64,000 nucleotides of DNA, from assembly GCA_001247695.2 (NCBI GenBank), contig LGRX02034679.1, positions 1-64,000 on the forward strand, given 5' to 3'. Below, in pieces: positions 1-64,000 of the stretch. The first letter of the stretch is position 1, and each line of letters opens with the position of its first letter. Source of the DNA: Cymbomonas tetramitiformis (Eukaryota > Chlorophyta > Pyramimonadophyceae > Pyramimonadales > Pyramimonadaceae). The notes beneath the pieces are model-generated. The model saw only the letters and a list, made by a program, of their open reading frames with translations. It searched no databases and was not told where the DNA came from. The translations under genes and the position numbers were made by a program.

Positions 1-235
1 CCTCGTTGACCAGTACCGCTGTTTATACAGCGAACCTTTCCACCGAGCAGGGCCGGCGAGAACATCACTTAGTGTCCCGGCGCCATCAGCGGTCGCCACG
101 AAGGTCACCCACTTCGTCGCCTGAGCGCTCCAAGCCTCCCGTTATGTTCAGTGTAGCTCGCTCCCTTGGAACTGGTGATCGCCGTCGGGCTCCACAACGC
201 GAGCGTGGCGAAACGCCCCGCGTTGACCCCACAGA

Positions 236-263
236 CCCTAACCCTAACCCTAACCCTAACCCT
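236..263 (+). repeat. Telomere-like (CCCTAA)4 microsatellite inside the element A reading frame
   Basis: Four perfect CCCTAA units plus CCCT. This is the TTAGGG-type telomere repeat read on the C-rich strand. It is translated in the polyprotein frame as an Asn-Pro repeat. The unit is six bases, so gain or loss of units keeps the frame. Element B has no equivalent run. Confidence 0.9.
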
Positions 264-3200
264 GAGGCATCAGTACTGGCAGCACTGGATGAGGATGAGG
301 GTCAGGAAGAGGAGACCCAGTGGACCTTCAACCCACTCAACACCCCCTGGCGGAACACTCCTCGACCGCGGGTACCGAGAAAAGCTCCGGTGGAGCGTAT
401 GCGAGCCTTGAGGCAGCGGATTCAGGATGTAACGCTACCCGCGGTTTCACACCCTCTGGACGACAGTGGGGAGGAAGGGGGTGGAACTTCAAAAACTGGC
501 CCAGCTTCAGAACCCCCACCTTTTAAACTTCGACCTGAGGTGTTTCCTTCGACGTCTCGACCAGCAGCGTGTCCAGCCTTGGCAGAGAGGGCGTCCTTAA
601 GCGCAGAGAGCACTACGAGTGCAGCGCGCAAGCGCACTGGAAACCCTCGCAGCAGAACTCCGAAGACGGTACGAGACCGACTGCAGCATGAGGCAGAGGT
701 TACGAGGCTGGGAGATGAACCACCAGGACTTCGAGCAGAGTCACTGGCGGATCGCACGCGTGCTTGGAGAGAGATGACGCACCCGGAGCACATAGCCGCG
801 GCAGCGCTGGTAAAGGAGAATGAGAAATGGAGAAATGCATGGGTACCAGAAGGGTGGCGCAGATATCGCCGCCGCTGGTACAGATGGCATGGGAAGGTCA
901 CCCCTGACCTAACGATAACCGAAGGAGCAGTTCAGCTATCTCTGGAGACCGAGTGCGGTACTATCCCAGGTTCTGGTGGAGATGTAGGATTTCCAGACGC
1001 ATGGTGCAGTCTATACAGGGTGCACCAATGGAACCAGCGAGAAAGGGAAGCAGCGGAGGAGGCTGCTCACCTGGCTCTACCCTCAACAGCAAGTGGTGAT
1101 TCACTCTCCCTGGACTCAGCGGAACCATCAGATGCGAATCCCGCGACAACTCTGGAATTGACCTTATCTCCATCCAGTTCTCAGCCCGCAACTTCTGGGG
1201 ACATTTCTGACCTCGAGGACTCCCAGCGGTCGCTCAACTTCACGCAGCAGTTGATGGAGCGACAGCTGGCCGCCGCCAGATCGGAGAACAACCCAAGTGT
1301 GCTGACAACGGTGACAGAAGGAGTGGAGCCGACTCCCCTGAAAACCATCCAGGAGGAAACCCACCTGGAACTGCTACTGACCATTCAGAAACAGCCACGC
1401 CATCGTCTGCGGCCGATCCTGGAAGGTAATGAAGCAGTGGCAGCACCAGCGAACGTCACCAACGCCCAGGCGGCACCGCGGGAAGAAGAACCCCCCTCGT
1501 TCACTCAAAAGTCCGAACCAGAAGACAGCGCTGGGGAGGAAGAGGAGGAGAAGATGTCCATCCAACCTCTTCGCTCTTACCCTCTGGAAAGTCGCACGCA
1601 GAGCCGCGCCAGACGACGCGCTCAGGGACAAGAGCGACGCGCTAAGGAGCGGCAGCTACAAGCAGATCGCGACCTGGAAGGTGGATGGTACTTTGGTCCG
1701 GATCCTCGTTCGCAGCCTGCACCACCGCGCACAAGACCCATCCGGTCTAAGCAGCGCGTACCTTTGCATCACCCAGTGCGAGCAGCCATCTGTGCACATC
1801 TGCGACGCGATGGTCAAGTAATGTGGAACCAGGACAGTCAGCTGACTGCGATTCGGGACAAAGAGGGAACGCTGCTATTGGTGTTCTGGGCTTTGCTGAA
1901 GGGACAGCGAGTGCGCGTGCTGGTGGATTCGGGTGCCTCGGATGAATTCATCTCCAGTGAGTGCGTCAAGAGATTGAACCTCACAGTTCGCGCTAATGGG
2001 ATGCCGCTGAACGTTACCCTCGCGGATGGGTCAGTGCAGACCTCTGCGCAAGTCGCTTACGGCAAGCTGACCGCCGAGACTTCCGAGGGGACTTACTCCG
2101 AGGTCATCAAGATGCGAGTACTTCCTTTGGGCATCAAGGTGGACATTGTACTCGGAGGAAGGTGGTTGAGACACCTCTCGCCGGTCACGCTGGACTATGA
2201 TGGGTGGGGATCAGTCAAGTTTCGCCAGCATGGCAAATCCGTGCGGATACGGGGATGTTCGCCAGGGCGTAGCCCTACACGCAAAGGCGAGAGAACCGCG
2301 ATGGCTCTGGAACCGATGGTAATGTTATCAGCGGCTCAAGCGACCAAGGAGATCAAAGCCTATCGGCGCAGATATGCGGGAATGGACAGTGCCGCGACAC
2401 CCCACGACATCTTAGTGGCCTATGCGACACCTCTGGTAGGGACTTCGATGTTATCAGCGGTGGCCACCAGCGAGAATTTGGAGGACCCTTCAATCTCCCC
2501 CGAGTGGAGAAAGAAGTTTCAGGAGCTGATCGAGTCCTTTTCACCTCGAGTAATTCGCGAAGCGCTGCCCAACTTTGACGCCCTGCGAAAAGATGAAGTG
2601 GCCCACGAGAGACTGCAAGAGGGATGGAATGGCATCGCGCCCGCTAAGAGGCCCTACAAGATGTCCATGGTGGAGCTGACTCAATTGCGAGAACGCCTGG
2701 ATGAACTCCTGAGCAAGGGCTACATCAGACCTTCCTCAAGTCCGTTCGCTGCACCAGTGCTGATGGTTCCCAAGCCTGGGAAACCTGAAGTACTCAGAAT
2801 GGTCTGCGACTTCCGAGCCATCAACAGCTTGACTGTCAAGGACAAATATCCACTTCCCGACATTCAGCAGTTGTTCGACTCCATGCATGGGGCCAAGTAC
2901 TTCTCCTCCTTCGATGCGGTCGATGGATTCTGGCAGATGGCTATGGCGTCTGAGGATGTGGAAAAGACGGCGTTCACTTCTCCCTATGGCTCGTATGAGT
3001 GGTTGGTGATGCCCATGGGGTTGACCAACAGTCCTTCCTGCTATCAGAGACGCATGCAGCGCGCTCTGGGACATCTTCCTTTTGTAAGAATATTCCTGGA
3101 CGATTGTATCCTCTTCAGCAACACCTTTGAGGAGCATCTTTCACATCTCCAGCAATTTCTCGAAGTCTGTGAGAACCAGGGTATCTACCTCAAAGAGTCT

Positions 3201-4371
3201 AAGTGTCAACTATTGCAGACCCAGATACGCTTTCTGGGGCACGTGATCTCACGGGAAGGAAGTCAACCTCAACATGACAAGCTGGCCGCCATCAGGGACT
3301 GGCCCGCTCTGGAAAACGCCACGCATGTGCGCCAATTTTTGGGGTTGGCTGGGTACTACCGGCGGTACATGCTGGGCTTCTCTGAAGTAGCACAACCCTT
3401 GACTCAGCTCACCAAAGGGGATGTCGCTTGGCTATGGGGACCCATGCAGCGTTGGGCCTTCGAGGAGATTAAGAAGGCGCTATGTTCTTCACCCACTCTG
3501 GCGCTACCTGATATGAAAGCGGCGGCCGAAGGACGGCATCCTTTCGTGGTACAAACTGACGCCAGTGGAGTGGCACTAGGGTGAGTACTGATGCAAGACG
3601 TAGGAAATGGATTGCAACCTATCGCCTTTGAGAGCAGACAGTTTAATGGAGCCGAGCAGAACTACCATGCTGGCGAAAGAGAACTCTGCGCTCTCCATCA
3701 CTGCACTACGCAAACTTGGCGACACTACCTCATTTTGACTGAGTTCCAATTGCAGGGTGACCACAAGCCCCTAGTCTGGTTAATGGCACCCGGACAACCT
3801 CTCAGCCGACGCCAAGCCCGATGGTACATGGATCTAGTGGAGGTAGGGGTACCCGAGATGGAATACATCCCTGGGGCGCTACTCTGGGTTCCAGACGCTC
3901 TGTCCAGGCGACCCGACTACAAGGAAATTTCCGCGAGAGAAGGACTGGTAGAAGCTGGCTTTGTGCATCCGGTTACTGGAAAACCGCAGCGACCTCCCTC
4001 GGCCGCAGACACTGCCAGCAAGTTTCGACCTGCAGCTGGTAAAGAGTCCCGCCAAGGACGCGCGCCCCTGGGAGTGGTAGATCCCAACAAGTTGAAGGAG
4101 CGCAAGTCCAACAGCGCCAAGACCAAAGAGCCTGAACCAGTCCTCGCGTACAGTGGGACTCTCACCTGGATGGACTCCCCTCAACTCTGGATGGACGCCT
4201 TACATACCCTGCAGCTGGCCGAAACTGGGTACGAGAAAGCCACCCTGGCAGTTCAGACGCGCTCTGGCAAACCGACAGCATCCTCACCCCCTTCTCCCAG
4301 GAAGACCCCTGTTGATTTCTCAGCAACGCCGAAGTGCAGCGAGGCTTCAACCAGACTCCTGGAGCCCAGCG

Positions 4372-4810
4372 ATCGACAGGACTGGAAGTTCCGGGCGGAC
4401 ATGTTCGACTTCTTGAGTCAAGAATATGGACCCTTCGAGGTGGACGCCTGTTGCGACTTGGGAGGAAAGAATCGTCAGGTCAACCGCTACTGGACGGACT
4501 GCTTGAAGGAAAACTGGCGAGGGTTGAACGTCTGGTGTAATCCTCCCTTCTCCTCCAACCATTTGACCATCGAGGCCGTACTGAGGAAATATGTGGAAGA
4601 ATGGCGTCTGGACCCTGAGAATACTTCAGCTCTCTTCGTCCTTCCTGACTTTCAATCTCGCATGCCACAGTGGCGGCAGTTGTTCAGATCTGCGGGAATG
4701 AGAGTGGAGTACATTATTCCTACCCATGACGCTCAAGGAGAACCTGTGCAGATGTTCGCCGCCCCGGATGGAGCCCTTCTGGATCTTCCTTGGCCCCTGC
4801 TAGTGGTGTA
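4372..4810 (+). other. Phage-type DNA N6-adenine methyltransferase-like domain in pol A
   Basis: The domain sits between RNase H and the integrase zinc finger. It shows a 'VDACCD' acidic motif, an N-rich segment and a 'WCNPPF' motif. NPPF/NPPY is the catalytic motif IV of amino-methyltransferases, and this arrangement is typical of the phage Dam-like family (small enzymes found in phages and prophages). The same domain is in element B at the same place. Activity is inferred, not shown. An AdoMet-binding motif I is less clear, as is usual for this compact family. Confidence 0.7.
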
Positions 4811-6705
4811 CGCCCCGCCAGCTCGACAGCGTGTCAAGCGGGAAAGGAAAACGAGTTCCCCCCCTCCTATCGTGCGTACTCGAGAAGCGGCCAGCGTTCG
4901 AGACCTGCATCAGCAGATATCAGGAGGCCAGTTCCTCAAAGCGCTGCAAGCGGAATATGGGCGACCTGGTCCCCTCCAGACTTTAAGGAAGGAAATCCAA
5001 GAAGCTCCGCATCAACGCACTCGTGACTTCTGCGTAGTGGGAGATGTGTTGTGGAGGGTGAGCGCTGGGCGCTATCAGTTGGTACTGGGAGAAGATTCAC
5101 CCCTCCGTGAGGTAGTACTGCAAGAGGCGCATGCATCTGTTTCAGCTGGACACGCGGGCAGGGACAAAACTCTGGAACGAGTACTGCGACGCTTCTGGTG
5201 GAAAGGGGCAGCAGAAGATGTGGGACGCTGGGTTTCATCTTGCACTATCTGTCAAGCGGTGCGACCGAGAAATTCCTACCCGGATGGATTGCTGAACCCA
5301 CACACTATTCCTACGCGACTATGGCAAGTGGTCAGTGTGGACTTTGTTACTGGACTGCCAGTCACGGCGCGGAATCACGATGCCTTTGCTACTTTCACAT
5401 GTAAGCTCAGCAAAATGGTTCACATCATCCCGTTGAACTTCCAGGACAGCTCCTCTGAGGTTATCGCTCGAATCTACTTCGACCACATCTGGAAACTACA
5501 TGGCACCCCTATGAAGATTGTCTCTGACCGCGACCCTCGTTTTCAGGATGCTATGTGGAAGGAATTGATGAGACTTATGGGAACTAAAGTGGCCTCCACC
5601 ACGCCTTACAACCCTCGTTCGGACGGACAAGCTGAACATACCAACCGCGTGGTAGAAGACATGCTAAGGTCCTTCGTAGGCAGCAATCCAGAGGACTGGG
5701 ATTTGTGGTGTGCCAACGTAGAGTTCGCCATAAACGATACGCGGAGCGATGTAACCGGCTTTACCCCGTTTGAGTTGGTCTTGGGGCACTCGCCTATGTC
5801 GCAACTGGACTTGTTCCTGCAAGCGGCTGCTGGACAACACTCCAAGCGTAAGGGTGGAGAAGGTACGGCACACGAGATGGCTAGTAAATTCGCGGCTCAA
5901 CTAGAGGACGCCCGCACTAAGCTAGAACTGGCACAGCAACGCCAGCGACATCAGTTTGACCAGCGTCACACCGCCAAATCCTTTCAGTTGGGAGACTTGG
6001 TCTGGGTAGATGCCAAGCATCTCACGGAAAATATCATGAACCGCGAATCCTTCAGGAAGCTGGGACCTCGCTGGCACGGGCCCTTACCCATCACCGAGAG
6101 GTTCTTCAGCGACCAGCAGCGAGAGCTACCCGAAATTGACAGAGGTGCTCCGGTGGCTTACCGGCTCAAGTTACCCCCTAAATGGCGTATCCACGATGTT
6201 TTTGCGCAGCATCGCCTCAAGGAATACCGCACCGCGGATGAAGCCTTTGCGCTGCGTCGACAAATACCTACTCCTGCCAAGGTTCTCGTGGATGGACAAT
6301 CCCAGACCCATGTGTCTAAGATTCTGGCTCGAAGAGTGAAACCTATGAAAGGAGGCAAGGAAGTAGAAGAATTTCTGGTTCGCTGGACTGGGTACTCTAA
6401 CGCTCATGACTCCTGGAAGACCCGTGAGTCGTTGAACTACGGGGGTGAACTCGAACAGCTCACGGAGTTCGAACACCTGAGACTATCACGAGAAGGACAA
6501 GCCCGGGAAAAAGCCTTACAGGAGGTCAGAATGCAGCGGAAGCAAAGGCGGGAACGCGTCGGAGCTTTAACTTTCCTGGACACCTCTGATGAAGTAAAAC
6601 TCACTTCTCTGGACAACTGCCTACCTTGGGAACAATACTGTCGCTCCGCTGACGCCTTTGTGACGCATCTAGCTCTTCTGGGCTCTGGGGTCTCGACACG
6701 CGAGT

Positions 6706-7350
6706 TGCGACTACTAGTCCTTTTCAGTGGTACAGGAAGTGTGGAGAGAAGTTTCATGTCATGTTATCCGAAGAGCACTGTGGTCACCGTCGATCATGAT
6801 CCTCGCTGGCAACCTACCTACGCTGAGAAGGTTCAGGACTGGGACTTCAAGCGTTATGCACCTGGTTACTTTGACGTCATCTGGGCTAGTCCACCGTGCA
6901 CCGAATACAGTCAGGCTAAGACCACTGGGGTGCGACAACTGCGACAGGCTGATGCTTGTGTACGCCGAACGCTCCAAATTTTTGACTTTCTCAAACCCCA
7001 GCATTGGTTTATGGAAAATCCGATGGGCAGGTTTCCTTTTGCGCTGCGATTTCGACCCGTAGTTCGCCGGTTACCTACCCCGTTGTATTGCTCTTACTGT
7101 ATGTATGGTACTGGCTATCGCAAGCCTACTTGCATCTGGACGCAGTCGCCTCCTCCAGTGGATCTACGGTACTGCACGATGGATACTCCTTGTCTTCACC
7201 AACAGACTCTGGGATCACATCCGGAAACTGCTCAACTGGGACCTCATCCAGGGCAACAAGGAGCGGGAGTTTCCACTGCTGTATACCCTCTGCCCGCTGG
7301 ATTGCTTCGTCAACTCTTCGAGCACCTGTTCGATCAGAAAAGCATATCAC
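6706..7350 (+). other. C5-cytosine methyltransferase-like C-terminal domain in pol A
   Basis: Motif I (VLFSGTGSVER, AdoMet binding), motif IV (ASPPCTEYS, with the nucleophilic Cys of the Pro-Cys pair) and a motif VI variant ENP in place of the usual ENV are seen in the right order. The ENP variant and the following segment with KPT and W resemble phage-encoded cytosine methyltransferases more than host DNMT1/3. In this copy the last 60 residues differ from element B and lack its closing segment, so the extreme C-terminus may be altered. Confidence 0.72.
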
Positions 7351-7436
7351 GCATCCATAAGCATGGCTGATCTGTGTCTGGATCTTAGCTGCTGTACAAA
7401 TGACTCTGAGTTATCATCTCTTTGTACTAACAAGCT

Positions 7437-7456
7437 AAGAGGGGAGGAGTTGTGCC
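7437..7456 (+). promoter_or_regulatory. Polypurine tract and predicted start of the 3' LTR of element A
   Basis: Thirteen purines (7437-7449) are followed by TTGTGCCAGG. Element B has the same arrangement at 19051-19072 (purine run, then TTGTGCTAGG). In Ty3/gypsy elements the plus-strand primer is a polypurine tract directly before the 3' LTR, and LTRs begin with TG, so the LTR of A is taken to start at 7451. Confidence 0.6.
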
Positions 7457-7502
7457 AGGGAACAATAGCCCGGCCAAGCCATTCGATTGGCATATTGTAT
7501 TT

Positions 7503-8501
7503 ATGCATACTGGGGCAGTGAGATGGCAATGGGCTCGGAAGGGGACTCCCGAGCCATTGACTTCGTACTATGGGGAGCGAAAGCCTGGACTTGATTATAG
7601 CTGGCAGCATATTATCGTACACCCTTCTGGTGCGCTACGCCGCTGGGAGCGTAATAGGGGCGGCGGCTGGTTTCTAGAAGACGCCACTCAGTTGAAGGCG
7701 CCGGTAGCGCCATTCTCATTACCGATTAGCCGCGTTGGGATCGCGTACTGGAATCCGACGATTGTGATTGACGATGACGAATATCATGGAATTCCCTACC
7801 AGGGGCGTAAGCCTACACACTCAGCGTCTACGAACAGTGAAGATTCGGGTACAGGCGCTGTGTCCTGGAGTAAGGAGAAGTTACCAGATTCTGATGACAA
7901 TGATGACGCAGGTGTCACTAACAGTAAGGAGAAGCTACCAGATTCGGATGACAAAGATGACGCGGGTGTCATACATGACATGGACACTGCCAGTCCGAAA
8001 TGGGAGCCAACTTCGCCTGAATATGATGACACCGAGGATGACGTCAGCGAGTTCGATGACTTGGTAGCTGACGATGCTGAAGAACAAGCTGAAGCTCGAA
8101 GGTTGAAGAGACTGGGACTGCAATTGATCATGGATGAGAAGGGTGAACTTCACTGGGTACCAAAGGGCACCTCCCCGACCTCACCTGTTCAGCCCGATGA
8201 TCAGCCTATTACCGAGCAGAAGTCTGAGGCCATATCTGAGGATGCCCCAGCCTCTGTGGTGGAGACTGTTCATGCACCACCGAAGAAACCTTATGGGTCA
8301 GATACTGGATTGACTTCAATGGGTGAGAATAAGGCTGGGGTGTCTGAAGAGACGAAGAGGCAACCTAGGAAATATCCGAGATGTTGGACACATGAGTATA
8401 TAACTCAATTGAAGTATTCCATAAGAAGTGACAGTGATGAAGAAGAAGGGCTTGACGTGGCTCCTCGTAGGAAGAAAGCAAAGATCAGCAAGGGACAATG
8501 A
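7503..8501 (+). CDS. Hypothetical acidic protein encoded just 3' of element A's polypurine tract
   Basis: About 332 codons from the first ATG in frame; the frame is open from 7431, so a non-ATG start is possible. The N-terminal third is rich in Trp, Arg and Gly (WQW, GGGW) and looks folded. The middle has two near-identical copies of a 21-residue block around SKEKLPDSDD, each with Asp-Asp runs. The C-terminal part is acidic then basic, ending in a nuclear-localisation-like RRKKAK cluster. I do not recognise a family. The ORF lies after the polypurine tract, so it is either inside a long 3' LTR of A or an accessory ORF that mimics that position. Confidence 0.5.
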   Translation: MHTGAVRWQWARKGTPEPLTSYYGERKPGLDYSWQHIIVHPSGALRRWERNRGGGWFLEDATQLKAPVAPFSLPISRVGIAYWNPTIVIDDDEYHGIPYQGRKPTHSASTNSEDSGTGAVSWSKEKLPDSDDNDDAGVTNSKEKLPDSDDKDDAGVIHDMDTASPKWEPTSPEYDDTEDDVSEFDDLVADDAEEQAEARRLKRLGLQLIMDEKGELHWVPKGTSPTSPVQPDDQPITEQKSEAISEDAPASVVETVHAPPKKPYGSDTGLTSMGENKAGVSEETKRQPRKYPRCWTHEYITQLKYSIRSDSDEEEGLDVAPRRKKAKISKGQ

Positions 8502-8758
8502 AATCAACTGTCTTGATTAGGATTGTCCAAATGCAGATTCTCTGATTAGGATTTGTATAGGTGGCAGATGATGATATGCCAGCCGACATGGGACAGATCG
8601 ATTAGAGAATATGAACTGCGCGCCTTGAAAGTATAAGACTTGAATATTGCCCATTTGGAGGCTGTTCTAACTTGAAGTAACTATTTGGAGGAGCTGTTGC
8701 TCAACCTGTTAATTTACTGGTCAATCTTTCCTGCCATAAAGATATTGCAATTGCTTGA
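8502..8758. other. Junction between element A 3' region and element B gag
   Basis: AT-richer non-coding sequence with stops in all frames. It would be expected to hold the 5' LTR and primer binding site of element B, but nothing here resembles B's 3' LTR (19064 onward). Either B is truncated at its 5' end or the segment is the tail of A's LTR abutting B. Confidence 0.4.
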
Positions 8759-10405
8759 ATTGTAGCCTTGTTCACCCTTGGTCAGGTCGCCGGGTGCTTA
8801 CACCCTTCCAACCAGATCAGGCAGTGCCTGAAGGCAAAGTTCTCGGACGAGGACAGGGTCCTCGGGGCCCAGGTGATTCACAGTCTCACGACGGCCTTGG
8901 CGTCCGTCGCAGAGAGCTGCGCTCGCTGTGGGTGCGGGCACGAGGAGAGCCCGGTGCGTATGTGGGCGTGTCAGGCGAGCGCTAAGAGAAGTGTGGTGGC
9001 GTTCATGAAAAAGGTGTACCTGCCGGTGTGTGGGTTTTGCGCCGCGGACGTGTGGCCCGGTGCTTTCGACCACTTTCCGGCTGTGATGCCACCTCCGATT
9101 CCTAAGGCGGCAGACACACCGGGAGACGGGGGGGGGATGGTCCCTCAACTGGAGCACTCGGAGCCAAACGAGCTTTCGGAGATGCCCGGTGCCGGCAGTC
9201 ATGGTGGTCCTGGTGGCTCGGGGGGCGGTGACCCTGGAGGGCCGGGAGGCCCGGGGAGTCCGGACGAGGACCCTGGCGGCGATGGCGAAGACGGGGATGG
9301 CGACAGCCAGTTCACCTTCTCGTCTTCCTCTCGTTACAGGGAGCCCCGGAGCCATTACAGTCGTAAGGACGAGCAGCACGCTCTCAAGGAGGCCACCAGA
9401 GCCATGGAGAAGGCAGTGGACAAATACCACACAGAGGTGGAGGGGTCGTCCCACGTCTTTGGTCGGCTCCTCCGATTTGTTCGGCAGGTCAGGGAGGTTC
9501 GGGAACTGGAGCCGGTGCGCTACGCCATGGAGATGGCGCGTCTGGGACCACTAGAGAGCGGGGGTGAGGAGAAGGTGTTGTCGGACCACTCCCTGCTGTC
9601 AGAAGTGGCCAGACACTGCTTCGGCAAACTCAGCTCCGAGTACCGCGAGCTTTCTTCGGTGTTGACGGAGGCTCGGGAAGGTAAGAACCTCACCTTGGAC
9701 GTCATAGTGGTTCCCTTGGCGCAGCTGGTGATGCCCGACAAGGGGGAAATGGCGTCGATCGGTCCGTTCCTGCGTCGCGTGCGTCAAAGTCAGGACAGAC
9801 AGACTCGCACGGTCCGCGAGTTCTGGGACGGGGTGCACCTTGCTCACGACATCGTGAGCATGCTGGCTGCCCACGAGCTCACCTCTCCGGTGCCGGAAGA
9901 GGAGCTGCTGGAGATATTCCTTACGGGATTGATACCGGAGATAAGGAGGAAGGTCTTCCTTATAGCCGAGAGGAAAGGCGCTTCGGTTCTGACTCTGAGC
10001 CGGACGGCCAGTAAAGGCCGCCACGAACTCCTGACTTGGGCCATAGAGGCTGAGCGGGAGTTGCGGCAGAGCCAGGATAAGACGAGCCGCTCGGTCCAGC
10101 TGCTGGCCCACGTAGATGTCACGGAGGAGCTGCTAGCCATGGCGACATCCGCTGGCGCTCCGACACCCACAGGGCAACGACTCGGCTCCCCAGAGTACGA
10201 GGGCTGCCGTCTGTGCAAGAGCATGGACCATTATGCCCGCGACTGTCCGCAGGCGAGCCAGCGCCCGAAGGAGTGGGCCAAGTGCCTCCTGGAGGACACC
10301 CTGGCGTTAATAGGGGACGAGTCGGTGGAGGAAGCTTTGGCTGCCATCGGTTTGGATTTTGTCCAGGAGGACGCTCCCCAGCCCGGGGCGTCCTCCCCGC
10401 AGTAA
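8759..10405 (+). CDS. gag: Gag polyprotein of element B, 5' end probably lost
   Basis: The frame opens after a TGA at 8756 and runs about 548 codons to a TAA, with no ATG in the first 65 codons. In order: a Cys-rich N-terminal segment (CARCGCG ... CGFC) that could bind zinc; a Gly/Pro/Asp-rich linker (about 9190-9300); a helical capsid-like region (about 9370-10080) of the retrotransposon gag type; and a CCHC zinc knuckle C-X2-C-X4-H-X4-C (CRLCKSMDHYARDC) near 10207-10248. The knuckle binds RNA and is diagnostic of gag. The 3' end overlaps pol by 193 nt in the -1 frame. Confidence 0.8.
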   Translation: MVALFTLGQVAGCLHPSNQIRQCLKAKFSDEDRVLGAQVIHSLTTALASVAESCARCGCGHEESPVRMWACQASAKRSVVAFMKKVYLPVCGFCAADVWPGAFDHFPAVMPPPIPKAADTPGDGGGMVPQLEHSEPNELSEMPGAGSHGGPGGSGGGDPGGPGGPGSPDEDPGGDGEDGDGDSQFTFSSSSRYREPRSHYSRKDEQHALKEATRAMEKAVDKYHTEVEGSSHVFGRLLRFVRQVREVRELEPVRYAMEMARLGPLESGGEEKVLSDHSLLSEVARHCFGKLSSEYRELSSVLTEAREGKNLTLDVIVVPLAQLVMPDKGEMASIGPFLRRVRQSQDRQTRTVREFWDGVHLAHDIVSMLAAHELTSPVPEEELLEIFLTGLIPEIRRKVFLIAERKGASVLTLSRTASKGRHELLTWAIEAERELRQSQDKTSRSVQLLAHVDVTEELLAMATSAGAPTPTGQRLGSPEYEGCRLCKSMDHYARDCPQASQRPKEWAKCLLEDTLALIGDESVEEALAAIGLDFVQEDAPQPGASSPQ

Positions 10406-13400
10406 AGGGCGCGGGCCCCGTCACTGCGGGGTCAGGGGGACAAAAGGGCCCCGCGCCGGCGTCCACAGCGATGCAGGTGCTGCATGATAGGTGGAGAAGG
10501 TGTGGGAGACACCTTAGTGGCAGCGCCAGGCGCCACCTCAAGAGCCAAAGTCGAGTCGAGAGGTATGAGCAGGAAGGTTTAGACATGCTAGCCGCCACCC
10601 GCACGGAAAGCCCAGAGCCTCCTGAGCGGGAACAGGTCGAGCAGCGCGTCCAAAGAGAGCAGGCAAACTTCTGGAAGTCCGCCAGAACCCCAGCAACCGC
10701 CTCAGTTCCGCGTCCCGAGGAGCCGTGGGAGCTGCTCTGTTGGATCACCGGTGCGGACACCCGGGGTAAAAACCGGTCGAGCCACACAGTTGAGCCACGG
10801 GCAGTCTACCAACAGCACCTGGAGAACCAGGGGTCGGATGTTGCGAGAGTTCGCGGGCACTGGAAGTTCAGAGCTCAGCGTTTACCCCCCAGAGTTAGGA
10901 AAGCCTTTCAGGCCCAGCAGCCAAGTGCTCGCCTGCGTTCCGCCATCAGGGCGCTAGAAAGGTATCTAAAGCTGGAAGAGTCAGAGGTCCGGCCGGTCAA
11001 GTCCCTTGCGCTTTGGAGGGCAGGGCAAAGGCGGATGAGCCAGAAGCTTGGACCCACGACTAGTAAGCCCCAGTTGAATCGAGAAGAGTTAGATAAGCGC
11101 TTGAAGCGGCTCGTCAGGGTGCGCGAGTTCAATCGCCGACGCAAAGCCATCTTGGATCAGGAGTTCGGACGGTTTGTTCGCGTTGCCAAACCCAAGCCTG
11201 CCGAGGGAGAAGAACTCTCACCACCAGAGAGAACTTCAAAGCCCAGTCGGCCGTGGTTGACCCGAAGCAGGGCTCGCCAGGCTTTGGGCCCGAAACGCAG
11301 ACCATGGCTGACTCCTGAAGACAAGGCGCTTCGAACCTCTCGATTGCAGCGCAGGTACGAGTTGGAGGGTAGGGACCCGGCTTCTACCTCAACAGAACGC
11401 CATGCGGACTTCCACGCCTTCGTAAAGGAGGAGTTGGAAAGGGAGAATAGGGAACTTCAGCAAGACAATGAGCTGATGCACCGGGACGAGCAAGTCAGAA
11501 AGCACATAGCGGCTAAACTGGCTGCAGCGTCAGTCCAAGTCGCGGTGTCCCCCCCAGACTTCCCAGAGCGCAGCGCAGTTCAGAAAGCAGTCGCCATCGG
11601 CCTGCTAGCGGACGCGTGTACTTACTGCCTCCCGGACTGTGACTCCGACGCAGAAACGTCAGTCACCCGCCTGGACTGCATAATGCAGGACGGCGATATC
11701 AGTCCGAGCTGGTGTGAGTCCCTGGCAGCGGTGTCCTCGATGGGAGCGCGCCCGAGGAGTTTCGACAGGCACAGTCGCACACCGACGTTGTTGCTGTTTT
11801 GGGCCTGGATTGCGGGCGTCAGAGTCAAGGTGTTAGTGGATTCGGGAGCATCCACCAATATCATCGCAAAGAGTACACTGCAGAGGCTCTCCGGCGTCAA
11901 GCCGGTGCGCCACGAGCAAGCCATGCGGGTTCGAGTGGCTGACGGCACCACATATGATGCTAATTCCTGCATCAGGCCCAAGCTCCTTGCTGAGACGTCA
12001 AAGGGGTCTTACGGCCAGCAGGTTGAGCTTCGGGTAATGCCACTCGACCTCAAGGTGGATGTCATCCTGGGGGGTCCTTGGCTGGCGAACCTTTCCCCGG
12101 TTACGCTGGATTATAAGAACTGGGGTTCGGTCCGGTTCACCAAGGGCAGGGAAGAGGTCGTCATCACCGGCTGTTCGCCGGGGTCACCGGACCCCAGTCG
12201 GTCCAAGGACACGGCAATGGCACTGGTACAGGGAGTCCTTTTGAGCCAACGTCGGGCTCGCCGGGACCTGCGGACCCTCCGAAACAGAGAGGAGCAGGCT
12301 TTCGTCGTCTACCTCGGCCCCGATGGGACTTTTGGCGCGTTGGCCTGCAACAAGGGGGGGGGAGACTCCGACGAAGATTCCCCCAACGATGTTGTAGCAG
12401 GCCTAGCGTCAGAACCCTCCTCCGGGTCCGAGGATAGTGAAGTCAGCGTGCGTCCCAGCGCAACGGTGCCGGACGGAGCTGAGGAGTCTGAGGGGCCGGG
12501 AGGGTTGGTCTCGGACAGTTCCGAGTCCGGCTACAGTGACGTGGAAGGAGCGTGTCATTTGCAGAGAGTAGGGGCGGTGGTCGAGGATATTAGGCCACAG
12601 GGATTTGCGAGTACGGTCGACGAGGCCGGGGATCACCCTGACCCTCTCAGCTTTTTCGCTAGCAAACAGGAGGCGAACGGAGCATTTGCGTTGCTTCCAC
12701 CAGCGGTGCGTAGGCAGGCGATAGAGGATCACGCGGCCGGGAAGCCACCCACCTGGCACGCGCAGGCAGCCGCGGCGCTCCAGCAGGGCCGGGGTCTGGT
12801 CGCGGAGCGACGACCCCGAGCACGGCGTAAGCGAGTGCGTTGGCGTGACCAGGTCGCAGCAGTCGGTCAGCCTGGTGCTGAAAGTGGCCCCTCCACCGAG
12901 CAGCCACCGGGACCAAAAGTCCCCACTGTCCCGAGTCCTCAGAGTCAGAAGTCGCGAGCCTCGGCACCAGTCCCGCCGCCAGCTCCGCAGACCACAGACC
13001 CGCCGGTACCGGCCGCCCCGCCAGGTACTACCTCGCCGCCAGCCCCACAGACTGCTCAGGCCTCCCCGGAACCGCCGGAGGACGAGATAGACGAGACGGT
13101 GTCGCCGGAAATCTGGCAGCAGCTTAGGGACCTGGAAAAGGAGTTCGCAGATGTCATTTGCACAGAGCTGCCGGAATCAGTCCAGTCAAGGGAATTCAAG
13201 TCCGGCGTCCGGCTCAGGCCAGATTGGAATGGGAACGCCTTGCACCGGCGAGGGTACAAGCTGTCGCAGGAGGAGTTGCGGCAACTCCGGCAACAGCTAG
13301 ATGAGCTCTTAGCCAAAGGGTACATACGACCCTCGGCCTCTCCGTGGGGCTGCCCTGTGCTGATGGTCCCCAAGCCGAGTAATCCCAAGGAGTTGCGTCT

Positions 13401-16400
13401 AGTCATTGACTACAGACAGATCAATGAGATCACAGTCAAGGACAAGTACCCCCTCCCGGATGTCCAGAGTCTCTTAGATGATCTACAAGGGGCTACCGTC
13501 TTCTCTACGATGGATGCCCTTTGGGGATTTTGGCAGGTCCCTATGAAAGCAGAGGACGTGGAGAAAACCGCAATGACTACGCACTTTGGAGCGTACGAGT
13601 GGTTGGTCATGCCTATGGGATTGTCAAACTCCCCAAGTACCTGGCAAAGGATGATGCAACAGTACCTCGGGCACCTACCCTTTTGCAGAGTATTTGTAGA
13701 TGACATCATGATTTTCTCGGCTGAGGTTCCGGGTAAGAGCGCCCATGAGGTACACCTCGACCACCTCCGCCAGGTCCTGGAGGCATGCCGAAAGAATTCA
13801 GTCTACCTCAAAAAGTCGAAAGTCAAATTGTGCAAGCGATCAGTCCGGTTCCTAGGGCATGTGGTGGATCGGGATGGATGTCGTCCACAGCAGGATAAGG
13901 TTGCGTCGGTACGCGATTGGCCAGACCTAGAAACTGTCACACACGTGCGACAGTTTCTGGGCATGTGTGGCTTCTACCGGAGGTACATCCAGAACTTCGC
14001 AGATATCGCGTACCCGTTGACCCGCCTCACCAAATCCGGCGTGGACTGGACCTGGGGCGAGAATGAAAAGGCAGCATTTAAACAGCTAAAAACTGCCTTG
14101 ATCTCCTCCCCAGCCTTGGCCCTACCCGATCAAAAGGGTGCAGCAGACGGTTCCAGACCCTTCTTTGTGCAGACAGATGCCAGTGGAGTAGCACTAGGGG
14201 GTGTACTCATGCAGGATCAGGGACGAGGCTTACAGCCCTTGGCCTTTGAAAGCCGGCAGTTCTCCAGCGCAGAGCAGAACTATCACGCTGGGGAACGGGA
14301 GCTTTGTGCCATCCATCACTGCACCACGGTCACCTGGAGACATTATCTGATTTTCACATCATTTAAGCTCATGGGAGACCATAAACCCCTTCAGTGGCTC
14401 TTCGCCCCAGCTAGGGAGCTCAGCCGACGTCAGGCTCGCTGGTACGAGGACTTGGTAGAGGTAGGAGTCCATCAGATGGAGCACGTGCCAGGGCGCTGTT
14501 TAGTAGTACCAGACGCGCAGTCCCGGCGACCAGACTATCAGGAAATGTCAGCCAGAGAAGGGTTGAAGGAAAAAGGGATTGTGGATCGCGCCACGGATGG
14601 GCCCAGAGACTCCGCACCGGCAGGCAAGGGGTCCGAAGAGGACGAGGATCCTACCTCTGTCCTCGGGGCAGTGGATTGCACCACCGATGGATCTGATGGA
14701 CCCGAGTACTCTGAGCCGAAAGGCAAGAGATGCGAAGGGGACGAGGATCCCACATCTGTCTTAGGCGCCACCTTCGAGTATAGTGATTCCGAGGACGAGT
14801 CCTTCCCTCCCACCAGTCCAGCACCGGTCATTGGTGAGCTCACCCATCTGAATGGGCTCACGTGGGTAGAGTCGCCGGCCCTTTGGCTGGACGCAGCTGC
14901 CACCCTAGCAGTAGGCGAGAAATCCTTGAGGGATGCCGAATCGCTAGCAGTCATGACCAGAGCAGACCGAGCTAGGGAACAGGCCACAGCAGAAGTCCAG
15001 AGTCACCCGAAGTTCCCCCACCCTGAGGCCCAGAGTCATCCAAAGGCAGCCGGAAAGGTACCTGAGCCCGTTAAGCCCCCAGAAAGTAGCTCCCACTACG
15101 ACCAGGTCGTAGATCGCCAGGACTGGAAGCTGATCAGGGAGCGCTTTGAGGAGATAGCAGCCCAGTACGGGGTGTTTGACGTTGACGCGTGTTGCGACTC
15201 CATGGGCGTTAACCGGCAGGTTGACACCTATTGGACCGATTGCTTGAAGGAAAAGTGGCGCGGGAAACACGTTTGGTGCAACCCCCCTTACACGAAGGAT
15301 TCAGACTTGATAGAAAGAATTCTTCGGCATTTCCTTGCTGAGTGGCGCGCCGATCCGGAAAACACCTCGGCGATGTTCCTTCTGCCAGACTATGACGCCC
15401 CCTGGAGACGGTTGATTCACCCCAAGTATGGGCTTCATCCGGTCAAAGTCTTTGACACGAAAGACGAAAAAGGTCGTCCCAACCACCTCTTCGAGTCCCC
15501 TGATGGAGGTCGACCCCCGCTGCGCTGGCCGGTCCTTCTGGTGTGGGCCCCAGCAGCCAGCAGGGCAAAGCCCCGAGCGCCGCCTGCGCGAAAGGACAGT
15601 GAGGCAGAACCCGACGAGCCTTTAGTCACTACAGGGGTTGCAGCAAGGGCCAGGGCAGCATCAGGCCCACTGAAGGCTGATGAGTTCGTCCGCGCCTTGC
15701 AAGCGGAATACGAACGCAGCCAGTACCTCAGCTCGTTGAAGGAGGAACTGATCGCAGCCCCACATCAGAGGACAGACACATTTCGCATGGTAGACGACAT
15801 GATATGGCGAGTGGCAGAAGGGCGGTATCAGCTAGTGCTAGCTCAGGATTCCCCCCTCAGAGAGCTGGTGATGCGCGAAGCACACGAGTCCCCAGCAGCA
15901 GGGCACACAGGAAGGGATAAGACACTGGACAGAGTATCCCGTCGCTTTTGGTGGCCACGCATGAGCAAGGATGTCACCGACTGGTGCAAATCCTGCGTTG
16001 TGTGCCAACAGACCCGGCCACGCAACGGGTATCCAGACGGTCAGCTTAACCCCCTGCAAGTCCCAGTAAGACTGTGGCAAGTGGTTAGTATCGACTTCGT
16101 CACTGGGCTGCCCCGCACAGAGCGAGGGTACGACGCGTTTGCTACCTTCACGGACAAGTTGTCCAAGATGGTGCACGTAGTTCCCATGCTTTACGCTGAC
16201 AGCTCAGCTGCACAGATCGCGCGCATGTATTTCGACCAAGTGTGGCGTTTGCACGGCGCTCCCATGAAGATCGTCTGTGATCGGGACTCCCGCTTCAGGG
16301 ATGAGATGCATCTCGAGCTACATCGGTTGATGGGAGTCCAGGTTGCCTCTACCACGCCGTACCACCCTCAAGGTGATGGGCAGGCAGAGCACACAAACCA

Positions 16401-18342
16401 CACGGTCGAACGCATGTTGCGCGCGTACGTCGACGCCAACCAGCACGATTGGGATTTATGGTGTACCCCGGTCGAGTACGCCATTAATGACTCTCGTTCC
16501 GCCGTCACGGGATTCACCCCTTTTGAACTGACGTATGGTCACGCTCCGGCCTCTCAGCTGGACTTCTTCGTGGAGGCAGCACTTGCATCACGGAGAGGCC
16601 GAGCTAAGGGGGGGAGGGGCGCAGCAGTAAAAAAGGGTACAGCCCACGAGACAGCCCGCCAGTTTGTTCGCCAGTTGCAGCTCGCTAGGGAGAAGCTGCT
16701 CTTAGCTCAGCAGCAACAGATCGCCCAGTACGACGCGCGTCACAGGTCCAGGAGTTACGCAGTAGGCGATGAGGTTTGGGTGGATGCCACGCACCTCACC
16801 CAGCCGGGCGACCGCGGGTTGCACAAGAAATTGCTTAAGAAGCGCCTTGGGCCCCTTCGGGTGCTGGAAGTCTTTCACAGCGACAGGCAGATGGCCCTTC
16901 CCGCGAGCGATAGAGGCGCACCGTCGGCCTATAGGTTGCAGACGCCTAAGCAGTGGAAAGTGCACGATGTGTTTACCGTGGACCGGCTTTCGCCAGTAGA
17001 GTCGGGCAGCCGCTTCGTTGAGAGAGCTAAGGAGATTCCCCCTCCTCCGTTGGACGTCAGCGGGCGCAAGGAAACCCACGTCGAGAGGGTGGAGCGTTCG
17101 CGCACGCGCCAGCGCCAGGGCAGGAGGTGGACAGAGTACCTGGTCAAGTGGACAGGAATGCCCCGCAGTGAGAACGAGTGGAAGACCCGAGAGGATCTGG
17201 AGTGGGACGGAGCCGGCAGGCCCGGTGTTCCCAACCGAGCGTTGTTGGAGTTTGAGAGGATCGAGGCTAAGAGAGTGGAGCGAGAGAAGCTTAGGGTCCG
17301 TAAGAGACGCGACGAGTCCGCAGGAGCGGTATGGACCACGCTATCGGAGGAGCTCAAGGTAGACGGAGCAATGCCATGGGTGCCAGAGGAGAGGTTTGAT
17401 GAGGAAGTAGGAACTTTCGCGAGAGTATCTGCTCAGAGCACCCTGCCGCCAGTCAACGGAGCCGCAGCACTTGAGAAGGAGCCAGTCGGCCAGTCTAAGA
17501 TTCTTGTATTGTTTTGTGGGACCGGGTCAGTCGAGAGGCAGTTCACTAAGCAATTTCCCAACAGCGAAGTAGTTGCTGTAGACATTCAGCCCAAGTGGGG
17601 CCCCACACATTGCGAGGATATCATGCGATGGGACTATCGACAGTTCAGACCAGGACACTTCGACGTAGTCTGGGCTAGCCCACCTTGCACAGAGTACAGC
17701 CAAGCGAAGACGGTAGGCATCCGAGATTTGCGTGCTGCGGACAGGCGAGTTCGTAGGACATTGGAGATCATCCGGTACTTGAGGCCCGAAGCATACTTCA
17801 TTGAGAACCCGAGGGGAAGAGAGCCCCACGGGTTGCACACGCGTCGCTGCATGAGCAATCTACCAGCTCCGCACCTCGTCACGTACTGCAAATACGGGAC
17901 CGCATACAGGAAGCCCACGCACATCTGGACCAACGTTCCGTTGCGCACACCCTTGCGAGTATGCGATTCCGATACGCCTTGCGAGTTCTTCCGGCAGCAC
18001 GGTAGGCACGAGAAAGTAGCGCAAGGAGGGCGCGCGATGAGAGCCGGAGGTGTGTTCGCGAAGGGCATGGGAGCGCGAGAGAATTTGTATGGGATTCCGT
18101 CAGCACTGTTAAAACAGCTTTTCCACAACCTGACCCTACATGAAGAGGTGCATGCGTTCCTGTCTGAACTGCTTGTCAGGGAGGATCTGAGCGAGATGAG
18201 CGTTTTAGTCCAGTCAGCTGTTGTTGAGAGTGACCCGCCCGAGTTTGAGCCGGAACCGATAGCGTTAGCGGGAGTGCGAGCGGAGGTGACGATCATACCT
18301 GAGGGCGGATGGGAATCTGACGCGAGTGGTCTTAGCGATTGA
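10213..18342 (+). CDS. pol: Pol polyprotein of element B: PR-RT-RH-N6A MTase-like-IN-chromodomain-C5 MTase-like
   Basis: A 2,709-codon open frame without any stop. Approximate residues counted from 10213: aspartic protease DSGAS at 543; RT 1020-1230 with FVDD at 1159; RNase H TDASG at 1320; adenine methyltransferase-like domain 1633-1780 with CNPPY at 1689; integrase HHCC finger 1882-1935 and DDE residues at 1959, 2021 and 2059; chromodomain 2288-2342; C5 methyltransferase-like domain 2428-2636 with FCGTGS, SPPC (2489) and ENPRG (2530). It is in the -1 frame relative to gag, overlapping 10213-10405, so expression probably needs -1 frameshifting. I found no textbook slippery heptamer in the overlap. 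The first 300 codons after the overlap are basic and unassigned. About 170 residues of acidic linker (14590-14830) carry two copies of a GPE/EYSEP-type block. Confidence 0.88.
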   Translation: MQEHGPLCPRLSAGEPAPEGVGQVPPGGHPGVNRGRVGGGSFGCHRFGFCPGGRSPARGVLPAVKGAGPVTAGSGGQKGPAPASTAMQVLHDRWRRCGRHLSGSARRHLKSQSRVERYEQEGLDMLAATRTESPEPPEREQVEQRVQREQANFWKSARTPATASVPRPEEPWELLCWITGADTRGKNRSSHTVEPRAVYQQHLENQGSDVARVRGHWKFRAQRLPPRVRKAFQAQQPSARLRSAIRALERYLKLEESEVRPVKSLALWRAGQRRMSQKLGPTTSKPQLNREELDKRLKRLVRVREFNRRRKAILDQEFGRFVRVAKPKPAEGEELSPPERTSKPSRPWLTRSRARQALGPKRRPWLTPEDKALRTSRLQRRYELEGRDPASTSTERHADFHAFVKEELERENRELQQDNELMHRDEQVRKHIAAKLAAASVQVAVSPPDFPERSAVQKAVAIGLLADACTYCLPDCDSDAETSVTRLDCIMQDGDISPSWCESLAAVSSMGARPRSFDRHSRTPTLLLFWAWIAGVRVKVLVDSGASTNIIAKSTLQRLSGVKPVRHEQAMRVRVADGTTYDANSCIRPKLLAETSKGSYGQQVELRVMPLDLKVDVILGGPWLANLSPVTLDYKNWGSVRFTKGREEVVITGCSPGSPDPSRSKDTAMALVQGVLLSQRRARRDLRTLRNREEQAFVVYLGPDGTFGALACNKGGGDSDEDSPNDVVAGLASEPSSGSEDSEVSVRPSATVPDGAEESEGPGGLVSDSSESGYSDVEGACHLQRVGAVVEDIRPQGFASTVDEAGDHPDPLSFFASKQEANGAFALLPPAVRRQAIEDHAAGKPPTWHAQAAAALQQGRGLVAERRPRARRKRVRWRDQVAAVGQPGAESGPSTEQPPGPKVPTVPSPQSQKSRASAPVPPPAPQTTDPPVPAAPPGTTSPPAPQTAQASPEPPEDEIDETVSPEIWQQLRDLEKEFADVICTELPESVQSREFKSGVRLRPDWNGNALHRRGYKLSQEELRQLRQQLDELLAKGYIRPSASPWGCPVLMVPKPSNPKELRLVIDYRQINEITVKDKYPLPDVQSLLDDLQGATVFSTMDALWGFWQVPMKAEDVEKTAMTTHFGAYEWLVMPMGLSNSPSTWQRMMQQYLGHLPFCRVFVDDIMIFSAEVPGKSAHEVHLDHLRQVLEACRKNSVYLKKSKVKLCKRSVRFLGHVVDRDGCRPQQDKVASVRDWPDLETVTHVRQFLGMCGFYRRYIQNFADIAYPLTRLTKSGVDWTWGENEKAAFKQLKTALISSPALALPDQKGAADGSRPFFVQTDASGVALGGVLMQDQGRGLQPLAFESRQFSSAEQNYHAGERELCAIHHCTTVTWRHYLIFTSFKLMGDHKPLQWLFAPARELSRRQARWYEDLVEVGVHQMEHVPGRCLVVPDAQSRRPDYQEMSAREGLKEKGIVDRATDGPRDSAPAGKGSEEDEDPTSVLGAVDCTTDGSDGPEYSEPKGKRCEGDEDPTSVLGATFEYSDSEDESFPPTSPAPVIGELTHLNGLTWVESPALWLDAAATLAVGEKSLRDAESLAVMTRADRAREQATAEVQSHPKFPHPEAQSHPKAAGKVPEPVKPPESSSHYDQVVDRQDWKLIRERFEEIAAQYGVFDVDACCDSMGVNRQVDTYWTDCLKEKWRGKHVWCNPPYTKDSDLIERILRHFLAEWRADPENTSAMFLLPDYDAPWRRLIHPKYGLHPVKVFDTKDEKGRPNHLFESPDGGRPPLRWPVLLVWAPAASRAKPRAPPARKDSEAEPDEPLVTTGVAARARAASGPLKADEFVRALQAEYERSQYLSSLKEELIAAPHQRTDTFRMVDDMIWRVAEGRYQLVLAQDSPLRELVMREAHESPAAGHTGRDKTLDRVSRRFWWPRMSKDVTDWCKSCVVCQQTRPRNGYPDGQLNPLQVPVRLWQVVSIDFVTGLPRTERGYDAFATFTDKLSKMVHVVPMLYADSSAAQIARMYFDQVWRLHGAPMKIVCDRDSRFRDEMHLELHRLMGVQVASTTPYHPQGDGQAEHTNHTVERMLRAYVDANQHDWDLWCTPVEYAINDSRSAVTGFTPFELTYGHAPASQLDFFVEAALASRRGRAKGGRGAAVKKGTAHETARQFVRQLQLAREKLLLAQQQQIAQYDARHRSRSYAVGDEVWVDATHLTQPGDRGLHKKLLKKRLGPLRVLEVFHSDRQMALPASDRGAPSAYRLQTPKQWKVHDVFTVDRLSPVESGSRFVERAKEIPPPPLDVSGRKETHVERVERSRTRQRQGRRWTEYLVKWTGMPRSENEWKTREDLEWDGAGRPGVPNRALLEFERIEAKRVEREKLRVRKRRDESAGAVWTTLSEELKVDGAMPWVPEERFDEEVGTFARVSAQSTLPPVNGAAALEKEPVGQSKILVLFCGTGSVERQFTKQFPNSEVVAVDIQPKWGPTHCEDIMRWDYRQFRPGHFDVVWASPPCTEYSQAKTVGIRDLRAADRRVRRTLEIIRYLRPEAYFIENPRGREPHGLHTRRCMSNLPAPHLVTYCKYGTAYRKPTHIWTNVPLRTPLRVCDSDTPCEFFRQHGRHEKVAQGGRAMRAGGVFAKGMGARENLYGIPSALLKQLFHNLTLHEEVHAFLSELLVREDLSEMSVLVQSAVVESDPPEFEPEPIALAGVRAEVTIIPEGGWESDASGLSD
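15113..15550 (+). other. Phage-type DNA N6-adenine methyltransferase-like domain in pol B
   Basis: Same position as in element A, between RNase H and integrase. Conserved blocks shared with A: RQDWK, FDVDACCD, NRQV, YWTDCLKEKWRG, VWCNPPY, PENTSA and LLPD. Catalytic motif IV is NPPY here and NPPF in A; both are used by N6-adenine/N4-cytosine methyltransferases. The blocks are conserved while the flanking linkers differ freely between A and B, which argues for selection on the domain. Substrate and activity are inferred. Confidence 0.75.
17488..18130 (+). other. C5-cytosine methyltransferase-like domain in pol B
   Basis: Motif I VLFCGTGSVER, motif IV WASPPCTEYSQAK with the catalytic Cys, motif VI variant IENPRG, a downstream HIWTN segment and a C-terminal GIPSALLKQL segment. 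The overall shape is that of phage-type C5 methyltransferases without a long target-recognition insert. It follows the chromodomain directly, so the enzyme would be carried wherever the integrase-chromodomain protein binds chromatin. C5 methyltransferases captured by retrotransposons are known in some algae and dinoflagellates. Confidence 0.75.
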
Positions 18343-18358
18343 GAGCGTTGGGGAGCGT

Positions 18359-18672
18359 CGGGAAGAGCGGTGGCTCCAGCCTTGGCGAGACCAGGCGGCA
18401 GGTGAGAACCTGGGTAATCCATCCGAGAGAGCAGTGGCTCTAGCCTCGGCACAGCCAGGCAACAGGTGGAAATCTGTATAATCCATTTGAGCAGTGGCTC
18501 TAAGCCTTGGTATGACCAAGCGGCAGGTGAGAACCTGGGTAATCTATCCAAGTGAGCAGTGGCTCTAGCCTCGGCGCGACCAGGCAACAGGTGGAAATCT
18601 GTATAATCCATTTCACGAGAGCATTGGCTCCGGACCTGGCACGACCGGGCAGCAGTTGGAGATCTGGGTAAA
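18359..18672 (+). repeat. Roughly 62-bp tandem repeats in the 3' untranslated region of element B
   Basis: About five copies of a unit around GAGCAGTGGCTCTAGCCTCGG followed by a CAGGTG(A/G)(G/A)AA block. Copies alternate between two types (ending AACCTGGGTAATC or AAATCTGTATAATCC), giving a 125-bp higher-order period. The array lies between the pol stop and the polypurine tract. From there to 19050 the DNA is non-coding. Confidence 0.75.
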
Positions 18673-19050
18673 AGCTCTAGCACTCCGAGGAGGCGGTGAA
18701 GGTTTAAAACCTTTCCTCCGGGCCGGCATCCCGAGAACTGTCAGGTAATTGGCAAACCTATTGTCATCCCCTGTAAGTGTACCGTGTTGGGAGGTTTAAA
18801 ACCTTGAGCGTGGTAATGGATGTGAAACCTTGAGCCTTGGGGGAGCCTGGTAGTGCAGATGGCAGACCGGTGAGAGGCCGACCCTTGTGCTTAAGAGGTC
18901 GATCTCCTTATTGCGGTGTGTCTTGGGAAGTGTAATGTCATCCCAGACAACAGGCGGCTGAGACCTGTATAATCATTCAGAGCAACAGTAGAAGATCTGT
19001 ATAAAAACTTTACTGGTCCGACGTGGTCAGCGTGGACGTGACCTTCCCTA

Positions 19051-19072
19051 AGGGGGGGGGAGTTGTGCTAGG
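19051..19072 (+). promoter_or_regulatory. Polypurine tract and start of the 3' LTR of element B
   Basis: An A followed by nine G and AG, then TTGTGCTAGG. It shares GGAGTTGTGC(C/T)AGG with the same position in element A. Predicted plus-strand primer site; the LTR would begin at 19064. Confidence 0.6.
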
Positions 19073-19550
19073 AGGCAAGCACAAGAGCAAGAAAAACGGC
19101 TAAGTATAAAACGCAGGAGTACTCAGTACGGAGTACAGTAGGACCGATCAGAATGATGTTGATGTGAGGTGCCTAGACTGTTGTACGGAGTACTCAGTAC
19201 AGTTGAGTTATGGAAAGAGTTCCTGAATGTATAAGAACTCTAAGAGTAACCAGTTTCGGAGAGATGAACTGAACTGAGAATTGTAACATAAAAAGTAAGA
19301 GCCGTATCCGCTGTATATTGTGTATTGAAAGCATACACTTGAAAGCATAAGCATAACTATTAAGATTTACGAAACCGAAGTCTTGTAGTTGACCAATCGT
19401 AAGCATACCTCGTGCGGTCGTTTAATAAGTGTAGAATAGTATAAGTCCGAAACCGTAAAGAAGAGAAGAAGTCAAGTGTAGACTCCTACATAGAGGAAGT
19501 AGTCATAATGACTTGTTTACTCATTGAAGTCTTACTCTTTAAGTGGAAAT
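19064..19550 (+). repeat. Predicted 3' LTR of element B with a TATA-like box
   Basis: About 490 bp of non-coding sequence after the polypurine tract. It contains TATAAAA at 19105-19111, a plausible LTR promoter, and two copies of GGAGTACTCAGTAC-type palindromic sequence (19116-19140 and 19175-19200). The right end is uncertain; it must lie before the AT-rich, G-hairpin-bearing block that starts near 19558. No matching 5' copy is in the window. Confidence 0.45.
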
Positions 19551-19562
19551 TTTTCATTAAAA

Positions 19563-19692
19563 AAGGGAGGTGGGAGGTGGGAGGTTGGCTTTTATAGAAA
19601 GTATTTTAGAAATTAAAAATAAATATTGAATTGTTTTTATCATCATATGAAAATCTTTTCCGAAAAGTAACACCTCCCACCACCCAACCTCC
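19563..19692. terminator. G-rich/C-rich inverted repeat downstream of the helicase gene
   Basis: GGGAGGTGGGAGGTGGGAGG (19565-19584) on the left, an AT-rich stretch of about 85 bp, and CACCTCCCACCACCCAACCTCC (19670-19691) on the right. The arms can pair into a long hairpin, and the G-run arm alone has G-quadruplex potential. It lies just past the 3' end (19719) of the minus-strand helicase gene. A like structure follows the next minus-strand gene. Giant viruses and virophages use 3' hairpins for mRNA end formation, so a terminator or polyadenylation role is inferred. Confidence 0.5.
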
Positions 19693-19718
19693 GTTTTTAT
19701 TATTTAATGAAGTAGTTG

Positions 19719-22368
19719 TTAAATAAACACTTGTTCTCTTGAGAGTTCTCTTTCTCTAAATTTTATTCCTATCTTATAAGTCACCCAAGTCTTGTTCTCT
19801 TTCACCTCAATTGACTTATAGCCTTTCTCATTCAATTCGATTGTGAAATTCTCCTTTGAGACCGTGGTAGTGTTCTTGTCATTAGAATAGGTTGTAAACA
19901 ATGTATTAAAAGGTGTACACCATTCTTCGATAAATTGTTTCTTTTTTTGCTTTATCGGAAATATTTAGTACAAACTTCCCCTTCTTTGTGGGATGGTTTA
20001 CCAAAAGATTATTGAAATCTCCATACGTCTTATGTTCGAGTGTTTCATAACAATTGCCATCTTCATCCGTGTCGCTATCGGTGTATACATTGAAGTGTTG
20101 TTTGACCCACGCCAACCCTCTTGTTTCTTCGTTGACGACTTGCATTGTTTCGTCCGATATCACTTGAGGCACACTTGGTGCTTGCTTCCAATTGTTTTTG
20201 TAGTAATCACATACAAGATAAATGAAAGCATCATATACATCTTGTTCCTTAATCCAATTCTTTATGTTTGGGTCGTTTGGAAAGAACTCTTCGTTTACCA
20301 TTTCACACTCGGGATTGCTATGCCTTGTTTGTCTAAATACTCTTACTCTATCGGGAATTGATTTGTCATTATCGGAGAATTCAGGTATGTCGTTTGAAAA
20401 AATGATTATTGTACTTCGATTGAAGAATGAAACCTGAGATTTATATAGGTCTCTTGCATTTATTTCATCACCTCCACTTATCAAGGTTCTAATAGTATGT
20501 GCATTAATCTTGACACACTCATTATAGCTCTTTCTTGAGCCCGCGCCTTGATGAGTTTCTTTTACCATAGGTATCTCATTGCAAACCGTTAGTCTCTTGT
20601 CGTGAAATGCTTTCGCCCATTTCCATTGAGTTTCCTCTTCGTTTTGAACATTTGCTTTTCGAATAATATTTCCTCCATTCAAAGTTCCGTAGAATCCCTT
20701 TTTATCACCTAACGCGTTTCTCAACAAGTCGGTCAATGTTCCTTTCCCGCTTTTTGTTTTGCCCAAAATGGTGGGAAGCACTCTATCACAATAATGACCG
20801 GCAATGCCTCTCGCTATGGTAGCCAATGCATAATTCACTTTTTCTTCGTTATTATAAGGTAAGTCAAATAGCTTATACTTTACTTCTTTGGCTATCTCGC
20901 TTTTGTCGTCGCACACATATTCCCTATCAATGATAGAGGTGAAATAGAATTCGGGATTTGCTTCTAATATTCGGTGGTTCTTCAAATCGAGCACACTGTT
21001 TTTGAACAATAGATAACCAATTTGTTTACTAAAGTCGAACTCCTTAATCTTTGTGCAAAAGGCGGGCAATGCATCCCTCAAGTCACCATAGCATTTCTGC
21101 AAATCCCACTTTACTTCAGTGTCATCCATATGATGAAAATATTCTTGAGACTTTTGGTACACCATTTTCTTAATGTCTTCGTCATCATTCATCCATAACC
21201 CTTTCTCCTTGCAATATATGTAAAGACCGCTTTCGGTCATTAACACATTGTCATCATTCATTTCCAAAAACACCTTGGCAAATCGTTTCCCGCCAAACCG
21301 ACCATCGTGTTTCACGTGCAAAGCTATATGGTCCGGTACATACTTCTTCAAGGCGATATGAAACTCGTTGTCTCCTTCTTTCAATTTCAAATGCTCTTGT
21401 TTAATTTTCACATTAAAATCCAAGACGCGTTTTATCTCATTCATCATTATAATGTCAAAATCATTGTTGGTATTATTTTGTCTTTCAAAGTAAATCGCAT
21501 CAAACTTGGTGGCTCTTACGATTTGATTGTTAGTTTGCAAGACATTAAACATTACCACGTTCATCTTCTTCTCAATTTCTTGAATGTAAAGGGAAAGTGC
21601 ACCAAACTCGGGATTGCTCTTCTTCTCTTTCCCTTTTTGTGATTCAATGTGTGCCTTTTGTGCTATATGATAATTTGGGAAGTGATTTTCGGCGTTGACC
21701 GCTACATACTTCATCAATGTCATATATGCTTTGATAAATGGCAAAGGCGACTTTGATTCTTGTTTGTATTTTGCTACCCAAGTTTCAAATGTCCCATTAA
21801 ACGTTATGATAATCATAAGATCTTTTGCCTCCTTTTGTGTGACGTTGTATTCCTTCTCAATCTTTTTTAATTGTGAGTCCCTATGAGCGATGTATGCCTC
21901 GAGAGGTATCAATTTCGTTTCACATCTTAGATACTTCCTACACAATTGATACAAAATTGTCGGTGCACAATTTTCAATATCACATTCGTTTATATTGTTG
22001 TTCAACACGTGTCTCAATATCTTTTTATTCAATTGTTGAAATGAGTAGCTTCCCAATTTCTTTGTGTGCTCATACATACGACCATAGCCATATTTCTTTG
22101 TTTTGAATGTGTGTTCTTTGGCACCCATTTTCAACATTAGTTTACATCTATCAATGTCATTCTTTGATAACAAATCATTCTCCTTGTCAATATTTGAAAT
22201 AGTCTTCAAAATAGTATCATCATAGTAAAATTCTTGAATCACTTGTGGTGCTTTGAAATCATAAGTAATGTGTTTATCCATATTGTGCTTTTCTGCTTTA
22301 CTATCATCTTGTTCTTTAAGTGGATTTTTTATTGGTAGTTTGCACATCTTATTATTACAAATATTCAT
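19719..22368 (-). CDS. TV-Pol-like / SF3 helicase (D5-like) replication protein, one 3' frameshift
   Basis: Starts at ATG 22368 and runs 820 codons to 19906. The natural C-terminus continues in another frame to 19719, and the shift falls at a seven-T run (19942-19948; A7 in sense), so the full protein would be about 880 aa. The N-terminal third carries DIENCAPTIL (about residue 120), resembling the catalytic D-x-x-N-x-H/A-P motif of TV-Pol, a family-A-like polymerase domain of virophages and related elements. The C-terminal half is a superfamily 3 helicase: Walker A GKTKSGKGT near residue 538, then IIIFSNDIPEFS as the SF3 sensor-type motif. Expected role: replication of the viral or transposon genome. 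The indel could be decay or an assembly homopolymer error. Confidence 0.8.
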
Positions 22369-22405
22369 TTCTTAAATTGTTTTATCTTACTATCACATTT
22401 AAAAA

Positions 22406-22534
22406 AAGGGAGGTTGGGCGGTGGGAGGTCTTAGTTTTTGGAAAAGTTTTTCTAATAAAGATAAAATATAAGAATATATTTATGTGAGTTTTAAAATACT
22501 TTTTTAAAAAGCCAACCTCCTACCTCCCACCTCC
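22406..22534. terminator. Second G-rich/C-rich inverted repeat, downstream of the Lys-rich small gene
   Basis: GGGAGGTTGGGCGGTGGGAGG (22408-22428) and CCAACCTCCTACCTCCCACC (22511-22530) are separated by about 80 bp of AT-rich sequence. It lies between the stop of the 159-aa gene (22544, minus) and the start of the helicase gene (22368). Position and sequence match the first hairpin, suggesting a shared gene-end signal. Confidence 0.5.
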
Positions 22535-22543
22535 CTTTTTTCT

Positions 22544-23023
22544 TTATGAAGAATTCAGACCTAATAATGATTTCTCGGCTAGTATATATAATTTGTCACG
22601 TTCACTCATCACTTCATCATCTTCATTCTTATATTCATTTTTAGAATTATTCCCTTTCTTCTTTCTTTTTACAATAACTTCTTCTTGTTCCGATTCACTT
22701 GACTCTTCAACATATACAATTTTCTTTTTTGGTTTTGTCTTCTTTGGCTTTGACTTAGTTAACTTTATTTCATTTTTGACATCATTGTCACTATTATCTT
22801 TGGACTCTTCGATGTCTTCAGATGTGATAGGCTCTTCTTTTGTGACGGCTTTTGAAATGATTTGTTGCGCTTTCTCGTGCTTCTCTCTTTCTTCTATTTG
22901 GCTTGCCAATTTGATGTCGGCCTTTTGTTTACTCTTCTCCCGTCTAATGGCTGACGCTTTCTCACGAGCCTTTGCCAAAATCTCCTTATGCTGATCGGAC
23001 AATGGTTCACCTTTCTTGGGCAT
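22544..23023 (-). CDS. Lys-rich small protein of the viral-like block
   Basis: 159 aa from ATG 23023. The N-terminus (MPKKGEPLSDQHKEILAKAR) continues into a charged, probably coiled-coil stretch with a repeated ARE-type pattern. The middle alternates acidic clusters (SSESEQEE) with Lys blocks (KPKKTKPKKK). Similar short basic proteins occur in virophages and nucleocytoplasmic viruses, but no function can be named. A nucleic-acid-binding role is a guess from composition. Confidence 0.65.
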   Translation of the reverse strand: MPKKGEPLSDQHKEILAKAREKASAIRREKSKQKADIKLASQIEEREKHEKAQQIISKAVTKEEPITSEDIEESKDNSDNDVKNEIKLTKSKPKKTKPKKKIVYVEESSESEQEEVIVKRKKKGNNSKNEYKNEDDEVMSERDKLYILAEKSLLGLNSS

Positions 23024-23075
23024 TCTATATAGTAATCAAAAGAAAATAAAACAAATGAAATTTACTTATCATTTC

Positions 23076-23468
23076 TTATATTGTGATACCACCTAAACTA
23101 GATTGTATAGGATGTTGCAAATTCTTAATTTGAGGATGATATAACGGTCTATAGAAAACTACCGATTGCGCGTTTATTGGCGTCTTATTTGTAATAAGAT
23201 ATGACTTATAACCTACGCCATCGGGATATGAACCACGTGAGCTTCTCTCGGCATACCTACTTACCGAGCGACAAGGCTCAATCATTGTGGAGGCTGGTCG
23301 CTGAGTATTAATCAACATTGGATTCATAGGACCAACAATTCCTCTAAACTTTGAAATTTGCTCTAACTTGTTTCCTCCGATGATGGGTTCATTAGTGTTG
23401 TATTGTGGACCTTGAGGACCGGTTTGTATTTTCATTTGATTTCGAAAACCTTTAATGCGTAACGACAT
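23076..23468 (-). CDS. Small hypothetical protein of the viral-like block
   Basis: About 130 aa if started at ATG 23468 (MSLRIKGFRNQMKIQTGPQG). The frame is open further up to 23540, but that would overlap the divergent methyltransferase gene, so the internal ATG is preferred. Rich in Pro, Gln, Asn and Ser with no membrane segment. Not recognised. The spacing to the 159-aa gene downstream is 52 bp, as in compact viral gene blocks. Confidence 0.55.
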   Translation of the reverse strand: MSLRIKGFRNQMKIQTGPQGPQYNTNEPIIGGNKLEQISKFRGIVGPMNPMLINTQRPASTMIEPCRSVSRYAERSSRGSYPDGVGYKSYLITNKTPINAQSVVFYRPLYHPQIKNLQHPIQSSLGGITI

Positions 23469-23508
23469 TTCTTTTATATTATAATGAATGATATAAATAT
23501 AATCATCA
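23469..23508. promoter_or_regulatory. 40-bp divergent promoter region
   Basis: An almost pure AT spacer separates two divergently transcribed start codons (23468 minus, 23509 plus). It contains TTATATTATAATG and ATATAAATATAATC, TATA-like on both strands. The two genes probably share this promoter. Confidence 0.45.
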
Positions 23509-23950
23509 ATGGCATCCTTCCACACGAAAACATTTACCAAATATGATGATTATGCGACACCAAAATCTGCCTTTGAGCACATTCAAGCATTGGTTCCAAA
23601 AGGTAAAATAATTTATGAACCTTTTTACGTAGATGTGATAGCATCACAATATCTCAATGAACTTGGTTTTGATGATGTTATACACGACTCACAATTGGAT
23701 TTCTTTGTTCTTAGTAAAGATTTGCATTTTGATCTCATTCTTTCGAATATCCCATATTCTCAAAAGAAAGAAGTTTTCACTCACTTGAAGAAATCGAACA
23801 AGCCGTTTATGTCGCTTTGCCCTATATCTATGCTGAACACAAACTACTTAAGGGAATTGTTCGGTAATGATATTGAATTAATTATACCAAAAAAGCGAAT
23901 TCAATTCTACAAAATTGTGAATAATGAAAGAACATTTCCGGGTATAGGAT
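23509..23950 (+). pseudogene. N6-adenine methyltransferase-like gene, 3' end replaced by retroelement C
   Basis: Starts at ATG 23509. The early motif YDDYATPKSAFEHI resembles the start of phage and giant-virus adenine methyltransferases. It is followed by an acidic 'IYEPF' motif and a catalytic-type NIPY motif near residue 81 (standard DPPY/NPPY). The viral sequence ends at about 'NNERTFPGI', and from there the frame runs into element C, which supplies about 40 unrelated codons to 24081. The family is normally a little longer, so only its C-terminal tail is lost. It may act as a stand-alone modification enzyme of the virus. Confidence 0.65.
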
Positions 23951-26900
23951 CTGGGGGGGGACATCCCTGGAATTCCTTATACGTGGTGCAGTTTATATCG
24001 AGTACACCGATTTCGAGAGATTCAGCAGGAGGCAGGTCCAGCCGTAATCTATCAAGAAATGTTCGCGGAGGATATGCCTGAGGTACCGATTAATTCAGGT
24101 GATTCTCCATCTGAAGGTGATGATTCTAGAGGGCCGGTAGGTGCTGCAACCACTCCATTGTCGGCACCGGAGGTTTCAGAATCTCCGATTAATACGCATG
24201 CATCAGCGGATGAGCAGATATCCACTCCCGATAACGACCCAAACTTCACGCAGCAAATGATGGCAGCGGAAGATCAGGACTTGAAATCGGTTGTGGACCA
24301 CAATGACGCTGCAGCAATCACCCATGTATCATCTTCAACCACCGTGGACGCGCAACTGTCTGTGTTGGATAGTCACCCTCTAGATAATGATCATGTTGGA
24401 GACAGTCACCCACTGGATGATGATGACCTTGGAGGGAGCCACCCATTGGATGATGATGAGGAAGATGATGACGACTCGCTTAAATGTGAGCGGGTGTGCA
24501 GCGATCCATGGTAGTATACGCTGGGGATCCACTGAATACTTAGCTTCTGCACAAGATCCAGATGGACCCCTACTTCTGGTATTCTTCGCGTACTTGAAGG
24601 GACATCGTGTCAAGGTGCTGGTGGATTCTGGAGCTTCAGACATATTCGTATCTGAAGACTGCGCCAGACACTGTAAGTTGACTACGCGAAGTGGACCAGC
24701 TATGCGTGTAACTCTGGCGGATGGCTCAGTCAAGACGACTGGCCACGTGGCCTATTCTAAGTTCACTGCCAGGACCACGACAGGGACCTATACTGAGCAA
24801 TCTATGGCTATGCGGGTGCTACCCCTGGGCATCGCAGTGGATATGGTGTTGGGAGGGAAGTGGCTACGCAGCTTATCTCCCATTACGCTGGACTATGATG
24901 GTCATGGTTCAGTGTCCTTTTCTAACAAAAGGAAAAGAGGCGGTGCAGACTGCAGAGAGGGTTACCATCTCCGGGTGTAATCCTGGAATCAGTGCTGCCC
25001 CTGGAGGAAGGAAGGGGAAGTAACGAGGAGATGTGGATTGTGCGGGGCTGATTGACGAGGTCTTCCTCAATGCAGTGCAGTTGAAGAAACATCTAGTGGC
25101 CGCGGAAACGCGAAGACTCGCGGGAGACGCTTCTTCAATGCCCGCGTGGTTGATGATGGCTGCGAGGACCACCACGGGAGAGCCAGCCTTCAAGGTGGAA
25201 GCTGAGGATTTGCCCGTTGAGAAGGAGGACACCTCGAAAGAAAAGGTGGACACCGAGATTCCGACCGGCGCCAACGATAACCCGAAGAAGGCCCCTGTGT
25301 CGCAGCCGGACTCGCAAGATGCGGATGCCACTGCAGCGTGGAAGAAGAAGTTCAAGGACCTCTTCGACGAGTTTGAGCAGGAGCTGCGGGACTCTTTACC
25401 TTCTGGATTGGAAAACCTTCGGCACGCTGACGAGGATCAGGCGAAGATTAATCTCAAGCCGGACAGAGAAGGAGGACCTCCGTGTAGAAGACCTTACAAG
25501 ATGTCTGTGGAGGAGTTGCGTCAACTACGAGAACGCATTGAACAACTGGTAGAGAAAGGATATATACGACCATCATCGAGTCCGTATGCGGCTCCTTGTT
25601 TAATGGTGCCTAAGCCAGGACAGCCACATGTCCTTAGACTGGTGTGTGATTTCAGGCAACTGAATTCACAAACAATTCGAGACTGGTATCCTCTACCTGA
25701 TATTCAAATGATGTTTGACCTTTGACGAGATGCAGGGAGCTACCCATTTCTCCACCTTCGACGCAGTAGATGGGTTCTGGCAAGTACCTATGGCACCTGA
25801 GGACGTGGAGAAGACAGCATTCATTACTCAGATGAGAGCCTACGAGTGGTTGGTAATGCCGCAAGGGTTGCAGAACTCACCGTCGCAATATCAACGGCGA
25901 ATGCAGCGAGCGTTGGGACATTTGCCCTTCGTCAGAATTTTCATTGACGATGTGTGTGTTTACACCAGTGGGACCGTAGAGGAGCACTACTCCGCAGTAC
26001 GTACATTCCTGTTAACATGCCGCGAGAAGGGTGTCTACTTGAAGAAGTCTAAGGCGCAGATGTTGAAGTCTTCTATCAAGTTTCTTGGTCACACTCTGTC
26101 GAAGGAAGGATGCCAACCTCAACATGATAAGGTGGCGTCAGTGCGCGATTGGCCTGCGCTGGAGAACGTTACCCACGTGCGGCAGTTCTTGGGACTGGCT
26201 GGATAATATAGGCGTTTCATCCACTGCTTCTCTGAGATAGCGCAGCCCTTGACCAAGTTGACCAAGACGGATGTACCCTGGACATGGGGACAGGAGCAGC
26301 AGTGGGCCTTTGAGGAGTTGAAAGCTGCTCTGGTTAAGGCGCCTATTCTGGCATTGCCAAATATGAAGGTGGCAGCTGATGGATCTGCTTCTTTTCTGGT
26401 GCAGACGGACGCCAGCGGAGTGGCGCTGGGCGGGGTCCTTATGCAAGACTGTGGTAACGGCCTGAAGGTGATTGCATATGAGAGCCGACAATTCTCAGCG
26501 GCAGAGTAGAATTACCACACTGGAGAGCCAGAACTGGGTGCTCTACATCATTGCTGCACAGTGACGTGGAGACATTATTTGATATTTACTGAGTTCAAGC
26601 TTCAAGGTGATCACCGCCCATTAGAGTGGTTAATGGAGCCGGGGCGTGAGCTATCTCGGCGACAGGCGAGATGGTACATGGACCTGGTGGAGGTGGGTGT
26701 TCCCCGTATGGAATATGTGAAGGGGGCTCTATTGCTGGTACCTGACGCCTTGTCTCGCCGACCGGATTATGTGGCCAAGTCGCCACGAGAAGGGTTGAAG
26801 GAGGCGGGAGTACTGGACGACTAATCCGACTTGCCCAAGACTTCACTCGCGGCGATGGACACCTCCCACATATTTGAAGAGGGGCCCTCGAAGAGCTATC

Positions 26901-27019
26901 CTGCGTGGCATGCAGAGCAGGAGGCCTATCTTCACGCGGTGGACACTCTGCAGATACACTATTCACTCACCTTTAAGAAAACCCGCCGATAAGAAACCAG
27001 CCAGCCTTTCAGGGGGGGG
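23940..27019 (+). mobile_element. Retroelement C: internal fragment of an A/B-type Ty3/gypsy element
   Basis: Homology to element A begins abruptly inside its gag-pol (the shared segment TWCSLYRVH at about 23985 matches AWCSLYRVH of A) and ends before the adenine methyltransferase domain. Neither LTR is present. Both borders carry a run of eight G (23953-23960 and 27012-27019). The fragment separates the viral block from retroelement D. Confidence 0.75.
23961..26990 (+). pseudogene. pol: Decayed pol of element C (protease, RT, RNase H)
   Basis: Pieces in three frames line up with element A. 24059-24514 is an acidic linker with three SHPLDDD-type repeats. 24400-24980 is the protease (DSGAS, LADGS, VLGG). 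25033-26206 is RT (PYKMSVEELRQLRERI; FIDD near 25942), with a frameshift near 25715. 26210-26824 is RNase H (TDASGVALGG). Nonsense codons stand at 26204 (TAA for the Tyr of GYYRR) and 26507 (TAG for Gln), and further frameshifts near 24480 and 24960. The protein is dead; the remnant ends with a short segment equivalent to the linker before the missing methyltransferase. Confidence 0.8.
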
Positions 27020-28152
27020 TACGCAAGTTGGTGAGAATTGCTGAATGGTTTTTTTGAGCTATGAAATATGGACTCGTCCTTGAACGGAATTGAAAAAGTG
27101 TTGTGCACTGCCTTGCCCTTGTACCCTGTCAAGTCATGAGGAGTGTTGGCGAAGGTGTCCTTACATCTGTGAAGGACAGCACGCATCTCCTCCCAGTGTT
27201 CCTCCTTGAAGTCAGGATGGCCTCCAAACGTAGCATTGAGCTCAGTGTCGAGCCAGGCAGCCTCGTCCTTGGTCACAGTCGTCTTACCCAAAGGCTGGAG
27301 CTCGTCCAACACGGTGTAGGGCAAGACCTCATCCTGCTCTGCGACGTTAGCCTCCCAGCCCGGCTCCCACTGTCGCGATGACCGCTGGGACTCCCAGGAA
27401 GTGAACGGCGCTGCACCCCAAGTGACCCGTGCGGACGGCAAAGCGCCATGCACTGGCATGCTCACTGCCAGCCTGCTGGCAACCCAAAGGATACCGCACA
27501 AGAGCAGAAAAAATCGTAAAATTCTGTTGAACCGCACTGCGGCCACCGGTGAGTTCGAAGCGAATAAGCACGTCATCATTCTCCACCCCCCGTGCGTTAA
27601 GCGAGAACTTCCGCCAGCGGCAGCGAAGACCACGAACGCAAGGACGAGGGCCAAATAAGCTGTCTGTGCGATGTGATGCAGCACAAGGTTACGCCGAAGC
27701 TGTGTCCAGCGTGCGGCGAAGCGAGGCTTATCAAGCCTGTTGGGCAACGCGGGTAGGGACACGCGCCCCAACAAGAGGACCTGAGGACAACGCACGGACT
27801 GAACAGTCCAGCCTTGTGAAGCTCGGCGGCGATGCGCGTCCGCGGCGAAGCCAGTTGTGCGAGGAACTCGATGCGTGACGTTGTCACAATGCAGAGAAAC
27901 GCAAGTCCAAAGCCAGATGAGGACCAAGAGGAACACGGCCTCAACACTGCGTGACCACCACGCCAAGAATGCCATCAACCCTCTATAAAGGGGCACCACC
28001 ATCCAATCACCTGCACCAATGTGGCGCAAGCCAACGTAAACACCAGTGGTGTGCACGAAGAGGACAACAGTGTACCAAGCGATCGCCAGAGCCCAAAATG
28101 TTCGGGGTGTGAGGACTGAACCAGTCTCACAGGTATGTAAGCAAATGTTCAC
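27020..28152 (-). pseudogene. Retroelement D fragment: membrane segments followed by an RT-proximal region
   Basis: An open minus-strand frame of about 375 codons. In order from 28152: a long hydrophobic segment (WALAIAWYTVVLFV), a second (AVFLLVLIWLW), a third (AYLALVLAFVVFAAA) and a fourth (FFLLLCGILWVA); then a soluble part whose end (RCKDTFANTPHDLTGYKG, IPFKDESI) has the shape of the connector just upstream of the RT of Ty3-type pol proteins. RT itself is missing because the frame stops at the G8 junction with element C. The left side is cut close to the inverted-repeat element at 28205. Membrane segments upstream of RT are unusual. Alternative: an unrelated host membrane-protein remnant. 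Confidence 0.5.
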
Positions 28153-28204
28153 TTACAGGTAATATGATGCCATGATCATAGGATGTACAGACAGTACATG
28201 GATA

Positions 28205-29994
28205 ATATTCTCTATTCGTCGTAAGTATTTGTGGAAATACTACGGGGCCTTGGAGTATTTCCCACAATACTTGGAGAAAATCGCCTAATAAAAAATACGA
28301 AAATGTATAAATGTTTGGATTTATATATCTTAGGTTGTTAAATATGACCTATTAATCATCAGAAAAAATCTGGTTCATCGATATCGATCGATCTCGATGT
28401 CGCGCGCGCCGCTCGATGGACGTTGGGTGAGTACTAGTTTTCTCGTATATTTGTCGAGTAGTAGGTTCTACAAGTAGCGTGCTAGTAATCACCCCGACGG
28501 GCACCCTAGCGTCCTATATCGCATGAACATGATTCAATATGACATTTCGGACTACGAGAACTAACAACCGGACATTTTGTGAGATTTGAGGTGCATGGTT
28601 GAGTGTCGAGAAGGTGCCAGAACCTGGCAGACAGCGTACCAATACGTGTACACGAGTAGCATGCTAGGAATCGCCCGAATGGGCACCCTAGCGTCCTATA
28701 TCGCACGAACATGATTCAATATGCTATTTCGGACTACAAGAAGCATCCATTGGGTATTTTGCGATATTCGAGGTGCATGGTTGAGTGTTGAAAAGGTGTC
28801 AGAACCTGGCAGACAACGTACTAGTACGGTTATACACAAGTAGCATGCTAGGAACCATTCCAATGGGTACCCTAGCGTCCTATATCGCACGAATATGATT
28901 CAATATGCTATTTCGGACTACGAGAACTACCCACCGGGCATTTTGTGAGATTTGAGGTGCATGGTTGAGTGTTGAGAAGGTGCCTGGACCTGGCAGACAG
29001 CGTACACGTACGTCTACACAAGTAGCATGCTAGGAATGATCCCAGTGGACATCCTATCGCCCTATATTGCACGACCATGCTTCAATATGATATTTTGAGG
29101 TGAAAACCCAAGATATTGTGCAAAAGAATACGCACATTGTATGCGTGTGTGTGTCTCAAAGCTAGTATTGTGGGAAATACTAGCATTTCAGGATATTCTG
29201 AGCATTCCACGGCGTCCATTATTATCACAAATGCTCTAAACAGCTCGTCATATCTCGACGAAAGTGTCTTTGGAGGACCGAAAATTTGAATATCGCACTT
29301 TCAAGGGGTATGTGGTGTTTTACGACACTATACGCAAGCCTATGCCTTCAAAAAACTGCCCGTGTGGGTATTCGTGATAATGGCCATGATGTCATTCGAC
29401 ATCGTAGGACTCGAAAATGAGGTGTATAAGGTGTATCGCCGCTATCGTGGGACCATGAACGCCATAAATGCCGATATCATAACTTCATTTAAGGTCTTTG
29501 ACATATTTTGGTAAGGGTGCGGGCGTGATTCGTGAGACGTGTCGTGAGTCGAGGGAGCAAATCCACGTAGTATTTCCCACAATACTAACGTAAATACGTG
29601 CCGCTTGCCAGAATATCCATCATACATCATCAAACAAACAAAAATTTCAGACTTTAGTATCATATATGCAAGATATATTCACCCCTTGTCGCATAGATAA
29701 GTGAAAGACATGTGTGCATGCGTCTAAAGTTGAAAACCCTATGATTTGCGCCCGAGGTCGAAATCCGGCTTGATTCAATGCACTTTGGGTGTCACCATAA
29801 AGGGCTCGCGCGATGGTACTTGCCACGCCCAAACCCCCATACCCAATTCACAGTTTCTCAATCGAACCTATGCCTTAAAAAAACACTAAGTCCGCGATCG
29901 CCAATCGACCATTAAGTGCTCCTAAAGTGGGCCACTTTGAGGGCCAAAATCGAAGTATTTGTGGCAATACTACGCGACGACGAATAGAGAATAT
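28205..29994. mobile_element. 1.8-kb non-autonomous DNA-transposon-like element with terminal inverted repeats
   Basis: ATATTCTCTATTCGTCGT at 28205-28222 is repeated in exact inverse at 29977-29994. Inside each end lies the same palindromic block AGTATTTGTGG(A/C)AATACTACG, in opposite phase. The interior has no convincing coding region. The 18-bp dyad AGTATTGTGGGAAATACT recurs in either orientation near 28253, 29168 and 29567. A target-site duplication is not obvious. The length and lack of a transposase point to a MITE-like or otherwise non-autonomous element. Confidence 0.65.
28440..29100. repeat. 182-bp tandem repeats inside the inverted-repeat element
   Basis: About 3.5 copies. Anchor GGGCACCCTAGCGTCCTATA recurs near 28499, 28681, 28864 and, diverged, 29046. 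Each unit also holds ATGATTCAATATG and GAGGTGCATGGTTGAGTG. The spacing is constant at about 182 bp. Confidence 0.85.
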
Positions 29995-30776
29995 CGGATC
30001 TTTTTAATTACTCTTTTGGTCAAGTTGCCTAACAGCCACAGAGGTGGCTGCCATGTACGACAAATTTAAACTCCCCCCCGAGAGCTTGCACAGCTCTCTA
30101 CTTAAGGTAACTCGTCCTTACCATGCCACTTCATGTGTTCAGTCATTGCTGACTGCAACAACCAATCAGCTGGGATCTGTCATAAGTACTTAAATGTTTC
30201 TGACTGTCACCTCCCAAGTCTCTCATTTGAATACTCACAGATCTGCTGATGTGACTGTATAACTGAGGTCCTCCTCGATTCGTTCCCTCCAGTTATGTTC
30301 GACTGATCGAATCCTAAATGGTTTCCCACCAATTCTCACCAGTCTGATCTGCTGTAGGTGCAGATATTCAAATGTCACATTTGAGTCAGTCACTTCTGTC
30401 GGTCACCTTTGTCAATTCTTCCAGTCACCTGTGTCATTCGGTCATGCTGGTGACTGTCATCATTTCCGGTTGGTGACTGTCATCGTTTCTGTCACTCGTC
30501 ATTCTGACACGCCTGTCTCTCGTACTGACTCGTGATGTACCCTAGTACAACTCTCCCCCCCTTTTAGGCGCGCCTAAGTCCTCGCTAGGCTGTCCGGCCC
30601 GTATATACATTGTCTGAGGTTTGAGCATGCACTTGTGACAAGAGTCGAGCTACTAAGCTCTCGGTTCTTGGGTTCCGTGCCCCCCCAGTCCTCGGGTCTG
30701 GGTCCCCTTCTGCTTGCTAGGTTTTTCCAAAGGCCCTCACCGCCTCACGCTGCCAACGCTCAGACATACCGGTACG

Positions 30777-33700
30777 ATGGTAATTCCCCAGCTTGCAGAT
30801 CTTCTGCAATCTCTGCGCCCCGAAGCTAGCATGCCTCGGTATCTTGCGGCTCCGTCGCGTACGGGTAGTATTCTCAGAAGTCCTCCAGTGACCAAGTCGT
30901 GGTCACCAACCAATCAGAAACGTGAGTCTGGCGGAAATGCGCTGGTCGTCTACAAAGGGGACACGTGCCAGCAAGATCCAACCACGCAAGGATACAATGC
31001 CAATGGCATATGCCCCGTCCTGTCCAGCACCTGCATGGAAGGAGAGCGGGGACACAGCTTTGCCACAGCGGCACGGTCGCGGCACATAGCAGGCAGCATG
31101 AAACATCTGCAGGGACTCGTTGATGCATCTCCAACCCCAACAAAGGGCAGGCCGCTAATGCGGAAGATTAAGCAAAGGATGAGGCAGCGGACCCGTAGCT
31201 GGAAATTGAACATGACAGGAGGTGGAAGCCAGGACCAAACAGGAATGTACCCATTCAACACCACCACGAAAGGGCTTTTCGAGATGAAGGGCCGACTAAA
31301 CATGTTCCAAATGCAGCATGCCCACTCACTATATGAGGACAGCCCAATACCCCCCTTGGTGGTGGCCACAATGAGAGAAGCACTGAAACCGGAAGACAAC
31401 GATGAACCACACACCACAAAGGCACTACAACTGCTCGGGAACCCCCGAAGCTTCTGTATACCGGTGTGTGATGGCAAACACTGGAGGGTGGTGCTGGCCG
31501 GACCAGACGAAGGAAACGACAAACTTAAGCTCTGGATATATGACTCCTCGAATGGTAAAACCAACGCAACTCTACGCAACACCAAAAGACTGACAGCGGA
31601 AATGACCAACTGGGCAGAACACCTGACCAAGAAGCTCGGCAAGAAAGTGGCAGTTGAGCTAATGAATGTAGGCAACCAAAGTGCACAGGACCACTACAGC
31701 TGTGGGGTATGGGTCCTGATGGCCACCAAAGCGTGGATGCACTTCCAAACAGCATGCCCAGGGGGACACTGGCCCACCCACTTCAACGAGGCAGTCAGCA
31801 AATGGGGAACCACTAACAGAGCGGCGGCCGATGCCTACAGAAAATCGATACAACTACCGGTGAAAGAGAGGATGACTGCTGCCGAGGGACAAAGGCAGAC
31901 ACCGGTGGACAGCCAGCAAGCGACAGAGACCCAGAGGCCCACAGATGGCCTGAACACAAACCCGGAGGTCGAGGGACAGACACCGCAAACCCAAGAAGGG
32001 GGACGCGAACGTGCTACGAAGCAACCGGGCCTATGGAAATGGCTCCATAGATTAGCCCCCACGACGCCGCCAAGTGAAGATGGGCATACACTGGGGGAAC
32101 AGCGAACACCGGAAACCCACCCAAACGAAGGGGAGGGGGAGATGGGAGGCGAACCAGCAGCACAATGGGAGAAGTTTGAAGACACACAACTGGAAGCACC
32201 GGAGGCAAGTCAGGGCTCCCAAGAATACCCGCCCCACCTCACAGAACCGAAAAAGACGGACATAGGGGAAGACCGCCTACACATGCTTACATGGAATGTA
32301 GCAGGACAAAGTGACTCCTGCCTCGACCTGGCCGAAGTCGTCAGAAAGAGAAACCAAAACCAACTGGGTCTGCAGGTAATTGTGCTCACGGAAGTAAAGC
32401 ACGCACACGACAGTGTGATGAGGAGATTCAGAGACATGCAATACACTGCGATAGGCACCAAAACCGAGATGCAAAAGGCGGAGGGCACTACAGAACAGGC
32501 AGCGAAAGGAGGAGTAGCAATATTCCTCAGCAACCCCTACAGCCACGCGCACAACCACCATGTTGTCCCCGCGAGGCACCTCGAGGGGTACCTCCTACAT
32601 GTTGTACATGGAAGTGATGTACCATGTGCTAGGCATTTACAACCCGCCAGGGGCAGAGGAGTGGAAAACCAGAAGCAAAATACTCAAGTACACAACCAAC
32701 CTGCTCCGGAAAACAGCAGAAAAACCGAATGAGTATGTCATTGTCGGAGGAGACCTCAATGCGAGCAACACCAGCACGGGCAAGGGGGTGACGAAAACCG
32801 ACAAGCAATGGACGAAACTCGCAGAGGTGCTGGACCTCCATAATGTAGGCCCGCCTGTCAATACCACGCTCAACTGGGCCAAAAACAGAAACATTGACAG
32901 ATGGCTGGCACCGAGGAACAAACGGGCGCAATACGAGACGGGAAGCACCACACACCTCACTCAACACCACACGAGTGACCACGAGATGGTGAGCCTAGCG
33001 ACCCTTCGGTTAGACAGCATAGATACCCACGAACCGCACGTGGACCGCGACCCCCAACCAGGGCACGTGAAGCTGGATACACCCCTGAACAAAACCCACA
33101 GGGAAACACTCCAAAACGTCCTCCTCAGGACACACGACTATGCCAGGACTGATGAGCTGAAGCGCATAACAGAGACAGCCACCCAATGCAGGGAAGAGGG
33201 CAACAGGCAGGTAGCGCATGCCACCATAGACAGAGCAGGAGAAGCCGTGCTGAGCATACTCACCAGGGCGAGCAAATGTGCGCTGCAGAACGAAGAACTA
33301 CCAACTGCGATAGTTGGAGGCACCTCCAACCGAGTGGCAACAGACCTGCTAATGAGCAAAAAGGACAGAAAAGCAAGAGACGCCGCATTACTCACAATGC
33401 GGACGCACAAGAAGGCCAAACAACACCTACGAAACCCGCACACGGAACACTCAACCCTCCGGGACCTGAGAGAAGGAGAAATGAAGGGCCCAACAGACAG
33501 AGATAATGCAGATGCAAAGGAATGGGTGACATGGCTTACCGCAGAGGCCAAGAAAGAAAGGTCGGCAGCACACAAAGTGGTCAAACAGCACTGGAAACGA
33601 GCCAAGCAAAGGCACAATGACAAAACGGTAAAAGAATACTGGAACAACCAAAAAAGATACCACAAAAGGATATATGCCAAGGCGCAGGAAACAGGCCACG

Positions 33701-36335
33701 CCCCCATGGCGAACATACAGGCGCTACAGGACAGGGAGGGCAACCTGGCTGTAGGCCATATGAACATTGCAAATGCACTCGCGGACCACATGGCTCACTC
33801 AGCGCGATACAAGATGGAACACCGTAGTCCGCCTGACCCGAACCCCCCACCATGGGAAGACCCAGCCCATAAAGAGCGCCTCATAAAGGCACCAAGACCG
33901 GACTCCACAAGACTGGACCTTACAATAAGTAGACAGGGCTACAGCAAAGCAGTACACACCTTAAACAACAACAAAGCACCGGGCCCCACCAGGACCCCGA
34001 ATGAAATTCTCAAGTACATGCCGGAGGATTTCCACGACGCTCTACATGCCCTCATGCTGGAAATGTGGAACAGCAAACACGTCCCCCTCACCTGGAAAAG
34101 GGGGACATTCTGCTTCCACCACAAGAAGGGGGATGTCACCCTACAGCAAAACTACCGACCCATAGCCCTACTTGAGGGGGTATTCAAGCTATACACCTCA
34201 CAAATAGCGAACATGCTCTCCACGTTCTGCGAGACGCAGGGAATACTAGCTCAGGCGCAGGAGGGCTCGAGAGAGAAAAGGAACACACTCCGACAACTCA
34301 CTAGAGTGACCAATGCAATAGAGGATGCAAACGTCTCAGGACGAGAACTGCATGGCCTGTATGTAGACTTCGAGAATGCGTACGGCTCGGTGGACCACAA
34401 CAAGCTACTGCACACAATGCAATACCTCGGGATACCCGAAGAACTCACACAGGTGGTGCAAGATGTCCTGGGTACACAAAGCCACGACACCATGTCAATG
34501 AACACCAGGGTAGGGGGAGAAACCTCTCTCAAAACGGTGCAGGTGCAAAGAGGACTCCTCCAAGGGGACAGCATGAGCCCCCTCCTCTTCATAGTATACC
34601 AAGAGCCGCTGCTGAGATGGCTAGAGGTGGGGGAGCATGGATACCAGAACAAGTACGCAGCAGAACAGGAAAGACTGGGCCCCCTCAGGACAACAGCAGG
34701 GGCGTTCGTCGACGACCTACTCATACTGTGCCCCACAATTTTCCACATGAGAGCACAGTTGCACAAACTGCAGGCATTCTCACAATGGAGTGAACTCAAG
34801 ATCAACCTTACCAAGTCAGCCATAACCGGCATAAAGAATGGGGTTTCCATACCTGAGCAACTCCATAAAGACCTCAAAACGATTGGGGCGGACGGTAAGC
34901 TAAGCCACTTCAAAATACTCAAACCAGACGACACATACAAATACCTGGGGGTACTACTGGCATTCTCAGGCAAATGGGACAAGGCGAAAGAAGCCGCCAG
35001 GGAAGAGATGAACCACAGAATACAGGCACTGCTGCGCTCCCCACTAACGCCGGACCAAAAAGAATACTCCCTGCATTCCGCAATACTGGGGAAGTTCAGA
35101 TATGGACTGCACCTGGGGCTCTACACAGCGGGTGAAATAGACGACTTCAACAAAGTAATAGGAGGGGCCACGAAGAACATACAGGGCCTGCCCCGCAACG
35201 GAACGCCAAACATCTTAGCGCCTCAAGGGGAGCTGGCAAATGGAAGACAAGCCCAGCATGACAGGGTCGCGGAGGAGTGCAGAGTCCATGCGATGATGGA
35301 GGACCCGATGCCCAGAACAAGATGGAACCAACGAAAGCACGACATGACACACAACAGAATGAAAAACAGGAATGCCCCCCCTGGTCAAAGAGGGCAAGGC
35401 CACCGAAAGCTGGCTGAACAACACAATGGGGCACCTCAAGGGAGACACACCAATACACAAAATAGCGAACGGCTTCTGGAAACGAGCCACCTATGAGGCA
35501 CGAAAAACAATACTCAAATGCAGACTGAGGATACTGCCAGCACAGGACTACGAGACGGCGAAAAACTCAGCCGGAGGGAGCGGGAATTGCACCCTGGAAG
35601 GCTGTGGACACAAAGGGGTGGATTACGCAAAAGGCTCCCTCATGAGAGTGGGACACGCCCTGGGTGGATGCAACAACCCACAAATGCGAGGAATGTTCTC
35701 GGACAGGGCAAGACGCCCACGCACACGAACTGAAACACATACTTGACCACCATAGGAAAGGAGGGTGCAAAGTCCTCGCCTACACCGGAAAAAAGAGGGA
35801 CCCCGGGGTTAAGCCAAGAGTACTCCCAAATTACATACTCACCAGAGGGCAATGCCGACATGACGGAAAGGACAACCCAGGCAGGAATGATGCACCCGAC
35901 ACCATACCGAGCTTTATAGACATAGTCATGATAGAGGGCCTGGAAGACCTAGAGGACGGGTGGGAATGCACACAACAGGAAGCACCAGCAAGAGTCAAAA
36001 ACCTACACCTCATTGAGGTGGCGCACACCGACGACGAAAAATGGGGACCCAAGCTCTTGGAAAAATACATGAAATACGGACCACTGCTACAACTACTACG
36101 TAGACACGGATTCCGTGCCAAACTCCATGTCTTCGCAGTGGGCAGGACAGGCACGGTGTACAAACACAACCAAGACATACTCGAGCAACTTGGACTCAAT
36201 AGAAAAGAGGCCACACAGGCATTACAAAGGATACACGACCTGACAGTGAGCTACGCACACAGCACCTACCAGCTATACAGAAGACTCAGACAAGAAAAGC
36301 AAGAGGATGAAAGAGATGGAAACCACCCAGTGTAA
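30777..36335 (+). pseudogene. LINE polyprotein: Ulp1-like protease, APE endonuclease, RT, CCHC and PD-(D/E)XK-like domain; three frameshifts
   Basis: The first ATG in frame is 30777 (the frame opens slightly earlier). A C48/Ulp1-type cysteine protease shows His in GKHWRVVL (about 31478), Asp in IYDSSNG (about 31542) and Gln/Cys in NQSAQDHYSCGVW (about 31680-31705). The AP-type endonuclease starts at LTWNVAGQ (32287) with TEVKHAH; after a frameshift at about 32600 come GGDLNAS (32745) and SDHEM (32975). RT has YVDFENAYG (34365), QGDSMSP (34563) and FVDD (about 34706). A second frameshift falls at a C7 run (35375-35381). Then a CCHC-type motif (GHALGGC), a third frameshift near 35710, and a terminal domain with LIEVAHTDD and AVGRTG of PD-(D/E)XK shape. 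Ulp1 domains and dual nucleases are known in a few LINE groups. Inactive as written. Confidence 0.8.
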
Positions 36336-36350
36336 ATTGTCCCATTAAGG

Positions 36351-36446
36351 CCGCCACTTGTGGCGGTCCGGCCCAGAGTAGGGCCGGGGAAATTAATTTA
36401 CTCATACGCCCGACGGGCGTGGTTTTTTCTTTTTCTTTTTATTTGC
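36351..36446 (+). terminator. Three consecutive hairpins and T-rich tail at the 3' end of the LINE
   Basis: Perfect stems: CCGCCAC/GTGGCGG (36351-36366), CCGGCCC/GGGCCGG (36368-36387) and ACGCCC/GGGCGT (36406-36420), followed by a T-rich run to about 36446. LINE reverse transcriptases recognise structured 3' ends, so this is a likely template-recognition element. The resemblance to bacterial terminators is coincidental in this context. Confidence 0.55.
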
Positions 36447-36871
36447 TGATCCGCCTCTGGGTGTTCTTCTCACGGGCCAATCGCCGTGCCTCCCGTTCTG
36501 CAGACTGGACAGCGGCGGCGTTCAACTCTGCCTCCCCCTCCGTGGTCAAGTGCTAAGCCAATGAGGGCTGTTCCATTTATTGTCCTATGGGGGGGCATTG
36601 GCAATTTGTCTGCGGGGAGGGGTCGATATCTTCTTCTGTCCTCAGGGGGTTACGGAGGCACCCTGCGGACAAGTTACAAGTAGAACCTCAACCTGTCCGG
36701 AGGGTCGAGAGAATCCGGACACATGTAACCACTGACGATCGACAACTCAGACTCACGCAATGCAAAAACTCGGATGATACAAAATTCCTTCACCCAGCCT
36801 ACCAGACAAACGTTATCGGAACAGTCCAAGACCACGCAATTGCAATAAGTTGGACTTAGACTTGGTCTCAG
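36447..36871. other. Spacer between the LINE and the split gene
   Basis: No gene is supported. A minus-strand stretch (about 36450-36560) is open for 37 codons and ends in a basic REARRLAREKNTQRR tail, which might be the C-terminus of another decayed retroelement. Confidence 0.3.
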
Positions 36872-38705
36872 ATGGCTCCTCCTTTGACCGTGGAAACGCT
36901 ATTAGGTAACGGCATTTTGCGTCAGCACCTCACTGATTTCGTGAGAGAAGGTTTCTCAGTTGACGTTCTGAAGGAACAAATCCCTAACGAGGATCTAGTA
37001 GAGCTTGGTCTCACTACCGCATCTATAGCTGTTTTTCGCTTGCGTACTTAGAGTCTAGCCACACTTGGTGAAGACCGCTTTCAAGAGAAACTGAATGATA
37101 AGCCGTCACTTGATGTACTAGAAAAAACAGCGATGAACACTTCCAACGCAATCAAGTTAAGCAAGGAAGAACTTAGAGCTATATTTTCCACCATGGCGAC
37201 GCGGCGGGTTTTCCTCAACGCTGGACAAGCGGAACTCGCCAAGCAGCTTGCTACCGAGGCTTCACGTGAGTGCCTCATCAAATTGCTTGTTCCCCATAGT
37301 GAGCCAGTTCTTGTTTTTTTGATTGGTAACCCAACTGCACTGTGCTCTCACCAAACAGCGCAATCAGCATTTTTTGCGACCGCAACACGTGTTTGATATA
37401 GCTTATCATTGATTTGGATCTGAAGTTGGGCCTGAACAGGTTCAAGTGTTGGAGCATCTCAGCGTCTCGCGACTTCGGTCGATGAAGCACTGGTTGGTGG
37501 GCGAGCGCCCGAGACACAACCTCTATGCCGTATAGGTGCGAGTCTGTAAATGATGTTTCCAATGATTTTAGTTGTTGTTTGCATATGTAAGCGCAGCGCT
37601 GCTGTATGCATATATATCCGCAACGCTACTGCGCAGCGATCTATAAGCATGGTACAACACTTTCGAGGCTGGGCCATGTCTTAGTAGTTTGTATTGTGTG
37701 GTGAATAGGTGCGAGTGCGGAAGCTGCGCATCTCGCCGCAGTTGCAGATGCTGTTGGATTGGCACCTGCTGCCATGCGTGCGCCCAGGCCACAGGGTGCA
37801 CTCCGTCCAGGTACGAGTCTGCTACCGATGTTCCCGAAGTTACGTACGCCGTTGACAGTCGTTATCAAAGGTTACCTAACTTGACGGAGGTTTTGAAGAT
37901 GAGAGTTGTTTCTTTGCTGCTGGCTTGCATCTCACCGCGCGCTGCACCTCACCGCGTGCTGCACCGTACCTTGTGCTGCACCCTCACGGCCGAATATCAA
38001 AACTGGCATCGAGCAACATGCTGTGCCATACCGTGCTGCTATCTCAACGCAGCGCTCCTGCACAGCGATCTGTAAGCATGGTACAACACTTTCGAGGCTG
38101 GGCCCTGTCTTAATAGTTTGCATTATGTGGTGAATAGGTGCGAGTGCGGAAGCTGCGCATCTCGCCGCAGTTGCAGATGCTGTTGGATTGGCACCTGCTG
38201 ACGCGCGTGCGCCCAGGCCACATGATGCACTCCATCCAGGTAAGAGTCTGCTACCGATCTTCCCGAATTTACGTACGCCTTCGTCACCACCGTTGACGGT
38301 TGTTATCAAAGGTTACCTAACATGACGGAGGTTTTGAAGATGAGAGTTGTTTCTTTGCTGTTGGCTCGCATCTCACCGCGCGCTGCATCTCACCGCGCGC
38401 TGCACCTCACCGCGTGCTGCACCGTACCTTTTGCTGCACCCTCACGGCCGAATATCAAAACTAGCATCGAGCAACATGCTGTGCCATACCGTGCTGCTAT
38501 CTCAAGGCTAAACCGCAGCGCTCCTGCACAGCGATCTGTAAGCATGGTACAACACTTTCGAGGCTGTGCCCTGTCTTAATAGTTTGCATTGTGTGGTGAA
38601 TAGGTGCGAGTGTAGAAGCTACGCATCTCGCCGAAGTTGCAGATGCTGTTGGATTGGCACCTGCTGACACACGTGCGCCCAGGCCACAGGGTGCACTCCG
38701 TCCAG
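36872..38705 (+). CDS. Candidate split gene: SAM-like N-terminus and a tandemly triplicated 102-nt exon
   Basis: Proposed exons: 36872-37264, 37440-37535 (96 nt), 37709-37810, 38138-38239 and 38604-38705 (102 nt each). Each is bounded by AG and GT; the donors are GTGAGT, GTGCGA, GTACGA and GTAAGA (twice). All junctions are phase 1. The joined frame stays open through the four small exons, while both other frames hit stops in at least one copy. Exon 1 begins MAPPLTVETLLGNGILRQHL and has a pattern (EDLVELGL) like a sterile alpha motif. However, an in-frame TAG stands at 37049-37051, so either the real start is ATG 37133 or the gene is damaged. Exons 3-5 encode Ala-rich repeats with HLAAVADAVGLAPA. 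Downstream exons are not found. No function can be named. Confidence 0.45.
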
Positions 38706-38720
38706 GTAAGAGTCTGCTAC
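37640..38720 (+). repeat. Tandem segmental duplication, units of 429 and 466 bp, each with one exon
   Basis: Three copies include the exon plus its upstream intron sequence (GCATGGTACAACACTTTCGAGGC before the acceptor; the ATGAGAGTTGTTTCTTTGCTG block in the intron). Exon-to-exon spacing is 429 then 466 bp; the increase comes mostly from an extra CACCGCGCGCTGCATCT-type insertion. Conservation extends into introns, so the duplications are recent. Confidence 0.85.
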
Positions 38721-38737
38721 CGATGTCGTGTATATCA

Positions 38738-39356
38738 CGGGTTGCAACACGACCTGTGCCCGGCTGCTGTCAACTATATCACGGGGCGCAACATGGCATG
38801 TGCCCGGCTGCTGTCAACTATATCAGCGAGGCGCAACATGGCCAGCCCGGCTGCTGTCAACTATATCACGAGGCGCAACACGGCCCGGTGCACGGCTAGC
38901 CGTCAACTATATCACGAGGCGCAACACGGCCTGCGCCCGGCTGCTGTCAACTATATCACGGCGCATCACGGCCTGTGCCCGGCTGCTGTCAACTATATCA
39001 CGGGCGCAACACGGCCTGTGCCCGGTCGCTGTCAACTATATCATGAGGCGCAACACGGTCCGTGCCCGGCCGCTGTCAACTATGTCACGGGGCGCATCAC
39101 GGCCTGTGCCTGGCTGCTGTCAACTATATCACGGGGCGCAACACGGCCTGTGCCCGGCTGCTGTCAACTATATCACGGGGCGCAACACGGCCCGTGCCTT
39201 GTCAACTATATCACGGGGCGCAACACGACCTGTGCCCGGCTGCTGTAAACTATATCACGAGGCGCAAAACGGCCTGTGCCCGGCTGCTGTCAACTATATC
39301 ACGAGGCGCAACACGGCCTGTGCCCGGCTGCTGTCAACTATATCACGGGGCGCAAC
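38738..39356 (+). repeat. 44-bp minisatellite, about 14 copies
   Basis: Unit GTCAACTATATCACGGGGCG plus CAACACGGCCTGTGCCCGGCTGCT, with indels between copies. Long reading frames run through it in several frames only because the unit lacks stops; they are not credited as genes. It directly follows the last duplicated exon, so it probably lies in an intron or 3' flank of that gene. Confidence 0.9.
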
Positions 39357-40496
39357 TCAACAACTGCACCCCGGCTGAATATGAACAACAGACTGCATAC
39401 CGTGAGCCTTTTATTGATTTAAAATTAATTAATTAATTAATGGCAATAATTTATACACGTCTCAGTTATTTCTTTTACTAAATATTGTTTAGCCCGAATA
39501 AATAACGTAAAAGATAATTAATCCCCACCGACAAAAAATAAGATTAAAGATAAACGTATCAATTAATTAAATAATGGTTATTGGGCATATGGTGTCCATC
39601 TGTTCAACGCAGGAAACCTATATCAGAATAACTGAAGTTGCCTGTTGTTGGAAGCAACGCACATATGTCAAGTGGAGGTGTGCAATGAACCGATGTTTGA
39701 GTTGGATTGCTTTCAAGCGCAGACTGAAGTAAACAGACGTAAAGCGCGGACTACCCTTCAAATAAAAAATGCTGACCATTAAATTTCAATATTGCGTACA
39801 CACCATGGGACATTGGAAATACATGTCCCTTTGTGTCCTCTCAGATCGCATATTCTACAATTGGGGTCCTCAACGGACATGGTTTGAATATTGTACGAAC
39901 CTTGTCAGACGACTATATATTGGCGCGTCAAAAAGGCCAGTACACTCTGCTGACGCCAAGCTGACCGAGATAGCCGACGTGGAGCAAGCATCTTCCGGAA
40001 GCATTTCCCACATGGACAACAATTTCAAAAACAACCATCAAATATCTCCTGTAAAGCAATGTAGGTTAAAGGCGGGACGCTCTTGGAGATGTGTCCTTAC
40101 TCAGTTTCGCCAACGCTCTCGTCTGGGTCAGTCTGGGTCGTCACGCGTCGGCGTGGGCTGGGGCGATTAGTTCCCGGGCCAGCGAAAATCACACGGAATT
40201 AGCGAGGCTCGAGGGATAGAAAAAAAATAACATTGTGGTAACTAAATATCTGAGAGCGGCTGAAAAAACGAAAAAGATAAGACCGTTGGAGCCAATGTTC
40301 CGGACGCCCGGACAGTGGCCTCCGGGCGACTGGACGATGAAACTCGGGTCTGAACTGATGTGGCTTCGTTCGTTGGGGCTCAGCATGATACAGCGGGCAT
40401 GGATGCTTTGAAGGCAAATTGAGTGAAACCATTTTATCCGTAAGCGGGGGAGCTTTGTGAAAACCTCCAAGGGATTTTTGGTTTATTTCGCCTACC
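39357..40496. other. Unassigned AT-rich region
   Basis: Begins with a (TTAA)n run near 39425-39440. A 133-codon frame at 39769-40170 and minus-strand frames at 40190-40590 show no recognisable motif, splice structure or compositional support. Nothing else is seen. Confidence 0.4.
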
Positions 40497-40880
40497 CATG
40501 CTACTTTAACCGAGGTTTTGAGGGTCAAGATGTTAACCTCGGATGAAACTTTTGACGATGCCGTACAGAAAGAGCAACTCGAGAACTTCACGGCACCGCT
40601 CCCCGAATTTAAAAAGGACCCTCGAGGAAGCCCTCATGGGCTCTTAAACTTAGGCGTTAGCTGCGGCACCCAACTTAATAATTTATTGGGGAAACATGCT
40701 ACTTCGACCGAGATTTGAAGGGTCAAGATGACATGGTATCAAAATTTTGACAAGACATCGCAGACGACGAGCAGCGTTTCGAGAACTTGCCAACACGGGC
40801 CTCCGCAATTTCATAGGACCTCCGTTCGAGGAAGCCCCGCATGGGCTCTTAAACTTAGGCTATGTGCACCCAATTTAGCT
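40497..40880. repeat. Diverged tandem duplication of about 190 bp
   Basis: Two copies share CATGCTACTT, GGTCAAGATG, GAGAACTT and CGAGGAAGCCC(T/C)(C/G)CATGGGCTCTTAAACTTAGGC, at about 40497-40680 and 40692-40880. Non-coding. Confidence 0.75.
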
Positions 40881-40983
40881 TCGGGTGATAGACGCAAAAT
40901 ACGTTTTTTCAAGCTGCTCGGATTTCAACCGAGGCTAGAAAGACTTCGTCTCTCTAGGCTGTAGCCTCTTTGTGCGTGAAATA

Positions 40984-41725
40984 AGCGAATTTCGGTACCT
41001 CGAATCTGCAGACGAGTCAGGGGCCCTCATCCGCGGATGAGGACATATATTTTTCACAGCCCCAAAACTTTTATTCGATTCTCGGAATCTCCATATACGA
41101 AAACCCCAGCAAATTTATCTCAGAATTTTCAAAAACTTCGCCCATCGTCGCCGGTGAGCGATTTTCGATACCTCGAATCTGCAGACGAGTCCGGGCCCCT
41201 CATACTCGGATGAGGACATAATTTTTTTCATAACCCCCCAAAATTTATTCGATTTTTGGAATCTCCATATGCGAAAACCCCAGCAAATTTCATCTGAAAA
41301 TTTTCAAAAACTTCGCCCATCGTCGCCGGTGAGCGATTTGCGGTACCTCGAATCTGCAGACGAATCCGGACCCCTCATCTTCGGATGAGGATATACGTTT
41401 TTTCACAACCCCCAAATTTACACGATTTTCGGAATCTCCATATGCGAAAACCCCAGCAAATTTCATCTCAAACATTTCAAAAACTTCGCCCATCGTCGCC
41501 GGTGAGCGATTTGCGGTACCTCAAATCTGCAGACGTGTCAGGGCCCCTCATTTTCGGATGAGAACACACGTTTTTTCACAACCCCATAATTTTACACGAT
41601 TTTTGGAATCTCCATATGCGAAAACCCCAGAAAATTTATCTCAGAATTTTCAAAAACTTCGCACATCGTCGCGGTGAGCGATTTTCGTATGTATCTCGAA
41701 TCTGCAGACGAGCCAGGGCCACTCA
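40984..41725. repeat. 174-bp satellite, four full copies and a partial
   Basis: Anchor TACCTCGAATCTGCAGACGA recurs near 40998, 41172, 41345, 41521 (as TACCTCAAATC) and 41697 (diverged). Units also hold CTCATCCGCGGATGAGGACA and ACTTCGCCCATCGTCGCCGG. A partial, differently phased copy family follows to about 41880 (CATCCG(C/T)GGATGAG). Confidence 0.9.
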
Positions 41726-41880
41726 TCCGCGGATGAGTGGCTCAATACCCTCGCCGTGTGTAGAGCATTCAAGCGGCTGCTTCCCATGCCAGCAGCAGGA
41801 GCAGCCGCTCATCCGTGGATGAGGGGCTCAAGGCACTCGCGGTGTGCAGGCGATACAAGCGGATCAATGGCTCAAGGGTA

Positions 41881-44136
41881 AATGCCCTGCACGTGTTGAG
41901 GGCATACTACACGTGGCTTTATCCAACGCCAATGCCTTGTGAATGTGCTTGTAGTACGTTTCCCTCTCGGCCGCCCCGAGCGTCCATTCGATGGTCTCGC
42001 AATAGTGGCTCGATTATCATTGTTTAAATATCATAAACATAGGAAGTTTAGAAGGATTTCATGGGGCGAGAATTGAAGAAAAGACTTATTTGATCGATTT
42101 TTGTTGCAACTAATGTGCTATTGTGATTATGAAAATTTGATACATACCTCGCATCCTAGGCGGTGCAACTTGCTTTTGAAGTTTCGCAGTAGCGCATTAT
42201 GCAAAATTGCAAAAAAAAAAATGGGCACTTCAGCTTTTGCACCAGTACGGCAGCGAGACGGCCGTTTGTAGAATCTCACACACTGGGAGCAGTTCGAAAT
42301 ATAGCTCGCGCACGTCAGAAGGGGTAATTTTTTTTGAGGCAGACGAGTTTCATCCATATCGGGTTGATGTTGGCCCTGCTCTTTTTTATCTTTGCCAAGA
42401 ATGAAATCGCTCCGCTCATTTTGGGTGAATTCTTGGAGATCGAAGCAATCCCATCGACCGCAGAGTGTCGGGAGTTGCCATGCCTGCGAAATTAATAGCA
42501 TTATCATTATCATAAACTAGCAGCATTAATTGAACGCTAGAAACCCAAAGAATTGAATGCTCACCTGAAATCGTCAGACCGGTTGTCGTTCACATATATA
42601 TTTGATCATCGTGCTCATTCGCTGATGTGATACCTTCAACGCGCGTTCGAAGCGAAACGCGACGCACAAACTGCGAACGAAGCAATGCGAAATTTGATGA
42701 TACGCAGGACGGTCCATTTTAGTACAATCCGAAAACTTATTGAGAGTTTTTCGCGAGCCATTGACGCTGCGCTTGTTGAATGCACGCCTTGGTGTTGTCC
42801 GCGTTCACATTCCAGAAAGTTTCCTGCAAGGCTATTACGTCTGCTTTGGACATCTTCATTGCGCATAATCGTCCATATCGACACGGAGTACTTAAACCAG
42901 CTTGTTGTTGATAGCGTCCGAGCGAAAAAAAGCCTGAAAATTAAATTGTTTGGTTGCGTTAGCAAAATGAAATCGAAAGCATATTTGATTATTTATCCAT
43001 GGACAAGTTGAAACATTTTCTTGAGGCATGTGCAACGTCAACGTGTTTACGCAACGCTAGTCAGCGGGGTCGAACTTGCCCTTTCGAACTCGTATTTCGA
43101 TGTTACATTTCTGATGATACCGACTCGACTTGCAGTCTTCGACTGCGACTGTTCAGTCGAGAGGTCACACGTGAGAGGTGGCCAATGACCTAGGGGGATC
43201 GTTGACGATGCAACGCGAATTTGCTTACGAATACAATACCTGTTTATGTGATGACATAGCGATTCGCGAAATGTTCTGGCGGTTTCGTTTGGCGATCGCT
43301 GGATTAGCTTTATTCGTCATCGTCGATTGATGCGATTCGAGGTTTGGTTCGGTAAGTAAGCAATCTGCTCAGGATCGTGCTTGTAAAGAGCTGAGGTACG
43401 CAAATGGTACAATATATCGCAAAATGTTGAATTACAATGCGTGTGCAGTGCTCATCACCCCACTCTGCACATTTTAAATGTGTTGGGACAGCAGCTAGCA
43501 ACATCTCGGCTGAGACATGCAGTCATCACACATGCATACGCCGTCCATCAGCACTCATGAAGTCCATGCTATGTGTGTGTGTGTGTGTAGCTGTGTACGT
43601 TCATGTATGCATTCATTCCGTCCTACTCGTGATGCAAGTAATGTGGGATGCTTCGTCACAAACTCTTCAAAACGATTAAGGAATCTGAACAGAATAAAAT
43701 CATGCAAACATTGAGCACTTATCACATAACATTTCTATTCATGCCACCCCTGAACGAGGGGTCTGAAATGAACTCTTCATACTTATTTTTTGTCATGATG
43801 GTGTACTGGCACATTTTGGCACATTCTTTGGGGTCAAAATGGAGACGGATCTCTACATAATCTATGTGTTGTCATGCATGGCGGCAGCAGCCAAAACCAT
43901 CTGCATGTTATATGCCCTTGCTGCTAGGTTAGCCATATCTCGTGGGTTCGTGGCAATATAGGGTATTGTACGTTGTGAATGACTACAGAATCGATGAATC
44001 AATCACACCAAGTATATGTGCACACGTGTGTGCACGTTTCTGTATGTCTGTGCACTGCCACCATGATGGGTAGTTAAACAAATTGGTCTGATGATGGCCA
44101 CGACGTTGTGAGTCAATCCTCACACTATCTTATCAT
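41881..44136. other. Region without a supported gene
   Basis: Holds AT-rich stretches, a (TG)n microsatellite (about 43572-43590) and scattered short frames. A 40-codon minus-strand frame at 42737-42859 (MKMSKADVIALQETFW start) looks protein-like but is isolated. An open minus-strand segment near 42220-42330 is similar in quality. Neither could be joined into a gene. Confidence 0.35.
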
Positions 44137-47100
44137 TTACAACTTAGCGTTTGGGAAATTTTTGACAGCTTGACGAATGCCCAAGTCCGCCATGATTTCT
44201 TCGGAGCCCCCAAGAATAGCTCCAAACTTGACAGCACGCTGGAATCGTTCCACCACCTGAGCATCCCCATAGCCACATCCATCCATTTCAAACACCACTG
44301 GTGTCCTTCCAACTGGCATATCCAGGTTGCGTGCAGGAAGTGCAATATCCTCCCCGGCACCGCACAAAAGCAGCCCACATCCTTTTGGGGCGTGCATCAA
44401 GAGTTGAGACACGCGATTCCACAAGCACATGGAGAAAATGAAATCCTTGACCCTGGGAAAAGCCTTGTTGAGACTCTTCAAGTGATCAATTTCCCCACAG
44501 CAACCATCACCTGACTAGAGCGCAAATCTTCAGAAATTCAGATACAACTAGAAAATGCATTGATGAACACTGTGAAATGATCGTGGTTGGTTCAAGTTGG
44601 CATTGTCTGAATAGTGTCTTTGGATTTGTGGAATGGCAACTGGACGTTGCACGTACGGAATGGTCAGATGGTGACACTTACACCGACTGTGGTTCCAGCC
44701 GAGTTCCCTGAGTCTACCTCTCAAGGGCTCCGGGTCTTCTGATTCCAAAAGGCCCACATCTGAAAGAAACGTGAATCCAGCAAGCTCTGGAAGGATGAAT
44801 GGAGCTTATTTGCCCACAGCTGGAACCAGCTGTGGGCACAGACCTGTGCGCGATGGAGATGGCGAGCTGGACTGAAAGTGGAAGAGACCCTGAAACTGCT
44901 TTGCAGCAATTTGGCGCCCGCTGGGAAGTGCCCCATGGAACAGACCTTGCAAAGGCAGCAGCAACACTTTGCGTGAAGGATGCGGGACCTGCATCGGAAT
45001 ACATCTATCCGATGTACAATGCCGACATTGGAGAAAACCACAAAATAATTTGTCATTTTGCACTCAGCAACAGTGAGTATGTGCATCTGGTTGGCGGCAA
45101 GATCATCTGTGCGAGGTCTGTGCACACGTTGATGATCTGTGCGAGGTGCGTGTGGATCACCTGTCCCATGCCGGTTCGTGTGATGGCCCGCCCGCCGAAG
45201 ATTTGGCACGCCTCGTCCAACACAAACTGCGCAACGCGCGTGCATTGCAGCTTCAGAAGTGCGATCGGTCCTGCCAGGTGCTTCGCCTGATCTGCGTACG
45301 ACATATTCTGCATCTGGAATGTAATGTTCTCCGTCCAGTTCTGAACAGACTCCACCTGTCCCGCACAGGCACCCGGACTAAGCTTTCCTAGTCTTTTGTA
45401 ATTGACGGCCACAGTGTCGTTTCGAGAAAGCGTCAAAACTGGCCCAGAGAAGATGAGGGCATACATAAGGGCATACTGTGCGCACAGACTTTGCAACATC
45501 CTTTTGGCCTCACACAAACGCCTTGCCACAAAACACACAATGAATCACGTGCTTGAAGCAGCCTGTGAAATTAAGAGTCGCCAAGAATACCCTCCCTTCT
45601 TACACACACCGGTAGACGGCGCCATTCCCTCTCCGGGGATGCTTGCCACTCTCCCCACTCATGCCATGCAGGTGCATATCAGCAGGCAGTGTCGACTCCC
45701 TCCCGAGGGATGCTTGCTACTCTCCCCCGCGATGCGCACACCAGCAATGCGATGCCATCCATCTTTTGGTGAAAGAACTACTCGGGGTCCCAAGCCGTGA
45801 GAATGAAATGTGATACTCTGTTAAGGCTCTCGGCTGTGGTCCTCGTGCATAGCGCATTTCCTCTCATCCCACCTCCCCTTCTCAGGTTCCCGGGGGACCA
45901 TGGCCGCAGGACAAACCCCAATCAAGACTCCAAGGCCTCTACCTGTGCCACCATATGCGCGAGCTTGTTCCGAATCACTGGCTGTGAAATAAGCGGCCTG
46001 CAGCACGAACGCCCACACAACAACACCAGGGAGCTTATGCGGCTGCAAGAAGCGTGCCACACTTGGGACGGCGCATATGGGAACGCAATGTGGAATCAGC
46101 CTCACTCTGCAATCCACGGCAGACGAAATACCTCGATTCATGCGCCGCGGAAGGAACCGGGAGGGCCCTGCCCGGCGGGACACTCACTTGCCAAACACCT
46201 TGCGCTGATTGGCCCACTTCAGACACTCCTCCAAGAGCAGCCGGCTGGTGCGGTTGACGCCACAAACGATCATCCACCGTTCGTGGTTGAAGTTGGCCAT
46301 GATGCACCTGAAGCCCTGGTTTTCCTTCCCCAACAGATTCTCCACGGGCACCTGATACCCACCAGATGATTCCGTTCCCGTCCCGGCTCGTCAACACCGG
46401 GGTGAGGCCAACAGCGCTCCGATTGAGCGCCCGGGAGCACTTCGCGAGCATAGGCGGCGCGGAACTCAGCAGCCGCGGCGCTGGGAAACCTAGGAGGCTT
46501 GGAGGACCCAACAGGACAATTTTTCCTGACTTCTCCCTCCTTGCGTCTCGTCTCTCAACTCTTGCTTCCCACTTCACATCGCGCTTCCCAGCTGCAGACC
46601 TTTTATTCGAATCTTGCATCGCACCCACCACGTCTTGCTCCGCTCACTTTTTGCCTCTAGCCTCATGCCCTGCTTCCCACTTCTTGGCTGCACCTTGCGC
46701 AGAGAGAATCGGGTACTCGGTCTGCTATGGCAATGAGGCGACGCACACGGTGAGAGCCGGGCGCGGCCGCACAAAAGGGCCAGGCGTTGCGCGATTGCTG
46801 GTAGCCGTTGCCTGCAGGTTTGGTATTGGGGTGTAGCCTTGTTGGTTGAGGCGGTACAACGCATAGTGTGAACTCAAGTTCAGTGGATTATGGATATGAC
46901 GCGCTGCCAACCTGATGGCCATTGCATCGCCGACAGGCAGCGCTCTGTGCGGGAGACTTGATGCAGCGCCGGCGCCGGTACAGAGACGGCGCAAACTGGA
47001 AAGGGGAGCGACCTTGATGCAGCGCCGGCGCCGGTACAGAGACGGCGCAAACTGGAAAGGGGAGCGATCTTGATGCAGCGCCGGCGCCGGTACAGAGACA

Positions 47101-49182
47101 GCGCAAACTGGAAAGGGGAGCGACCTTGACGTTGTCGTAGAATACGTAAGCGGTACCAGCCGCAGGGGAGTAGCTGGTCTTGATCTTCTTGGTGGTGAGT
47201 CCCTCAGAGCGCTCGACGAGCAGCAGTGAGATCCCCCCGATGCCCTTGCCCCCCGTGCGCACTGCTGTCACGAAATAGTCAGCGAAGGAGCCGTTCGTAA
47301 TCCACTTTTTCACCCCGTTCACGATGTAAAATCGGCCACACGGTGTTTTCTCGGCTCTGTACCCCGCCGAAAAGCCGCTCGTCAAGTGGACACAAGGGGC
47401 TTCGGCGAGGGCGTGAGCCGCTCCACTGACAAGTGCAGGGTGCAGCATCTGCAGATAACAACTTCCAACACGAAACGTTCCCCAAAGGATCCCGCAGAAG
47501 AGGAGGAGAGGGGACTCAAAGGACAATGCCGCACGTTGCCGACAAGTTGGCCACGTCGCTGCCGGCTCCGGGGTCGGTGATGGCCAGGCAGATGCGCTTC
47601 TCTCCGAGTATCACTTCTCGCCCAACCTTCATTGCCAGGTCCTTTGTTCCAAAGTGCAGGACAGGAGGTAGGCCAATGACCAAGCCTGCAAGTCCCCCCT
47701 GTCCGTTATGACCACCGCACGCAAGTGCAGCAAAAATCCTCACTCAAGCGGAAGTGCAAGCATCGCGTGTATGTACATGTTCCTGTCCTGGACATGCGCT
47801 CGTTCGACCGGACACTAGAAACTGCTCAGCAAGAGTTGAGTGAAACTACGAAAGGTCCGTTGGCTCTGTATAACGGCGTGCTATGCATCTGTTGAACACC
47901 GAACTAATACAAGAACTGAGAAAAAAGTGAGAGTTTGGAAAATGGATTGTGGGTAGCTCATAATAAGCAGAGCACACCTGCTCCCAAACCATCGGTGAAG
48001 CCTGGCGTTCCGATGCGCGCGAATTCTTCGTGGACAATCATTTCATGGAAGCAGTCGAACTCCTGAGGCTTCAGTCCTCCGAGAAGTTCGATTCCAGGAG
48101 TAGCCATCCAAGGCCCTGCAAAACAACGACGGCGGGGTCAAATGTCAGCACTTGCGTTCAAAGAAGCCACCAGTTTTTCGACTGAGCTGTACACAAACCT
48201 GCAAAAGAATTGTTCAGAGCAGTTTCCGTTGCTCCCTAAGTTCCAAAGGCTCCAAAGGCGACCGCTCCTGAGCCGCAGGTCTGCAACTGTTGCGAGGAGA
48301 CTATACGAGAGGTCAGCGACGAACGTTGATATGAGAAGGCACGAAACTTTCTTACCAGGGCCCATGCGAGCCGCGTTGAGTCCGACTTTTCCAAGTTTCT
48401 TATAAACTTCAACAGAAGGCTCTTCGCCGTCTTCGTCCGAAGAGACGGCTATCGGCGTTATGTGTTCATCGAAGAAGGCCCTGACGGCTTTCCTGTAAAA
48501 CGGGCAATTCAAATCTCACAGTTCAAGCTCCGCACTTTGATACTACTACTGGGAATTATTTGCTTACAGCACTTGGTGATGGCGTACGGAGTGAGAAGCG
48601 GCATGTTCACCAGTTCGGTAAGCGATAAGTGCACATATCATGTTTTGTCAGTTTTTCAGACAGAGCAAAGTGATCATAAAGACTCGACTACGCCAGCGAC
48701 AGACTAGTTTCACGAACTTCATACGGTGTTGGGACAGGAGTTTTGTTCCGCAGGTTGAAGCAGCGAAATATAAGAAAGTGCTGTTTGGGGTTCATGAACC
48801 TGAAAGCGAAATGAGTTTCTTGGAAGAATGGAGACTTGTGCGCAGGTGCCCAAGCACTAGACTCTGCATACGGAACTGCACTTAATTCTCCGGGCTCCAA
48901 GAAGCTCGACTTAGCCTTTTCTTCGCCGGAAACAACTCCGATGCATAGGCGCTTGTGATACTTCGAAAGAACGTCCGCGCGATGCATGGCATAGAACGCC
49001 TCTGTCGCATCCTGGCCGGCCACCTGATTGATCACCCATTTCCCACCAGGATGGAACTTTTGAAACTTTGTGACATCGTACACGTACTTGTCCACAATAA
49101 TCCAGCAGTCGTTCTCTGTGTTGTGACGGGACACTTCATCACGTGAGATAATCTTGGCGCTAGGATCTGCTGCTTGAGACAT
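44137..49182 (-). CDS. Cytochrome b5-acyl-CoA dehydrogenase fusion, nine exons, 524 aa
   Basis: Exons (minus strand): 49182-48800, 48492-48356, 48115-47978, 47685-47535, 47356-47125, 46351-46188, 45997-45943, 45355-45161, 44256-44137. All introns are GT-AG, every phase matches, and the sum is 1,575 nt. Residues 10-85 are a cytochrome b5 domain (HPGG at 44-47, second haem-ligand candidate His67). From about 125 on it is acyl-CoA dehydrogenase: N-terminal helical domain, middle domain with ITDPGAGSD (FAD/substrate contact) and NGVKKWITNG, then the C-terminal domain with NFNHER, QIFGGRAITRTG and FGAILGGSEEIM. The enzyme removes two hydrogens from acyl-CoA using FAD. The b5 domain suggests electron delivery to or from a membrane or soluble haem partner, as in b5-ACAD proteins of fungi and stramenopiles. 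No clear transit peptide; the C-terminus AKL* may act as a peroxisomal signal (SKL-like). ATG 49182 is the first in frame after an AT-rich TATATATAA. Confidence 0.9.
46958..47125. repeat. 56-bp minisatellite at the 5' splice site of ACAD intron 5
   Basis: Three units of TTGATGCAGCGCCGGCGCCG plus 36 bp, ending exactly at the exon 5 border (47125). Read in sense, each unit boundary repeats CAAG|GTCGC (one copy has CAAG|ATCGC), so the repeat array copies the donor site into the intron. The unit length is not a multiple of three, so use of a later donor would shift the frame. Confidence 0.85.
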
Positions 49183-50084
49183 GCTCACCGAGTTATATAT
49201 ATGTAGGTAAGCAACGCAGTCGAACTCCTTTTAATTGCGCAACTGGGTTGTACGCTCTGGTTTCGTCCCACGGCTAGCAGGCGAGGACTCAAAGTACTGT
49301 AATATCTAAATGGTTTGGCGTATCCAACGCAAGGTGCAGGTAGGTTCCTTGCGCGTTGTGCACCAGACGAGAGTCCAGACGAAACTTAACAACCGGATCA
49401 GGAGATGGATGGCCTGATGCCGATGACGAAGAGGCCCCAGAGCGCAGACATAGACATAGACAACCGACGCCGACGTGTCACCTACGTCCGAGATTAAATA
49501 CATGAACATCTGGAGGTCCCTGAGGTCGAGCTGGTGCTGGTGCTGGTGCGCTATCGCTATGGTGACGATGCGATGACGGATGACGATGACGATGACGTGA
49601 CTATGACTGCGGCGACTTGGTTCGAGCCCCTGCCCCTACCCCTATCGTATGACATGACACGTGACCATTGACAAGACAAAAATCGCGCCATTCGATTGGC
49701 ATTTAGTTTTTGGCTTTTTTCTCGCTGAAAACAAAAGTGTTACGCAAGGTGGCGCACATCAACAACCTAGAACGTTATCAGTCGAGTGTTTCAATGTAGG
49801 CTGGGGGACCTTTGAAGACCTACGAAGAAATTCGGGGGGAGGAAATTAGGACCGGAACTTGAACACTTCCAGAAGACCTGAGGTGCACTTTAGCTGCACT
49901 GTCTTCTGGAGCCATCTATCGGTTGTCCGCACGGAATACACAGGAAGAACATCTTGACATAATCAAAACTGAAGCCAACTAAGCCACCCAACGCAATGAT
50001 GTATGTTCTTCTGAGTGAAGCCATGCGCAACATTTGAACTTTCGTCTGGAAGCAGACTATCTGAGCAGCACAGCACAACGCCAT
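49183..50084. promoter_or_regulatory. Divergent intergenic region between ACAD and USB1
   Basis: About 900 bp separates the two start codons, so the genes probably share upstream control sequence. TATATATAA lies just before the ACAD start (49190-49200). A (GATGAC)n-type tract is near 49560-49600. No further gene is seen. Confidence 0.4.
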
Positions 50085-53000
50085 ATGGACGCGCTCACGG
50101 CGTGCTATGCAAGCGATTCTGACGAGGAAGATCGTGGGCAAGAAGCCGCAGGTGCCTAATACTCTAGTTCTCCAATCCCCTGCATTCCTGTAGTTACAAC
50201 GATTCCGTCACAGTTTGGTTTTCAAAACTGTCTCAAATTTCGATTCCTTTTTCTCACGCGTTCAGTCCAAGGTACACCGGTTGCGAGCATCCTTTCCGCC
50301 AGTCCGCTTCGGCAGCTCTGTGCACCCAAAATCGACAACTACTGTACTGCTATTTCGGTATCTGAAGTTACTCGTTTCTTTGTGGACGCGGCCTGCAGAG
50401 CCCAGCCGCAGCGAAGATGGAGAACCCAGTTTGAAACGTTGTCGGCACAGCGCAGTCTCCGTCTCAGTCTCAGAAGCAGGTGCCAACCGCTCAGTCTTTT
50501 GTGATCGGGATTTGCGCTTTTGTGTTTGGGTTTTGTGCTGATCTCACCCGGACCCGTGAACCGTACGTGCCAGCTGTTGACAGCAAGGTGCAAGCCTTTT
50601 ACTGAGGAGTGAAGTTTTGTCATGCCGCGTGAAAGTAAAGCCGACTTTCTTCGCGTGCCAAGATTCTGAGAGCCCGCGTTATGGTTTCTCGAACCTTGGT
50701 CGCACCTACTCGCTTAACTTTCCCCAGACGGATGTCGCGCAGAGGAGGTCCTCGCGACGCTGCAGGCGCAGCACGAAGGACGCGTGCGTGCCTTTCCTCA
50801 CGTTGACGGAGACTTTGCGACGCACGTTTTGGTCAGAGGTCCTTCCCGCTTTATCAACTTCTTTAGTGTTCCCGCGGGTGGCACAGAAGTCGTTAAGGGT
50901 CTGAGGGCTCACTCTGCGGTTAGGGTTTTCGACACGTATTTTCCCGTCACCTTGTGCATCTAGACCTAGCCTACCCGAGCAACGACACAACCAAACAATA
51001 AAGTAGGTGTTGTTGTAGTTGGGTTATGATCGTGGCGCTCGTGGAGGAGCTTGCGGCTAGGGCTTGGTTCGACATATAGCGAGTGAGGTGCAAGTTGAGG
51101 AGCTTTAGGCTCACGATAGTTTGACTTGCAGCGAGGGAAGCGCTCGCTGAGGAGTTTAAGGCTAGGTACTTGGTTGGACGTGCATCACTTGAGGTGATCG
51201 CTGCGGAGCCTGGGACTGGGCGTGGTTGTGCCTGCAGTGATGCTGTCGATCGCTGAGGAGCCTGAGGCTAGGGTTTGGTGCGACAGTGCAAATACTGGTG
51301 CTGCTCGCCGCTCGACCTTGAGGCCGGGGTTTGCATGGGGTCGCAGTGGGTGTGCCGCCCGCTTGTCGTCGCCCGCTGCGGGCCATCCTTGGCAAGGTAT
51401 GCAAGTATGTTTGAGCTGTCCCTCTCGGAATGCGTGTACTGGAAATCTTGCTTTGCGTATCGTTTCCGGGAGTTCCCGTGCTTCAATATCTCCCAGTCAA
51501 CTTGGCTCCGCCCCGGTGACTTATCACCTCTGAAACTGATCTCTGCTGAGCTGATGCAGCACGAGCATGTCCGATGGGGCTGAGTATGCGCACTATCAGT
51601 CTCCCGAAAGCCTCCGTCGGGGCTCCAGTGCGGGGGGAAACAAGAACACGCCCTGGCAGTGCTGATTTTTTCAGTTTGCGGGTCTGCCAGGTGGCGGAGC
51701 GTCTGCCCGATCTGCATCCTCTGACCTCGCCGGCTGCAGACATGGCGAGCCCTCAGCCCTGATGCTTTCACCTGCTGCTTGCCACAAATAATGCGAAAGA
51801 CTTCACGCTTGCACTCCCTTTACCGCACCTCCTCCAATATGTCGGGAGACCGCCGATATGCAGACAATTTGGGAGACAGCGCCATCAATGCAGGAGCTGG
51901 GGAACGAGACAGCGCCAACAGTATTGTAGAAGCACCTGGCCAGGTTTGCTGTCGTTGTAGAGTCGCCGTGCTAGCCTGGAGGAAATGGTAGCCGTGCTGA
52001 GGCATGGCACATGTTGTTGGGGTGGCAGCCAACGTGGGGATGCAACGAGTTCCATCTGAGCCTCTCGCGCACCGTGGCCATCCGCGCGCACCAGCTGGAG
52101 CCCCTGCTGCAGGCCCTGCGGAGCAGCCTCAGGCGCTGGCAGCGGTGCGCCTCCTCGCGCACAAGGCCTCGCCTCCCTCTGTCAAACCAGGCGATGCCCG
52201 TGTGTGTCGCCCGTGCCTGTCACTCGTGCATGTTGTCCGCGTCACCCTGAAGGGAGGCTGAGATGGCCGTGTGTGTCGCCCGTGCATGTCACTCGTGCAT
52301 GTTGTCCGCGTCACCCTGAAGGGAGGCTGAGATGGCCGTGGGTGCTCTCAGTCTTAACGGCCCGCGTCGCCGCCCACATGACAGCACCACATCCAGCGAT
52401 TTCATGCGCGGTATCCATTCGGTATGATAGGCGGAACCTTTGATGCAGACAGGGCTGAGGTGGCACTGAGTGCGCACATCGATCTGTTTCGCAGATTCGC
52501 CACGGAGCTTGGCCAGATGGCGGTGTTTGTGAACGATGCTCGCACCCGGACATTTTTGTCACTCCGCACTCTGCCGGAGACTGATTCGCAAGTAAAACCC
52601 GCGAAGGCGAAGCCGACAGATTGCCCCTCCCCTTGCGGACCTTATCCCGTACTTACAATGAATCCAAATCACTCAAATCCATCAATCTCCATCCCCTGCG
52701 CAAGCACATGTACTCTGTTGGAATGCGTCTCATGCATCCACTGCATCAAACACATCCAAGGGCTCAGAATTCAGGGTCTGTTTCGATGCCGATTGACAGT
52801 TCAAGGAGCTGGTTCGAAGAGTGGACAAAGCCTTCATGACGCAAGAGCTGGCGGTGTTTTACGAGGTGCAGTATGCACGTGCAGTGAAATTGCAATGTCG
52901 TGCATTTGAGTTATGAAAACCATTGCTTGCGGTATGATGATTGCATTTTGCTTGCCGGCTTTCATCGCGCTTGCCATGGTTTCGACACTGCATGGCGCCT

Positions 53001-54457
53001 GTGACACGTGCGACACACGCATTGGGTGTGGGTGCCCGATGCAATGGCAGGACCCGCAGCCCCATGCATCTCTAGCGTGGGTACTAGGTACGCAACCCCG
53101 CGCATGTCCGGAAGAGGTACCCCCTTGTATACCCGAAAATGGTGCCCCCTTGCGTACCCACAAATGGCGCCCCCTTGTCTAGCCGGGAGTGGCGCCCCCT
53201 TATATACCTGGGAGTGGTGACCCCTCGTGTACCCGGGAGTGGCGTGTGATCTGCGCCAGTATAGGCCTTCGTCTGCAGTGTGATCTGCGCCAGTATAGGC
53301 CTTTGTCTGCAGTGTGATCTGCGCCAGTATAGGCCTTTGTCTGCAGTGTGATCTGCGCCACTGTCGCCTTCCAGATCCCTCATTTGTGCCACACCGTGTA
53401 GTATCCTACACCAACTCATAGATCTCCGGATAGTGGCTCAGGACTGGTTTCACTTTGTTCATTTGAAAGTCCTCCGTCAGAAGTGGCAAACGTTGGTTCC
53501 GGCTTCTGTTCCAAAGTCTGTGGTTGTGTGGGATTGTCTGAAGTACCTTCTGAAAGCAAGCTCTCTGCCTCTGTCGACGTGAACCCTCAAAGCCATTTAC
53601 TCTCTCTCGCTCTCTTCCGGTGCACGTGTTTGATGCAACTTACAGCCCTAAGACACGGCCCATCATCTTGGAAAGCTAATCATCTTTACTCTCAATTATA
53701 GAAACTATATATCTGGGGATGTTTCATTGTAGTATTATATGTTAGTGGAAAATACTACTTTTATGAGATGCCGTTTGGTCGGGAAGTTGGTAAAATACTC
53801 CATTGACCATTTTATGGTTTCAACCATTGTTCAGTCCATGCGGGAATGATTTGAAGCGATGACAGAATGACCGACGACAGCCAGGAAACACGCACCACTG
53901 CCTTACAACCCATCATACCCGGGAGGGATGACACCCAAGCATAATCGGGAGGGATGACACCAAGGATACTCGGGAGGGATGCCACCCAAACGTGCTCAGG
54001 AGCGGTGACACTCTAGCATCATCAACCGTGGTAACACACCCAAGCGTGATCGGGAGGGATGACGCACAAGCATGCTCCGGAGTGGTGGCACCCTAGCGTA
54101 GCCGGGAGCGGTGACACCCAAGCGATGCTCGGGGGCATTGACACACTAGTGGAGGCGGGAGCGGTGACACCCAAGTGTAATTGAGTATGGTAACACCCAA
54201 GTATACTCGGGAGCAGTGGCACAAAAGGGCATTTGGGAGCTGTGACACACACACCCAAGCGTACTTGCATCTGATTTTGTGAATGTTTCATTTCAGGGGA
54301 TAACGAGCTGCAAATGTCCGATGCGATTGCAGACCTATTCCCACAAAATTCAATTGGAAAAGGTATTGTCGGGGAGGGCTCTCGGTGGTATGCAGATATC
54401 TCAAATGTTGAGTGCAAAATCGGAAATCAATACTACTCAGTTGTAGCGACAAAATGA
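50085..54457 (+). CDS. USB1: U6 snRNA phosphodiesterase USB1/Mpn1, nine exons, about 272 aa
   Basis: Exons: 50085-50151, 50399-50479, 50728-50838, 51800-51840 (weakest), 52029-52144, 52453-52591, 52800-52865, 53051-53087, 54297-54457. Splice phases all fit and the total is 819 nt, close to the family length of about 265 aa. The N-terminus has YASDSDEED, matching the acidic SDE-type start of the family. GRVRAFPHVDGDFATHV is the family signature before the first catalytic motif. The two HxS motifs of 2H phosphodiesterases are FHLSLS (about 109-111) and PHASLAW (about 212-214). VNDARTRTF and the C-terminal CKIGNQYYS block are also family hallmarks. USB1 is a nuclear 3'-5' exonuclease that trims the U-tail of U6 snRNA and leaves a protected 3' end. 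The acceptor of exon 4 and the junction of exons 5-6 are the least sure. Introns carry several minisatellites. Confidence 0.88.
51020..51290. repeat. Imperfect repeats of about 60 bp in a USB1 intron
   Basis: Units around CGCTGAGGAG(C/T)(C/T)TGAGGCTAGG followed by GGT(T/G)CGAC and GTGCA recur from about 51035 to 51290. Lies between exons 3 and 4. Confidence 0.55.
52195..52340. repeat. 66-bp tandem repeat, about two copies, in a USB1 intron
   Basis: GTGTGTCGCCCGTGC(C/A)TGTC followed by ACTCGTGCATGTTGTCCGCG and a GAAGGGAGGCTGAGATGGCC block, repeated from 52200 to 52336. Between exons 5 and 6. Confidence 0.85.
53100..53352. repeat. Two adjacent minisatellites (about 27 bp and 34 bp) in a USB1 intron
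   Basis: 53105-53240 has about five copies of a unit around GCCCCCTTG(T/C)(A/G)TACCCG then GGAGTGG. 53245-53352 has TGATCTGCGCCAGTATAGGC followed by CTTTGTCTGCAGTG, about 3.5 near-identical copies. Both lie between exons 8 and 9. Confidence 0.85.
53920..54262. repeat. Roughly 27-bp minisatellite in the last USB1 intron
   Basis: About a dozen variable copies of CGGGAG(G/C)G(A/G)TGACACCCAAG followed by (C/T)(A/G)T(A/G)(A/C)T. It ends about 35 bp before the acceptor of the final exon. Confidence 0.8.
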
Positions 54458-54714
54458 ATGGATAGACGAACTTATTATTTCTTTGAATTACATTATATTA
54501 GGTATTTTGAAAGATTGCCACACGGAATTATGAATAGCGACAAAATACATGGATTCAGTCATATGTGTCACCATGCAAAGCCTCGTTGCGCTCATAAGGA
54601 TTGAATGAACAAACGCTAAGAAGACTTCGCCGACATTCCTTCCTTGCAAAGTAAAAGTTAACGATTAAAAAGAAAAAATGTAACATACTCCTACCGGAGA
54701 CGTGATATTATTAG

Positions 54715-54960
54715 GTGCTCAGCGGTCAAGCCTGCCCCTCTGCCCTAACTGCTATTACCCAGTCCAGTGCACTAGAGAGTTTAGCCCTTGGGTTCTGCTA
54801 GGTGGTCAATGCCATGCTAACAGCATCTAGTCTGCAGCCATGCCTCATAACGGGAGGCTGCAGGATGAGGGCCTACGCCGGCAGGTCAAAGATGAAACCT
54901 AGCTTTGCACCCACCTAGCAGAAAAGGTGGATGCAAGAACCCCCGACTAGTGGAGCACGA
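54715..54960. other. Highly structured non-coding segment
   Basis: Contains a perfect 13-bp inverted repeat, TTCTGCTAGGTGG (54793-54805) with CCACCTAGCAGAA (54911-54923), enclosing smaller stems (GATGCTGTTAGCATG-type; CTGCAGCC...GAGGCTGCAG). It could be a SINE-like or ribozyme-bearing retroelement end. No tRNA-like box is seen. The rest of 54458-55332 holds nothing recognisable. Confidence 0.35.
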
Positions 54961-55332
54961 ACAGCAACGAACACGCTCCCAATCGGAGATTCAACTAGGG
55001 CGCCTATCCAAAGATACAGGCAGGTCAATGAGCTGACGTGTAATCACTGTCAGCCCCAGGGTTACCACTGTTTGTGAATGGGCAGTTTACAGTCAGGTTC
55101 TAGGATGTTCTGACAGAATATTGTGGTCTGTTGCTGCCACTTCCAGAATCCACGCCGCTGTCGCCGCTGAAAAACCCCCAGATGCGTCGTGGTGTGGGGG
55201 ACTAAAAGCGGTGTCCGGCCGTTTGCTCAGCTCTCGCGAGTGGCCACCTGTGATGGCGTTTGACTAACACAGGCAAGGCCAAGCAGTGCGTTCAGTGCAA
55301 CACACTAAGGAAGTACGCATCGGCGTTGGATC

Positions 55333-56151
55333 CTAAATGCACGAGTCGTGTACGTCAGTATCCAGGCCGTCCGCCTCGTGCCAAGGGTCCTCGTACTCGA
55401 GGTCGGCAATGTCCTCGTCCTCATGGCTACCAGGCTGCTCTGCTGCCTTCCCCTTTTTGCTGATTCGCGGCGGGCTTGGCGGCACCGATGGCGGCTTTCC
55501 GCTGCGCTTCTCACCAGGAGAGGGCGGTTGCTCTGTTGTCGATGTCCGCACGACGTCGCTGAAACTGCTGAAGTCGCTGACTGCTCCGCTGCCAGATGGC
55601 GGCGCAGCCAGACTGAAGTCTGTGGGCTGCACTTGCCCAGAGACTTTACCAAACGTAAACTTACCGCCTGGCACCACGGTTGGCATGGGGGAGCTGGTCG
55701 TGAAAAAACCCGTAGCTGCTGGCGGATGGTTCCGCTCCTCAGCTCTTCCTCTCGCCTTATGCCTCTGCGAGCTGCGTCGTTGCGTTCTGGCGCTGGGCCC
55801 CTGCGTGTGGGCGGTGCCTTGCGCGGATGGAGGAGGCGGAAAAGTCGATGTAGTCGCCAAGCCCGTCACGGTTTTGCTAGCCCGTTGAAATGCGGGAAAG
55901 CAAACCGTTGCTGCCGTCGCCACTGCACGAGTGGCGTGCAGAGCCAAGTATGTCAGGTTCTGCTGAGGCGTGAGCGCGATGGTCTCGTCGTCACCGATGC
56001 ACTCAGGCAGGGGTGCCCCTTGCCTTCGTGCAAGCCGTTGGGCTCTCAGCGCAGCCTGAGCCGTGCTGATGAGCAACTCCAAGCTCATTTCCGCAGCTTC
56101 GTGTTGCGGACTGGTCGCTAGTCCGCTCGATGCCGGCTTTCGCCCCCCCAT
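55333..56151 (-). CDS. Hypothetical Ala/Pro/Ser-rich protein, 272 aa
   Basis: Start taken at ATG 56151 (MGGRKPASSGLATSPQHEAA); the frame is open upstream to 56256 but the composition there changes to AT-rich. An N-terminal helical part (AEMSLELLISTAQAALRAQR), a low-complexity basic middle (RTQRRSSQRHKARGRAEER), then a Pro/Ser-rich region and an acidic end (HEDEDIADLEYEDPW). No family recognised. The single long exon, basic middle and repeat-rich surroundings would suit an ORF1/gag-type protein of a retroelement, but this is a guess. Confidence 0.45.
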   Translation of the reverse strand: MGGRKPASSGLATSPQHEAAEMSLELLISTAQAALRAQRLARRQGAPLPECIGDDETIALTPQQNLTYLALHATRAVATAATVCFPAFQRASKTVTGLATTSTFPPPPSAQGTAHTQGPSARTQRRSSQRHKARGRAEERNHPPAATGFFTTSSPMPTVVPGGKFTFGKVSGQVQPTDFSLAAPPSGSGAVSDFSSFSDVVRTSTTEQPPSPGEKRSGKPPSVPPSPPRISKKGKAAEQPGSHEDEDIADLEYEDPWHEADGLDTDVHDSCI

Positions 56152-56773
56152 ATCGTGAAAGCGCTCTTTAACACTAAATTCCTGCGTTAAATTTCGATAA
56201 TATCTTCCCTTTATCCATTTTATCGCCTGAAATTTATCATAAAAAATTTTGTGCAAGCAGCATCTCGCAGCCGTCCACCTTGACCGTTAACGATTATATA
56301 GTGTACATCGATGATAACCTGCAAGTGAGGTACTAATAGTGTATTATTATGACCATTGTCGTGACGTATTGCCTTTGCGACATGTTATGTTGTGACATGC
56401 TATGTTCGTGACATGTTATTCCCTGTCATGCGGGCCTTCGATGCCGGTCCCGAACGGCACTGTAGAACTCGGAGTCCAGTCTCTCGAACAAGTGCTGCCT
56501 TCGGGTCACCTCTGTCGGCTTCCAGTCAACCGCCCTCTTCTCGCAACAAGGCGGTGCTCCTTGGACAGCACATGCCGAGGATCCACGCGAGTTGGGTAGC
56601 GCAACGCCGAATACTCCTCCTGGTTAGCAACTCGCACAACAGCAGGAACGCACCCCTTAGCCAAGTCGATGAGGGCACGTCGCCCATCACGGTTGATCGG
56701 ACAGTCGGTGACCCGAGGAAGTGTCGCTCCGCTCCATGAGCTCCGAGAACGTGTCGTACACGAGCTTGTTCAC

Positions 56774-56910
56774 CTGTCGCGATTCTGGTCGTTGTCTCTG
56801 AGTTGAGTGGGTTTTGCGTAAGGGTTGAGCGTGGGTGGCTTGTGGACGTGGTTTGACGTATTGATAGTGCGTGGCTGCGTGCTATTTGAGGCGAGGAAAA
56901 CTTTAAGTAT
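56774..56910. repeat. 137-bp direct repeat, left copy
   Basis: CTGTCGCGATTCTGGTCGTT to GAGGCGAGGAAA...TTTAAGTAT. A second copy lies at 58698-58834 in the same orientation, about 97% identical by eye. It could be short LTRs of a small element or one dispersed repeat. Confidence 0.85.
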
Positions 56911-58697
56911 AGTTGTGACGTCGGATATCTCAGTTACGAGCTATCCTTCCAGAAAAACATAAACAACACTTTACAATTGGGCATTCACTGCTTTCGGCCC
57001 GTACGCCGTGCGCCCGAGCTGCGGAGTGGCTCCGGAGGTGAATGCCCACAGCTTGCCACAAGACCTAGTTGGCACCTTTCGAGCAGGCACGCACGGATTC
57101 ACGTCGGAACATATGTAAGAACTGCGGGCGAGAGCATGTCTCGAGCACGCGCATGGGAAAAGGGCATGGGTCAGGTATCTGAACGCAAGCTGGCGCGCCG
57201 CCAACCATGAATTCCCACAACCTGTCACACAGGTCCGTTCGGGGAATTCAACGTTGCCAACGCCTGCGCAGGTCGAATTCACAAAGATGAATCGATCATA
57301 CAAACTGTGGGGAAAATATGCGTTCGGCTACAACGTCGTCGAACGGCAAAAGTCAGATGTCACGGCTCGTGTTAGCGCGGCTACGGTTGTGCATTCCCAA
57401 ACGCCTGTCACATACGCCGGTTTGAGCATATACAGCAAGCAAGCCCTGCGGGGTTCGAATTCGCAAAGCAAATGGGGCAAAATATGGCATAAAGAGGCCT
57501 GGCGCATCGTGCGCACGCGTGGACACTGCTGAGAGTGCCTGTAGCGGTTCGCCGTCGCAGGTGTGAATTTACGGTAAACGCAGCTTCGGGCCATCTCGCC
57601 GCTACGCGCTCAACGGGGAAAATGCCACTCTGTGAGAATTCGCTAGTGTGTTTTGAATTCGCGAACGTTTTCGGACAGCTGCGGATCTCCACCGCTGCGG
57701 ACGGCGACGTGCGTGTCTACTGCTGCGCAACGTAGAACATGCCAGGCTGCAACGCGCTTCTGCCGCGCTGGCTCGTGGATTCGCAAAACGGGCGCGGGTC
57801 TAACTTGTGTTCACAGGATGTAGATTCAGGCTCAGATGGAAACACGAAAAGCAGGAAGGCAAACGAGCAACAAAGGGGGCAATTCACAGACAAAACAAGC
57901 ACACCGGCACGACTTCGCACATACCTCAGAGTGGCGTGCCAGCACTCTGGGGATCCGAACCAGACTCTTACAAACTGCTAGTGACAAAGATTTATGTAGA
58001 TCCACAGTATATACAACTATATATCATAGTTAATACCGAGCGTCTGGAAGGAAATATCACTGTATGGCAGAATGGTTTTGAAAAGGTTCGGATGTCTTTG
58101 CGAAAGCGGAAGCTAGCTAAATACTCGAGCGAGCACAGTGGAAGTCTGTGAAGGGCATTGTCGTTTCGGATGCTCTGCGACGATTGGTTACTTGTGACAG
58201 TGGCGTTTGGCTTCTACAAGCGCTTGCGTTCGCGTTGTCATGTCATGCGACGACAGAAGTTCGTCAGGCGTTGTCACATTGCGAAGCGGATTTGCGACGT
58301 CATGTTTGTCGCTTTGCGATGCTCGAGCGGCTCGAAGTGGTCGCGCGTCGCGGCGATGCTGATGTAGATTTGTGGCGATCGTCGTCATGGTATAAAATGT
58401 GACGTGAGTCTTGGATGAGTGATTGCGAAATGTTTTGGCGATCTGTAAACTTGAATGTAAGCTGGAGAGGCGCATAGCTGACGGGTGACAGTGACGTGGC
58501 TGTGGTCGCGATGTGAGCGGGCTTCTCCTTCGGGCGTCGGCGCCCCCCCTGTACGGTGATCTCATGGTGTCGGTCGTCATGGCAGCGTAACAGCGTGCCT
58601 GCAGACTAATGTGTTGGTTTTGTCGGGGATTGCGGACTTGTGGGCACCTCCCAGTGACCCCCTCTTGGGTCTTGGGTCGTGTTCAGAGTTGTGACAG
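56911..58697. other. 1.8-kb interval between 137-bp direct repeats
   Basis: No frame with recognisable motifs. Several GAATTC(G/A)(C/A)-A-A-A blocks recur (near 57275, 57460, 57655 and 57780), hinting at an old diverged repeat. If the flanking repeats are LTRs, this would be a non-coding, non-autonomous internal region. No polypurine tract or primer site was found. Confidence 0.3.
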
Positions 58698-58834
58698 CTG
58701 TCGCGATTCTGGTCGTTGTCTTTGAGTTGAGTGGGTTTTGCGTAAGGGTTGAGCGTGGGTGGCGTTGTGGACGTGGTTTGACGTATTGATAGTGCGTGGC
58801 TGCGTGCTATTTGAGGCGAGGAAATTTTAAGTAT
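58698..58834. repeat. 137-bp direct repeat, right copy
   Basis: Matches 56774-56910 with single-base differences (CTCTGAG/CTTTGAG, an extra G in GTGGCGTTGTGG, AAAACTTTAAG/AAATTTTAAG). TTGTGAC stands right after the left copy and right before the right copy. Confidence 0.85.
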
Positions 58835-58899
58835 CAACCCCCGGATGATGGCGTGCCGAGGGGACGACGTCATCTGGTACAGGATTTTCTCGGCTTGGA

Positions 58900-60225
58900 T
58901 GTGTGGTGAGCGGTGTTTCGGGCGTGTTGATTTGTAGTTGTTGTCTTGTTGTCTGCTGTTTTGGTTGCGGGTGTGTTGATTTCGTAGTTGATGGCTGGAT
59001 GTCTGCTGCTGTGGGGGCGGGCGCGTTGAACTTGTAGTTGATGGCTGAGCATGTGCGGCGGCTGCGGGCGTGTTGAACTTGGATGGTTCAGCGTGTGCGG
59101 GTGCGGGCGCGTTGATCTCGTAGTTGATTATTGAGTGTTTGTTTGCGGTTGCGGGCGCGTTGATTCGTCGTTGATGGGCTGAACGTCTGTTGTCGCGTCT
59201 GCGGGCGTGTTGACTTCGTAGGTGATGGTTGACCGCACGCGGGTGCGGGCGCGTTGATCTCGTAGTTGATGGCTTGAGTGTTTGCGGCTGCGGTTGCGGG
59301 GGCGTCGATCTCGTCGTTGATGGCTGAGTGGATGTGGTAGTGGTGTGCGTTAATCGCGTAGTTGATGGCTGAACGGCTGTGGTGGTGGTGAGTTGATTTC
59401 GTTGTCCGTGGCTGAGCGGATGCGGCTGTGGGTGTGTTGACCTCGTATATGATGGCTGAGTGGATGCGGCAGTGGTGCGCGTTGACCTCGTAGTTGATGG
59501 CTGAGTGGATGCGGCAGTGGTGCGCGTTGAACTCGTAGTTGATGATTGAACGGTTGTGGCGGTGGCGTGCTGATCTCGTAGTCGGTGGCTGACCGGCTGC
59601 GGCTTTGGGCGTGTTTATCTCGTAGTTGATGGCTTAGTGGATGTGGCAGTGGTGCGCGTTGACCTCGTAGTTGATGGCTGAGTGGCTGTGGCAGTGGTGC
59701 GCGTTGAACTTGTAGTTAATGATTGAACGGCTGTGGTGGTGGCGTGTTGACTTCGTAGTTGATGGCTGAGCGGATGCGGCTGTGGGCGTGTTGCGTAAGG
59801 GATGGTGAAAATGTGGAGTTGAGGCTTTTGGGAATGTTGCGTTAGGGATGGTGAAAACGTGGAGTTGGGGCGTTTGGGACCGTTGTGTTGGGGCTGCTGA
59901 AAATGTGGAGTTGGGGTTTTTGTTGCTGTGTGGTGGCACCGTAATGATGCGAGACGTGCTGTGGGTATTCCTTCCCCCCCCCAATCTGGGGCTCGGAGAC
60001 GCACGTGCATTGCATGGTGGAGGGGCGGATAGCGTAGTACGGGCCTGCGTGTCGGCTGATGGTGTTGGTGAGATGGCTGCGGCTGCGAGGTGACCGCGGA
60101 TGTAAGGTGACTGCGGCTGCGATGTGGCCGCGGCTGCGAGGTGACTACGGCTGCGAGGTGACTGCGTCTGCGAGGTGACCGCGCTCGCGAGGTGACTGCG
60201 GCTGCGAGGTGTGTCGACCTTGTAG
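58900..60225. repeat. Complex minisatellites of 45-60 bp and about 17 bp
   Basis: Units around TTGA(T/C)(C/T)TCGTAGTTGATGGCTGA followed by G(T/C)GGATGCGG(C/T) fill 58920-59790. A shorter GGCTGCGAGGTGACTGC array covers 60075-60215. Minus-strand frames of over 300 codons run across this region but only reflect the repeat and are not taken as genes. Confidence 0.8.
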
Positions 60226-60537
60226 TTGATGGTGCGGTGTGGCGTGGCCACAAGGCAAGGCGCGATGTCGGTGAAAAGGGCCATGCTGTTGCGACAGCTT
60301 GATGACGGAACGTTAGGGCTGGAGACGAGACGTTGAGGTTGTAATCGCTGTAGGTATTCCTTCCCCCCCACTTGGGGGCTAGGATACGCATACGTTGCTG
60401 AGCGGACGCGCCGGCTGCGTAGCGAGGGGTTGCACGGTAACCGCCAAGTCGGGCGGCGTGCCCGGAAGCGTTGTGGTCCATCTTGAATCGTGGATGCCCG
60501 GGTGCGCAATGATGTTGCAGTCCATGATATGTTGCTG

Positions 60538-61480
60538 GCGGCGTAGGTCCAGATGACATGGCTGTGCTGCTGCTGTTGGGGTAATGCGTACACCACTGTC
60601 GGATGCCGGGGCACCTTAGCCCTGCTGCTGCTGCTGCTGCTGGGACAGCGTGTTCGTGCGTCGGTCGGTGACTGGCATGGTTGAGCGTCAGTGCACGCGG
60701 CTGGCGGTGCGTTGGTCTCGTGGTTGGTGGCCGGAGCGTTTGTGTCTGCGGCTGGCGGTGCGTTGGTCTCGTGGTTGGTGGCCGGAGCGTCTGTGTCTGC
60801 GGCTGGCGGTGCGTTGTCTCGTGGTTGGTGGCCGGAGCGTCTGTGTCTATGTCTGCGGCTGGCGGTGCGTTGGTCTCGTGGCTGGTGGCCGGAGCGTCTG
60901 TGTCTGCGGCTGGCGGTGCGTTGGTCTCAGTAGTTGGTGGCCGGAGCGTCTGTGTCTATGTCTGCGGCTGGCGGTGCGCGATCCCGTGGTTGGTGGCCGG
61001 AGCGTTTTCTCTGTGCCTATGTCTGCGGCTGGCGGTGCGTTGGTCCTGTGGCTGGCGACCGGAGAGTCTGTGTCTGCGGCTGGCGTGCTGTCTCGTGGTT
61101 GGTGGCCGGAGCGTCTGTGTCTATGTCTGCGGCTGGTGCGTTGGTCTCATGGTTGGTGGCCGGAGCGTCTGTGTCTGCGGCTGGCGGTGCGTTGGTCTCG
61201 TGGTTGGTGGCCGGAGCGTCTATGTCTGCGGCTGGCGGTGTGTTGGTCTCGTGGTTGGTGGCCGGAGCGTCTAGTTCGCGGCTGGCGGTGCGTTGGTCTC
61301 GTGGTTGGTGGCCGGAGCGTCTGTGTCTGCGGCTGGCGGCGTAGGTCCAGATGACCTGGCTGGCTGCTGCTGTTGGGGCAACGCGTAATCACTGTGAGAT
61401 GCCGGGGCAGCTCAGCCCTGCTGCTGCTGCAGGTGGGACAGCGTGTTCGCGCGTTGGTCGGTGAATGGCCATGCAACACG
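60538..61480. repeat. 51-bp minisatellite flanked by about 140-bp direct repeats
   Basis: 60690-61340 holds about 12 copies of GCGGCTGGCGGTGCGTTGGT plus CTCGTGGTTGGTGGCCGGAGCGTCTGTGTCT (51 bp). The array is framed by two copies of a GGCGTAGGTCCAGATGAC ... GGGACAGCGTGTTCG block (60539-60660 and 61338-61450), each with a CTG microsatellite. The 51-bp period equals 17 codons, so frames stay open through it. Confidence 0.9.
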
Positions 61481-61623
61481 CTATTCGATGAAAACGACAT
61501 TATGGAATGTCATTTTTCAATTTAATTATAGATAGCTAAATAATTCCAAGGCGTACGAAAATAACGTATTTTCCGACGAGACGCGAGACGCACGTATCAA
61601 CGCGGGTGCCGGTGAGGCTAATA

Positions 61624-61966
61624 GATACGTACGTATGAGTGCTTATAATAAATTCACAAGCACATGCAAGCATTCAATGTGGTAAACACGATACAAAATA
61701 TGATGCGGTGACTAATTTCATTTTGTGCATGTGTTTTATTAATGTTCAGGACTAGCTGTTAGCTCTGCGACCACAGTCTACGCGGTATCTGCTCGGATAC
61801 GTACGTATGAGTGCTTATAATAAATTCACAAGCACATGCAAGCATTCAATGTGGTAAACACGATACAAAATATGATGCATTGACTAATTTCATTTTGTAC
61901 ATGTGTTTTATTAATGTTCAGGACTAGCTGTTAGCTCTGCGACCACAATCTACGCGGTATCTGCGT
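61624..61966. repeat. 172-bp tandem duplication
   Basis: Two nearly identical units starting GATACGTACGTATGAGTGCT at 61624 and 61796 and ending CTACGCGGTATCTGC. Very few differences (G/A, C/T), so recent. AT-rich, non-coding. The second copy ends about 45 bp before the 3' end of the methyltransferase-like gene. Confidence 0.92.
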
Positions 61967-62009
61967 TCATTCCAGGTTCAAGACAGGCATTTGGCACGGC
62001 GTGCACTAT

Positions 62010-63992
62010 TTACTCGGCTGGTGTGTCTCCGGCAGGTGCGGGGGTATCGCTGCCTCCTGGTGCGCCTTCTCCTGCCTCTTCTTCTTCCTCTTCATCTCCA
62101 TCTTCTCCTTCCTCTCCTTCTCTTGCCTCGGATTGATCAGAATCCGTGCCGGCTTCAGCGGGTCGATCTTTAGCGGGTTCTTCACCGTCCTCATCAGCCG
62201 ACTCGTTCATGTCCTTAGCGCAGTCGGCGATTTCTTTCGCCCTTTTGAGGTTTTCCTCCTCTATGCGTGCTTCCTCTTTGAGCTTCGCCGTTTCCTCGAG
62301 TGACATGCATTCCGTATCGCCGTTAGGCTCGTCGTTAATGTTCCCAATCCGCTGACTGGCTGCTAGCACCATGTCTTGGTCGGAGTCGAACGCGACAGCG
62401 TTCAAGCCGCACCGGAGAGCTGCCATTGTGGCCGTCGCGACCCCACACCCCGCATCCAAGATCCAGTTGGGTGACGAATCGTTGTTTAACTGGGCGAAAG
62501 GTGCGGGTCCCATCATGTGGCAGTTGATGAGCTCGATTAGCAGGTGCTGGGGCTTCTGGTGAGCGCATACCACTTTCCCCTCGTCTCGGAAGGGTTGCTT
62601 GACGACAGAATACCCCTCCAACACATTCGCCCTCGAGCCCGCCTCCGCATCCTTCGTCGAGAAGTCGAAGTCGCACATCCATGCTTTGCGAGTGGATTTT
62701 TCCCCGGACTCCTGGTCCGCCATTTGGAACCCGATGACAGCCGCTTCGAGGACATTGTACCGGATGGCTTTGTTGGCACCTACATCCTGGTTCTCCTTGC
62801 GCCACCATATGCGCTGGGCCCCACCGTTGCATTTGCTCTCCAGGATCTTCAGGAACCCAGTCTGCTGAGCAAACCCACAAAATAACAATATTGTCCAGTC
62901 CGGCGAGGTGGTGAGCGCCGCAAAGGCATCTATGAACTTGATCAGGTCGGGCTCGGATAACGCGTGCTCTGACAGCTCCGTATCGAAGTCGTATATAACG
63001 TCCAGTATTGTCCCCACGTAATTCATCTTCGGGACATTCTCGAGTTTCGTCAACTCGTCTTTGTAGATCATGTAGCCGGTTTGAACCGTCTTCCACTCGA
63101 ACTCTTTCTCAAGCAGTGCCTCCTTACCATCCTCCACAAGGGGGGAGGGAAGTGCCACCTATTATTATACCACAAACCGCTTGTTAATAGTTGAATGACC
63201 CAAAATTGCTAGCGCAATAAAACATGCAACTACATGAGGAGCACGACTATTACAACAAAGAATGTTGAAAGAACGCACACCTTAACTGTATTGGGGACGT
63301 AGTTGACGGGCAGCCGCCCGAGGTCTCCCTCTCCGGCCTGACACCGGGAAAGCCACGTGTTGCAGTCTGCGACGAATTGGACGATGGCCTTGGGAACCGT
63401 GAGCTGACTCCCCCCTCGCCCACTTTTTACCTTGTTTCACCGCCTTGATGCATCGCTCGATGGCCTCCTGGCAAGCCCAAATCTCACCGTATTTCCTCTC
63501 AAAAGCAGTCCAATTCTCCACCCCAGATTGCGACACGATCCAGGCCTGAACGTTGCGTTGGGCCTTGAACCTCTTCAGGGTGTCAATCGCCTCTGCGATG
63601 GTGATCTCAGTGATCAGGATTTTCTTCAGAACGCCGTTCAAGTAATCAACCTCCACGTCCGAGTGAAACCCGAGCATCGTCTGGAAAAAGGACATGTTCA
63701 ACTCCTTCTTCTCGCTCTCCTTCACGATCGCCTGCTGCAAAGGCTGTGCCGGCTGACCGACACTCAACGTGTTACCGGCGCTTCGAGGAACACGCCTAGA
63801 CCTGGCCTTGCCACCCGACTTCTTCTTCTTGAGGTCGGCACCTACATCCTTCAACGCCTCCTCCGCCCCAGACGTCTCGGTAGTCATGTCAACGATCTCA
63901 CTCTCCGGAGTCCAGGTCTTGCGTTTCTTACCCGACCCCTTGGTGGGGGTCTTAGTCTGCCCCTTCAGAATACGCAATTCGTACGCATGCAT
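62010..63992 (-). CDS. Beta-class amino-methyltransferase-like gene, two exons, one frameshift, 5' end at or past the window edge
   Basis: Exon 63992-63281 ends at VPNTVK|GTGTGC; the intron is 63159-63280; exon 63158-62010 starts at TAATAG|GTGGCACTT, phase 0. Within the first exon a C6 run (63410-63415; G6 in sense) breaks the frame; with one G fewer the frame continues into SQLTVPKAIVQFVADC, which joins the next exon correctly. The second exon has a motif IV region (ILDVIYDF, where DPPY would be expected), a 'LLFCGF' strand, KPQHLLIELI, and a C-terminal motif I-like ILDAGCGVATATMAALRCG with FDSD, i.e. the permuted order of beta-class DNA amino-methyltransferases. The degenerate catalytic motif makes activity doubtful. 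The last 90 residues are acidic (runs of Glu). The N-terminal 100 residues are Lys/Ser-rich. It may begin at ATG 63992 or earlier. Confidence 0.55.
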
Positions 63993-64000
63993 GATTCTAA

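Follow-up and report, generated by a model that had tools for sequence, protein, structure and literature searches.

The window, that is, the whole 64,000-nucleotide stretch of Cymbomonas tetramitiformis DNA analyzed here, contains a Ty3/gypsy chromovirus, element B, extending from position 8759 to about 19558. The gag-like ORF of element B (8759–10405, + strand) bears one CCHC zinc knuckle at approximately 10202–10252, which scores just below the Pfam cutoff (zf-CCHC, 19.5 bits; cutoff 20.8), and overlaps at 10081–10405 with a pol ORF (10081–18342, + strand) that lies in the −1 frame relative to it and is open over 2753 aa. Domain searches with the translated stretch 10213–18342 of this pol (P0001) yield the order protease, reverse transcriptase (RT), RNase H, Dam, H2C2 and DDE integrase, SH3, chromodomain and C5, confirming an earlier note on this DNA that had placed, in an open pol, an adenine methyltransferase-like domain between RNase H and integrase, a chromodomain after the integrase and a C5-cytosine methyltransferase-like domain at the C-terminus. 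All of these domains are encoded on the + strand: an aspartic protease (11806–12078; Asp_protease_2, 9.4e-7), the RT (13366–13863; RVT_1, 3.4e-30, with Ty3 as the best solved match), an RNase H (14152–14457; Pfam profile match), a Dam-type N6-adenine methyltransferase-like domain with an NPPY motif (15100–15567; Pfam core 15112–15318), an integrase with H2C2 zinc domain and DDE core (15850–16368; rve below the Pfam cutoff, PFV integrase matched at E 9e-20), a Tf2-1-like integrase C-terminal SH3 (16765–16998; 22.8 bits, under the cutoff of 30), a chromodomain (17077–17202; 31.4 bits, cutoff 25.1) and a compact C5-cytosine methyltransferase-like domain with GTGSV, SPPC, ENP and KPTHIWT motifs (17482–18162). 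The protease-RT-RNase H-integrase order and the DDE integrase are those of Ty3/gypsy elements, and the chromodomain located C-terminal to the integrase, present in element B and in the second element of the window, element A, is that of chromoviruses. The Pfam matches of both elements include no tyrosine recombinase, the hallmark of DIRS elements, the DDE integrase being found instead. The domain matches and the like layout in element A, which is 49% identical, rule out a chance ORF or chance motifs.

The pol of element A (1–7370, + strand) is cut by the window start and has the layout of element B: protease, RT, RNase H, Dam (approximately 4368–4865), integrase, chromodomain (6309–6437) and C5 (6711–7328), with Pfam scores of 38.0 bits for Dam, 29.4 bits for Chromo and 21.4 bits for PF00145, and a single in-frame stop at 3582–3584. 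From RT to C5, elements A and B are identical at 838 of 1704 positions (49%), and this divergence under a common layout indicates that they are two separate, old families. Element A is 96.6% identical to the gene model CYMTET_48393 (P0018) across 1477 aa, and the C5 domains of CYMTET_12107 and CYMTET_32376, also of C. tetramitiformis, are 99% identical to that of element B; such identities led us to reject the idea that the window is contaminating or bacterial DNA. A further fragment (25748–26715, + strand) matches the RT/RNase H part of element A (2901–3865) in two pieces with 71–73% DNA identity.

Downstream of the element B pol stop lie a tandem repeat array of 64/125-base units (18364–18671, + strand) and a region, read by eye, that comprises a purine-rich tract (approximately 19048–19060) and the presumed start of the 3' LTR, with a TATA-like stretch (19048–19558, + strand). 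A purine-rich tract after the element A pol (7435–7455, + strand) is 90% identical over 21 bases to 19048–19068, a weak match (E 0.17). The 3' LTR of element B presumably runs from about 19061 onward and is cut at 19559 by a separate element. Neither an LTR pair nor a 5' LTR of element B was found within the window, and no iMet primer site stands above chance in it; L117, a related contig, carries TGGTATCAGA in the interval from pol to the following ORF, but 65 of 200 shuffles give one match at one mismatch or fewer. Given the in-frame stop in A and the lack of a 5' LTR for B in the window, neither copy need be mobile, and both may be dead. Three other Cymbomonas gene models carry C5s 96–99% identical to that of element B, identities that suggest recent copying.

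Several other features share the window. The element adjoining element B (19559–22541) is 3 kb long, has 69-base inverted ends that are 84% complementary and contains a D5_N/DUF5906 helicase-like ORF (19906–22371, − strand); with a G+C of 0.35, against 0.60 in element B, it resembles a small viral or polinton-like element inserted into the presumed B LTR. Between A and B, after the purine tract of A, a 356-aa ORF with no Pfam match (7431–8501) may represent either an additional gene belonging to A or a remnant. A non-LTR retrotransposon occupies 30657–35496, its ORF at 32518–35496 matching RVT_1 (3.8e-26) and Exo_endo_phos_2 (1.7e-7) and being preceded by an ORF with no Pfam match (30657–32732). 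The remainder (36000–64000) holds many repeat arrays (37618–39356, 40984–41737, 58906–59916, 60534–61473), partly within long ORFs, and a − strand ORF (62010–63158) that weakly matches Methyltransf_25 (19.9 bits, cutoff 27).

The assignment of the adenine domain is supported by PF05869, the phage Dam profile, which scores above its cutoff of 28.1 bits in element B (34.0 bits) as well as in element A, in both cases together with an NPP[YF] motif. In PHROGs, the Dam region of element B matches phrog_111 (E 6.5e-13), and TIGR01712 yields a weak match to the domain (27.8 bits, far under its cutoff of 97). The nearest solved fold, on the other hand, is that of an RNA cap adenosine methyltransferase, a finding that counts against the reading favored here, in which the element marks its own DNA copies with both enzymes. 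Under an alternative reading, the Dam-like domain would act on RNA (the transcript, its cap or an RNA:DNA hybrid) in the manner of PCIF1, and only the C5 enzyme would mark DNA. We regard this as unlikely: by sequence the family is that of phage Dam, phage Dams (E 1.7e-8) outrank viral PCIF1 (E 2.9e-4) among viral models, and PCIF1_WW has no Pfam match in P0001 at E 1.

For the C5 domain, PF00145 remains below the Pfam cutoff of 22 in both B (19.1 bits) and A, which also counts against the favored reading, and reaches it in P0041, P0062, P0069, P0083, P0087 and P0120 among eight proteins examined. The profile check proposed in the earlier note thus came out positive for the adenine enzyme, and fell short for PF00145 in both elements of the window. 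In PHROGs, however, the C5 region of element B matches phrog_757 (E 1.8e-17) and phrog_363 (E 2.4e-12), and its predicted structure is a confident DNMT3/HhaI-like model, with SAM-binding, PPC and ENP motifs on the predicted C5 fold. While this fold is nearest to DNMT3, the profile of alignment A4, run against 21 solved sequences, recovers DNMT2 and DNMT1 at E 0.01 but misses DNMT3. The C5 enzyme of the lineage is compact, at about 210 aa. The central claim of the earlier note, that a single Ty3/gypsy pol contains two types of DNA methyltransferase-like domain, is supported.

Its suggestion of a phage ancestry for both enzymes is likewise supported, with PHROGs matches and trees giving viral-type relatives in each case. 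In the Dam tree, which used 40 of the 41 retroelement Dams, these fall on one side of a branch with 69 viral rows on the other (SH-aLRT 99). It is a long viral branch, L037, that meets the retroelement Dams, and this counts against the favored reading. The 80 viral Dam loci retained are 22–43% identical in their best segments, and the named phage relatives among the matches listed (the best 30 of 194 records) include enterobacterial phages. The C5 tree was built with the 29 of 38 retroelement C5s that have at least 175 residues and pass E 1e-10. In this quick tree, drawn open, 26 of the 29 RT-bearing rows group in one 80-row clade (SH-aLRT 87), which nests among free-standing viral-type C5s and also includes three rows labeled as free-standing; the other three RT-bearing rows (P0041, P0043 and P0046) fall outside it, again counting against the favored reading. 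The closest relatives of the C5 enzyme outside retroelements are thus viral-type, in a tree that contained no Dnmt3 rows. Identity between free-standing viral-type and retroelement C5s is 27–39% for 36 IMG/VR loci and 29–35% for 11 phage records, among them Bacillus phage BM15 and Inoviridae, and reaches about 50% for unnamed metagenome proteins. In one viral locus, L081, Prim-Pol and RuvB genes adjoin the C5 gene; on L082 and L085, no Pfam match was obtained for seven large ORFs. Taken together, these comparisons make us highly confident of the identity of both domains and of their viral-type kinship. Two viral contigs of 4.6–4.7 kb (L106 and L112) carry adjacent Dam-like and C5-like genes, which pairs the two marks within one small virus, with HPPF instead of NPPF in the L112 Dam. 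Acquisition of both enzymes as one such phage cassette is not claimed here, the C5s of these contigs scoring only 35–36 bits with the retroelement profile and their Dams grouping with other viral rows.

Element B is not a one-off. The Dam part of P0001 recovers 27 related proteins and the C5 part 25, amounting to 46 distinct relatives; together with P0001 and element A these make a set of 48 pol proteins, baited with Dam or C5, of which 41 have Dam, 38 have C5 and 31 have both. At the threshold used, C5 is missing from 10 of the 48 and Dam from 7, several of these being truncated gene models. One gene model of the lineage, P0012 (CYMTET_39736), has PCIF1_WW and RNase H domains attached to a pol of this family, probably through annotation that fused separate genes. 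Congruence with the RT tree was assessed for the 24 pols in which RT, integrase, Dam and C5 are well covered, a set that retains P0032 and leaves aside P0041–P0047 (without Dam at the threshold), pols without C5 and poorly covered domains. Of 21 splits, the C5 tree has 17 in common with the RT tree, compared with 16 for integrase, 13 for RNase H and 12 for Dam, and 500 runs with shuffled labels gave a mean of 0.25 shared splits between RT and C5, with a maximum of 2. The lowest pairwise identities among these pols are 41% for RT and integrase, 43% for C5 and 26% for Dam. Since agreement among the trees of RT, Dam and C5 is about as good as that among RT, RNase H and integrase, both methyltransferases were probably already present in the common ancestor of these pols, and element B would thus be one of an old lineage with many members.

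A scan of genome contigs gave 13 candidates, of which one is a relative: L117, assigned in the database to a Verrucomicrobiaceae MAG (TMED86), whose coding content includes RNase H, integrase, chromodomain, Dam and C5. With retroelement profiles its Dam scores 195.8 bits and its C5 299.1 bits; with Pfam its Dam is just below the cutoff (27.4 bits) and PF00145 is absent at E 0.01. We infer that L117 is a wrongly binned eukaryotic contig. Among viral contigs, a scan with pol alignment A6 gave 41 matching stretches, but no relative. The C5s of two Prorocentrum minimum proteins from EukProt (P0113 and P0120), in which no other retroelement domains were found, group among retroelement C5s, and that of the Tetraselmis-labeled P0152 groups among free-standing enzymes. 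Two pols depart from the common layout. P0032 has an intact C5 at residues 1–216 and, near its C-terminus, a C5 remnant without the catalytic part (16.4 bits in a search by itself, 11.9 bits as part of the set), a single case that suggests the need for one working C5. The distant P0045 (RT 33% identical to B) has an N-terminal C5 without motif I and a Dam that is weak by Pfam (22 bits against a cutoff of 28.1), both ahead of RT; from this one case, the pairing of Dam and C5 may have been assembled more than once.

Co-inheritance bears on the proposal that the enzymes are aimed at others, namely host chromatin or competing viruses and elements, rather than at the element's own copies. The available passages of a study of Cymbomonas describe many endogenous viral elements (PMC10675990), those of another propose an antiviral role for such accessory domains (PMC6338049), and a D5-helicase element adjoins element B in the window. 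Yet vertical co-inheritance with RT points to a role in the element's own cycle, and no tie to viral targets is seen here, so that we consider such targeting quite unlikely.

Conservation of catalytic residues, which the earlier note had made a condition for its reading, holds in most rows, with the reservation that rows were recruited by Dam or C5 similarity and are hence biased toward intact motifs. None of the 36 informative rows has lost the C5 cysteine (38 including two gap rows), and ENP/ETP is intact in 35 of 35 (38 including three gap rows), whereas NPP[YF] survives in 36 of 40 Dam rows (41 including one gap row), having changed in P0024, P0025, P0026 and P0033, which keep the domain. 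In an alignment mixing retroelement and free-standing C5 enzymes, C69, E108 and N109 are found in all 60 rows. Between A and B, where synonymous sites are mostly saturated or nearly so, dN is 0.48 for Dam and 0.53 for C5, the values for the other enzymes being 0.55 for protease, 0.34 for RT and 0.29 for integrase, against 0.98 for the linker before Dam, 0.68 for that after Dam and 0.96 for that before C5; the chromodomain, unlike the methyltransferases, has diverged as fast as the linkers (0.97). The C5 activity seems indispensable, its cysteine never being lost in informative rows and the decayed C-terminal C5 of P0032 being accompanied by an intact N-terminal one, whereas the Dam motif is lost in a few families. 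The four rows that retain a Dam domain without NPP[YF] would suit a model in which retention of the domains reflects DNA binding or a structural role in the particle, with catalysis incidental, but the invariance of the C5 residues in both alignments and the compensation seen in P0032 make that model very unlikely. Ordinary hitch-hiking of decaying chance cargo, to which the several truncated models among the relatives and the in-frame stop in A could be ascribed, is hardly credible for domains kept over RT identities down to 41% and with a dN below that of linkers.

The explanation we favor, with moderate confidence, is that element B belongs to an old dual-methyltransferase chromovirus lineage whose members mark their own copies. 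In this model, an ancestral chromovirus would have taken two viral-type methyltransferases into pol, Dam between RNase H and integrase and C5 after the chromodomain. The Gag-Pol product would pack both enzymes in the particle with RT and integrase, allowing them to modify freshly made cDNA or the first copy to integrate, and daughter copies would arrive bearing 5mC, joined by 6mA in most families. The likeliest benefit would be passage for a marked copy in cells where incoming DNA that lacks the marks is attacked or silenced; the next best is that the marks would set the chromatin state at the new site. The uses proposed in the earlier note, namely silencing, masking from host nucleases and chromodomain-directed insertion, are conjectural. 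Activity of both enzymes in at least some copies is likely, and the element's own DNA is about as probable a main substrate as all others combined. In the available text of PMC5890265, retrotransposon Dnmt3s are reported to establish CG methylation de novo, and self-methylation of retrotranscribed DNA is proposed. The base composition of old copies shows no visible footprint of such a mark, a negative result that counts against the model. The observed/expected CpG ratio is 0.80 in A, 0.83 in B and 0.72 in L117, compared with 0.61 in the LINE of the window and 0.98 in its 36–64 kb part, so that no depletion of CpG or of four-base palindromes stands out in A, B and L117, the window LINE being poorer in CpG. 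Four-base palindromes are mostly near expectation; the lowest, GATC (20 versus 34 expected) and GCGC (40 versus 59 expected) in A, are not repeated in B or L117.

That two unrelated viral-type enzymes have been held together in a Ty3 pol over deep divergence would imply that the element profits from each of the two marks. Natural mutants exist for testing why retroelements methylate DNA, namely the families whose Dam motif is gone and P0032 with its relocated C5, and the alga, C. tetramitiformis, is already cultured and sequenced. If the enzymes work, writers of 6mA and 5mC of viral origin have been carried into algal nuclei. A broader reading, decidedly speculative, is that marine algal retroelements, as the distant P0045 might indicate, have on more than one occasion built a two-base self-label from viral methyltransferases, because their hosts, or viruses within these, discriminate against unmarked incoming DNA; equally speculative is the pressure that it would imply, resembling bacterial restriction and acting on retrotransposon cDNA in a eukaryote.

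Published work comes closer to element B than the earlier note had it. No Ty3 pol with both enzymes was found in the literature searched, which is weak evidence of absence, subscription journals being mostly outside it; the components themselves have precedents, in the DAM of DIRS elements, the Dnmt3 of a Klebsormidium Gypsy element and the Cymbomonas scaffolds. As described in the available parts of PMC5890265, KnitGypsy-Dnmt3 of Klebsormidium nitens resembles element B in being an algal Ty3/Gypsy pol with a C5 methyltransferase, conserved key residues and purifying selection, and differs in having one methyltransferase, of the host-derived Dnmt3 class, and a DIRS-like repeat layout, whereas element B combines a compact viral-type C5 with a Dam. 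The same source recalls DAM in DIRS elements, and the accessible portions of PMC6338049 report DAM for DIRS, and DCM for clades of both Gypsy and DIRS, with antiviral roles as a guess. These DIRS elements, their Dam compared here by description only, share with element B a Dam-like N6A domain within a retroelement pol, but use a tyrosine recombinase instead of the rve/H2C2 DDE integrase and chromodomain of element B. SymbioDIRS-Dnmt3 and SymbioLINE-Dnmt of Symbiodinium also have a C5 inside a retroelement ORF (PMC5890265, same passages), in other element classes and, in the DIRS case, of the Dnmt3 type; DNMT3 has likewise been described in Copia and DIRS elements in a report (PMC12344493) whose searchable text gave no match to Cymbomonas. 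As the trees were built without DIRS Dams and Dnmt3s, the relation to both groups lies outside the tree comparisons. The free-standing viral-type C5s of the phrog_757 kind (L081, Bacillus phage BM15, Inoviridae) share PPC and ENP with the retroelement C5, most at about 200–235 aa, and the closest of them also share a K-T-IWT-like stretch, but they are single genes. In Cymbomonas itself, three scaffolds at >10,000x coverage have been described, in the portions of PMC5741210 available, with chromodomain, RNase H and cytosine DNA methyltransferase-like coding regions, but with neither an adenine methyltransferase nor a whole element; these high-coverage repeats are very likely the family of element B. 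Chromoviral pol genes have also been reported beside viral elements in this alga (PMC10675990), in text whose matches do not include the term "methyl". As far as the literature searched shows, what is new is the Ty3 pol that holds Dam and C5 together, the two being known singly: the adenine enzyme in DIRS, and Dnmt3 or other C5s in LINE, DIRS and one Gypsy element.
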